This document shows positions 1 to 64,000 of a stretch of 64,000 nt of DNA, one piece after another. Under the pieces are notes generated by a model, which was not told the origin of the DNA, did not search any database, and saw only the letters and a program-made list of their open reading frames with translations. The position numbers and the translations under genes are program-made. Positions within the stretch are counted from its first letter, which is position 1. The number at the start of each line of letters is the position of its first letter. The stretch comes from Sipunculus nudus (Eukaryota; Annelida; Sipuncula; Golfingiida; Sipunculidae): contig CM049321.1 in assembly GCA_026874595.1 (NCBI GenBank), positions 21,858,979 to 21,922,978 on the forward strand, read 5' to 3'.

Positions 1-809
1 TGGTTTTTAGCATTATGGGAAGCAATAATTCTTAATAACATATTCTTTGAAATCTAGTCATTTTATGATAAAAAAATACACAAGTTAAAAAGCAAAGAGA
101 GTACGTCACTAATCTAAATACTACTATCTTAAGAAAACATTCTACATCAAGTTGACAAGTAAGTAAAACAAAAAACATTAATCCAGTCACTGGAAGTGCA
201 CAAAACATTTGAAGTTTGTGATGCACCTTGAATGAATGTGTTAAATTGTCACAATTCTTATATCTTGGTGGAAAAGTCTGTGATTGTAGATTGTTTTGAG
301 AAGAAGAGAAGAAAAAAAGGGACTGCCCAAAAGTGCCCACTTTATAGAGGTGCCCACTAGGAGAGGTTCCACTGTAGTAAAGTTCCAGCTGGACACACAA
401 TTGAGACGTCTACCTTCGAATAAGAATGTGATCTCAATTGAAAAACACCAGGCGGCTTATATATTCCACATTTTGTTGTACTAGATCGGCATCTTATGGT
501 CCGTATTAAAGACAAGATGGTAAAAATAATGTAAACGAAATTGCTAACGCATATACGATTTTAGAAGACGGAAAAAGTACAACACATAAATCGTAGCGTC
601 TTCTTAATTCATTGATCGCATAAATATTAGTCATTATTTATAGGAGAATATACAGCAGAAAAAATGTATTTGATATAGATAATTATATTTTGTTCCATAT
701 CTTTAGTGATTCAAACCATGCTAATTTATATTATATTATAATATTGTTTCATCATATGGGTTAGATGTGTCTTTTCCTTTTTTATGAAATTTAGAGTCGA
801 CCAAAGAAG
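1..809. other. AT-rich non-coding DNA upstream of the CARD exons
   Basis: I see no coding exon, RNA gene or clear mobile element here. Open frames are short, overlap on both strands and lack coding character. The interval should hold the promoter or 5' untranslated part of the CARD gene, but no core promoter can be picked out of sequence this AT-rich. A possible splice acceptor (tttag) lies at 790-794, so the first transcribed exon may be further upstream. Confidence 0.5.
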
Positions 810-956
810 ATGGATAAAATTATGACTAAGAAGCACATGGATGAGTTGGAGAAACATTTACCTACCTTAACAAGAAGCCTCCGTTTGACTGCACCGTTTT
901 GGGCTCTTCTTACAAAATACAAAATTTGTTTTGTACCGGATAGACAGGACATTGAG
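810..956 (+). CDS. CARD domain, first half (exon)
   Basis: An ATG at 810 opens 49 codons ending in ATTGAG, followed directly by GTATTA, a good splice donor. The peptide has the CARD pattern: a basic, helical start, then LPTLTRSL (the usual hLxxLVxxL helix), then FWALLTKYKIC and a D-x-x-D-I-E close. CARDs are six-helix death-fold modules that assemble signalling complexes through CARD-CARD contacts in apoptosis and innate immunity. The exon ends in phase 0 and joins in frame to the exon at 1,911. Together they give 96 residues, the normal length for a CARD, with no stop or frameshift. The fold assignment is by eye and the start codon is the first ATG after a possible acceptor. The downstream exons of this locus are broken, so the gene may be dead or may make only a short CARD protein. 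Confidence 0.72.
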
Positions 957-1910
957 GTATTACGCTAAACAACATCATTCGCATTCTGAGCATTCATTGC
1001 CAGATCATTAATTGTAGTAAGTTACCTAATCATACATTAGGTAACCCAATCATATATTTTGTAACGTTGAACAACGGGTACAATATTTCGCTTGCACTAC
1101 TTTTGATATAGCATGACACTATTTCCTTTCACAATACAAATTGCAATTAGATGGATTATTCTTACAAATGTAAAATACATGATGCCCCTAAAGTTATAGC
1201 TATTTATAATTGACTTTCTAAACAAAATACACATATTTCTACAGCTTAAGAAATGCTGAGATAAATCTTATGGCTTTTTAATTCACGCAGCTTGTGACAA
1301 TTGTAAATATTTTTGCACCAATCTATATTACTCCTATTCGCCCCGATTGGATTTTGTTTTAGCCAGACCCTAGGAACCATTATACTAAACTGTATTCCGA
1401 TAATTTATGTTTAAAGGCGAGGACTGTTTATTTAATTAAAAATAAATAACTCTAATAGTTCAGCTTGGGCAAGCACTAGCACGTTTCCTGTTCTTCCAAG
1501 GGGGACCTGCCGTGCTGCTAACAAAGATTGACATCTCTGGTCTCTTGGTAATGTGACAAACCAAGCCCCATTAGGCTTGACAAGCCAGATACTGGGAAAC
1601 AAGACTATCGTAAAATTAACCCATTTTAAGAATCGCCCATATCTGCCAGTACATCGACTCGGTAATTATACAGACTAGCCATTAGGCCACCGTTACTGGT
1701 GCATTTTTTTCTGTTGTATGGAAAATAAATGCTGGGCGAGAATTACACGAAACACATATATACATTATTCCCGCGGTATATATGTTTAATTTAATATATA
1801 TATATATAGTATATGTTCAAATATTTATATATGTTTATGTATATATAATAGTTTATTGTATAAATGTATATGTGTACATATACATTCATATATACACGCT
1901 TAAACTATAG
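957..1910 (+). other. Intron between the two CARD exons
   Basis: It starts GTATTA and ends CTATAG at 1,905-1,910, which keeps phase 0 across the junction. It is AT-rich with TA-rich runs near 1,795-1,860. A more GC-balanced block at about 1,450-1,705 may be an old dispersed repeat, but I could not place it in a family. No coding potential was seen. Confidence 0.5.
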
Positions 1911-2051
1911 AATAGAAAAAGTGCAGAAGGTGACAGGGTCATTGAGCTCGTGACTCTGCTAATGAAGAGACCAGACCGATGTTACAAAAAGTTTGTGGAA
2001 GCGTTGAGAGAAACCGACCAGGGATATCTGGCGGCGTTACTTGAAGTTAAG
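1911..2051 (+). CDS. CARD domain, second half (exon)
   Basis: The exon begins after the acceptor CTATAG, holds 47 codons in phase 0 and ends AAG before GTAGAA. The peptide contains DRVIELVTLLMKRPD, then YKKFVEALRET, then LAALLEVK. This is the typical second half of a CARD: the helix 4 pattern KVxxLLxxLxxR, then YxxFxxALxxT, then LAxLLE. The more familiar CAG at 1,922-1,924 would put the exon out of frame with exon 1, so the upstream AG was chosen. The next recognisable coding block, at 4,123, starts in phase 1. Either one small exon in between was missed or the gene structure is already broken. Confidence 0.72.
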
Positions 2052-4122
2052 GTAGAAGTTTTTCTTCTTTCATATATACATATAAAATCGAGCCCGTTTA
2101 ACTGAGTAAATGAATATAGCCTCCTGAATTGGTCTTCTGATATTATTCAATTAAGCAGATAATTCAAATAAGCAGGGTGTCTTCAAGGTTTTACCCGTCA
2201 TTATAACACTATAAATTGCATTATTTTGGTAAGCATGTGTTTTCCACGTTATTCGGATTGTTCCCAATTATCTGTTTTGGGATTTTGCCTATATTTTTAC
2301 TTCATTAGTTTATATAGATTTATTGATATGTTTGCAGTTTCAACGGAAAAATCTACACGTTTCCTTGTTTATATTTGTTATTTATATAAAAAGGATGTTA
2401 CCAGAAGGCAACAGCTGACCGATCCCATGAATATGTCAAAAAACGACGGGTATAATATGTTTGGAGGATTTTTATTTTTTATAACGTTTTATATGAAAGA
2501 TACAGTGAAATACTGTGTTTTACCTGTTTGTATTTGTCATTTAAAAAAAAAATGCTATGCAAAATTATTAACAGCTTAAGGTCGTTAGTTTTTAATATAT
2601 TTATAAATATACACATATACATTTATATACCTATGATTGTTATCATCGCTTATATCACATTAGTCCATGAATCAGTAGGGTATAGTTCCCCTCTCAGGTA
2701 GAATATCCTGTTATTTTATAAATCTGACGCGTTTAATCTTTGAAATATAAACCAATAAACTTATATCTATCCTATTTATCATTAAAACAGAAAACAACCG
2801 GTTATTTCGTGATTTTATAAGTATTACGAAAGTTATAGCTGATTTAAGTGACCATACCCTGTTTCCGAATTCCTTGAACAACGGAATTGGCACTTGGAGT
2901 AGGTTTGATATAAAAAAACATTCCTCCAGAAATTCGCCTTGTTTCAACCACTAGCATTCATATTAATAATCATTAGGATCGTTAGAAACAGTAAAATGAA
3001 CTCAGATTACGAAGCAAATAAAAAAATTATTGTCTTAATGTTTGATTAAACATTTCCCACCTCCAAAAATATTAAAATAATTGTATTGAGAACTTGATAA
3101 TACTGCATTTAATAAGCATGTACCTCGTCCAAATACACTTTTATATCTACCCTGTGGAGCAATAAAGGAGGAGCTGAAAGGTATTCGTTTCACTGCTATG
3201 GCAAGAGTATACATATAAGGAAATAACATAAGTAACAGTCGATTATATGACCATATTCCATATCCGATCACCCTCAGGCGCAAGCTTGGAACTTGGATGA
3301 GGTTTAATAAAAAGGGCAATTTCCGGAAAATCTGCTTGTTTCAAGTGCCTACATTCATCATTACAGACTATAGACATTTAGGTAGAACATAATAGGATCT
3401 AGAAAATTCCCTCAGAACATGGAGCTATACCATTACTGGCCATGGACATGATATATGACAGCTTAATCGGTGCATACTTATTACTCTGTATTGAGCGGTT
3501 TCTACCATATAACACATATACCTGTGAACAAATTGTTAACATACATAGTTTTAGTTATGATGACTCGAAATATATTTCTTCATTAAAGTAAATAAAAAAA
3601 GTAAATTGGTAAATTCATCAAGTATGATATATATGATGTTATACCTAAAGTTTCCAATCCATTATGTATTGAAGGTTTTTGACTTATTTCAAACATTTCA
3701 AATATATTTTAAACCGTTTTAATTGGAAATTAAACCTTTTGTTGTCAAAAACTAAAATGAGCTTTTGTTTGATATATCAGAAGTCACAAAAGTCTCGGAA
3801 GAATACGAGAGGCAAGTCTGTACAAAATGAGGTTTAAAAGTCTGGATATATTACATTTAGTTAGATAAAGAAGTTTTATGTTCCATTAAAACTTCCTGGT
3901 CAGATTGTTTAATATTGTTATGCATTATGTAACTTGTCATGTTCGAAGATATAAATTTATGTTCTGTGCCACCCCACCAATCGAATATTACAACAACAAT
4001 TTTTGTAGGCTTTGCTTGCTATATTAAAGTTTTCATTTGTATATTTTGACTTAAAGAACATGAATTTAAAAAGTTGCGATAAGAATGATACAAACTGAAC
4101 AGTATATAATTTCTATGAACAG
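2052..4122 (+). other. Intron-like interval with a diverged tandem duplication
   Basis: No recognisable exon was found between the CARD and the next coding block. Blocks at about 2,720-2,960 and 3,120-3,350 resemble each other at a spacing near 400 bp. Both contain a cacttggagtaggttt / aacttggatgaggttt core, then a ...ttgtttcaa... stretch and a ...cattcat... stretch. The open frames lying in these blocks on the minus strand are short and look fortuitous. Confidence 0.4.
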
Positions 4123-5413
4123 GAACGACATCAGTTGTGGCAGAGATACGTAAAGAGGACATCATAGACTTCATTTAGAATAAAGTTAAGTACATTCCAG
4201 CCAATGCGGAATATTGCAATGATTCAAGGTGTTTCTTCATATGTAATCTTTTGGAATTAAGGGATGAATATGAAACGGAACGTAGGACAACTGTACAGAA
4301 GCAGCCATTCGAGGACATCGTTGCTTCAACAGGGATATCCTTTAGGGAAGACGAGGAAGAGCTAGAGACCGAAGACTGTAAAATATGTTACATATTGGAG
4401 AAGAAAGTTGGGACAGATAGCAGTGGTTCTTTTAAGCAACCATTGGAAAATCACCATAAGGAAGTGCAGAAAGTGAGAAATTACTGCAAAAGAGTGATTC
4501 AAAAGGAACATGGGCAAGAAGAATTTGTTTTACACCTGAGAACAGAATGGGGTGATTGTAATTTGATCTGCGCAAGTGTGATCAATCTTAGTGGCAAAGC
4601 TGACAAGTGTTATGTGTGGGAAGAAATAAAAGCAGGGTTTGGCACAAAGAGATTTTATCCTGCCTCTATCACTATATTACTAGCTACCGGTCGAAGATTC
4701 AAAATGTATATCGGATTGTGCTAGTTACCCACTCTTATGGTGGAATATTGAGAAATCCTGATGTTTTGTTGTTTTTCTTAAACCTGATGTCTCGCTCCTG
4801 CGTTTCAGAGGTTCAAGTGGTGTATGGATATAAGGGTCATCAGAATGCTGAGATTGTTCAAAGGCCTTTTGTTGAAACCAAGGAGCAGGATATAGCCCTT
4901 AAATTCCAAAATCAAAACACTCAGTGGATTCGCTGCTTAGAGGATATTATCAATGAAGAAGCTGACGATTCGGTCGTCCACATGAAAGCAGAAAACATGT
5001 TCTGATTTTCGGATTCTAAGAACGTTTAAAAAACATTGGATTTTGGTGACATTCACATTTCACTAAACACCACTAGGTGGCTTCTGATGACCAGGCAGGA
5101 GTCCGAGTGTATGGTGAGATTGGCCAATCATTTCCAGGAAACAGTAGAAGAAGGGGAGATAGATCACATGACAAGGGTCCGTGTTGCACTCCCTCCAGCT
5201 CAGACTCAATTCCCTCTGCTTTATCCTGCTGGCTACAAGGTACCTGTTGAATTGTATAAGGAAATCATGGAGGATGCAAGCGAGGACGGTGAAAATTGGA
5301 AGGATTACTACAAAAGGCAAACTCATATCGGCGAAAACTACACCGGAAAGATCCTTCCCCATCCCGACATCATCATCCAGGAAACTGACGGTTTATCTGA
5401 TAGCAACCTCTGA
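4123..5413 (+). pseudogene. CARD-linked protein of unknown family, broken copy
   Basis: The reading frame begins after an acceptor (gaacag, ending at 4,122) and matches the intact exon at 63,373 along its length. Shared features are a C-x2-C pair, a C-x7-H pair 32-33 residues later, and W-E-x-I-[KR]-A-G-F-G-T. Defects relative to that copy and to reading-frame continuity are: TAG at 4,176-4,178; one missing base near 4,640, just after the FGTK motif; and in-frame TGA at 5,003-5,005 and TAA at 5,027-5,029. The last segment (5,036-5,413) is open for about 125 codons, acidic, and contains GENYTGKILPHPD near its end. An acceptor-like cgtttcag at 4,801-4,808 could mean that part of the middle is intronic. 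I know no family for this region. It probably lay downstream of the CARD in one protein, since it is on the same strand within 2.1 kb. With four lesions it is most simply a pseudogene. Confidence 0.65.
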
Positions 5414-6707
5414 ACTTTTACACGTTTGTTTTCCTGATATATCCTATAAGTCACATATGTTACAGACATTTATGTCTCTTTGAATATACATACCATTCAA
5501 ATAAGTAAATCTCATATTTCTAGTACAATCATAATGATCAGATTTTCATATGTCTTTTCATGATGTTTATTCATAATATCCATAAAATTCTATTCAATAT
5601 GTTTTTTTAATATACATTCCATTCAAATCATAAAATCATTCAAATCAGTATAAAAAATTCAATGTTTCATATTAACCTTTACCAAAATTTTTGTACAAAG
5701 AACAAACATTGTTCATTTTGAAAAGGCATAACGTTGCAAAGTTAGGTACCCAGATCAAAATGTGTTTACTGCAGGACTCTTCATTGGGAATTCAATTCGC
5801 TTAAAGCGATATGTAGCAATATTGTGATAGAGAATAGGAAAGGCAATGCTGTTAAGAAACGAATTTTAACAGCAGCTTTTGACTCATTAAACCGGGTCGT
5901 AATCTTCAGTGTTCTTAGAAAACTGGTAGAAAACTGGGCTTGGGCCCAATGTTCAACCAAGGGGTTAAACATAAACACCTGTTTTCACAAGACCACATTT
6001 AATGTTGACCTTGGAAACTGAAGAAAGGACTCCAAAATACTGTTATTCGTTCATATTAGTGTTCGAGGTGTTAACATAGATAGCAAATAGATAAAACAAT
6101 AAGTCTGTATTTCCTTATGTAAAAAATTCACTCTGGGTGTTCATGTGTATGATGGTAAAAAGCTTCACATGCAAATGTTATAGAGGCTTTTCAGACAATC
6201 TGCTAATCTAAGTATATATATTATAAGCACAAAGGGACAGCTGTGTTTGAAATTGCTTACCTTAATATTGATGAGAAATCAAAATCAATTTCCTGAAAAG
6301 AAAATTTTTATTGACTGGATATCATCCGAAAGAATAGTTGTTTTCATCTTGTTTCAACTAGTTATAAATCTACTTCATTTAATCGCTAAGCTTGTGTGAA
6401 TGCTCTTTCATACTAATAACATTTGGTTGTAAGCATTAACGATATAGTCAAAGTCTCATATTAGGATACAGGGCTGAAAGTGTGATACAGAATAGTTGAC
6501 ATGCCAGCGTCGTTTTTCAAGCTTTTGTTTGATTTCGCTGTTAAAATGCACTGCCAATATATGAAGCAATAAATTTTTCATTATGTTCAAAGGCCTATAC
6601 TATTTATATTATATCAGGTCCTTAATCAATGAACGATCAGGTGTTTTTGTTGTAACTTCAAGTAGCTTGAGTACAATACACTGTGTTCTAATCTGTGGAA
6701 CTCACTT
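5414..6707. other. Non-coding interval
   Basis: The interval is AT-rich. Two open frames at about 5,781-6,021 overlap on opposite strands and resemble nothing known, so they were not called. No repeat or RNA gene was recognised. Confidence 0.4.
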
Positions 6708-6839
6708 GTATGATAACTACGGACATTGTTTCCAGTCACGCAAATTTTATTATTTATACGCCTGTAAGCGCCTGTATGGCTACTACCGACGTCGTTTCCA
6801 GTCACGCAAATTTTATTATTTATACACCTGTAAGCACAA
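6708..6839. repeat. Two-copy 66-bp tandem repeat
   Basis: Units at 6,708-6,773 and 6,774-6,839 share a nearly identical core (tttccagtcacgcaaatttt and the following tatttata...cctgtaagc). They differ mainly in the first twenty bases. The spacing of the cores (6,729 and 6,795) gives the 66-bp period. Confidence 0.85.
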
Positions 6840-9823
6840 TCACAGAAACGAGGACTTATGATGTTACCGTGTACGGTGTACCGGTACTAGCTATGTAAAT
6901 GCTTGTAGGGTTACATATTATTACCGAATATGGTATATAGAACATGTGTGGTGTGGGGGAAGTTTCTAACTAGTCGCACGGTGTGTGTTTGTGTTTCGGG
7001 GGGTGGGGGGGCATTACTTCGCCAAGGGACACATACTACTATGACAGCTTCCAATGAACGAAACGGTAGTCATTTGTATCAAAGGTATCATTATGATTGT
7101 AGCGCATAAGTATTTAACAGAGGAGTGTCTTGGACCTCTTTGCTGGTGTCCCTGCTCTCTTCCAGTCCTTCTATATGACTGATTTTTTAGTACATGGAGC
7201 GGGACTATAGGTGACGTGCGCTGATTAATATATCAACGTTTAAACCACTAACATAGCTTGTGTTTACTACATGCCATCCATCAAGAAATTTGAAATATGC
7301 AACAGAACATACATGCCATCATGTTAACTGTTATATTACTTGTGTTTTAATATTTAAATAAAATCTCTATATCTAAGATAATGATATATACTTTTTTAAT
7401 CATTTGAATGTCTTCTTGCGGCTTTGCCAATAAATTAGCTTTGGATGTATGTTTCAACTGCATAATGGCTTTGAATATATGTTTCTCCTTCATATGTTCT
7501 CTCATTAGGGTCTTCTTTCATTCATAAACGGGGAACATCTATATAAGCTCTCAGATTATTCCCTGATACTCTTTTACTCTGATATATGAAATAAATTCAA
7601 CATGTTTTTCAACATTTATATGTTTATTTGTTTGTGAAACAATACAATAATGAACAACATGTTAAGATGGTATTCCATGATATAGAATAGATATATATGT
7701 AAATCATATTATAATATATATTCGATCATATAATGTAAATATTATATATGAAATTATTACTGTGAATAAATGTTAAACATTATGATTAATACATATACAT
7801 ATGAGTGTAAAATAAATTAGATATTGCTTATTATTCTTTTTTCTGATGTTACAAATAAATGTTACATTTGAAGTATATGATGAACATGACAAAACAGCTT
7901 CAGGAGTCACAAATATACATGTCTTAATGTATTTTTATATGATTTGGGTTTTTTCAGGAAAAACAGCAAACAAAAAATTTAGGAAAAAGGACACTCGGAA
8001 ACAGCCATAGAGAAAGTCAGTGGGGTTTATTTTTAATCTTTATGTGAACACGTTATTGTCAGAAGATATACTGCCATGGTCACAACGAAATCTGAAAAGG
8101 AACAAACGTTATATATCATAATTGATTGTCTATATTCATTATTCAGACACATTGAAGGAAGAGTTCTTACTGATGTTGTGACCTTATCGGGGTACTTGCT
8201 GCGGCAAAATCTTCTTATAATATAAAGATTATACGTGATAAGAAAAGTGATCAGAAACTGTCAGGAAGGTTAGCAAATTATTTATTTCTATGCAATCTAC
8301 CCGTTGGTGGTTAGTGCAAACAATAAACAAAACGTAAAATGACCCATTATTACATCACACAATAGCTGATAAGCTAACTTCGTCTGATGTTTGAATAATC
8401 TTTTTGGTATTTATTTTTTTTTATTTTAAAGAGTCTTTGGTAAAAGAAATAATGAAAGTAATCATTGAACTATTGAATGAATGGAACGTTTGTATGTTTT
8501 TGGGTGTTCAAATATGGTTATCTGCTGACTTCAGCGAGTGAGGCGGTGATTTAGGTCCAGGTCGTTTTAAATAATTGGCTAGAATGACCGAGCTGTAATG
8601 TCATATTAGGTCTATAGCACGGGATATTGGAAAAAAAGGAATATGTCATCATTATCTGACCGGTCCTACATCCATTATTTAATTGAAGGATACCGCCTGT
8701 GTCTATAATGCGTATATAACATAAACAAAACCCATGAAGCCTGGATCCTGTATTCATTATGAAAATAATTTCTGATATTACACCCTTTATAAATGAGAAT
8801 CTATTGTTTTTTACAGTCAAACATGAAAAAATGACTTGTGCATCTCATTTTCTCACAATTCTCGTCCAAATGCAGTGAAGCAAAAATAACACCTCTAAGC
8901 AGTCTCAAAAGGCATATGGACAACATTTTTTTGACTGGCCACAGATTTAAAAATATATGACTGATGCCAACAATTTGTTTGATATTTTGCTAAACATTCA
9001 TTTAAATCAAACAATAGTTTTTATATGACTCCTGTCATAATGGCTAGAGCCAACCAGAGCAGGACAAAATATTCACTACTCTTCATCACTCAGGTGTGGT
9101 AAAACAAAAAGGACCACAGAACAAGAAGGTAGTTGCATGTTTTCCACCAGATGTCACCACATATACTGGGCACCTTCATTCTCAACCTATAGGATATACC
9201 TATGAATGTCAAGGATACACTCATGCCCATAACATTCTTCTAGCTGTTCCACTTTATAAATTGTTAATGACAATTTTAAAGTATATGGAGTAAATATAGA
9301 GCATGTCGCAACAACATCCATTTCGAATATAACCAGGATGATGTATTTGGCAGTGAAACATATTTTTTATCCTGCCAATCCAGTGGATCTATATTACAGT
9401 GTAATATCCCTGATGCGGCATTTTAATATAATAAAAAATTTATATCTTGTTTTTGATATAACGTGATACATCTCTTTCTAGAATGTCACTCGATATACGT
9501 TACTCCTTACTTGTGCCCTAGGAAAAAGGGTGCCCCTACAACGTGACGGACCTGATTTCCTATGTTTTAACGTGGTAAAGTTGAGATGTTAGGTGTTTTG
9601 ATGGCGCACTTCTCGTATCGGCACTCGGGTACACAACAAACACGAGCCAGTGGTTAAGCAACACGGAATATATATTGAAATAAAGTAAAAGTAAAGGATT
9701 CAAAACCATCTACCAGATAGGATTTCATGCCCATTACGCCTTAAACCTAAATACACTGGTTGCACACTAAATGAAATTATAGTAAAAACACAGAGTCCGG
9801 TTACAGTTCGAGTCTCTAGACTC
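6840..9823. other. Long non-coding interval
   Basis: It contains a GT/G-rich patch at about 6,980-7,011 and long AT-rich tracts at 7,560-7,900. An open frame at 9,096-9,293 follows an acceptor-like ctcag but has no recognisable domain, so it was left uncalled. Nothing else supportable was seen. Confidence 0.4.
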
Positions 9824-9987
9824 CAGGGGTCTGTTGCAATAAGGTCACTTAAGTCATGTAGGTGACTTAAGCCTAGGGCTATATGTGTGTCATTATGGGG
9901 ACCATTATGAAGTAACAATTGTAAAAATGGTACTTAGGCCTGCTACTTGGGTTGAATCCAAGAATATGTAATTGCAACAGACCCCTG
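9824..9987. mobile_element. MITE with 17-bp perfect terminal inverted repeats
   Basis: The element starts CAGGGGTCTGTTGCAAT and ends with its exact reverse complement, 164 bp in all. Inside the left end, cacttaag and gtgacttaag form a second inverted pair. It has no coding capacity. A CAGGG start is common among hAT-type non-autonomous elements, but the 8-bp flanks (ctagactc and aactgact) are not a clean target duplication, so the superfamily stays open. Confidence 0.75.
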
Positions 9988-10339
9988 AACTGACTATACT
10001 TAACCCCGACTTGCGGCACTTTACCCTGGCAGGGTGGCTCCTGGATACCGATTACTCTCAGATTGTCCCCACACTGAGTATGCACCCCTCTTAAATAAAC
10101 TCCTACCAAGGATGCTCAATAATATTCATAAGACTGATACAAAGCCTGGGACTGCTTCTTTACCATGGCTATAATCTCAAACAGCTTCTTCTTTCTAATA
10201 TTGTATATGGTTTGTATTTCTGTATAAATGACGTGATGTTTTCCGAATATGCTTGAGGAAAAATCTTTGAGCCACAACTATTTAATTGACGAATCATTTA
10301 CAGTACTTACGTATCCAGTCGTTCGGGGTTAACTGGGTA

Positions 10340-12092
10340 TCATTTAAAACCCTTGGTCCGTATATTGGAATACATAGGTAGAATAATGATCGACATGATT
10401 TTTTTACCCACTGTTAGGAGATATCTGGGAGATACTATACATATCTTATGTTCTTACCAAACATACGTGGGTGCCTATTTTACAAACAAGGGACACGTGA
10501 ATGGAATAGTTAAAGAAATTTAATCATTGGTAACAGGAATCTCATTTACTCTGATCGAAAAACGATCCACCTCGAGCTTCTTCTTGGTTGGGAGTCCAGA
10601 AAAATATCAAAATCGTTTTCGGAAAAATATGCATTCTTTTTTCTATAATCCTTTTGTTGATTATTAGCACTAGCTGTATATTTCGCGTTTAAAATCACAA
10701 CAAAAACGTTAATCATAAACATAAACGATGAAGGTATGGAATGTAGGTGAGATTCTTTACTTTTACAAAATTCATAACCAATTCCGTAAGTAAAGATCCT
10801 CGCTCTGTCTCATTTTATGATTTTATATAAATAATGTGTCTTTTGTAGATATTCTACATGTAACATGTGACATATTAATCTACATGTAACCAAGTTAAAA
10901 TCGAAAAAGAAAATTATAAGAGCAGCCATATTTGTTTTTAATATGGACAATGCGTACGTTTTAAGACGTCTATTATCATGCAATAATGGATATAAGGCAT
11001 TTGGTCTTCACTGAAAACTGTTAAGGTGATACGTTACTAAAACGATCGTGCAAGAACGCCTTAATGGATTTTAATTTAGATGTTTGTTCATTATTGAAAC
11101 TCATCAGTATGCCGTGGGAGTATTGTTATTGATTTTGCGAAACATTTACAATATTTAAGTGTCAAATTTGGTACAACAAACGAACCATATGCAAATTCTA
11201 AAAAGTAACAGCAGTACAGTATCAAACTTTCAGAAAGAATGCTGCAATTTTTACTTTATTGTCATGTTTGTTGGTCGCCCCCTTCAAATATGTGGTTTTG
11301 TGATGAATATTATCGCCTAGGCCACAGCTATAAGTGCATTTTATAAGTAGTCGCGCTGCTATAGAACCACACTACCATCACCGTTATTATAATATTGTAT
11401 CAAAACAAACATTGTATGATCGCTCGATTAAAAAGAAGAGCCATATGTATAATTGAGTTGGTTGATAGGCTTCTCTTCCATACATTGAATGTAGCTTAAA
11501 GGTTTGAGAGGACTGTTATCCCTGCAGTCTGGCTTTGATGAGAATCCAGGCAAAATATTATTTACAATAATCAGTTGTTGTTGCAAAGTCACAGAAGCCC
11601 CACCAGATGTCACTACAGTTGCACAATATTTTTTTTGCCAGGGGATCCCTCGCGGTGAGTAAGCTCAAATATGGCGGGTGTATGTAGCTCATGAAACCAG
11701 GAAAAACCACTCAAGTTGTCGCTGTGGGGATAAATATAGCTTTACTAGTATGGCACGAGGTTTCCTGCTTTAAGGTGGACAATCTTCACTGAAAGAGGTA
11801 AATCTAATTAACACTACCAAATACATAAGATATAGTTAAATACTAAAACAATTAATGTTGTTACTGGGTAATACTTAACAGGTCATTGATGTAAATTGCA
11901 CACGGTAGTAGGTTAACCTTAAACCGTATGAATAACAGGTGACAGCTGTTTGACACAAGCTCATTGCGATTGAAATAAGATGAGCGGCTGTACAATTATT
12001 GAAGACATACGAGCGGTATATTTAACCCTGAACACTACTTAAACCTTGTCATAGACATGGACCATGCTTATCAACTAGAGTGCTGAATGGAG
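10340..12092. repeat. Segmental duplication, left arm (partner at 32.1-33.0 kb)
   Basis: Several blocks align in the same order with 32,120-33,040. One is ggtccgtatattggaata near 10,356, matching tgtccgtatattggaata near 32,130. Others are the following ...cacgtg... and ...aaagaaatttaatca... segments. The last is catgcttatcaactagagtgctgaatggag just before 12,093, matching gatgcttattaactacaatactgaatggag before 33,049. The copies are clearly diverged, with indels. No gene was recognised inside. Confidence 0.6.
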
Positions 12093-12102
12093 GGGTCCGT
12101 CG

Positions 12103-12134
12103 ATTTACCCAAAACACCGGTGTTTTGGGTAAAT
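12103..12134. repeat. Perfect 32-bp palindrome in the left terminal repeat
   Basis: ATTTACCCAAAACACC is followed at once by its exact reverse complement. The right-end counterpart at 13,878-13,909 has one mismatched pair. Such a hairpin may be a transposase-binding or cruciform site. Confidence 0.9.
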
Positions 12135-13478
12135 AGGACGAAACACTACGAAACACCTATTAAGCCTCAATATTTAACAAATTTAACAACACGCGTCGTT
12201 ATAATATAACATTATTCACTTACAGACGTCGTTTCAAAGTAAAATGTTGGATAATAAAGTAAACATTGAGTGTTTAGTTTGACATCGTTTACGCCGGTCA
12301 CAGGAGCCCGACATTTTCCATTACACCCCATGATCGATAGTGCTGCTATCTCCTGGAGGTTATGAAAACAACAGTGCTCCGGGCTGGTCAGGCGAAACAT
12401 CGTGACTCCCGCCTTTAACATGCCTTCCACCTCGTTCCAAAACGGGCTACATGCTTATGATAAATTTATAGTGTTGATTATGTGATTTGGAATATTATTA
12501 TTTCATAATGGTTATTATTACTGTTGTTGTTGCTGTGGGCCAGATGGACGAATGAATGAATTAATCGATTGATTCATTTATGTGAATTATGTCTATGTGA
12601 ATAATTTCTTTATTTATTTTACTATTATTATTATAACTGTTGTTGCAATGGGTCAGGTGAATAAATAAACGAAGGGAAGAGTGGACGGATGAAAGAAAAA
12701 AATGAATTCTTTAGTCCAACTCTTTTTTGTTAATTCGCTTTTGAATAACAAAAGACACAAATGAATGTTAATAATATATCATACTGTCTTTCCTACAGGC
12801 CTATGTGCATTTTACAGCTGATAAGAATAAAAAGCAAATAAGAGATTCGTAGTAAAAATTCATTTCGTGTTACTTCATACATGAACATGGAAAATGATCA
12901 TTGACATCACGTCGGGCCATAATTTTTTTTAAAACTAAGCCCACGGCAACACAAGTGAATATTATTAGATTTGAGATTATACTTACATTTATTGTTTTCA
13001 TTACTAAAGGGAGCAATTCCAACATAGCTATACGCTCTCTCCAATTTTGATGTATATGAATTTGTCAAGACCGCTTATGTATTTATGTATTTGACGTGTA
13101 AAACAAGTTTAGCACACAAAAAAAGTTATTAGTAAGCATATGGGTCATTAGGCTCTTTGATATTCGCATGCATGATCAAATAAAAGACCTTATCCGGAAC
13201 TCCCTAATAACTGACCGCGGGCCTGCAGGTGGTGCAAACAGTGCCTATAGGGACCAGATGCTGTGACACACAGCAGTAAGCTGAACGCCGTGTGTAGAAT
13301 CTGGGTACCCTATTACTCAGATGTATTAATAATTGTCCATGGATAATTAGAATTAAATATTCTCATCTGGATAACAATATCAGCTACCGAAGTCACACAT
13401 AGAAACAGTGAGCTGTTTTTGAAATCCAAATTTAAGATCTCAGAAGAAAAGGATCAGTTTGTGCCAATCACCCCCTGA

Positions 13479-13502
13479 ATATATATATATATATATATAT
13501 AT
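13479..13502. repeat. (AT)n microsatellite
   Basis: Uninterrupted AT dinucleotides run up to the tgggtcggg boundary. Confidence 0.9.
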
Positions 13503-13572
13503 GGGTCGGGATGATCGGGTCGCATCCCGTGAAACAGACTGTTGTGAATTAACAGTGTTGTTTTTCTTCAGA

Positions 13573-13575
<3 letters not shown>

Positions 13576-13627
<52 letters not shown>
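13576..13627. repeat. (TA)n microsatellite
   Basis: About 26 uninterrupted TA dinucleotides inside the transposon. Confidence 0.95.
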
Positions 13628-13629
<2 letters not shown>

Positions 13630-13927
13630 TGATTACATATAAGTATGGAGAGAGAATGAGAAAGATCATGTTTATATCATTGCTAATTTTTAACTCAATT
13701 TTATCTTATAATTATGGTGTTATTTGGAATAATGAGAGTCTTTGACAAAATTTCAATGATGTATTTCGATATGATAATCCAGAATAACTAATAATAATAA
13801 TGTTATATTCTAACGACGTTTGTTGTTAAATTTGTTAAATATTGAGGCTTAATAGGTATTTCGTAGTGTTTCGTCCTATTTACCCAAAACACCGGGGTTT
13901 TGGGTAAATCGACGGACCGGAATGGAG

Positions 13928-14520
13928 AGGTGGGAATTCCATCCAAAATGGCTCCCATGTTACAAAAAAATCTGAGGACAAACAGTCGTGACTTTTATTT
14001 ATGATCAGCCAACCAAGGACGTAGACACGTTCAGAGCCTTACATTTAGCAGGAGGCTAACTGGGAACTGGTATTTTTTTATGGTTTTATGAATGATCCTC
14101 CCTCAGGAGGCACACCAGTGTATGTCCAGGTGCGAGGTCTTTACCCATATAGTTACAATTACGTGCATAAATCATTAGCATACAATTATACACGCAATGT
14201 TAAGAAAAACAACCAGCGGGGAGGAGCAAACAGTTAGCAAGAGGCTACGTGTACACTTCCTGGTCGTTATGCTAAATGTCGGTGTGCTCAGTTTATTTGG
14301 TTACTGTCGTGGGCGCGTTGCGTCAGCTTGCACAGTTTCGGATGAATGCGTAAACAATTTTGCAAACATCTCAGAGGTTTGTTTTCATATTATAAATGGT
14401 CGTGTGTGTTTTTTTTGTGAAATCATCTTTGTGTATTTCGAATGTATGAACCAAGCACGCCTGTGTAATAGGCATATCATTTGTGATACTTTCTCCTCCA
14501 GTCATTCATTCTTTGTTTCC
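13928..14520. repeat. Segmental duplication, right arm (partner at 33.05-33.66 kb)
   Basis: This stretch aligns with 33,049-33,660 through several blocks: ggctcccatgtta against ggttcccatgtta; aggaggctaactgg against aggaggctatctgg; and the ...cataccatttgtaat... / ...catatcatttgtgat... segment near the end. It continues the left-arm homology after the transposon is removed. The alignment stops where OTU coding sequence begins, so the partner has lost its OTU exon or never had one. Confidence 0.7.
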
Positions 14521-15472
14521 CTGGTTCCTTGTCCTCCACAGCGTCATAGTATCCTCCCGACGGTTCGGTGTACACGACATGTACAGTTCCCGTAACCACT
14601 TGGCCCTCCATGTGAATATCCAAGGTGGTTACGACAGGGTTAGCTTCTCCACCCCCGAGAGTAACGAGAATATTAACCGCATACAGTAGAGTCAGTGTTG
14701 CCAGACATTCATGGCCGGCAAATACCCCTGGATGTGACAGATATGTTAAGTGCTGCTCAATGCTGTGTCCTGGGGCTCTGTCCTGAAGGTAATCTCCGAA
14801 TAATACCAGGTTGTTTCTTATGTTCAAGACTGCTTGATGTCTCAAAAGCAAGTGGTTTTCCTGGTGGTCGAATATACCTTGTGATATAGCTCGGAATAAA
14901 CAGTTCCCGACACCTTTAACCTGTTGCCTGCATTTGTAGAATAAAGCCAGGTATTCAGTTACTTCCATAACCTCTAATATAGGTCTCCTTGCTTTTTTAT
15001 TTCTATTCTGGTGTCCTTCTAACTGGTCTAATTCTATGTCAAGGATGACATTCCAGTCCCCACCAATTACTCTATGGTTGTTTCCTATGTCATTTATGAT
15101 TTCGAAAATATTATCATAGAATCCTGGACAATCATTATTTGGTCCATATATATTTACCAATGTTATTCTAAAATCATTCAATAAACAGTCCAAAATTATG
15201 AGTCTACCTTCATTATTTGACCTCTGTTTCAATACTTCAAATGATACATTATTTTTAACAAGTACAGCTACCCCTCTAGCATTGGTATTACCATGACTAA
15301 AAGTTATTTTGTGTCCCCATTCAGCCTTCCATAAGTGTTCTGTTTCACTGCAACTATGTGTCTCCTGCAAAAATATTTTGCTAACGTTCTTTTTCCTGTG
15401 TAGCCAATAAAATACTTCCCTTCTTTTCATAAAATTCCTGAGACCCCTGACATTCACTGAAAGTACATGCAC
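14477..15472 (-). CDS. Chimeric ORF: LINE endonuclease N-terminus fused to an OTU domain
   Basis: The frame is 331 codons. Residues 1-173 are the N-terminal part of a LINE APE-type endonuclease (start MHVLSVNVRGLRN, FLQETHS, NIYGPN, GGDWNV). From residue 174 the frame becomes an OTU cysteine-protease domain: YLALFYKCRQQVKG, then the nucleophile motif, then AGHECLATL and ILVTLGG, with GGYYDAVED close to the end. OTU proteins normally remove ubiquitin from substrates, using Cys with a C-terminal His. Here the D-G-N-C motif reads V-G-N-C (V188, C191) and the usual H-Y-D is Y-Y-D (Tyr at about 308), so catalysis is probably lost. The OTU end is the true C-terminus of OTU gene copy A. The fusion arose because a LINE piece sits inside the gene. 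Whether it is transcribed is unknown. A non-functional remnant is the simpler view. Confidence 0.6.
   Translation of the reverse strand: MHVLSVNVRGLRNFMKRREVFYWLHRKKNVSKIFLQETHSCSETEHLWKAEWGHKITFSHGNTNARGVAVLVKNNVSFEVLKQRSNNEGRLIILDCLLNDFRITLVNIYGPNNDCPGFYDNIFEIINDIGNNHRVIGGDWNVILDIELDQLEGHQNRNKKARRPILEVMEVTEYLALFYKCRQQVKGVGNCLFRAISQGIFDHQENHLLLRHQAVLNIRNNLVLFGDYLQDRAPGHSIEQHLTYLSHPGVFAGHECLATLTLLYAVNILVTLGGGEANPVVTTLDIHMEGQVVTGTVHVVYTEPSGGYYDAVEDKEPGKQRMNDWRRKYHK
14744..14953 (-). repeat. 210-bp direct repeat of OTU sequence, copy 1
   Basis: It matches 15,653-15,862 with only about three differences that I can see. One of them turns GAC (Asp) into GTC (Val) in the D-G-N-C motif. The two copies bracket the LINE segment. 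Confidence 0.92.
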
Positions 15473-15652
15473 ACTATGTGCATTTTATTGTAGGAGTACC
15501 TGCCATTATGAGAGTATCTTGTATTGACAGTTACGGGTAAACCAAAACCACCAAATGTTAAAACATGTTAAGACGATATACACTTCACCAAATAGTGATT
15601 TTAACATTTTATTTTTCGTATTATAGAAATTATCTTTCCGTATACGTATCAC
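14954..15652 (-). mobile_element. Internal LINE fragment inserted in the OTU gene
   Basis: About 700 bp match 20,172-20,874 of the larger LINE at roughly 99 percent by eye, with about eight differences. The piece spans the end of the ORF1-ORF2 spacer and the first part of the endonuclease. It lacks both LINE ends and any 3' tail. Both junctions share a few bases with the OTU sequence: tgt at 15,653-15,655 and ta near 14,953. This is not a standard target-primed LINE insertion. Confidence 0.9.
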
Positions 15653-15904
15653 TGTTAAGTGCTGCTCAATGCTGTGTCCTGGGGCTCTGTCCTGAAGGTA
15701 ATCTCCGAATAATACCAGGTTGTTTCTTATGGTCAAGACTGCTTGATGTCTCAAAAGCAAGTGGTTTTCCTGGTGGTCGAATATACCCTGTGATATAGCT
15801 CGGAATAAACAGTTCCCGTCACCTTTAACCTGTTGCCTGCATTTGTAGAATAAAGCCAGGTACTCATCTTGAACTGTGTATTCCTCACAGACAAGGATCG
15901 CCAT
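15506..15904 (-). pseudogene. OTU-domain gene copy A, N-terminal part (interrupted)
   Basis: The ATG at 15,902-15,904 starts MAILVCEEYTVQDEYLALFY, followed by VKGDGNCLFRAIS, an intact OTU nucleophile motif. OTU sequence continues to about 15,653, then runs into LINE sequence and stops at 15,506. The exon probably begins at an acceptor (tgttgtag on the minus strand, plus positions near 15,920). The original protein would have continued into the OTU end now found at 14,477-14,743. As it stands, this piece has the catalytic Cys but not the C-terminal His region. Confidence 0.75.
15653..15862 (-). repeat. 210-bp direct repeat of OTU sequence, copy 2
   Basis: Partner of 14,744-14,953. This copy keeps the canonical D-G-N-C codons and joins the natural N-terminus of the OTU gene. 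Confidence 0.92.
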
Positions 15905-16667
15905 ATTCGTACTTTGAGCCTACAACAACCAAAAGTCCAATTAAGTAAGAAGTTACGAAGAAATTTGATAATATTTGTAAAAAAACCCAAAGAAATAAAA
16001 GAAAAAAATACATTCTGACATAGTATTTTTGACATATATTATTGAGCCGATGGCGATATATTTGTACAATTATGTACAAATTGAACATTGTTCTGAAGAA
16101 ATCTAAATAATGTATGTATCACGCATGGCCATACTTTAATAGTTTTTCTAGAAAGCTCCGAGCTTCCATATTCCTCGCCCATAAGATAATGATCAATCTA
16201 TTTTGCAAAGATATCATAATCTGCCCCACGCGTTACACACACTGTGGTCCACCTTGCAAGTCTTACTTGAGGGGAACTTTCTTTCATATTGCGTCTGCCG
16301 GGAACAAGGGGTCTCCTGATAGGTAGAATGAGTTTGGCTAAATAGTCTTACAGGTGTCAAGATAAAATGTGTAACGGATGGGACATATTTGTTAGAAATA
16401 CAATTTTAACTGACAGTGACATTGCATTTATACGACTCTAAGACATAAAGTAAGTGACAAAACTAATATACACCATGGACTATTTTAAAACCAGGCACAA
16501 TTCATATCCTTATACAATATCTTAGGAGGAATTTTGCATATTTGTCAATAAAAAGTTTATGGAATCCTCGTTACGGATCGGAATAAATGCTGGTATAATG
16601 TTGTATGTTTTCACTACAGGTATGCTATAATATCCCCCTCTAATTATTTTTTTTATTAAACAAAAGT
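15905..16667. other. Non-coding interval upstream of OTU copy A
   Basis: The first 130 bases still align with DNA upstream of the dead OTU copy at 28.6 kb (shared aagaaataaaag), so they are intron or promoter of the old gene. No other feature was recognised before the LINE tail. Confidence 0.45.
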
Positions 16668-17005
16668 ACATACATACAATACATACACATTGCATACAAT
16701 ACATTGACAACAAAACAGTGTTACTCTAAACTGTACAACAGGTTACTTTGTATCTCTCATATAGCTCATGTAGATAATTCTGCTGTTTTCTGTCACTACA
16801 GCTAGACAAGACCTGTCCAACTAATCTTTTATACAGATTAAGAAAGATAATTCAGTGTTCTGAAAATCAGTTCATTTGTGGTTGTCCACCAAAAGCAGTG
16901 TATCAAACTTAAATTTGTAACTAATTACTATTTTGGTTTTTGTTTTAACCGATGGTTGAACCAAGTGAACAGAATTTCTGCCACTTTTCATTATGTATAT
17001 CAATA

Positions 17006-20000
17006 TTACCATTTTGCCATGCTATACTTTTTTTCAATTTCCATAATATGATTTATGAAGATGAGTGCATCGGTTGGTGTCGGCTTCTTTTGTCTGCACC
17101 GACTTATAAATATAAATCTTTTAACACACAAAATAACGCTGCCTATCAAACCATTATAGTTACCCAATATTACGCTTTCTGCATTAAAGGTAAAAGTTGG
17201 TGATATATTATCACATTTGGTCAACCAGTTACGTATTTCATCCAATAAAGCCTTTGAAAAAATACACAACCAAAAAAGGTGAATGTAACTTTCATTTTCT
17301 GTTCTACAGAAAGTGCACTTAGAATCAGCAACTATTCCCATTTTTGATAGCCTGTCATTTAAATACAATGTTCTGTTCAATATCTGATATTGAAACATTC
17401 TTAACTTTACTGTGTTTGTAGTCTTCCTAAGCTTCATGTACACTTCCCGAACTGTGTCTGGGTTATCAATATTAAGCTCGTATGCCCACTTTTTAATGAT
17501 TTTGATGGAGTTGTATAAACCTTTTCTATGAGCTTTCCATACACATATTTTGTTACTGTTTTAATCCCAGTTAAAGAATCTATTTTGTATATTACATGAT
17601 CATCAATTTCTTCCTGGTTTATTTGTATGGTTTTCTTCCATTCAGTAGGTATACAATTGATTAACCCCTGATACAATAAGAAGTTTATCTGTATATTAGT
17701 TTTTGAACAAAAATCATTATAATTTAAAAACCTGGTTTTGCCTCCATCAATACGTAAAAGTATGTCTTTTATACACCTGATCCCTGAAGAATATAGCTTC
17801 TGTATGAACCTTATTTTATTATTTATTTTTAAATGAGAGTTATACCACAGTAGCTGATTGAGGATTTCTGTTTGACTTGTTGGTATGTGATAATGAAATT
17901 TGCACCATTCATGAAAAACCTCCTTCCAGAAAGGGTTTTTAATGGACACACAGTTTACTGCATCCTTTAAGTCTAAGTTACATTTAAACATGTCTGCTTT
18001 CAGAGGAAACATACTTAGTATATGATTCCTCCATACATTCTTATTATTTTTATAAGCAGTTTTTTAATCCAACTAATTTTTAACGCTTTATTCTGTGTCT
18101 GTATATTAACCATATATAATCCCCCTTTTTCATATGGTGCTACCATTGTTGTGCGTTTAATTTTGTCTGGTTTGTTTGACCAAATGAAATTGTAAAGAAT
18201 AATTTCTAATTTCTTCAGGTTACCTTTTCCTGGGTTAGGTAACACTGACAGAAGGTAGGTTAACTGAGATAAAGCATGACTTTTAAGTACTGTTATCTTC
18301 CCCATTGTTGTCAATCTCCGCCCTTACCATGATTTTAGAATTCCTTCGATATCTACTAGTTTGTGCTGGTAATTGTCTTTTAACAGACATTGTAAAGATG
18401 GTCTGAAGGAAATTCCCAGTACTTTGACTGGGCCTTTTGTCCATTTTAAACCGGCTTCTGCAACCTGCATTTTGGCATAGTGTGTGTTAAAGTCGTTAAC
18501 TGTGAGGGGCATTATTACCGATTTACTCATGTTGATTTTTAATCCTGACTGACTTTCAAATTCTTGTAAGATTTAAAACGACTCAGAAATACTCTTTATG
18601 TCAGATAATAGCAAAATGGTGTCATCTGCATATTGCAGAACCTTGTAATTGTAGTCGTCTATATTTATTCCAGTAATTTTCCTTTCTCTTCTGATCTTTT
18701 TTGCTAATAATTCTGAACAGAGAATGAATAAATATGGTGACAAAGGGCACCCTTGTTTAACACCTCTTGATGGCATAAAGAACCATCCATTATTGATTAC
18801 ACATGTGTTTGAATCTTTGTATAATGTTTTCACCCATTTCGTAATGTTTTCGCTGAAATTGAAGTATTCTAATGATTTCCATATAAAAGACCATTCCAAG
18901 CAGTCGAAAGCTTTTTCATAATCGATACTCATTCAATATATCCTTCAAAATCTTGTTCATTTGCACTGTTTATAACTGTAATTATCTTGTTTATGTTTTC
19001 GCCAATGTATCTTCCCTTCATGAAGCCAGTTTGATCTTCATTTATAAGATTTGGAAGTATTTTTTTAATTCTATTTGCAATACATTTGGATATTAATTTG
19101 TAGTCTATATTCAAAAGTGTAATTGGTCTCCAGTTTTTAAGATTTAATAGATTTTTGTCTTTTTTGGTAGAAGTGTTATTACACCCCTGTTTTGTGATGG
19201 TCCAAGTTTGCCCTCTTTTAAACTGTATTCTATTGCGTTCATAAGTAATTCTTTTAGGTCTGCCCAGAAAACTTTACAGAATTCTGCTGGAATGCCATCT
19301 AGGCCAGGTGACTTGTTTTTTGCAAAAGATTTGAGGACTGTTAAAATTTCTTTTTCATTAATTTGTTCATCTAAATTTTCTTTCTCCTGCTCATTCAGTT
19401 TTTCATGATGGGACAATTCTAAAAAAACTGTTAGTTATGTTTTGTTCTGTAACCACAGATTCATAGAGCTTTTCATAAAATTTCTTTTGTTCTATTAAAA
19501 TCCTTTCAGGGTTCTCAGTTACTGTTCCATCAGGAAGATTTATTTTGTTTATCACTTTTCTGTTGTAGTTTCTTTTCTCTAAATTCAAAAAAATACTTTG
19601 TTGGTTTCTCACCATGTTCAAACCATCTGGCTCTACTCCTAAATATAGCCCCTCTAGTTTTATCCTCCATAATCTTCTCTAGATCGTTCTTGAGTGTAGC
19701 AATGAGTATCTGATTGTCCTTGGTTTGATCCTCTTGTAGAGTTTTAATTTTTGATTCAAGTTCATTTATTTTACAATTTTTCTTTGTTTTCTTATTAATA
19801 CTAAATGGGATTGATTCAGTTCGTATTCTCATTTTAAGTACTTCCCATAAAGAAACTGGGTAAGCTTCTGCATTGCCTTTCACTGTATTGATTATGGTTT
19901 TCTTTATGAGATAAACATATTCGGGTTTATAAAGCAAGAAACAGTTCAGTTTCCAGAAACCTGGTCCCCTTTTGTGAATCTGAGTGTTTAATCCTAAAAG

Positions 20001-20693
20001 CAATGCTTGGTGGTCTGTTTTATATCCTGGAATAATTTCTACACATTCAACTCTACCTTCAAGACCTGCTGATATTAAAAAGTAGTCTAATCTGCTGCCG
20101 ACTGTTGTAAGAAAATGCCGGGACCAGGTATATCTTCTCTCTTTTTTATTACGAGTTCTCCATATATCAATTGTTTCAGTTACTTCCATAACCTCTAATA
20201 TAGGTCTCCTTGCTTTTTTATTTCTATTCTGGTGTCCTTCTGACTGGTCTAATTCTATGTCAAGGATGACATTCCAGTCCCCACCAGTTACTCTATGGTC
20301 GTTTCCTATGTCATTTATGATTTCGAAAATATTATCATAGAATCCTGGACAATCATTATTTGGTCCATATATATTTACCAATGTTATTCTAAAATCATTC
20401 AATAAACAGTCCAAAATTATGAGTCTACCTTCATTATTTGACCTCTGTTCCAATACTTCAAATGATACATTATTTTTAACAAGTACAGCTACCCCTCTAG
20501 CATTGGTATTACCATGACTAAAAGTTATTTTGTGTCCCCATTCAGCCTTCCATAATTGTTCTGTTTCACTGCAACTATGTGTCTCCTGCAAAAATATTAT
20601 GCTGACGTTCTTTTTCCTGTGTAGCCAATAAAATACTTCCCTTCTTTTCATAAAATTCCTGAGACCCCTGACATTCACTGAAAGTACATGCAC
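17006..20693 (-). pseudogene. LINE ORF2: endonuclease-reverse transcriptase, broken
   Basis: Domains in order are as follows. The APE endonuclease (about 20,693-19,980) shows N-terminal LSVNVRGLRN, FLQETHS, NIYGPN, GGDWNV, SRLDYFLIS and TDHQALLL. The reverse transcriptase (about 19,400-18,500) shows KSPGLDGIPAEF, DQTGFMKGR, SIDYEKAFD, GVKQGCPLSP and the catalytic YADD. The C-terminal region has CTFCRTENESYIHLFWLC, a CCHC-type knuckle. Frameshifts lie at A7 19,587-19,593, A7 19,421-19,427, T6 19,160-19,165, near 18,930, T6 at about 18,059-18,064 and T4 at about 17,522-17,525. In-frame stops lie at 18,573-18,575 and 18,324-18,326. Reading across them gives one collinear ORF2 of the usual length of about 1,230 codons. 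Most shifts fall in homopolymers, so some could be assembly errors. Confidence 0.9.
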
Positions 20694-20726
20694 ACTATGT
20701 GCATTTTATTGTAGGAGTACCTGCCA

Positions 20727-21311
20727 TTATGAGAGTATCTTGTATTGACAGTTACGGGTAAACCAAAACCACCAAATGTTAAAACATGTTAAGACGATAT
20801 ACACTTCACCAAATAGCGATTTTAACATTTTATTTTTCGTATTATAGAAATTATCTTTCCGTATACGTATCACTGTACTAGTGAGCGATAATTGACTCTT
20901 ATATGAACTGTTTGCAATAAGATTGTTAAGTAACTTCTTATTTATATTCAACTGAAACACAACAAGGTATGGACGAAACATGAGACATTTAAATTAAACA
21001 TGAAATAATATAATTATAATTCCCCTACTGGTATGGTCACAGCCACTGGCACTTTACCGGAGCTACGCAATTGCACCAAGTCCAACTGTTTGCGTCGCCG
21101 TTTTACCAAAAAGTTCCAATTACCATGCTTCCCTCTGTCTTCAACCAATAACACTAAATCAGTTTGTGCGAGAGGTCCGTTTCTTGCGCATACGCACAAC
21201 GTTTACCACGTGTCTTGGTGCGAACCCTCATCAACCAGTGTGTGTTTCTGTCGGTATTGCCTTGTCGTTGACTTTGTGTTAATCCCTGTTGGGTATCAAT
21301 GCTTGAACTCT
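20727..21311 (-). other. LINE spacer between ORF1 and ORF2
   Basis: An open frame at 20,727-20,981 has no recognisable domain. The part below 20,875 is the segment copied into the OTU gene. The rest of the spacer shows no conserved protein. Confidence 0.5.
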
Positions 21312-22196
21312 CTATGCACCCCTGATCTGGACCCGTTCGCCTTCAATGTGCAGCTGACCCCTCCAGAAACGAACCTTTTGGCCTGCCCCGTATGCTTCCT
21401 CCATCTGCGGTTTTGCCTTTTGTTTTAGTTTGTAATCGGCCTTTGTGAGGTCCTCTGTCACCCGGAGATTTTTCCCTTGCAGACACTTTTTCCCATTCAC
21501 TAAAATTTTGTCCTTGACCCCTCTACTGAAAAATCTTATCAGAATGTGTCTGGGACGATCGCCTTTCTTGCCAGTTCTGTGAGCATTTTCTATCAGTTCT
21601 CTCACTTCATCTTCATTCTTTTCAGCCAGAAGCTTGTGTGTGTGTATTATTTTTGCAGCTGTTTGTATACAGTTTTCCATTTGGCCAGTCTCTCCCATTC
21701 CGACAAGACGCAGGTTCCACTAGCGCAGATACCGCTCTTGTTTATTTGATTCTTCAGACACTTTCTTCTTAAAATTTTCTATTTCAATTTCTTTGCGTTT
21801 GTTTTCTTCTTTAACCTCCTCTCGACCTTTCATCTCGGTGATATTTGTATCCATTGTATCATATCCATTTTCAATTACATTTACTTTTTGCTTAAGGTTT
21901 TCCTGTTCAGCTGTCAGTTCATCTAATCTTTTCGTTAAATCAGTGTGCATAGAACTTATCTGGTCACTGAGCTCCTTGCACGAGTTCTTCACCAACGCTT
22001 TCATTTCGGCCATGAGACCTTTGTATTGTCCGGTTGTGTCCGTGGCAACTCTCAACACACCGGCCCCCTGCTCACTGCTTTCGTCCTGGTCATTTACCGT
22101 GGTATTTCCTGCATCCTTTTGTATATATTTATCAATTTCCCCAGCCGGGTTGGTTGACTTCTTATTTCCTTTATTTCTAGTCATTTTATCAACCAC
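21312..22196 (-). pseudogene. LINE ORF1: coiled-coil RNA-binding protein with one stop
   Basis: The ORF has 294 codons and one in-frame TAG at 21,720-21,722. The N-terminal half is charged and heptad-rich (from about LTKRLDELTAEQENLKQKV onward), a trimerising coiled coil in L1 ORF1 proteins. After the stop, NLRLVGMGE and then ENAHRTGKKGDRPRHILIRF match the RRM and C-terminal domain of L1-type ORF1 (Transposase_22), which coats LINE RNA. It lies upstream of ORF2 on the same strand. Apart from the single stop, the frame is intact. Confidence 0.85.
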
Positions 22197-22291
22197 TGAT
22201 GCGACTTACCGTATACTTTTTTCTGTTTAACGTCAGCTCCGGTAAAGACACTACTTCATCCCACCATTACGTGGCCGGAAGTCGATCCCCC

Positions 22292-23898
22292 TTTAATTAA
22301 TGAATGGGTAAAAATACAATAAAATTTTCCAAATAATCTGCACAGCCATTCTTCGATCTGAAGAAATGTTGCAGTTGTTAATTAAAAATTACACTCCATG
22401 ACACACCATTGCATCTTTGTGAAGTAACTGCTAATACAGTCAAATAAGCTCTGTAAAAGTATTTTCCATTCAATTTAATGGGTTTAATTAATTGTGAAAT
22501 TAATTATTTAACCACCTCATTACAGTTACTGTTCTCTTATGTTACCCAGTAAATAGTTTATCAATATCTACAACACTATATTTTACTTATGGTACTTTAA
22601 GTAATATGCTTAGTTTAAAGCAAACAATACAAGCTGTATCAGTCTGTTTAACTTGATAATTTGCTCATTTTTATCAAGCTGATTTATTTATCAGTGTTTA
22701 TTATTTTGTGATCACCAATAGTCATTATCTCTAATGTCAAAGGATGCTTGTTTAGCCTTCTTAGCTTTTTTGTCAATGTTCTTTTTAAATGATTTATCAA
22801 GTCTCTCAATTTATTTGTTATCTTTTGTTGTCCAAAGCATCATATATTGTAACCATTATTCACCATCTCTCCCTTCAGCGTCACCTTACACTGTCATATG
22901 TCTTCATGAGCCAATTTACCAAACCATCTGTTATCATCTGCTCTCTGCTCTTAGTAAATGAACATATTTCTTTACATCAAGAATTAGGTAAAAATTAAAA
23001 AAAAAGAAGCAATGGGTCCTCTTTTCATTTCCTTTATGTAACACGTTGTTATTTATACATTAAACACACCTACCGTAAAGACTTCTTTCTTGCCTGTCCA
23101 CTTGCAAACTCTTCAAGTATATGCCATGCAGCAGTATTTATAGTGAAGCGCATGGCCTCTGGTGAAACATATTTGGTACTACCTCTTTAGCCTATGCTAA
23201 CTGTTGGAACATGTTAGCATTGTATATTTTATTCAGTCATCATTTAACCTATCTATTTTCATGCATATATATCTATCTATCGTTCTTACAAGAGACAGGA
23301 TCATTTGCATGGCATTAATATCTAATCCCTGGTGTTCAGGGTAGGATTCTATACAGTTATTTGAAAAACAGTAACATATTACTGAAGGTTTGATTTAGCT
23401 GTTCAGGGGTGTGCCTAGCTGAGGATCAGTCATAATAAGCCTCCTGTACATCGCACGTCATTTACAACAAGATTATTCAAATTACCCATTAACACTCAAT
23501 ACATGTTTTTAATAGAAAATCCTTATATCTAAGATGTTATAATGTATCAGAAGTAAAAAGATAGAAAACATTATAGTTTATTTTATACTTGGGATAACAA
23601 CTTCCGCTGAAGAGAGGAAAATGCCTGTACAGAATGACCGGTTTTTATACTGAGGGACTGTCATCAGATTAGATCTAGCATATAAATAACTCCTACGATA
23701 AAAATTACTCTTTATATCGTATTGCCATTCTATAGACGGTGACACAAAAAAAATTGTGACCTGAATTAAAATGACGGTTTCTTTCTGTAAGCTTTATCAG
23801 TCACACCTGATATCATCATAGTATCAACCTCACTTTAATGACGGGTATCTGCAGATATGCTTTCAAAGTTCAGAAATCGGGCGGGAATTAACTGAAAG

Positions 23899-23955
<57 letters not shown>

Positions 23956-24390
23956 GTTAATTTCATATTCAACATATGTAAATGTATATCTATAAAAACA
24001 GAGTATATGAATTAGTCTGAAAAGATTACTTTATTTATTATTATTCACGTGGTTAATTTATGTCAGATACATAGAAGATCAGAAAGAACTACCTCAGAAA
24101 TCTTAATTGTTTCATTTATATGAGAACCAAGGGACTCTAAAAGCAACTGAGATCCCTTACACGCCAATTTAGAAGACAAATCAACTTCGCTCTATTATTT
24201 TGGCCAACTCATAATATTTTGCATTTACATATAAGCCCCGATACTATGATGGTAACCTCTGACAAAATATTCTGCGTGATCTGATGATGATATTTACTAT
24301 TGTTCAGTTGAAAATGTACACAACGTATACCGCATAGGAGAAGGTCAGAGGTATCTAACACACTGCCTACGAGATAGGATTTTGATTAAT
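22292..24390. other. Non-coding interval
   Basis: It is AT-rich with no recognisable gene. Open frames at 22,734-22,998 overlap in two frames and have no coding signature. The only definite feature is the TA microsatellite at 23,900. Confidence 0.45.
23900..23952. repeat. (TA)n microsatellite
   Basis: About 26 uninterrupted TA dinucleotides. Confidence 0.95.
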
Positions 24391-24404
24391 CGATAAAAAG
24401 CTTT

Positions 24405-24540
24405 CTGGAGATCTCGGACCTTTTACATCTCGGCCCACACGAAGTCGGACCACTTAGTACTATCTCGGACCACCCGGTCGACGATCTCGGACCACATTCC
24501 GTACCATCTCGGACCACTATATCGGACCTGTTCAGACCTC
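24405..24540 (+). repeat. Left terminal inverted repeat built of ATCTCGGACCAC units
   Basis: At least five ATCTCGGACC occurrences are spaced by 15-35 bp. The reverse complement of the same arrangement fills 26,885-27,056. Repeated motifs inside terminal repeats often mark multiple transposase-binding sites. Confidence 0.85.
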
Positions 24541-24820
24541 GATCGGACTTATGATGTCGTTGTCAAATGTCTATGTTCCGTCATCAAACGATGTTAATGC
24601 TAATTATTAAAACATTATTACTCCACGCATTATTGTTCCCCCCCCCCCCTCTCTCTCTCTCGGACGATCTCGGACCACATTCCGTACCATCTCGGACCAC
24701 TATATCGGACCTGTTCAGACCTCGATCGGACTTATGATGTCGTTGTCAAATGTCTTTGTTCCGTCATCAAACGATGTTAATGCTAATTATTAAAACATTA
24801 TTACTCCACGCATTATTGTT

Positions 24821-24857
<37 letters not shown>
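24481..24857. repeat. Tandem duplication of about 183 bp ending in C and CT tracts
   Basis: Copy 1 starts at 24,481 and copy 2 at 24,664, both with acgatctcggaccacattcc. Both copies run through a ...cgttgtcaaatgtct... segment into a poly-C plus (CT)n tract. The copies are nearly identical, so the duplication is recent. Confidence 0.92.
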
Positions 24858-24859
<2 letters not shown>

Positions 24860-24965
24860 ATTCTCTCCATCATGAATCATTCACCACATATCGTCTTAAT
24901 CTTAATTTATAAATAATTCTAAAGTTTGTGCATTTGATCGATTATTTAAGTATACGTCTGTGTGA

Positions 24966-25395
24966 GATGAAGAATGAAAGAAAGACAGCATGAATGAAAG
25001 ATTAAATGAATGAAAGAACGAAAGAAAGGTTGAATGATAGACAGATTGAATGAAAGAAAGATTGAATGATAGACAGACAAAATGAATGAAATATTGAATG
25101 AGATTGAATGAATTATTGAAAGAAAGAATGAATTATAAAAAGATTTAATGGAAGAAAGATGGAATGAATTTATGAAAGAACGAATGGATGATATACAGAC
25201 AAAATAAATGAAAGATTGAATGAATTAAGGTAGGAAAGAATGAATGAAAGAAAGAATGAATGAAAAAAAAATAATGAAAGAAAGATTGGAGTAATGAATG
25301 AAAGAAAGAATTAATGATAGACAGATTGAATAAAAGAAAGATTGAATGAAATAATGAAAGAAAGAATGGATGATAGACCGATAAAATAATGAAAG

Positions 25396-25435
<40 letters not shown>

Positions 25436-25440
25436 CATGA
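24966..25440. repeat. Degenerate GAATGAAAGAAA minisatellite with a (GA)n end
   Basis: Purine-rich repeats of gaatgaaagaaagatt-like units run for about 430 bp and end in a (GA)n run at about 25,398-25,432. A 100-codon open frame on the minus strand here is an artefact of the repeat. Confidence 0.9.
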
Positions 25441-25705
25441 ATATCATCTTTCACTTAGTGATTACTAAACAATGGAAATGATCAAAGCCAAACACGAAGC
25501 TTTCAATTTCTTTTGATATCTCTTCTTCCTTTAATTAATAAAGCCAGCACTGAGCTTCTTGCAAACTCATCAAGATCAAAGTCAAAGAGCTTTGATCTAG
25601 TTACAGTGTACACAGTCTGTTTATGTGTGGGTACCCTAACCTGAACTGCTCGATGTCAAGAATGAATAGTGAACAAATTATATATATATATATGCATAAG
25701 TATGC

Positions 25706-26024
25706 ACCATGTCCATAAGAACGAACAACGGATGTGAAGGCTGGCATCGGCGGATAAACTCCAAGGTCATCAAGAACACTCCTCTCTCAGTACCTCCTGA
25801 TCCCGAAACTTCATGATGAGGCGAAACTCCTGCAGCTGCAGGTTAAGTTACTATCAGCCAACAAAGTAAAGACTTACCAGAAGTCCAAGTACGGGAAGTC
25901 TGAGACAAGAAGAGTGGAACTTTGGAGTACGTACGAAGCGGGGGATATCTCAACTTTAAAGTCCTTGAGGAGACCAATTAAGCCGCCTCTATCAGCCCCA
26001 GCTTACGACTATTTCACAACATGA
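25706..26024 (+). pseudogene. Mutator-like transposase, C-terminal remnant
   Basis: Two overlapping frames read on from each other after a one-base shift near 25,785. The first has RTNNGCEGWHRRINSKV, matching the R-T-N-N-x-x-E-G-W-H motif seen near the C-terminus of many MULE transposases. The second continues with LLIPKLHDEAKLLQLQVKLL, then YQKSKYGKSE and ISTLKSLRRP, the usual helical C-terminal tail, and stops at 26,022-26,024. The DDE catalytic region and N-terminus are missing. The position inside an element with MULE-type ends and a 9-bp target duplication supports the assignment. Confidence 0.75.
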
Positions 26025-26224
26025 ATGACACAGGATTTATGCTAACTGTGATGGCATGGATAGTTTTGATATATAGAGATAACTGATTGGTGTGTAGAAC
26101 TGTGTTGCCTTTCCAATCTGAATAAGAATTGTTTAGTACAGGCTTTAAAATGTTGTACAAGAAAAATCTGGTATAAAAAGGTTTATTGTAACTCTTTAGT
26201 TGATAAATAACTTTTTTGTTAGAT

Positions 26225-26660
26225 GTATATATCTAAACTTCTACTGTTTTCACTTTGTAAAATACAATGAGTGTGATTTCTTTTTGTTCGTTTGCTGATT
26301 TTTCGGTTCTCGTATCTCGTTTTTTATATTGTATATATACGAAATTCTTATAAACGTCAGCTCTTTGAGTTTCAGTTAAATATGGTGTCAATTTCCACCT
26401 TTGAATTTCTGTTTTAGGTAGGCCTATATATCTAAACTACAACTGTATTCACTCGTTAATATTATCTAGTTCAGCAGTTGAATTCACGATATGTAACAGC
26501 AATACACCAGTTCTGATTCTTTGATTCACACATGTTCATTTGTACATTTTTGGTTTATCACAAATTTCATATTTTGGTTTTCATACCTCTTTTTATATTG
26601 TATATATATTAAATTCTAATAAATGTGTCATTTCTCTTTGAGTTAGAATATGGTGTCATG
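26225..26660. repeat. Two-copy diverged repeat of about 205 bp inside the Mutator-like element
   Basis: Each copy opens with tatatctaaact, then tgt(t/a)ttcactt or ttcactcg, and later has tttttatattgtatatata followed by ...aatatggtgtca.... Starts are near 26,225 and 26,428. Confidence 0.7.
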
Positions 26661-27065
26661 CGTTTCACACAAACTATTATAAATTAAGTATAAGAGTGTG
26701 TGCGTGTGCGTGTGTCAAATGTGTTCTGATTGGATATACATACTGAGCTATGTCGTATAGGCCTATACTTGTCCAAATGGATTTTTCAATATCTTAATCG
26801 CGCGTAGAAGAAATAATATTGTGAATTATAAACAATACATTGGTAATTTCATAACAGTTTAGGCAGGCAGGACATGTATATTACTTTGGTCCGAGATCGC
26901 AGTTGCCCGATCACAAAGTGGTCCGAGATCGTAGTGGCCAGATATACAAAGTGGTCCGAGATCGTCGACCGAGTGGTCCGAGATCGTGATGGTCCGATTT
27001 GAAGTGGTCCAACTTCGTGTGGGCCGAGATGTAAAAGGTCCGAGATCTCCAGGTACCGATAAAAA

Positions 27066-27735
27066 TACATGCTGGTTCTTCATAGCCTTGTGATAACTGT
27101 TGGCCTAGGCTAAAGCATCAAGGTAACAATTCTTTATATTGTAATCTATAAAGATCACGCGTTTTACATATTACCACGTATATCCAACGATGGATTAGCT
27201 ATAGAGCTGCTAATCAAAAACAGATGATACACCACTGATGCCTCATTAATAGCATTGTAACAAAAGGACTTTTTGCATGAAAAGCATCACAAGGATACTT
27301 GTCCTACACAAGAGCAAGATAATGATCATCATATCATATTTCCCCTTGAAATGACCAAACATAAAAGAAACATAAAGAGCAAACATAAAACCTCGTTTTA
27401 TTGACAAGCTACACATAAGACTGATGGATGGTACATACTTTATTACTTTATTACCTTATGCCTTTGTGAAAGACACTGCATGTAATATTTACTCGATCGT
27501 ACAGCTCTTGTACACATTTATAGTAAACTACGCCCTGAGTAAATCCCCTATTTAAATCGATTCATTGAAAACAGTCTGACATAATAAATTAAACTACAGA
27601 CATTGACACTGACATGTGTTGTGTATCTCTGCGAATGCATATCCTCACATACAATATAGCAGTATATAGATTATGACATTTAATCATTCGACTAGGGTTA
27701 CAAATGTTGTTAAACACTAACATGTAGTAGAAATC
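27066..27735. other. Non-coding interval
   Basis: It flanks the Mutator-like insertion. No gene, repeat or RNA was recognised. Confidence 0.4.
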
Positions 27736-27739
27736 TACA

Positions 27740-27860
27740 TCTCAGGAGGTGTTAGTGATCGTAAATAAATCGTCTTTCATCTGTCTTCACATATAAAACG
27801 GTGGCGACGGTGGTCTGTGCATGAGGGAGCACCAGATGACGTGGGATACATTGTATTTCT
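27740..27860 (-). repeat. Conserved 3' segment of the OTU locus, copy B
   Basis: It aligns with 34,722-34,835 and 43,815-43,920. Shared features are gtgttagtgatcgta..., then tcgtctttcat, then a ggcg/ggtctgtgc block. On the minus strand one frame reads MKDDLFTITNTS here and MEDDLYMITDTSSD in copy C, so it may once have been a short acidic C-terminal exon. In copy C it lies beyond the OTU stop codon, so an untranslated or alternative exon is equally possible. Confidence 0.55.
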
Positions 27861-28344
27861 TCACCCACATTTTTAGTCTGCTTGCTCCAATTTGTATCTG
27901 TTTTGTACAGAAATGTTATGATTAAAATGTGCATGTGTATGAGTTACATGTCCATTGAAATTATTTAAAAAAATAAACTTCATGATGATTTTCTACGAGC
28001 TACCTCTTATATACAACTTTATACAATCCACGCGATGGATGCCTTTGTGCAATACATTGTATAAAAAAAAATTCCCGGATCGTTCTTATATTTTACTGAT
28101 TCGTAATGTTCTTCACTTGTATTACCTTAAATTAAAAGCAGTATAAAAAAACAGTAAGACATAACTATATACAGGGAGCCGACATGTAAAGTAGCTGGGT
28201 TCATGTATATAGTCACACAACAGAAATATATAATATAACATCCAATGTTACATAATACGTCTAAAGGTACGATATTTATATTGTGAAACATTTTATGTAC
28301 ATGTATCGATGTGTTAGTCATTAAATACGAGTCGTCTATGATCG

Positions 28345-28605
28345 GCTACTCCTGGCTTGGCGAAATGAGTCATGTGCTGTGTTCTGATACTATGTCTTGA
28401 AGGCAAGCTGCGAATAGGACCGTGCTGTTTCTAATGGTCATTACCGCCATATGCCCCAGTACTGTTTGGTTGTCTTCTTAGTGGAAGCATATGACCCAGA
28501 ACGCTCTTAAAGTTTCCCTTCACCCTTAATTTGTTGCCAGCACGTGCAATTATAAAGACAGGTACACGTTTTGAGCTGTGTATTCCTCATAGACAAGGAT
28601 GACAT
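28345..28605 (-). pseudogene. OTU-domain gene copy B, decayed
   Basis: Minus-strand sequence from the old ATG at 28,603-28,605 aligns with copy A: ILVYEEYTAQN against ILVCEEYTVQD, and later MTIRNSTVLFAACLQD against LTIRNNLVLFGDYLQD. The frame is broken by a one-base deletion just after the ATG and by several stops and indels. The D-G-N-C motif reads roughly E-G-K with the Cys codon destroyed. The C-terminal third, including the His region, is not found. It is certainly inactive. Confidence 0.8.
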
Positions 28606-31600
28606 TATCAATACAATGAGCCAACAATAAACTTAATAAGAATTGAAGATACTATAAAGAAATAAAAGATAACCTTTTTGCATATATGTAAATATAAATA
28701 CATATATATTTACGGCTGATGTGGTCAGATGATTTTGTTCGATATGTCCCTCTTTGTGTTCAACATGTCTCTACATGAACTTGTTGCTAAACATTTTTAA
28801 GGTTTAGGTAAATTTCTATCTTTAGACAAATGAAACGCCTTGTAGATGAAACAGGCTGTTCTAATACCTAGGTACGTATATGGCATATATCACTTAATAC
28901 ATTATTGTTAAAAAATAGTTATTAAAGGCCAGAAATATGTCGTTTTAGTGTAAATATATGATGAAAATTGTTACCATGTTTGACGAAAACTACAGTACGA
29001 CAATATATAAGCTACACATATAATAAATATATATCTTTATTACAAATTATTAAGGTTTTATTAAAATATGCAACGTGTAGCATATATTAGGTCACAATGT
29101 ACTCTAGACTTTGTACAACAAAGCTCATGGATTACACATAATCCGAATGATTGACCTATACCTAATCGAGCCATCCATACACAACAGCATTCGTTGGATC
29201 ATTGTTACGCTCCCTGTTAAAATAGTATCATTATAGGTACGATATACCCTGTATTGTTATCACATACCATATAACAGACATTTAATTCGAATAAAGTGAT
29301 AATTCAAGCATGTTGCAGTTTTTCCTATATATTTTGACATCATTTAGCTATACCAGCCAAAATGTGATTCTGTTTGTGTGTTGTAAAGTGTTATGTATTA
29401 GGAAAGAGATATAAACAATAAAACTAAATGTGACCTATATTATTTTTATGAGTCACATATATCGTCCTCTATCCAGATGATTCTCTAACAGTCCGGTTGT
29501 CAATCTTATCCTGGGTTCTAAGCAAATGCCATATATATTAAAAACAAATATAAATCATTCGAATGACTATTCATTGATATATTAAAAATTGTCAATTTGA
29601 TGTTTTATGCGTATTTCCGTTAAAGTAGATTTTATTTAAGCTGCATTTACTTTTTCATAATTTCTGTTTGATGGCTTTATATTAGCCCGCTTTCTTTCTA
29701 GAAATAATGTGTTTAGTTGAGTTAAATCCTGCTAAGAATAGATTATTTATTGCTGCATGTAATGTTGCTGGTGATAATTAATCTTCAATATTTTTAGGAA
29801 CTGAGTACACGTGCCGAAGTTTACCCACAACAAAACCAGATGACCCGAGTTGATTTATCGGGCACTAGCTGTTAATTATGAGAGAATCTGAATCAACCTC
29901 TTTAGTTCACTTGAATAGCTCTGATTCGTCTACTCTGCTGCTAGGTGTACATATTTAACTTTTGTTGTATTACGATCAGCGGCCAATTTATCTGACCACC
30001 AAATGTTATAAACACGTGTGTATAAACAAAACGGACATCTTGTACGCCTTGGGATCAGTGAATTTAGCTTCTTTTTATTAAAGGTTCGAGAGATTATCTT
30101 TACTTAATATTTGTCAGATATCGTAATAAGCCAGTTTAAGAGTTAGAGTATATATCTAAATTTTGGTTTCAATGGTAGTTCTACCCAAAAATTGTGAATC
30201 AACCTCTAGCAATCAGACCTATAATTTCCGTTCTGATAAACGCATTGCTTTGATTAAGAAATCAGTAGGCTGGCTAACTCGATCAGAATAAGACCCTCAA
30301 AAACTCGTCAAACCACTGCCGCTCATAGGAACGCTCTCATTCTGGATTAATATTTGGTCTTGCCAAACAATTCATTATTTGTTGAAGACTAATATGTTTG
30401 TCACACACAGATGGCGCTGTTACTTTTTAGTACCATGACGTCCATCCAGAGGTCACAACTAATATGCTGATAAGATGCACTTGGTGACATCTTGAGTGAC
30501 CGATGATAGTTTATCCGGAGAAAAACAGCCGCCATGTGTCATGTGTCATTATGGGTATTATGGGCCAAACAAATGGACGTCGACAGGTATAAGACGGAAG
30601 ACGTGTAAACTCCGAAAACCAGAATACGCAAGACGATAACAGGTAAATAAGTTATAGTATGTGGTCAATACAAATCATTCGGGGTCCGATATAACTGAAG
30701 ACAGAAAAAGGGGCATACCGAAGTGGTCATGGTCTTTAAATAAAGCTGACTGCATAGATGGTCAGGCAAACGAAATTTAGCCTTATTAATTAAAATATTG
30801 GAACTGTTAATTTCCTTATTTCCAGCAAAGATGAAGCTTTTGCTCGGTTTCTATGTACACTGCAAAAGGACATATAGCCTCTCAGCCTAAATAAAGGAGG
30901 GGTCATGTACGTTTTAGTTTGGTTAATCATCAACTGAGACGAGGAAGCTTTCGCAGTTCCTTATCATCAACCTGACATATTAAGATTAATCTCAGTACAC
31001 GCACTCAGCGAGAATAAAAGCATTACGTACCGAGGGATACTAGTTAGCTGACGGCTATTCCTTTATCTTGTTATTTATTGAATCCCTCATAAATGTGACC
31101 CCTGACAAACTTAGAACTATATTTAATAATAACCCCGTCGTGATATCCATATTGTAATATACTTTAAGTATATACCACATTGCTGATATATTAATATAGT
31201 AAGAAGAAAGTATTAGTAGCAAAATAAATGATATTATTTAGGAAAAATACAAGGTAGGTTAGTATATGTATGTATGTATGTATATCTTAATTATACACAT
31301 TTTTAGAGTACTTATATATTCCACATATGCTACTATTTGTTATAGCATTTATATTTAACAACACTTCGATTTTCTTAAATTTGTAAAGGTACATTCGTTT
31401 TTATACAGTTTGTCTTTTTGATATAAATTTGGTATTGTATGTCTTTGACCATGACTCATCTCATACTTGGTTCTTGTTTACAAAAATAAAAAAAAATATT
31501 TAACAGATATTTCACGGATACACATTTTAATAAGAGTTTTCAAAAATTGTTAGCCCCAAACTCCTCTGTCGACACAACATTGATAGTGATAATAGTGATA

Positions 31601-32120
31601 GTGGTCATGATAGTGAAAATATATATTCTTATTCTGGAACCCTATATAATGCCTTTGTATATAGCCATCCAGTAATTGCATGGGAATAATGAAACTTCAT
31701 GGCCAGTTCCCCTCCTAAACTCTCAAATGTTACACACTAAGGATTAAGAGTAAAACCAGACAACTGCAACGACGTTTATAGGTAAGCTTACATAAACAAT
31801 AAGATCACTTTTATTACCCAACATGACGTGTCAGACTAGGGTAATGTCATATGTTTATATAAGCCTGGTCTCATATAAGGAGCTGAAGTTAATCCTATAA
31901 AGTTTCTGTACTTGAAGGATTAAAGGGGTACCATCCGCTTTTAGTAGGTCTATGGACTTGATGACGGATGTTCTATGCTTTTGTCTAGAACGTAAGCCTA
32001 GGCTTACAGTTAGCAGAGGTCTAAAGGGCACTGAATTTCTTTAATCAAACCAACTTGTTATAAATCAGTGCCACAGGTATATTTACATCACGTCGTTTAC
32101 TAGATTGTAAATTTATGTTC
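28606..32120. other. Long non-coding interval
   Basis: The first 100 bases still resemble DNA upstream of OTU copy A. A short (TATG)n-like run lies at about 31,261-31,283. I found no convincing exon, RNA gene or bounded mobile element in the rest. Confidence 0.4.
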
Positions 32121-33660
32121 TTTCAATGTGTGTCCGTATATTGGAATAGATATTCAGAAATTATGATTAATATGATTTGTATATCCACGGTTAGGATATA
32201 TCTGGCTAACTTGATATCTGTAGTTACTATCAGACGTGTGTGTCTATTTTCAAACCTTGAAAACGTAAAAAGGGAATAGGAGAAATACGATAATTATAGT
32301 ATACTCCAGCTTATACAATGGTTTGCGACGAGGAGAGCAACACTGTAGTTAGCTTTGTATTGTTCGATTAAAGTCACATATCATATAAACGCTGATCATA
32401 AAGATAAACGATTACGATTTGAAATGTTCCTCCTATAAATTGATCACCTACACCATATATGGAGGTTTATTTCTGGTCTCATTTACGCCTCCACACGTTG
32501 CAAATTTTGTTAACCTAAATAATGTTAAAACCCCAAGAGCTTATACAACAGCTATATTTTATTTTACTTTTGGACAATGAACAGCTTAAATTGACGTTCA
32601 TGGTTCTGGTTTATTTAATGTCGAATGACATCTCTTCAATGAAACGCATAGCTTTCTTGGCATTTCTTTTCGCGGATATAGTAGAAACGCTTTGGTCTCA
32701 CAGTAACACATGCATATTAAACCGAACAGCATCCAACCATCTCCCATCGCCTTCTTTGTCTCAATCTTATGCCTCTCAGTAAAATATGAACTTATTAAAG
32801 CACCCTGAACCAGTCTACGTGCCATATGATATATATCCAACAGGTGTAAACTACCCACATAGCTTGCATTCACACAGATCATCGAGTCGTTGAAAAGAAG
32901 TATTAAGTAAAATAAATATCTGAATAAGCAAGAAGGCTTCTCTTCCGTAAAGTAAGTGTGCCTTACAGGCACAATATTAAACACTAAAACATATTTAATC
33001 TTTCTCATATACTTCTCCGATGCTTATTAACTACAATACTGAATGGAGAGGCTGATTTACAATTAAAGTGGTTCCCATGTTAAAAATGAGGTAAAAAAGA
33101 TTTTTACTTTAACCAAGTAACAGTACCTTAGGACACAGACGTGCCCAGAGCTTAACAGTTAACAGGAGGCTATCTGGTAATTTTATGGATGGGTGAACCA
33201 TTAGCTTAGAGGAAGCACACAAAAATAGGTCAACAGGCCAGGTCCTTATCGGTATTTCCGTTATTATATCAAAATTAACCCCATATACATAAGTTATCAG
33301 TGTACTATTTTACACGCAAAGGAAAACCAGCTAGGAGTGCCAACCACCTAATAGCAGGCCAAGCGTATATTGTCTCGCTACTATGGTTTACCCAGTGCAA
33401 AAACTTGTTATATGGATATTTTAGTTAACTTTAAAACTTCAATGATTCAGACCGATGACTGAACAATTTTGCAAACATATCTTACCGTTCACCAAAGGTT
33501 TGCTTTCTTATTGAAATGATTATGCTTCTTTGCAATCAACCTTATGCGTTTCGAATGTGCACATCAAGCGAGCCTGTTAATGGAGCATACCATTTGTAAT
33601 TCTTTTATCTCTAATCATTCAAGGTTTTCTGACACTAGCCTGAAGCGCAAGCATTCAAAA
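32120..33660. repeat. Segmental duplication partner carrying the empty transposon site
   Basis: It aligns in order with 10,340-12,092 plus 13,928-14,520. GAATGGAG occurs once at 33,041-33,048, where the other copy carries the 1.83-kb transposon between two GAATGGAG copies. A 136-codon open frame on the minus strand (32,598-33,008) has no recognisable domain and no clear counterpart in the partner, so it is not called as a gene. Confidence 0.7.
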
Positions 33661-34721
33661 GGAAATTCTATTAAGATAGATTATTTCTGAGTATGTCTAC
33701 ACTTTATACATAAACCATTCATAACGATACTTATTGATTCTGAATTCTCCATGGCAAATAATTTAATAATAAGCAATTAATTTTAATATATTTAACATCA
33801 TATATAAATAACATGGATGGAAAAATGTCGTTGCTAACGTTCATTATGAGTTAGCTTTCATTAATTTGGATCTATCGGTACATAATCAGACCAAGTACTC
33901 CGAGGCCGGTTGGCAAATGAGAGAGCATCAAGGTGTGTTTTCTTGAAAGAGATTTGCCTTATGTATATGCCGCATGATAACCCCTGCCTGAAGTCAACAA
34001 AGGCTGTGTCTATGTATTCGACACAGTCTTTTTCTAAACATTCGTCACGGGTTGAAGTCTTTAAAAAAGGGTTATTTCATTTTCAATCGAAATAGCGGGC
34101 ACGCTGTGGACATTGTGAAAACATTGTATCATAAATTTTTTTTCTGACAGTCCTGATATTTTATAGATATATTTATACAGAAAAAAATATTATATTCCCC
34201 AAATTTAAATGCAATGGATTGATTATAGCCTGAGATTTTATTTAAACTTCATACATGTGTGAAATAATATATACTAGGTCTAATTTACTGATCTAATGCC
34301 TCGAATCATGGATCTCGTGACTCAGACCAATGATATAGGCTGGGCTGCATGGTAACCTTATAGATTTATAAGCATTCTATGTTATGTACAATACTTTTAT
34401 TATTATTATGTAAAGTATTAAGGATAATCGTAATATCCCTAAAGAACAAAATTAAACAAGTCAATTAATACTGCTTCATCTAACTATAAATAGCAGTGTT
34501 AATTGACAATCAAATTGCATTGTTAGCTAACCCTGTAATCATTACACATCAATTAAAATCATTCCACTGGAAACAGTTCGAGGCACTCACCTAATGTCGT
34601 ACTGCTAATGCATATACTCGCACACCAAATGTAAATATAAAAAATGGCATTGAATCATACATCATTCGGCTAATCTTACCAAAGTTTTATTGTGAAACAT
34701 TGATATTTAGTGTTAATGTAA
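33661..34721. other. Non-coding interval
   Basis: It is AT-rich. No gene or repeat family was recognised. Confidence 0.4.
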
Positions 34722-35030
34722 ATCTGAAGAGGTGTCAGTGATCATATACAAGTCGTCTTCCATATAGGTCATGGCATAGCAACCGGTGGGGGCGGCGGTC
34801 CGTGCCGGTTAGAACACCAGAATAGTAAAGTAATTCGTAGTTAAGGCACATTATTCCACAGTTATCTAATATCAATATTAGAAGCTGCATTATGTCATAT
34901 TGTTCTTTTTTCTTCTCGGGAAAAAAACAAATATCCAGTGGTATAATATATCCGAGGAGACCAGGGTCCAGTGCTGTTTAGCTTCTCTTATCCCTGAACA
35001 CGGATATTGTACATCATGACATGTAGCACT
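34722..35030 (-). repeat. Conserved 3' segment of the OTU locus, copy C
   Basis: It is homologous to 27,740-27,860 and more fully to 43,815-44,190. Shared blocks include gtgtcagtgatcata, then the ...ttattcc...tatctaatat... segment, then aaatatccagtgg, and gaccagggtccagtgctgttta against gactagagtcctgtttggttta. One minus-strand frame gives MEDDLYMITDTSSDLH before a stop, preceded in another frame by a run of Pro codons. Confidence 0.6.
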
Positions 35031-35087
35031 TTGGGAAGTATTTAAATTTTAATTCAGAAAATGCATTTCAGAAATTTCACCTCGTTT

Positions 35088-35550
35088 TTAGTCCATGTCT
35101 TTCACGGCGTCGTAATGGGGTCCACTGCTTATGTAAGAAATCTGCATTATTGTATGTGACTGTTGACCAGCGTACAACATGATTCCTGACAGGGGTTCCA
35201 TCTTTTCCTCCAAGGGTGATTAACACCTGCATCTGATAGCGGAGGCACAAGGCAACAAGACACTCGTGGCCGGCGTACGTCCCACATCTCCCTAGACTGG
35301 CCAGGTACTGCTCAGGTTTTGTTTCAGGAAGGAATTCTTTAAACAAAGGCAGGTTATTTCTGATGATGTCGACAGCCTGTTGACGGAGGATGGGGTGATT
35401 TTCTTCATGGCCCCACAAATCGCGCGATACTGCTCTAAACAGACAGTTTCCATCCCCTCTAACAGGGACTCTGACCCTCAGTACACTGTGAAGGTAATCG
35501 TCCTGTTGTAACTTTTCTTGCCAGTCAGGGTGGTTGATCTGGTCACTCAT
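35088..35550 (-). CDS. OTU-domain cysteine protease-like gene, copy C (one frameshift)
   Basis: The exon begins at ATG 35,548-35,550, directly after an acceptor (atcctcag on the minus strand). Asp33-Gly-Asn-Cys36 is the intact OTU nucleophile motif, in VRGDGNCLFRAVS. YAGHECLVALCLRY and VLITLGGKDGTP follow. In this frame the ORF runs on to 35,077 without a catalytic His. In the +1 frame the DNA encodes GPHYDAVKDMD and a stop at 35,088-35,090, which matches the C-terminal H-Y-D-A-V of OTU proteases and aligns with GGYYDAVED of copy A. A single indel near 35,170-35,200 therefore separates Cys from His. The family cleaves ubiquitin from proteins, often in immune signalling. If the indel is an assembly error, this is the one intact OTU gene in the window. 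Otherwise it is a recent pseudogene. Confidence 0.8.
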
Positions 35551-37069
35551 CTGAGGATTAAATCAAGAACAATATAACCAATGGTCATAGCAAGTTAATT
35601 AAAGAATGTATTAAATGTATTAATGATACATATGTTAAAGTAAATAAAGCTTTAAACTCGTGTAACATGTTCATTGGACAGAGTAAGCATGTCATGAAAA
35701 ATGACTTGTATATCTTATTTAAAATATGTTACAAGATTTGATGTCATTTTTTTATGTTTAATTATTCCTGAAATGTAAATTTTAGGATAAAGTAATTACA
35801 TACACATTAAAATCATATTTAATAAAGCTCAATATTTCAATTACTGTAACTTAAACTATTGAAAGAGATGAAAAAATAAATAAAAAGCTAATATTAACAC
35901 CAGTATGATTCATGCACAGCCACAAATATAATTCTAATTTATAATATACTTGATAATATACTTGCCCTATCAATGATATTTTGCATCACATAAGTCACAT
36001 TTAAGACAATATATTACCTATTTCTTGATTCCAAACATATATCCAAAGGTTTAGTTACAAGTGGAGCCATATAACATAAAACATTTATTAGGAGATGAAC
36101 GGATCACATTAGAAGGCTGTATCCTAAATAAATGAATATTTCATCCTCGACATACAGGAAAGACTTTGTTTAAATATTCTACTGATTTCAATCATCCGCT
36201 ATTCTATTTTCAAGATATACCCATAGTTCAAAGTAAATAAGTCATCCAAGTGCCTAAAATTAATTCATGTAAGCTAACTTTTCACTTATTCGTCAGATTG
36301 ATCCCCTAAACAATTCATTGTAAACACAATTGCAAATAATCCAAAGAAACAGCCTTTCGGAGTTTTTATATCATTTATATCAATATTTATGAAATGGCCA
36401 AATTTAATCCAAGGCATCCTCATTCAGGCTCCCATCAACAATCTCATTAACAATAATGGAGCCATATCGACAACCAAAGTTGGAATCGTTATCCAGTGTG
36501 AAAGCTTTCACAGTGCAAAGGTTGCATAATTTCTTCTTTAAAACATGGTATTTAAATGTACATCAGGCACCAAAATGCTTAACTGTGAAGCAGTTTCTGT
36601 GTGTTTCTATAGAAATATGTTGTAATTTGTCTGCAGCATCTATTTGTGATGAATTTTTAATTTATTAAAATTCTTTATCACACGGTTTAATGCCCAATTT
36701 TCTAACAAAGCGAATTGTTTTCTCTTTCCAGTTTGTCAAGTTGTATATGCAACAGTTTGGCCATGAACGTTTGTCATCATATCCTTACCTTGTTAAGGCA
36801 GTAGGGTATGCCTATATGCTCTGTTAGGGCAAGAATCACTCCCTTAATGCTGTATGATTCTTAAAAAAAAGTTTCATTTTAACATCTGATAACCAGAGGC
36901 TAAACAAGTGATAATGATTCATGATTTTTCCCGAGGCCGCCCTGACATCTGGGTGTAATAAAAGGAACTATGGTCCCATGGGCATTTCATTTGATAGCGA
37001 GCCGTAATATGAGGGAGTCTGCGTCCTGTTTTTTCCGTTCATTGCCCCGAGTGGCTTTAATTTCAAACC
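35551..37069. other. Non-coding interval, left part of a 9-kb tandem duplication
   Basis: Parts align with 44,200-44,400: aaactattgaaagagatg against aactattggaagatatg, ...cacaaatataattctaat... against ...acgaatataattttaat..., and gattccaaacatat against gattccgcatat. No exon was recognised. Confidence 0.45.
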
Positions 37070-39700
37070 GGTTTGTTATCCGAAGCGATTAACTTGAGCA
37101 TAACTCATTCACTGCTTATTTGGCTTTAATTTTGTTTGCTCTCATATATACACCACCTAAACTCATTAACACAGCGGGATTTTCCACAGCGTAACAAAAG
37201 CCTCTCTGGAGAAGCCCTACCATTTGTTAGTATTTTATGTTGTATTTTAGGATGTTTGTTAGTCTAATACAATTTACCCTTGTAGACCTCAAAATCACTC
37301 AAGATAATTACTACTTTGATTACGGGATTACACTGATATAAGGTTAGGCACGATTGATTCTTTTCAATTTATCTTTGGATGACAGGTTAAATTTATTTCT
37401 GAACATGGTTGATTTTTTAAGCGGGAATCCCAAGTAATACATTTGTATTATGCCCAGATACGGGATATATACCGTCATGCAATAAGCCAAACTGCGAAAA
37501 CACTTACATATTTATACAAACGTGATCATTAATTTGCTTAATTGAATAACAAAAAGGATTACTGCATTTAGCATTGTCCTATGGTGAGGCATAAATTATA
37601 TAAACCAAACGCTTATAATATATCGACAAGGCTTTATCTGATAGAAGTATAATATGAAGAATCATAAACACAGCCCCAATAGAAGAATGTGTGTCAAATA
37701 TAAAAGCTACTTTAATCACACAATACTCTTACATACACTGATCGCTTGAACGTACATAGACTCAACACACAGACTCAGTTACATAGATTGGAAGTTCGCT
37801 TTCTGTGACTGCACTATTATCATATTTAACTGGAAGGTGTAGGGGATCACAGTCACTGTTTGGTCTTGTGCTCCAAGGACGTTAATTTGAAAGTTTCACC
37901 AGTTCGCAGAAAACATTATATCACAGATTGTCATCTACTTATCGTTTGGTACGGCGAGACAATGTCAGTGGGAGGAAATATAAGCTAGCATGGGGCATTG
38001 CTTTCTTGGTAATTCTCCCGAGCGGTCTTCATGTCTCACCGCTTGCATGGTCACATTGGAAACAACTATGTAGAGCAGGAGGCACGCACTGCACATTTTG
38101 CTTTAGTACATAGACTCACATTAACTCCATATGTATAGATTATGGTATACGGAGGGGATTCCAGTGAGTGCAGGGACCCGAGCCATTCAAGTGCAGCGCT
38201 ACTGTATGCCAATATTATATGGTATTTAACTGGGATGTGCGTTCGTTAGGCAAAATGGCTCCGCTTATCTCAAGAAATAAATACTAGTTTGTGCTAGGAT
38301 AGTATTGATATAGTAGTACGAGCACAAAGAATAATCATTAAATGTTCTTCAATAGCATTTTAAATAAAAAAATGATCTTGGATAAATCCTTAAATGGGGA
38401 ATCATGAGTATTACACTTAATTTAAACATTTAAACTTCGTTTAGTGACTGGTATCCTCTGATACCAGAATACAAAAATACCAGATATACGTATATCGGCC
38501 CAATTTCAGATGATCTCGGACGATATGCCACCGATGCATCTTGGTGACAAGATATTTATGACAAGAATATAATCCAAAATACATGGGCTTTACTGCGAAA
38601 ATATTACAAATAATTCAAACGTTTTGATCAGTTGGGTTATCTGCATGCATATCACAAAAATAGCTGAGAAAAAAGTCTGCATTAGCATTGGACTATAGCG
38701 AAGAATGAGCTATACAAAATGAATACTGATAAACTGCCATGGAATCAATACACAACTTTAATAGTTCCAAAAATAATATGCCTAAAACGTACCTCAATTG
38801 TCAGCACACTCTTCAATACTGCTAATTGCAATGAGAACAATGAGAAAATGACTTTCTAGTACCGTTTTCTAGTACTGAAGGAAGCGAATTTCCTTTAGCG
38901 TCCGGGTTGATGTCCCTCAGTTGTCAAAAGGTTCCCCTTTTAATCCACTTTCATGTTTCAACTCTTTTGGCAGAATAAGACTTGCTTTACAATACATTGC
39001 TTTATATACTCGGTAGGAGAAGTGAATCCCTGGTCTCGTGATGACGCAGGGAAGTTATGTTGATATTTAAGTTAAGCTGTGTTAGGCTATGTATTGCTAT
39101 GTAATGTTAAGCATTTAATCTCTATGGACATTTCTTATCAGGGTTTATATTCAAGTGAAATAGTTGACATACCAACACACATAATGTCTCACACACGTGT
39201 ATAATGAAAGAAAACTTCCAGCTTGCTTTGATAAATTATGCCAGTCTCCATTCATTGGGAGCAATTCATTATACCCCTTAAGTATTATCGTTAACACTGA
39301 TCTTGTAATTTTACTAATCATACTTTAGTCCCGTAACATGCCAGGCATAAACAAGACTTCAAAGGCTCGTTCAATACGTTTTAGTTCAATCATTGTATAG
39401 AATATAATTAATTTTCTGCTCTGGTCTTTAGCAAGAGCAACTTTCAATGTTAATCATCATTTCAGGTATATTTGTCACAGGTATATTCGACAAAATTGCA
39501 TTTAAAATCCAACGCCTAGTTCAGTTATATTTTGCAATGGAGAGCAATTGGATCACCCCTGCTAACTATAAACAGCTTTTTTGACCAACCTCCGTGCATA
39601 CCCGCAGGCTGAGATGAACTACAGAGTAAACCCCTTTCATACCTGTATGTTAAAGTTTAACATGAAATCTGAATATTTGCAACATGTGTAATACGGTTAA
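37070..39700. repeat. Repeat unit 1 of the 37-51 kb array
   Basis: Module order: an actgcttattt block at 37,111; the acatagactcaa / ggaagttcgctttctgtgactg block at 37,755-37,860; a tctcccgagcggtctt block near 38,020; a cagatgatctcgga block at 38,507-38,570; a block near 38,800-38,890; a gaagttatgttgatattta block near 39,050; and a gtatatttgtca block at 39,464. The other units repeat these in the same order. Coding content is doubtful because indels are not multiples of three. Confidence 0.75.
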
Positions 39701-39719
39701 TAAGTATGCTGTGAAGTCA

Positions 39720-42700
39720 TTCTTCGGTCTTGTTGATACACCGATTGGTTACATAGGAATCGACTACCTGGAGCAGAAGACACTCACTGCTTATTTGTCT
39801 TTGGTATTGTGTTCTCTCGCATATACTCCACAAAAACTCATTGACACAGAGAGGATTTCCCAGCGCCACACAAACGGTTCTACAGTAGCCCTATTATTTG
39901 CTAATATTTTACCTGGTATTTGTTTTTGGTTGTTGTTCGTCTGAAAAAATGGGACTTTAAAATCACTTACGATAAACATTGCTATGTTTTAATGATGTTA
40001 TCGATATGCGGTAGGGGCACGAATGATATATTTCAATGTTTCTCCGGCTGACAGTTTAAACATATCTTAAAACATCAAGTAAAATCGGGCAAATTAGCAA
40101 TGTGGGATTCATCGAACAATAAGGCTACTAATACTTTGTGATGTCCAGATATCGGATATAAACAAACGTACACTAAACCAAAATGTGAAAGATTAAATAT
40201 TTATAAAAACGTGATTATTAGTTGGGTTAACAAAATAAAGAGGGATTCCTGCATTTAGCTTTGCTCTATGGGTTACCAGAATAAAGAAATGATCACTACA
40301 TTTATCTATTCTGGACCATAAGTGATTTAAATCACATGATAATTTGCAATAATTCCAATACACATATTCAGCTATTAAAAAACATTATGTCTGGACTCGT
40401 TGCGTAAAGCATCCAGCTTTAAAACCTCCTCTACTGTAAAATCCATGTTTTTCAGAAGTCCATTATGAGTTAGACTGGAGAATATGTGTGAAATATAATA
40501 CCACCCACTATAATCACACAATACGCTCACGCAACATATCGCTTTAACTTACATAGACCCAACTTAGACTAGCTTACATGGAAGTTCGCTTGCTGTGACT
40601 GCCTTACAGTCATTTTAACTGACAGGCGCAGGGGGTCACAGTGACTGTTTGATCTTGGGTTCCATGAAATGTAAAGTTGAACAGTTCACAACAAAAATTA
40701 TATCACAGACTATATCATAAACTTATAGTTTGATACCTTGAGACCATGTCATTAGATAGCGGAATAAAATATGAGCGGGTATGAGGCCTGGTTTATCTGA
40801 TCTTTCCCTCGAGCGGTCTTGATATCACACCGGCTAGGAACATTGGAACAGGTTCTCAACAGTGGCACCCACTGCACATATGGCTTTTGTACATAGACTC
40901 ACATAGACTCGACATAGCTTCGCTTACACGGAGGGAAGTTCAACTGGCTGCAGTGACATAAAGCCGCTTGAGTACACCGCTACTATATGAAAGCATGTTT
41001 TACATTGTATTGCTTACAGAACTTTGCTCTTACATACATTTGCGTCTCGCTGATCCAAGGTAGAAAATACTGCTTTGTTCTACGGATTACACTGATATAA
41101 TCGTATGGTCGCGACAGATATACATTTAAAGTTTCTTGCACTAACAGTTTAAATGCTGAGAAAATTCAAGTGATCTTGGTTGAGTCCTGGATGCGGGTTT
41201 CAGGGATACAAGATTTATTAAAATACTTTGTTAATTAAATCTGAACACATTTAAACTTCGTTTAGTTATTGATATTTTGTGTACACCGAAATAGAAGAGA
41301 TGGTCTCGGATGATACGCCACTGATGCATCATGGTGACAAGATATGGGAATATGGACCAACATATAATGAACTTTACCGAGGAAAAATGATGATCAGTTG
41401 CAAACGTTATGATCAATTGATTAACTGAATTAAAAATAAATATAAACTTAATACTGATAATCGGCCTTGGATAGATATATCACTTTACTTGTTACGGTAG
41501 TATGCGGTATATGCCTAAACCTTACCTTATTTGTCTCTTCAATATTGCCACTTGCAATGGTGAATGAAAACGACTTTCCAGTAGTGTTGTCTAGCAGTGA
41601 AGAGAGTGCCCGGTTTTGACCTCCGTTAATAGGGAAAAGTGACTCTCTCGTGTATGGTCCTTTTTTAACTGACTTGCAAACGTTATTAGGTGCCCTATAC
41701 ATACCCGGCCGTTTTAACCAGGAGAATGAATGCCGTCACGTGATGAAGCAGGAAAACTATGTGGACATTTATCTTAAGCTATGTCAACCTATGTTAAGCT
41801 ATGTTTTGTTGTTATGTTAACAATTCCATCACTATGTAGTTTTCATATCAGGGTATATATTCATTTGAAATAATTTTTCCACTATGTTTACTACTTAAGT
41901 GTTTTGCGTATAAGTTCTAATGACTAAGCGGACGATTTGAAAGAATTGACATGGCAACATACACATAATGTCTCATATGTGTATAATGAGAGAAAATACA
42001 GAGCTGACCTTGTTTAATTATGTCAGTCTCAGTTCGTTGGGACAATTCAATTTATCCCTAAAGTACTATCGTTCACACTGATCTGCTAACTTTACTAATC
42101 AAACTTTAGTCCGATTTCATGTTAAATATAAATGAGACTTCAAAGGCAAAATATGGGTTAATTTAATCATTATATAAAATCATTAATAATATATAAGTAT
42201 ATATTATTATATATTATATATTATATATTATAATATATAATTACTTTTCTGCCCTGACCATTGGTAAGAACCACCTTTAATGTTAATTTTAGGTATATTT
42301 GTCATAGGTATATCCTGCAAAATAACATTTGAGAATCCAAAGCCTCATTCAGTAATATTTTGCAAAGGAGATGCAGGCCATTTCGGATCACCCATGCTGG
42401 TTGTAAAAAGCTACCGTACCGACTTTTATGCCTACCCGGGGGATAATATAAACGAGAGAGTAAAAATCTTTTATACCTTGATGTTCAAGTATAACATGAA
42501 ATAGGTTATGTGTAGCATTTGTGTAACATGTGAAATACAGTCTCCCAGAGCATTGCTGAGTAAGCAGACCTATCCAAATATCAAAAAGGGAAAAATAAGT
42601 GTCAGATGATGCTACTGTAGTTAAACATGTATCAACCACGTTCACTAACACACCTAAAAATCGTGTGTGTGTGTGTGTGTGTGGAGGGGGGATTTCCGGT

Positions 42701-42800
42701 CCCAATCGACATTATTATTATCGTCTTATTATTCACTTGTTATCATCATCATGCCTTTTATGGTTCACCTTCATATTAATAATTATATAAATATAAATTT
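39720..42800. repeat. Repeat unit 2 of the 37-51 kb array
   Basis: It carries all the modules of unit 1. Its last module, 42,280-42,504, is an open frame of 74 codons on the plus strand after an acceptor-like tttag; the matching module of unit 1 has stops. A (GT)n run lies at 42,664-42,683. Unit 2 is closest to 48,930-50,990. For example, the acaccgattgg...gaatcgactacctggagcagaagac stretch at 39,738 is almost the same at 48,941. Confidence 0.8.
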
Positions 42801-43814
42801 GGCAGTCAATGAGCAAATAACCCTTTGTATTTTATAATGAATCAAAAATAAATATAGCTAATTCCTTAAAAATACTCTCGCTTCACCAGTTAATGTGTAA
42901 AGTAGGTAAATATATTTCCTGATGTCTTGACAAGGTACATTATGTACGGATCCGTAACTCTGAAACGTACACAAAACCGACCTAATTTCTTGGAGGTGTA
43001 TAGGAAATATACAGAGGACCATATGTGCTAAATTTGAACGAAACAACACCAGAGGTTTTCATAGTGGGCAGTCTTGAAGTGTAACATTAGTTTTTATTTA
43101 AAGAAAATTGATGTTATTTCTTAATTTTTCAAAGGAACGAAGTCGCAGTGACATAATTTTGGTGTGGTAGGAGAATTAAGGGACATCTAACTCTATGTTT
43201 AATTTTAGACTGTAGGTCTAACGGTTTTAAAAAAAGTGCCTTGTTAACGGCCGGCCGGTCGATGGACTATAACTATAGCTCAGATGGCTTATAGTCAGCA
43301 GAGCTAAAAATCTAATTGGTAGATGTCTTTCATATTAGGGATATGTCCAGACGTGTCATAGGATGAATCCTAATCAGAATTGTGGCATGACTTTATCTAT
43401 GAGAACGGTCTTGATCTTGCATATACAAGATAAGGGAACATCATATATATATATATATTATATATATATATTAAGAATTGTGGATGGACTTTTCTAAAAG
43501 TCAGATTTCCTAAATATGTTGGATCTCGGTAGTTCCTGCAAATATGAATTTACAACGGGCGTATATTCAAGTTCGGGGATGGAGACACTGAACTTTAACT
43601 TTAACGCCGCCCCCCCCCCCCCCCCCCGACAGCTTTCCCTATGTAAAACAGTATGTGACAGAAAACCTCTTCATGCATTTTACTACTTTTATTAAATGAA
43701 TTAATTTTATTGGATATATTTCCTTGCTCAGTTTGAACATTCCTGATAAAATACGACATCATTCAACTTGTGTTACCCATGTTTTATTGTAAAAGAATAT
43801 TTTGTTTAAATGTT
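42801..43814. other. Non-coding interval with TA and poly-C tracts
   Basis: (TA)n runs lie at 43,444-43,472 and a C run of about 20 at 43,608-43,627. A tRNA-like D-arm sequence lies at 43,242-43,310 (separate entry). No gene was recognised. Confidence 0.5.
43242..43310. repeat. Short dispersed repeat with a tRNA-like D-arm
   Basis: The sequence gttaacgg..., then agctcagatggctta and ...cagagctaaa is shared with 53,500-53,581 (gttaacggtc..., actcagatgact, ...actgagctaaat). The AGCTCAGATGG core resembles a Pol III A box and can pair as a D stem. No B box or full cloverleaf is visible, so this is at most a SINE remnant. Confidence 0.4.
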
Positions 43815-44300
43815 CATCTGAGGACGTGCCAGTGATCGTATATAAGTCATATCTTTCAGCAGTAATAGTGAACAGGTTATCACGGCTGTCTGGGGGGGGG
43901 GGGGGGTGCACCAAAGTAACTTGTGATATTTCGTTCTCTGAAACAAATAAACTTTTAAATTTTACTAATCCATAGGTCAGACAGATTATTCCCTAGTATA
44001 TCTAATATATGTAATATTAGATTTTGCAATATGTGAAATTAGGGTTCTGATCTCTTCTGAGGAGAAGGAAATATCCAATGGCATTATATCATCAGTCTGG
44101 AAATTAACAGATATCTCTGGAGATATCTAAGAAGACTAGAGTCCTGTTTGGTTTAGTGTCTTTTATACCAGCATATATAAGAAAGGTCTATATTTCAATT
44201 ATCATAGTCTTCTTAACTATTGGAAGATATGTAAAAATTAAACTTTAATCTTAACACTCGAATAATATATATACAGCTACGAATATAATTTTAATATGCA
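43815..44300 (-). pseudogene. OTU locus copy D, lacking the OTU exon
   Basis: 43,815-44,190 aligns with the 3' side of OTU copy C (34,722-35,030), and 44,200-44,300 aligns with DNA upstream of copy C (about 35,860-35,960). The roughly 830 bp between those points in copy C, which hold the whole OTU exon, are absent here. A G run of about 16 lies at 43,891-43,907. This is the remains of an OTU gene whose protease exon was deleted, or a copy made before the exon was gained. Confidence 0.6.
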
Positions 44301-46730
44301 ATACCCTTTATTATGTATCACCTGACTCCCGTGTTAAACAATTTGTTACCAATGTTTTGGATTCCGCATATACCCCACCCCAAGTACATTAACCCTGTAA
44401 CTCACTTTTTTCATAAATTGACTTTTCATGCTTTTCTGAAACAAAAACACATTGATAGTTACCGTATAAACATTATTAAACTAATGTGTTAATTATTATA
44501 AGCTTGGTGCAATAGCTTTGTAACCCATTCCAGCTTTTGCAATACCTCTGTAACTCGAGTTACAGGTTTACTGCACTGGGCACACATGTGTTATTGATGT
44601 GTTCTTGTGCATGTATCTTGAATTACAGAGATACTGCACTTAACATACACAATATAAGTTGACACACAGACAAAAAGTCAGACCTGTAATTTCTACATAA
44701 TATTGATATTGAATTAATTATGGTATATTTTATTGTGACCATGCAGTTTTTCACATAAAACTAAATATGGCTGCTCTGTTTGGCGAGAATAAAAAAAAAA
44801 CAAACAAAATTTCTGCTCATGACGAAACATACAGAAGCCAGTCAAAAAGTTATTATTAGTAATGTAAAAATATATTTTTCTTGAACAGCATTTCAGAAAT
44901 TTGTTTTGAACTTTTTTTCGAATAAAGAGACAACACTATTTAAAATATATATTTAGGGATATTAACTGATGTCGAATCAAGAATGACATTGACTGCTTAC
45001 TACCAGTATGCACTGCTGGATTTATTATATGAATTAATATTATAAAACTGTCTGGAACTGAAAAGCTAATTAGATTATATTTTCATAACATTTAGATTAA
45101 TAATTGTAAGAGTTCATTTGAGTGTGGCTAAGAGCAATGAAGAGGGTGCCGGTGTTCCGTAAAAATGAGCTCATCATTTTCAGTTAATTTCGAAACCAAT
45201 AATTTATCGACACTCTGATGCGATATCTGCCCCATATTATACAGTAATACTGATTCATACCAGTTTCTTATTAAAAAATAATAGATTGCCTATATCCAAA
45301 TGTTATTGTTATTACATCTACGACAGTTTCTTAGCTAATTCTGAATATCTATATAATGAATTTATTATTATAATTCAATTTCAATTTAATATGAAATATT
45401 AAATTTACATTACACATTACACTTTATTTCAAAATTTAATGCAGATTATTTGGCTTAAATATGCTAAAGGCATTGTTATCCAACCTATTGTGTGTCAAGG
45501 GGGAATTAGATAAGATTAAAACATTAAGAATAATAAAAGAAATTTAGTTATGCAAATGTGGGGTAATACATTTTATACAAATAAAGTCTAAACAAAAAAA
45601 CACGGCACTGGTTTTTATTCTTAGTACCTGTTAATTTTGGACCTATTAAAAACTAGTATATAAGAAAATTTACAAGCTATTTCAATATATCATGGTCGAT
45701 GAAAAGACAGCATAGTAAGATATAAAAACAATGATTAAGATTGAGTGATCCAGTTCACGGCTGTACGGTCTCAATGACCTAAGTTAGGGGAATAGCTTTA
45801 GCTGGTTATATATGGTGTAGCTTCGATGACCGGCAACCTTTAAAGTAGCAATGAAATGTTAGAATATAAGTAAAGGTCATTCATAATTTAAACAGGTGTA
45901 GAGAGTCATATTTGACAAAATAGAATCATATGTAATGAAACATGTTGGCCTTATCGCGCTATCGATCAATCTATGCAATCTTGAAAGTAAAGGTCAAAGT
46001 CACAGCACCATAAACATGTTTTGACCACTGCAAAACATTAAGATATAATGTTAATTAAAATAGATGGAAGCATGTCTGGAATATTGATATTTAAATTGCA
46101 TATGCTGACAGCATCATGGGGGATCGACACGGTGCCTGTCTGGTAAAGGAATAAGCAAATTATATAATTAAATATGCACATCTAAGACGAATATGCATTT
46201 ATTTAAAGATTTTACGGGAAGACTTACCAAAAGGCCCATTTGGGCACAAAAATTATTAAGTTGTGAAAATAAGAATTTCAGTGTATATTATTATCCAGTG
46301 CAGTATGTCTGTATCTCACTAATTGGTTAATTAGTTAAATAGGTAATGCATGCAGTAATACAAATCACAGAAAATATGTTGCCTTACCAGACTTTCACAG
46401 TTAATTTGATCTCTTAAGTATGAAGATTATTTCAGAAAATTTCCAAAGTCTGATTTTCATTTTTTCCCCTCACTTCTACCATTATGTGAAAAAGTGAGTT
46501 AAGGGTTTCTGTTCTGGCGGTGCGAAATATCGTTTGGTTTGAGCTATATACAATTTTGAGACAAACGGATGACATTAGTACGATGTATATAATCAGTAAA
46601 TTTCTTTCGCATCCTCAGTAAACAAAGAAATGTTGCTTGTATAATCTACCAATTTCCATTGTATCCTTTTATACTTTCCATTTTCTAATTTTTACTTACA
46701 GAATGTAAAAAATAGTATCTTTAACTCTGC
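44301..46730. other. Non-coding interval between duplicated blocks
   Basis: It is AT-rich. Short ctgtaactc-like motifs recur at 44,390-44,640. No gene or bounded element was recognised. Confidence 0.4.
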
Positions 46731-48560
46731 ATATACACTAACATTCAATGATTGCCTGAACTTTCAGAGACTCAACATAAACGCGCTTTCATAGAGGGGA
46801 ATTTCGCTTTATGTGCATATCTTGAGTATTTTCAAGTGCGAGGTGAAGTGGTGAACATCAATTGACTAATCTTGGGTACCATCAAGTTGTATTTAAAATT
46901 TCACCAGTTCGCAGGAAACATTGGCATTGCTTGCCAACATTCACTTATATTTCTGGTACTAAGAGACCAAGACATTTTTTTATCAGGCTGAAATATGAGC
47001 GAGTTTAAGGAATGGATTTCTTGGCTATTCTCCCGAGCGGTCGTGGTATGACACCGGTTGATAACTTCTTGGTCACACCGGTGGGTTACATTGGATCATA
47101 CTAGGCCTACGTGGATCATGTGGCCCTCATTGCATATTTTGCTTTAGCACATAGACTCACATAGACTGTACCCGCACTCGGTTCAGCTGGCCGCGTTATC
47201 ACAATTAAAGCCACTCGAAAATATTCCTACGATATACTACTGTTTTAAATGGTATTGATTATGTATGCTCGTTCGTTGACACAAATTGGTTTCTTTTACT
47301 TCAGAGAATAAACGCTGCTTTGTGCTAAGGATTGTACTGATACAGTGGCATGTTTGACATCGATAATCATTAAAAGTTTCATGCAATACTAGTTTTAATT
47401 TTGAGAAAGTGAAACCTTGATAGGGGGAAACACGAGTACTACATTTATTTATTTACTTAGTAATTAAAATTTGCCTACATATAAGTCTCATCAATTTACC
47501 TATATCATGTGATTGCACCAGGATACAGATCTAAAGAGCGTATCTCTGCCCAATTTCAGATGATCTCGGACGATATGCCACTGATTCATCAAAGTGAAAA
47601 TATATTGGAATATGTTCCAACATACACTGAACCTAATTGTGGCACCATTATAATCAGATGCAAACTTTGTGATCAGTTGGGTTACCTGAATCCAAATAAC
47701 AACATTTCTGGAGGAAATTTTTTTACTTAAAATAGGGCTACAGTGAGGAATATCCGATATTAACTTAATAGTAAAATAACTGACATGAAACCGGTATACC
47801 ACTTTGCCAGTAGAACAACAGTTTGCATAGAACTTACCCTAATTGTCAGCACACACTTCAATATTACCACTTGCATTAACAATGAAAAGACTTTCTAGTT
47901 ATGTCTTCGAGTTATGAATATAGTTTTGTGTCCGTGGTTGACATCTACTATTTGTAAAAAGTTGTACTACCGTTCAAGATTCCCTTTGTATTAACTTTGT
48001 TAACCTATAAGGGGCAAAATTTCTTGACAGGAGAGACGTTTGCCTCTGATCAAATTACGTTATGTAGACGGTCTTTTAACATGAAACGTACATGCGGTCA
48101 TGAAAGCAGGGAAGTTACGTGGAGATTTATATTAAGCTATGTCAGGCTACGTTTGGTTATATATGTAAACATTTCACTTTGAAATTTTTTATCAGTACAT
48201 CTACTCATTAGATATAATTTTCCCCATTATGGTTACTATGACTACATGTTCTGAAGACTGATACTTAAGATATGAAAGATTTGACTGGCTAACACACACA
48301 CACATTGGGTCGCAACCATGTGATTTATAACTGACAAAAAAGCTTTCGTTGGTAAATCATATCAGTCTCAATGGAGGCCAACTCAGTGTATCCCTACAGT
48401 ATTACATGTGCTATTGATCTGGTTATTTTACTGATCAAACCCTGGTGCGTTAACATGCTAGACACAATTGAGGCATGGCTTACTTACACGAACTAAAGGT
48501 TTACCTGGCAACAGTTTCTTGGGTTCCCATTTCACTTTTTAATAAATACAACGGTCTGTT
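46731..48560. repeat. Repeat unit 3 of the 37-51 kb array
   Basis: It has the agactcaac block near 46,770, the tctcccgagcggtc block near 47,028, the cagatgatctcggacgatatgcc block at 47,558-47,580, and the blocks that correspond to 41,530-42,100 of unit 2. It lacks the leading block of units 1 and 2 and is the most diverged unit. Confidence 0.65.
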
Positions 48561-48599
48561 GCATGAACCTTGCCTTATATTGCTTTATTATTGTATTTA

Positions 48600-50990
48600 T
48601 ATCTATCAATATGTGACAGGGTAAAAAAATACTAAGTCCGATTTGATTAGTCTAACATGGACCCAACAAAGATTTGCTTACATGGAGGGGAATTCCACCC
48701 TTTCCAGTATTCCCCTTGGTTATTATCAACTGGCAGGTGAAGTGATTCACAGCCTCTGTGTGATCTTGTGTACCAAGATGGTACTTCAAAAAGTTTCACT
48801 ACTTCGTAGTCAACATCACCATTGATGGCTATTATTAAATTCTTGTTTGGTTCCCCAGGACCAGGTAATTTGGTAGCATGATGTGATATGCGCGATTATG
48901 AGACCTCGTTTCCTGGTCATTCTTTGGCCTTGCTGTTACACCGATTGGATATATAGGAATCGACTACCTGGAACAGAAGACACTCACTGCTTATTTGTCT
49001 TTTGTATTGTGTGCTCTCGCATATACTCCACAAAAACCCACTGACACAGAGAGGATTTTCACAGCGCCACACAAAAGGTTCTACAGTAGCTTTATTATTT
49101 GCTAATATTTTACCTTGTATTTGTTTTGGGATGTTGTTCGTCTGAAATATGAGACCTTAAGATCACTTAAGATAAACACTGCTATGTTTTAAGGATTGTA
49201 CCGATATTCGGTAGGGGCACGAATGATATATTTCAATGTAGCTCCGGCTGACAGTTTAAACATATCTGAAAACATCAAGTTAATTCGGAATGTGGGATTT
49301 ATCAGACGATAAGGCTACTTATACTGCATGGTAACCAGATATTGGATATAAGCAAACGTACACTTAACCAAACTGCGAAAAATTTAAATGTTTATAAAAA
49401 TGTGATTATTAGTAGGGTTACCAGAATAAAGAACGATTACTGCATTTAACTTTGCTCTATGAGTTACCAGAATAAAGAAAGGCTTACTGCATTTATCTAA
49501 TTTTGGGCATAAGTGATCTTAACCGAACAATAATCTGCAATGAAACCAGTACACATATTCAGCAATTAAAAAACATTATGTCTGGACTCGTTGCCTTTAA
49601 ACAGAGCACCCAGCTTTAAATCCGACCCTATTGATGAAATCCTTGTTGTTTAGAAGTCCAATATGAACGCAGTCATGACTGGAGAATGTGTGTGAAAAAT
49701 AATACCACCTATTATAACCACACAATACTGTCACGTACACGGATCGCTTGAACTTACATAGACTCATCTTAGACTTGCTTACATTGAAGTTCGCTTTCTG
49801 TGACTGCCTTACAGTCATGTTAAGCAATAGGCGCAGGGGACCACACCGACTGTGTGCTCTTGTATTCCATGAACATTAATTTGAACAGTTCGCCTCAAAC
49901 ATTATATCACAGACTACCATAAACTTATAGTTTGATAGCTTGAGACCGTGTCATTTGATAGCGGAATAAAATATGAGCGATTATGAGGCCTGGTTTCCCT
50001 GATCATTCCCCCCGAGCGGTCTTGATATAACACCGGCTGGTAACATGGGAACAGGCTATCTACAGTAGGTGACACTCACTGCACATGTGGCTTTAGTAGA
50101 TAGACTCACATAGACCCCACATAGCTACGGTTACAGGGAGTGAATTTCAAATGCCTGCGGTGAAACAAAGCCGAGTACATCACTACTATGTGAAAGCATG
50201 TTTTATATGGTATTACTTACAGAAGTTCGTTCTTACATACATTTGGGTATCAAGGGTACAAGATTTATAAAAAAAAAACTTAGTTACTTAAATCTGTATA
50301 CATTTAAACTTCGTCTTCGTTACTGATATCTTGTGTATACACCGAAATAGAAAAGAGCGTATATCTGCCCCTTTTCAGATGATCTCGGATGATAAGCCAC
50401 TGATGCATCATGGTGACAAGATATGGGATATGAACCAACGTCTATGCCTACCTGGAGGCTACGATAAACGACACAGTAAAATACTTTCATACCTGTATGT
50501 AAAGTATTATAAAATAGGTTATGTGTAACATTTGTGTAACATGTGAAACACAGTTTTCAAGAGCATTGCTGAGTAAGCAGACCTGAGCTACAGGCTCACC
50601 AGGAAATCATGTTTTTGTGCTTGACATTTCGCTTTAAAATCAATACAGTAGACGAATAAAAAATAGTCTCAATAGTAATAATAATTACAGGTCAAAGTAA
50701 GGTCAATGTAAGAAACGTGTCCAAATATCAAAAAGGGAAAAATAAGTGTCATATAATGCTACTGTAGTCAAACCTGCACCAACCACGTCCACTAACATAC
50801 CTTCTAAGTAAACTCGTTTACGTGTGTGTGTGTGGGGGGGGGGGGGGGGGGGTCCGGTTCCATTCGACAATTCATCTTCTACAGCTGACCCAGTTTTAAA
50901 TTATCTTTTATGCTGATCGCAGTCGTCTTTTTATTCAGTTTTTATCATCATCATGTCCTTTATGGTCCACCTTCATATTAATAATTATAT
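48600..50990. repeat. Repeat unit 4 of the 37-51 kb array, with an internal deletion
   Basis: A partial module at 48,640-48,900 is followed by a close copy of 39,738-41,400 (from 48,941). The cagatgatctcggat block at 50,377 then joins directly to the sequence matching the last module of unit 2 (near 50,450). The modules between, about 0.9 kb in unit 2, are therefore deleted. The unit ends with the block matching 42,550-42,790, including a GT/poly-G tract at 50,823-50,852. Confidence 0.75.
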
Positions 50991-51584
50991 AAATTTGACA
51001 GTCAAGAGCGAACTATCCTGTGTATTCCAATATGTTTTAACGTATACACATTGTATACTCCAAATTAACTACATAAATCAAGTCCATCCTATTTTTCTAA
51101 AGACTTATCAGTTGAAAAGGGAAAGTATTTTTGTATTTTACACCTATATGTTGTCCGACTTTAGCTATATACAACCGGAGTAGATGCCAGGCGTATTCTA
51201 TTTCTTTATCAGTTGTCCCAAGGAGAGAGGCCTTGCTGGCAATGCCCTGGTCAGAAAATGCAGAGATCAATATGCACGTGAAACACTGCAGTAACGATCC
51301 AGACATTAACACAGGGAGATTTTTAATAGCAATATATTTACCATTACTACCAGTCAAAACTTGATTTATCCGAATAATACCAGACATCTATTACAAAAAC
51401 AGCGAGAATAAAATTATTCCTTTTAATATTTTCATGCAAAGGAATAAGGAACAGCAGAAACTAAAGAACATATCTACTGAGTGGCAATAAAATTAAATTT
51501 TTAATTATGTTAATAATCAGCCGCGTGCACACACATTTGACATATATATCATATCTTGGCTCAAGTTTGACATTGCCCATTATA

Positions 51585-51641
<57 letters not shown>

Positions 51642-52670
51642 ATATATTTATATATATGTGTGTAACGAAAGCTATAATGAAGGCCTTTCAGAGGGCTTCT
51701 TCTTGTATGTACCCCGGTGTACCTTGTAACAATCGCACCCTGTTTTACGCTTGCTTTGGAGGATCATAATGAACAAGCAAATACCGACTTCAAAACTTAA
51801 CTAATCATCAAGTCCCCCAAATGTGTATATAGACTATTTGGCATCAAAAGTGTAAAGACTGGGTGACAGACATATGGATGCAATATTAATATTAAAGAAT
51901 TGATACCTTTCATAAAAAGAGGTCATTGCGAAATTGACAAACTAAAACGGACGTTCAACCCTGACATAGACTAGCATAGACTCTGTTTCACTCTCTTTAA
52001 AGCGAAATCACATTAGACTTATCTAACACATAATTGATTTCGCTGCTAAAGCCAACAAAACCTATATATGATGATTATCCTCATATTATCTCATATTAAG
52101 AGAGGTGCACTATAAAAGAAAGGACATATGTATTTATTTCCGCATACAGAAGTATATGTACACATTTACAATGACATTTTCAATGAGTGGTGTAATGTTA
52201 TGTGGGGCTATGTGTGCCATGGTTTAAAACAAAACCCGGACAGCATATTTTATCTCTCATTATAAGTAGAGCATATGCCTTCTACACAATAACTTGGCAA
52301 TAATGCTCTTCGTGAAAAAGTAATTAGTATTCATATTTTTATATCTATTAGATATATGTGACATAAATCAAATCAATTTCCTAAGGCTTACGTATCTGAT
52401 AATATTTACTATTTTACTAATTGCTGAAGGTTTTGTTTTGGAGAACGGCTGAACAGCCAGAAACATTTCTGTCCAGTGCTTCAATATTTGTTTGAAATCA
52501 TGAATATTTGTCAGAGTGTCTTTTTAAACAGCAATGTATTGTTATTACATAGAAAATGTACAGTTGAAAGTAAGGTTTTATGCAAGATACCCGTATTCTG
52601 CAATCTGAATACTCTTACACTCCTCCGTATTAGATATATGTAGAAATATTTAAAACAAGTGAAGCAGGAG
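50991..52670. other. Non-coding interval
   Basis: It holds the TA-rich microsatellite at 51,583. Opposed open frames at 51,097-51,387 have no recognisable domain and were not called. Confidence 0.4.
51583..51658. repeat. (TA)n microsatellite with TTTA interruptions
   Basis: Alternating TA repeats interrupted by tttatata units span about 75 bp. Confidence 0.9.
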
Positions 52671-52689
52671 TCATGATGGTCAGCTGATC

Positions 52690-53490
52690 TCTGACACTAA
52701 GAAAATCTAGTGGAATGAATTCCAGAGTGCATGGTTTATGCGGATATTCCATAGAATAAAGGTTACATCGACCTTATTTATAGGGGACTCCCTAGATGGT
52801 AAGTTAGAACTTTCTATGTCAAACTACCTTGTGTGCATTTGATAATATACGCAAATCATGTTCTTTCTTATATCTCAAAGAATATAGGTCTCATTGACCT
52901 TATTTTGGATATCCAAGGAGACATAACAATGACCTCATTTACTTTAAGAAAGATATTTCTAAACCAACAGTTAAGATTCGTGCACTGTCTTGATGCTCAA
53001 ACTTAGGTTATCTGCTCGTAGCTTACAGATTATGGGTCAAAGTACCCCGATATTAGGTTTCAAGGAGACGTGCAAAGGACGTCCCTGAATGTCATATTAG
53101 GAGGTTCTGGGGCTAACGGATACAATTTGTGCCTCTAACTCCCTGGGCGCTCAAATCCATGCTTTCGCCAAGTGTCTCACAGAATATAAGACAGCATGGC
53201 CTAATCTAAGTTTCCGAGATTCTCCGAGGACCTCCCTGGATATACAGTTTGATGTTTCTAGGTCAACCGGAAACAATATGTGCCCTGTCTGGCTTTCAGG
53301 ATGCTTAAATCATGTTTTTCACTATAGGTGTCTATAGCTTTGTATCATTTTTTTTTTCATTAATTTTGCCTGCACAAACAGGCTCCATAACTCAGAGAAT
53401 ATAGGCCACCATAAACTAATTTCAGGTGTCCCACACGACTTTAATTGGCTGCTCAGGGGTTCAGTTAGAATATTTTGGTTCCAGTGGTTA
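52690..53490. repeat. Degenerate tandem array, about five units of 130-215 bp
   Basis: A gaatataggtc-like core occurs at about 52,753, 52,881, 53,028, 53,182 and 53,396. Each core is followed by a t(t/c)attt...cc block, a g(a/g)ggac.tccct.ga block, and a ttctaggtcaac / ...ttgtgc.ctgt... block, in that order. The units are strongly diverged, so the array is old. Confidence 0.7.
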
Positions 53491-53499
53491 TAATTTCTG

Positions 53500-53581
53500 C
53501 ACTGTTAACGGTCTGACGGCAAAATAAAGTGATCGCTTTAACTCAGATGACTATCATTCAACTGAGCTAAATATAGATGCA
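53500..53581. repeat. Short dispersed repeat, partner of 43,242-43,310
   Basis: It shares gttaacgg, actcagatga and actgagctaaa with the copy at 43.2 kb. Confidence 0.4.
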
Positions 53582-55406
53582 CCCAGTTCTGTGGGAAATT
53601 GTGAGTCAACAACTATTCCCTGATTAATAGATAAAAATCTTACCTAGTTTTGTAGTTGTGCAGAACGAAAATCATCTGTCATCTGCTATTTAAATGTATA
53701 ACCAAGTTTATGAAGTAAAACTAGTCACATTGCACAAATATATTTAACGGAAAAGTATCAAATATACCAAATATAACTTAAGTATATATTAGTATCATTG
53801 TTCTTCAAGAAAATCGCAAACGCTCTGTTTTGTATTTACCTATATAATCCAATGACCAGCAACCCCCGAATAAAAGTCACGAAGCCATGATACACGGAGG
53901 TTCTGAAATGAATATAGACTTGAGCTGATTGAGAAAAAATATTAAGCTGATTAGGTGAAGACTATTTCCTACACAGCGATACTGGTGTACAACAAGATCT
54001 GTAAGCGGTGCACAAGATCTGCAAGCCAAGTACACGGCATATCAATAGGCAGGTTGCCTGGGCCGTGATGAAACGACCTATTTACGATTACAGACACATG
54101 TACCACAGACCGGAAGCCACAAAGCATGAGATAACGTTTACACTCCGGGAGATATGAACAAACGAGGATGTAAAGTGTAAGGTCCGCCTGCATCGCGGTT
54201 AAAAACGGCCTGCGTGGGCATCTGTAATTTGACATAGTTATGGCTGCGGTGTGAATGATGCAAGCTCCAAATGGAAAGACAGGAGGATAACTACACAGTG
54301 AGTCAATATTCCTACAAAGAGGTGTTCATTGATATATGGCTTCGTCGCAGCTTTTTGCTGGGTGGAGACAATTTGTACACAATGATCTTGCCATACAACA
54401 GGATTTGTCACCTTTGTACACGCAATATAACAGACATACACAAGGGAAGCTATGTGAAGCCAAGTAACATATCTATGTTGGCTGTCTGGGTCATGATGAC
54501 GTGACCTAATTTGCGGGGGTTCTGTGCAGACATGTACCGAAACGCAGTATAAACGACAGTGACTGTGAGGGTTGCAGGACGTTATTTACACCGAGGTTCA
54601 CGAGTTTTCTGAATGTTCGTGCGAAGACGTGCAGGAGAGTCGGAACGACTTTAATCGGATATTAACTTTGACATACTGCGAAACGTAAGTTTGCTCATGG
54701 TAAAATGACTCTTTGTACTCAGTGTACAGAAAAGTTTGCTTGCTTCAGTCCGAGAGCTCCTTCAATTTAACTTGATTATAAACAACGAATGAAGAAATGT
54801 TTATGCCAGTATATGACGGCATTGAATGGTTTGGGTTTAGAAAATGTACTTCACAACATAACAGCTCAATACCAAGGTGACAGTACGGCCATGAATCAGA
54901 CTTTGGGCAATATCTAGTTGCAGCAGGTTGCAGCCTATCTCAAGAGAGGCTTGTTGGTGCAAACGCGGGGTGTTATGTAATACCTGGATGAAATGTAACC
55001 AGAACTATAGAGTACGCTAATCCGGGAGGCCTTGAAAATCATATAAACGTGCGATGTATTATTAAGATATTATCAGACAAGATCTACATCAAGTCTACGG
55101 TATACCAAGAAAATTAGGAGTTAAGTATTCGGAAGTAAGAAAGGAAAATGAGCATACTGTCTTGAATTTCTGGTTACCATTAATGTCACGTGACCATGAT
55201 CACCTTGAACAGACTTATTCAAGGCATGGCTATTGGTTACCTTGGACATTGCGAATGGATGTTTTAATTCTAAAATCCGGTCAGAATTTTAACAACATGT
55301 ATAATATATAATCAGTTGGAGGAACATTAAATGTTAATATAATGGGATATGTGTTGTAATTATAAATTTTGACATCATTTCATTACACAAAATTTGTATT
55401 CCCAGT
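53582..55406. other. Intergenic DNA with a diverged tandem duplication upstream of the 55.4-kb gene
   Basis: Blocks at about 54,050-54,200 and 54,478-54,640 are similar: cctgggccgtgatgaaacgacc against ctgggtcatgatgacgtgacc, then cagacacatgtacc against cagacatgtacc. The spacing is near 430 bp. Open frames here overlap on both strands and were not called. The end, tattcccag at 55,398-55,406, is the acceptor of the next exon. Confidence 0.45.
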
Positions 55407-56642
55407 GCGAGCGCTGAATTACATTCCTGGAAATGGAGACTAGTTTTACTCCAAAGCCTGATGATGTGAAACTTTTAAAGATTGACTTGATTCATGTGTT
55501 GCTTACAGCAAAGCCTATCGACCCCACCGAGACACTAGCAGAAATTCTACCTAATGATCCAGGTACCGAGCATGTGCATGATATAATTAACAAACTGATC
55601 AGAAAACTGTCTGACAAAGACTGTGAAACAAACACGAAAGTAAAACTTAGTATCCAAACGAGTCTCATAAAGTCAAAGAAACGTACAGATGTTATATCAA
55701 AGTTAATGACAAATCAGTTTGAGACATGTCATATCAAACCACTCTTATTAAAGATGCAGAAACATTTTACGCCGTTTGAAGAATCTTCTGATTTAGTGTA
55801 TGAAAAACAATCAACAAAGATGGAGCCTTGTGCTACATTTGATCCAAGAAACGTCATTTCAGGCTCCGAGCCTGTGAATGGTGAATGTACTACCACGGAT
55901 TATAAAACAACTACTATGAAATCGCTAAATTCGTACATGCCGACATCGCTAACATCGATTCAGCAAGGAGACACTGAGATAGATGGTTCAGTTCTTCCGG
56001 TAAAGGGCATGACTGAGAAAGGAAAATCCACAGGTACTATTCTATTCAACAGTTCGGACGACTATGATAAGTACTTTGGTAGAGATGAAAATAAAAACAA
56101 AGCAGCAGAAGCTATAGAAATGGATCTCTTACATTTTACAGATCAAGAGCAGAAAGAAAAACTCGGAAACAATAAGGATTATACTGATTGTAGGTCAGAA
56201 AGGAATTTCAAACCTGGGGAGAAGCGTCTGTCTGAAGAAGTGGTGGAAATCGGTCAAACACAAGCAAAACGAACACGGACACCAAATAAAGAGTCGAAGG
56301 TTATTAGTGATTTATGGCTACAGAGTCATAAAAAATGTAGTGTTTGCCAGGATTTAGACTCAATAGATATCAATAAATTGGAAAAAATCAATAAAATGTC
56401 AAAGGAACTTTGCATTCAAATTATCAGAAAGAATAAGTTAATCGTGACAAGAAAACCAAAACGTAGAAGAGCAAATGTTAAGCAGCCTGTTCATAGAACG
56501 AACAGAACCAACCACTTCTTTATCCAAAACGAGGTCGAGGGGAATGTACAAGTTTGTAAAACGGCCTTTAAGAAGGCCTTCAGTCTGCAAAATAATGACG
56601 TCTTAGATACGGTTCAAGAAATTGAGAAAGATGATGTTAACG
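55407..56642 (+). CDS. Unknown lysine/serine-rich, probably nuclear protein: first coding exon
   Basis: The ATG at 55,433 (context GAAATGG) lies 26 bases after a good acceptor. I place the exon end at 56,642, where AACG is followed by GTAATA, because this phase-1 end joins in frame to the exon at 57,038. Reading through instead gives a 421-residue ORF that stops at 56,698. Residues 1-120 look helical (LLKIDLIHVLLTAK, VHDIINKLIRKL). The middle is polar and low in complexity. A C-x2-C (KKCSVCQDL) lies at about 302-305, a basic NLS-like RKPKRRRA at about 340, and then HFFIQNEVEGNVQVCKTAFK. A VCK-x-x-F segment of this kind occurs ahead of the catalytic region in some transposase-derived proteins, which is only a weak hint. 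I do not recognise the family. It is the longest intact ORF of the window and is not visibly repetitive. Confidence 0.6.
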
Positions 56643-57037
56643 GTAATATATTTCTAGTTACATCTTACCTGGGATATACAATGATCGAATTCTGTTAATT
56701 ACAGTTCTGCTCTCTCTCTCTCTCTCTTCCTCTCTCTCTCTCTTAATTACAGTTCTCTCAAATATAATTACAGTTTACACACATATTTATGAAGACACTT
56801 TTGTGCATGTTTCAAACAGTGCGGGGTAAACTGTTTTCCTAATGTATGCAGTTTAATTACATAAGATTTTATATGTATGGTATGATGTTTACCATGCTGG
56901 ATAAAATACTATAGTACAATAAATATTGGTTTTGCATAAGGGAAATTAACTGTTTTAAAATGTTGTACACTTACATTTTTCTAATTAGACCAGATTGTTT
57001 CGTTATTTCTTCTAGCTGTTAAATTTATATATTTTAG

Positions 57038-57565
57038 GTCTCTCTACGCCAGATGAACGCTTGCCCCTCGCTGTAGATGAACACGATTTAGCAAAGACGA
57101 AATCCAACACTCCACACAATTCAAGGTCCAACAGATCAAACTCTACTCAAATAAACACTGCTCCTCACTGCGCCTCCTTGGGCACTCCTTTGGCTTCGAC
57201 ACATGAGAGTATTAAGGAGTCAGGAAAAAACAACATAAATTCAAGCAACCCAGATAAAAGGACCAGCTCTTCTTTAGAACAGGTATTCTGGGGAACAGTG
57301 AATCGCCTGCGAACACTGATGGACTTGATCGACTATCAGCAGCCGCTGAAAAGGTAGCTTCTCCACATGATCAGCTTATCACGGATAAGCCAGGCAATGC
57401 AGTTCATACCTTAGAGATCATTATGAATGGTGTGGCACAGGAACCCGCCAAAAGTAACACTCCGAAAGTCTCAAATGCAGAAATGCCTTTACCTGATATT
57501 CCACTGTCATACGTCGACGAAGTACTATTCGCCAGTTGCCCATATGAGACACCCGGATATATAGG
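57038..57565 (+). CDS. Unknown protein, second coding exon (frame changes inside)
   Basis: The acceptor attttag ends at 57,037. The first codon is completed by one base from the previous exon, giving G-LSTPDERLPL. The frame is polar and Ser/Asn/Thr-rich to about 57,280 and would stop at 57,357. From about 57,256 a different frame is open (GILGNSESPANTDGLDRL, later PLPDIPLSYVDEVLF) up to 57,565, where ATAG is followed by the strong donor GTAAGT in phase 1. The strong donor and matching phase suggest that both parts are coding and that one base is gained or lost near 57,270, or that a small intron ends at ctttag there. Downstream exons were not found in the next 2.5 kb. Confidence 0.5.
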
Positions 57566-60123
57566 TAAGTTCCTCATTTCATGAGTACGGGATAATGTTA
57601 TGAGCGCATTGATTAATCCTTGCGCAAAAAAGTATCCAGAACTAAAATCTTACCTACCTTAATAAGGGTAAAAGCACAGATATTCCTCCCTTCGCCAAAG
57701 TACGCTATAAGCACAAAACTTCATATTACGTTCATTTAGGACTGGACTATAAATATATAATTTTGGGGTGCATAGTTCCTCAGAAATGTTAGGATTTTTA
57801 TTGTCTCTTGGTCTTTTCGTATGACCGTGTCAACATAGCTCTTATTTGGGTAACTTCGGCCGTCACCGAGCCCCACAGTTGTTTAGAAATGTTTATTGTC
57901 ATATGGTGGTTGTAACGTTACAACGGCTGTTGCGTCTTATGTGCGGCACTCCCTGGATATATCATGATTTTTTAAATAATTTGAAAATAACAGAAACTCT
58001 GTGAAAATACGATGTGTCACCTTATAAGTCAACTGATGCTTAGTAAATACCAGTTTAAAAATCTTTAACATGAATATCAGTTTAAACATTTTAAACATGC
58101 AGTTAATGAAAAAAAAATACAAATACGCTCAGCGGAAAGTCGTTCTTGTCTTAAAATATTATAAATCAAATTGATCGCGTTTTCTTTTCTATATGTTTCT
58201 GATTGGCGTCTATACAGTAAAAGGAGGGCAGACTTTATGCAAATAAACTGCCAACTATATGAATGCTAAAAACAGAAGCAGGCCTCTGCGTGTCATGTTC
58301 AACGAGGGGTAACATAAATTTCTTAGTCGTTGTGTCTTTAAATCTACATACGCATATAAAATTTATGGATTCTACTAAATGCATGGGGAGAATGCGTCTC
58401 TTTCTGAGCACAGGCAGTGAGGAACATACTGGATAAGTTACAGGTCAGCAAACACTCGCGGAGTTCGTCGAACGGCATTTGCGACTTGTTAAAGACCGTA
58501 CACATATAAAGTGCGTTGGATCAGGGGATATTTAAATAATAACTAAAATAAAATGGGAGGACAGCGTATTTGGGTTTTTGGCGTCCGTTTCTGCATGGGA
58601 TTTTCTATCGGATGATTAGCGGTAGATGGCGCCCCAGCTTCGAGCAAAATGGGTCGGTCTGTATATGTTAGCAGTAGGCGTATTTGCTATACAAGTACCT
58701 TGCTTATGTAATATAATGGTATTAAGATGACGAATACACTAAATATATCGTTTGCATTATTTATTATTTAATTCTTTGGGTTCCTTGGAATGCCAAAAAC
58801 GTGCTGCCCTGTCAAACAAAGTGTCAGTATTAGCGGATCGTTAATAAGGCATGACACAAGTGGAACTTAGTTTACCGGTGGGGGGGGGGCGCTTTTTGAT
58901 GTATTTGGCGCTCATTGCGTCAAATACTTTTATTATAATTCATAATATATTTATGTAATAAATATTCTATGAAATAATAATTACATCAAGAAACACTAAA
59001 TACATAGTAAAGGTGCTTTACTCATATTTATTTAGAGTGGGTTCTAAAGACCTTTATAGAGATCCTATATATTCCGCCTAGATTTTACACGCATGAATTT
59101 ATTTATTGTCAAAAATAGGTTGCAGGGCATTTTTGTGTGTTACCAGTATATATACGCCGTAATAACAGATTTGTCTCCGTGTTAAGCTCACAACAGTCAA
59201 TAAAGTTGTTTAGAGTGTTCCTAGTAATTGGGCATACCGTTTATAACTATTTCTTCAGGACTGTCCAAGAATATTTAAACTTAAGATTAATTTCTTAAGT
59301 CACTATATCCTATTGGCATTCTCTGCAGAAAGTGTAGCTGAAATTAATTTTCTCCCTGTATAATATACCATTATAATCCTACTATAGTAAAAAAACATGA
59401 TTCAGCTTAAAACTTTGTGGGTTGGCCCGGTTCCACACGATAGCTGTCTGTTCTAGTTAGGTCCATTTATTGAATAATAATTAAATTGCAGATTTAAATT
59501 ATTTTTTGTTCCTCAAAATTGTTCGTTATATGTAATCGTTCAAATATTAAGCGAAACCGAATATCATATACACAGTAAACCATAATTATATGGTCATAAT
59601 TATAATTAAAATCATAATTATATATGAAATGTCACTTTGATTTTTTCTCAAATAAAACATATAAAATCAATCCCTGTAAATTGTTTTGAAACAACCTAAT
59701 ATTTTATTATCCCGGAAAGGGTGGGCGGGTTGAAATAAAACCCCATACCGGTGCGATCAGGGCCGACTGATTCAAACTATATACTGGGTGAGGAGGCTAA
59801 TGGTTGATATTAGCAGATACAGTCGGCTACTACGGAATAAAAAAAAAGAAAAGTTATATATCTAAAAATCTCAATCATTTTATATAGAGAGTATGCCTAA
59901 CTATATAATGAAGAAAACTTATAATACTTGAAGAAATAAATTTGCTGAACATTGTGTTATTCCCCTAAAATCTGTACCCTAGCTTTCTATGGTCGAAATG
60001 CCATGCAGCAAGATATTCCAGACAGTGAAGTCTTGTCAGAGACTAATACGCGCGTCACGAGAGCGTCAAGCGTGCGCCACCCCCCGGTCGCTTCCAGTAC
60101 TCGATGTACTTTCGGAATTTCAG

Positions 60124-60125
<2 letters not shown>
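57566..60125. other. Intron or intergenic DNA
   Basis: It begins with the donor GTAAGT. No further exon was recognised. A poly-G tract at 58,879-58,889 runs into cgctttttgatg. The rest is AT-rich, with a small GC-richer patch at 60,050-60,110. Confidence 0.4.

Positions 60126-60126
<1 letters not shown>

Positions 60127-60181
<55 letters not shown>
60127..60181. repeat. (TA)n microsatellite
   Basis: About 27 TA dinucleotides, ending close to the hAT-like terminus at 60,193. Confidence 0.95.
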
Positions 60182-60185
<4 letters not shown>

Positions 60186-60192
60186 TTGCTAT

Positions 60193-61102
60193 CAGTGGCG
60201 GATTCTTTGAATATTATAACTGGAATATCTCACATTTTATTTTTTCCAATTTTCATGTTCATTTTCATTATTCATATTTCTCTTTATTAATTAGTAATTG
60301 GATTTTATTTAAGTTATCTGGAGTTTATTACTTTAAATTATTCATTAGTTGAGGATGAGGATATTTATAAACAGCTGCTGAACAACTGCAGAGCACCACG
60401 CCCTGGTTGGCGTCGACCGTGAACAATCCCTCTGTTCCTCTGATGATACCGGTACACGAACTCACGATCTGTGCTCTTACTCTTAAGCGTCTTGTGTGCT
60501 GTCGAGACCACAGACCCCGGTAAAATGTAAAGTTTAACATAAGACTTCAGCATATCAGTTATTTTACTCCAAGCATTACATTTAAAAGATAATATTTTGC
60601 AAGTTATAAACGTAAATGCTACTTTACGACATTGACTTAAACATGTTGAAAATGATTGAAATTTTATATCCTTGTTTTGAAGAAATATAAATATTAAATA
60701 TTGAACCCCTCTACAGTTAGATTACATAACGCAAAGACATGAGAGAACAGTTTTATAGGAACAGAAAATCTTCATATTTTTATCGAAACATTTTCAAATA
60801 TGGGGGGGGGGGGGTATCCCCCTCTCATACCCTCCCCATATACCTGTAATTAACCTATATAAAACCAAGGTTTTATTATTGAAAATAAAAAAAAAATCAT
60901 TATTTTTATACACTAAAATATATAACTGATAGTAATGATAATAATAATAATAATACACATACAACATATACACATATATATAACACTTAGTTTACATATA
61001 GATATTTGCGCCCCCCCCCCCCCCCACTTGCTTTAATAATATCCATAAATAGAAGCGCCCCTGCCCCCCCCCCCCCACCTCAAATTTCTGGATCCGCCAC
61101 TG
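60193..61102. mobile_element. hAT-like non-autonomous element (CAGTGGCGGAT termini)
   Basis: The left end CAGTGGCGGATTC and the right end, which reads CAGTGGCGGATCCAGAAA in reverse complement, are inverted and typical of hAT elements. The right end is preceded by long poly-C tracts (61,010-61,025 and 61,063-61,077), and a G tract lies at 60,802-60,814. No transposase ORF is present. The 8-bp flanks (attgctat and atcatggc) do not match, so the two ends may come from different insertions. Confidence 0.5.
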
Positions 61103-61144
61103 ATCATGGCCCCCTCCCCTCCCTCAATCCTGGCTACGCCTCAG
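61103..61144. mobile_element. Second hAT-like terminus adjoining the first
   Basis: CTCAATCCTGGCTACGCCTCAG is, in reverse complement, CTGAGGCGTAGCCAGGATTG. It resembles another common hAT-type end. Its partner end was not found, so this is probably a truncated or nested insertion. Confidence 0.35.
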
Positions 61145-62255
61145 CATGAGGTTCGCGACAAATTCAAAACACTTACCCGGCCACAACGCCCACGACCCGC
61201 GTCAGATTGGATGGTATTAAACAAGCACCTGTTGTATGTTTTGTTTATCTTTGTAAAAATAGTAATCTTGATAATCATCATTCTTTTAACTTTATACAAA
61301 TATGTATCTTTTTGTTACCAAACATGTTCTAAATATGAGAGAACTCAATCACTATTCATAATGATATTAATATTTTGTGTTGCTTTGTTGCTTTTTCTAT
61401 CTAGATATACATCAATAATTATAGATTAAAGGAATTAAAACAAACGTTTTATCCGCAGTTTAATCTTGAATGCGAGTTCTGCATGGGAGGAAAATCCTCT
61501 CCAAAATCAGCAATTCCCACGCGGCAAGCGCGCCTCACGCGTCAAAATCGCTTCAAGGGCAATGGCTGGCGCTTAACGCTTGACGTGCACGTTGAGCGTG
61601 TCTGACGGGCGCGTTAGTCTGTTTTGCTTGCAATAAAAAACGCGCGGGTTTAGTGTGTTTTTGGCTCTAAGAATAATTTCGAGTACAGTCTCAAAGCGAA
61701 AGTGCAGCATGGCAGAGGAAAATATAAAGAAAAATAGCATGTCACACCAATAATAGGATGGGTTAAGATGAAAGAAACTTGATTCTGATAATGATAGGGC
61801 CACCGGCCCTTACAGAACAAATCAAATTTATTCAGATAGAAGGCCTTGAGCGCAAAGAAATAAAATTGTCAATGATCAATCAATCAAACAAATGCATAAT
61901 TGTGTTCGAATTCACGAAGAATGTCCTTAATACGTGTAATTTTACTATATACCTTAATGCACAATGTATCTATTATCAACTTTTGCTTTTTCAAATTAGA
62001 ATTTCTGACCTGATTTAATTAATGTAATCTTGGTAAACCTTTATTCAGATGAATAATGTAAGCCTTGTGTGATATCATAATATGATTTACATTCTTGCAC
62101 GATATATTGCGAACTTCATCCTGTTACACTAGCGATTTAAACAATATTTGCAAATCATTTCCCCTCGAGATATATCTTAATTACGACCCATTTCTATGGT
62201 CAGTCTGTTTTTAAATGCTTGAAAGTGCGGTAAACAGTAAAATCAATGAAAGGAT
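61145..62255. other. Non-coding interval with a GC-rich island
   Basis: 61,515-61,630 is rich in gcgc, acgcgt and acgtgcacgt words, unlike the AT-rich surroundings. It is not part of any recognisable gene. The rest is AT-rich. Confidence 0.4.
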
Positions 62256-62710
62256 GGGCGGACGCAGGCTGAAACTAAGACATGTTGGCCGGGGGGGTGG
62301 GGGGGGGGAGGGTGCTCCCCAACCTTTTTTTTTGTATTAACTCAATCGGCCCATATTCCCAGCTTCATTTCGTGCATGCTGACTTGATGGCGCTCCTGAA
62401 TCCGGATCATGTGCCCGCATCTTATCGTTCTTTCAGTGGTCAATCATTCCTATGGTCAATTTGTGTTTGTGTAGGGCGGACGCAGGCTGAAACTGAAAAA
62501 ATACAATCTACGCTATGCAAGCCTAAGACATGTCTGGGGTTTTGACCGGGGGGGGGGGGGGGGGGGGGGTGCTCCCCAACCCGTTCTCTGCATTCACTCG
62601 TTCGGTCCATTTTCCAAGCTTCATTTCGTGCATAGGTGACTGGACACATTGAATATTTCTGTTTGAATTCAGATCATGTGTCCGCATGCAATCGTTCCTT
62701 AGAGTGTTCG
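62256..62710. repeat. Two-copy tandem repeat with long poly-G tracts
   Basis: Copy 1 (62,256-62,473) and copy 2 (from 62,474) both begin gggcggacgcaggctgaaac. Both contain a G-rich tract followed by gtgctccccaacc, then agcttcatttcgtgcat, and then gatcatgtg(c/t)ccgcat. The G tract is interrupted in copy 1 (62,291-62,311) and is an unbroken run of 22 in copy 2 (62,548-62,569). Confidence 0.88.
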
Positions 62711-63164
62711 GAGTGGAAGGGCAAGAAAAGGAATCTTAGGTTTTTAAGGTTCATGGACTCACCAGCTACTTTTTTAAAGGAGGCCGTGAATTGCTACCAG
62801 GTTTACAAAATTCGCGGGAACTCATAAAATAAAATAAATAAAATAACAAATAAGCAAAAATACCGCCAAAAATTAAATTTTTAAGTGGCAATACACACAC
62901 ACATATATATATATATATATAAATTCAATTAAATAAAATACCACCGATGTATTGTTTTTATAAGTTGCAATATATATATAAATATATATATATATATATT
63001 TATATACATTTGTCTTTGTAACACACATATGTATACATATATATAACACAGGAACACACACACATATATATATATATATATATGGGTAAATGAATAAGAA
63101 ACTAAAAAATGCTTCAAATTTTATCTGTTACATGATATATATGGGTAACATTTTGACAGTCAGA

Positions 63165-63218
<54 letters not shown>

Positions 63219-63372
63219 TATTAGGATATATATCACTATGTTATGCTTTATAAAAAAAATATAATTTACATTTAAATACACTATATACAAGTACATCCAA
63301 GCAATCATGTCCTTGTATTCAATCCATATGTGTCATTTATTACTCATACATGTGTATATTAACATATTGTAG
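62711..63372. other. AT-rich DNA with TA and CA microsatellites
   Basis: (CA)(TA) tracts lie at 62,893-62,921, 63,053-63,083 and 63,167-63,213. The end, catattgtag at 63,363-63,372, is the acceptor of the next exon. Confidence 0.6.
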
Positions 63373-64000
63373 TGGTGGCTAAGAGTAATCAACAAGGCTC
63401 AAGTGGTGTGAAGGACAAATTGACAAGTATATCTCCTGATCAAGTATGGACATACGTGAGGAATGACGTGAAGAACTTTCTAGAAAGTAAAGTAAGGTTT
63501 CTGCCAGTAAATAATGATTACTGCAGGAAGAAATATGAGTATTATATGGATCATCCAGATCAAATTGCTGAAGAGTATAAAAATGAACGTGGAGGCCGAG
63601 TACATGAAGAACTGGTTAGAGAAGGTGCACATCCCATTGGTTTTAAATTCCTATACAAATTGCAATATACAGTGTATGATATCTACAGTGGATGTAGAAT
63701 ATGTAGGATCCTGCAGCAGAAGGTAAGAAATGAGACTAATGGTGACTGGTGGCAGCAGCAGTTGAGTCAGCACCAGCAGTCAGCAGAGAGAGTGACCAAA
63801 TTCTGTCATCGGGGCGGGGAGGGCGACCATGGGGAACTGGTCTTATATCTGAAATTAATGGATTGTATTATGTATTATTACCTACCACCTGTTATATGGG
63901 TGAGCATATATGACATGAAGAGACACAATCAGTCAGGTTTCATGTGGGAGTCCATCAGAGCAGGGTTTGGGACACAGGAGTTCCTCTCTTGTCTCTTGTG
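63373..64000 (+). CDS. CARD-linked protein of unknown family, intact copy, runs off the window
   Basis: The frame is open for 208 codons from the phase-1 acceptor to the window end. There is no ATG near the start, so this is an internal exon. Counting from the first full codon (63,375), Cys107 and Cys110 form GCRIC, Cys144 and His152 follow (FCH...GDH), then GELVLYLK and WESIRAGFGT at 191-200. The broken copy at 4,123-5,413 keeps the four putative metal ligands with nearly identical spacing (C-x2-C-x32/33-C-x7-H) and the WE-I-AGFGT motif. That conservation between diverged copies suggests a zinc-binding domain under selection. By analogy with the left copy it should follow a CARD, but no CARD exon was found upstream within the window. 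I cannot name the family. Confidence 0.72.

Follow-up and report, generated by a model that had tools for sequence, protein, structure and literature searches.

The coding-like block at 4123-5413 of the 64-kb stretch of DNA analysed here (the window) is best explained as a degraded copy, and probably a pseudogene, from a multi-copy protein family that is so far uncharacterised, whose domain we term X and whose open sibling lies at 63363-64000; upstream of the block, two exons predicted to encode a genuine CARD may supply the N-terminal half of that gene or belong to a gene of their own. We put the probability of this reading at about one half. The features concerned are listed in Table 1.

Table 1. 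Positions of the CARD exons and of the two copies of domain X in the window
Feature	Position	Strand	Details
CARD exon 1	810-956	+	49 codons from ATG; ends in phase 0; donor GAG/GTATTA
CARD exon 2	1911-2051	+	47 codons; phase 0 at both ends; acceptor TATAG; donor AAG/GTAGAA
Block A, first part of domain X copy 1	4123-4645	+	frame of 4125; TAG at 4176
Uncertain stretch, partly noncoding-looking	4646-4808	+	pyrimidine-rich tract plus CAG at its end; might be a small intron
Block B, C-terminal part of copy 1	4808-5413	+	one frame; TGA 5003, TAA 5027; ends with TGA 5411-5413
Domain X copy 2	63363-64000	+	212 codons open (63363-63998); continues past the window end

The CARD exons and the two copies of domain X

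The first-pass annotation of this DNA had described two phase-compatible exons encoding a 96-residue CARD, followed by a region resembling no known CARD partner, and both descriptions held up. Spliced in phase 0, the exons give a translation of 96 aa, and the profile search that had been named beforehand as able to refute the assignment instead returned a match to Pfam CARD (PF00619, a member of the death-fold superfamily) with E 4e-6 and 27.2 bits, above the curated cut-off of 23.9 bits, the likeness extending over profile positions 4-84, that is 81 of the 85. The signal resides mostly in exon 2, because that exon by itself reaches 22.9 bits (E 8.6e-5), slightly below the cut-off, and exon 1 by itself gives no Pfam CARD match at E up to 1; joined to exon 2, exon 1 contributes about 4 bits. 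Exon 2 is detected even by a whole-frame Pfam scan of 1-5783 (E 0.019). A search of PDB sequences with the CARD returned nothing usable, the best match being to a designed protein (E 0.041). Judged by its profile match, the CARD at 810-2051 is genuine. As to the downstream region, the block has no Pfam match above cut-off and no match among PDB sequences better than E 0.59.

Codon usage was scored with a model trained on 799 codons of the window, taken from copy 2, from an OTU frame at 35080-35562 and from a frame at 55418-56695, the largest of the training frames and one backed by length alone; the null for each length consisted of 3000 random noncoding draws. Exon 1 scores 0.07, which exceeds the 95% point of the null but not the 99% point, and exon 2 scores 0.17, above the 99% point, with another frame of 1911-2051 scoring 0.19.

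The second copy of domain X was found by tblastn of the block against the 64-kb window, on the same strand and about 59,000 bases away; the first-pass annotation does not mention it. In blastp the two copies are 27% identical over 170 columns (E 3e-19 or 5e-15, according to which serves as query), and their score of 75.1 bits compares with a maximum of 28.1 when copy 2 was shuffled 1000 times, with 989 of the shuffles scoring at all. Identical residues occupy 41 of the 148 columns compared, the final 12 aligned columns, past the probable frame change described below, being excluded; every Cys of copy 2 within the compared columns (5 of 5) is also Cys in copy 1. We would guess that a C-x2-C pair might, with a later Cys and His, bind metal. 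No frame of at least 181 codons arose in 40 simulated 64-kb sequences. The presence of a paralogue in the same window leads us to regard X as a genuine protein family that is so far unrecognised.

Both copies have a stop in frame just upstream and lack an ATG ahead of the homologous region; members of the family would therefore need an upstream exon, which makes it plausible that an N-terminal domain is encoded further upstream. Two other resemblances between the copies were discarded: a VVA shared near their starts in the MAFFT alignment carries no weight, being aligned across a 23-residue gap, and a common phase of exon start was dropped, the phase of 4123 being shared by 3 of the 8 AG sites of copy 2 and by 3 of the 4 of copy 1.

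Possible connection between the CARD exons and the block

The CARD exons and the block lie on the same strand, 2.1 kb apart. The first-pass annotation saw in them, if confirmed, a new CARD architecture, and took a phase mismatch to suggest a missed exon between the two parts. The mismatch stands as far as the acceptor at 4123 is concerned, since that acceptor requires one base from the preceding exon and exon 2, finishing in phase 0, leaves none. The AG whose last base is 4145, though a weaker acceptor than that at 4123, would open an exon from 4146 in phase 0 and so fit CARD exon 2; the mismatch at 4123 is therefore not decisive, and a missed exon is not required. The tblastn alignment with copy 2 begins slightly downstream of 4146; candidate starts for the exon containing block A include 4123 and 4146.

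On the preferred reading, that of a degraded X copy, the CARD exons may be either the N-terminal half of the X gene or a distinct gene. A serious contender, though one we do not favour, goes further and takes the two as unrelated neighbours: at 810-2051 a short gene, either CARD-only or continued in some other way, and a dead X copy whose own 5' exon is lost or unrecognised. The shared strand, the gap of only 2.1 kb and the need of the X family for an upstream exon all sit uneasily with this idea, but the gap itself yields little to join the two parts: in 2052-4122 no candidate for a bridging exon entering in phase 0 and leaving in phase 1 rises above noise, the best scoring 3.9 where the best scores of 7 noncoding stretches of the same size range from -2.1 to 4.3, although a short exon could escape such a search. 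Separation is further suggested by 12 AATAAA/ATTAAA signals at 2754-4023, though AT-rich DNA holds many motifs of this kind. The phase of the acceptor at 4123 argues likewise for unrelated neighbours, an argument blunted by the acceptor at 4146, which would fit. Copy 2 points the same way, since three-frame scans of the 5.8 kb before it gave nothing resembling CARD exon 2 and no Pfam family at all up to E 1; because the same type of scan of 1-5783 did find exon 2, we conclude that no comparable CARD exon 2 lies within those 5.8 kb, though a CARD exon could be situated further upstream of copy 2 or be more diverged. Against this, the surroundings provide the CARD exons with no other recognisable continuation: 0 Pfam families were found at E up to 1 in the three plus-strand frames of 2052-12052, where split exons can be missed, and 0 in the minus-strand frames of 1-8000. 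None of the known CARD partner domains (helicase, caspase, NACHT, kinase or TIR) was recognised in the plus-strand frames of 2052-12052, with the same reservation as to split exons, of which CARD exon 1, missed on its own, is an example.

The proposal of a new CARD architecture is partly supported. The CARD is real by its profile, and X, with a paralogue in the window, a real family; their joining into one protein is put in doubt by three stops in the block, the lack of a bridging exon above noise and the lack of a CARD exon-2 match in the 5.8 kb before copy 2. A single protein comprising CARD and X is possible. We suggest, tentatively and at less than even odds, that intact members of the family would represent a new CARD architecture, in which an N-terminal CARD is followed by a cysteine-conserving X domain unknown to the domain libraries searched, and that they would belong to a duplicating, decaying immune gene family of this animal lineage.

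CARD adaptors and sensors act by CARD-CARD recruitment. By analogy, if CARD-X proteins exist, X would sense or regulate, as the C-terminal part that receives the signal, and the CARD would recruit partner CARDs by CARD-CARD contact to form a signalling assembly; their role would resemble that of other CARD adaptors and sensors. Should intact siblings indeed carry both CARD and X, CARD signalling would have in X a partner not yet catalogued, and the copy that is open at 63.4 kb would serve as a first sequence with which to seek relatives and probe function. Should the two not occur together, the locus would amount to the dead copy of one gene lying next to a gene for a CARD, an arrangement ordinary for fast-evolving immune regions.

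Integrity of copy 1

Most of the block at 4123-5413 is coding-like, yet it contains three in-frame stops in the assembly. The segment 4125-4640 has a codon score of 0.15 against a null maximum of 0.09 (another frame scores 0.10), 4808-5002 scores 0.21 (null 99% point 0.07, null maximum 0.24), and 5030-5410, in the same frame as 4808-5002, scores 0.20 against a null maximum of 0.12, in a test that is not fully independent because copy 2, the block's relative, is among the training sequences. By length a frame of 127 codons such as 5030-5410 is not unusual, the mean being 1.35 per simulated 64 kb. Between these segments, the frame of 4604 gives 4706-4807 a score of -0.28, like noncoding DNA, and 4643-4702, at 60 bases too short to judge, has scores of -0.42 (frame of 4604), -0.15 (frame of 4125) and 0.20 (third frame).

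The first of the stops, TAG 4176, interrupts the frame of 4125, and TGA 5003 and TAA 5027 interrupt that of 4604. TAG 4176 is covered by the tblastn alignment with copy 2, and it therefore sits in ancestral coding sequence. The other two lie beyond the reach of this comparison: copy 2 is cut by the window end before its counterpart of block B, so the homology comparison stops short of 4808-5413, and TGA 5003 could be the genuine end of copy 1. The frame also seems to shift within the block. Where copy 2 reads GFGTQEFLSCL, copy 1 has GFGT in the frame of 4125 and KEILSCL in the frame of 4604; the placing of these two halves in different frames suggests that a change of frame has probably occurred in copy 1 near 4640-4650. 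An intron at 4690-4808 would render such a change unnecessary, and the low score of 4643-4702 in the frame of 4604 also speaks against it. The GT at 4690 would link the frame of 4125 in phase to an acceptor at 4809; the donors phase-compatible with that acceptor are at 4690 (frame of 4125) and 4740 (frame of 4604), and neither has the usual donor consensus.

If the stops were errors of assembly or base-calling, as they could be, the locus might be an intact CARD-X gene. This interpretation is favoured by the possible intron, which would dispense with the frame change, and by the coding-like codon pattern kept over most of the block, which should have faded in a pseudogene of any age. An intact gene is nevertheless improbable, because three stops fall within 1.3 kb, whereas the 288 bases of the CARD exons have none and neither do the 636 bases over which copy 2 is open. 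The first-pass view of the downstream DNA as coding and unrecognised accordingly stands in part: the block is coding-like and matches nothing recognised, but with its three stops and probable change of frame it is not an ordinary open exon. Under the preferred reading, in which 4123-5413 is a decayed member of the X family, this copy is unlikely to make a full protein.

Identity of domain X and comparison with known systems

Like the block, copy 2 has no match above cut-off in Pfam, and no family at E up to 1 was matched by any of the 5 proteins compared with NCBIfam or the 4 compared with PADLOC. The 64-kb window, which is AT-rich (35% G+C) and has its coding regions split, contains 0 Rfam matches. 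AlphaFold2 models were too poor to interpret, both for copy 2 (212 aa, from a two-row alignment; mean pLDDT 41.5) and for 4604-5410 read through as a single sequence (mean pLDDT 36.2).

One specific identity for X, a PGAP1-type alpha/beta hydrolase (PF07819), which would make the locus a CARD-hydrolase, was set aside as very improbable: the frame of 4604 does read VTHSYGG and gives a Pfam PGAP1 match of 33 residues (E 0.035), but at 14.3 bits this falls far below the cut-off of 24.3 bits, the motif THSYGG has Thr in place of the first Gly of GxSxG, the usual alpha/beta hydrolase nucleophile elbow, and it lies inside 4706-4807, a segment whose codon score in that frame is like that of noncoding DNA and where the structure model is unreliable.

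Relatives were looked for by sequence pattern in viral and prokaryote contigs, with tblastn as confirmation. For X, 283 pattern stretches in viral contigs and 234 in prokaryote genome contigs yielded 0 confirmed; in viral contigs the single stretch matching 5030-5410 was not confirmed, nor were any of the 5 matching the CARD. These null results say little about an animal family, because the collections are viral and prokaryote. Public databases may well already list X under the heading of uncharacterised proteins. Among the papers listed by word searches, none named a CARD joined to X, a kind of search that cannot detect an unnamed domain, and CARD as a whole word was not found in the accessible portion of PMC11700175.

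Among known systems, the lophotrochozoan RIG-I-like receptors show, according to the accessible part of PMC8998645, a rapid exchange of N-terminal domains, including CARD, accompanied by exon-intron changes; the present locus differs from the receptors described there in that neither a helicase nor a RIG-I C-terminal domain was recognised in the plus-strand frames of 2052-12052. TRADD-N adaptor proteins have undergone lineage-specific expansions in bivalves and other marine invertebrates, and their genes, multi-copy and with many domain partners, as the accessible portion of PMC8195603 presents them, offer a likeness to the X locus; unlike TRADD-N, X matches no Pfam or NCBIfam family above cut-off, and two copies of it are known from this window. 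In a mussel transcriptome, CARD is reported among the abundant domains in the text available from PMC3308963.

OTU-domain frames and a putative mosaic

On its sequence, the 14480-15484 frame looks like a mosaic, its start being of the retrotransposon endonuclease type and running in frame into the OTU domain. Comparison within the window shows 99% identity between its 14954-15253 portion and 20175-20474, inside the endonuclease ORF, and 98% identity between 15653-15866, part of the candidate OTU frame at 15509-15919, and 14744-14957. A motif check of the three OTU ORFs found DGNC in 15509-15919 and 35080-35562, and not in 14480-15484; the Pfam E-values for OTU cover 14480-15484 and 35080-35562.

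OTU and endonuclease ORFs in the window
Feature	Position	Strand	Evidence
OTU cysteine-protease domain ORF	14480-15484	(-)	Pfam E 1.8e-7
Candidate OTU cysteine-protease domain ORF	15509-15919	(-)	DGNC motif; partial near-identity to 14480-15484 ORF
OTU cysteine-protease domain ORF	35080-35562	(-)	Pfam E 1.7e-11
Endonuclease ORF	19533-20705	(-)	Pfam E 1.2e-9

Retrotransposon remnants

Non-LTR retrotransposon remnants lie at 17009-22205 (-), comprising the endonuclease ORF and others that, judged by sequence motifs, are putatively reverse-transcriptase-like.

Longest frame and duplicated segments

The window's longest frame, 426 open codons at 55418-56695 (+), gave no match above cut-off in a Pfam search. 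Within-window comparison also revealed duplicate segments across 36900-50900, about 9.2 kb apart and 82-92% identical; additional copies related to them are spaced differently.
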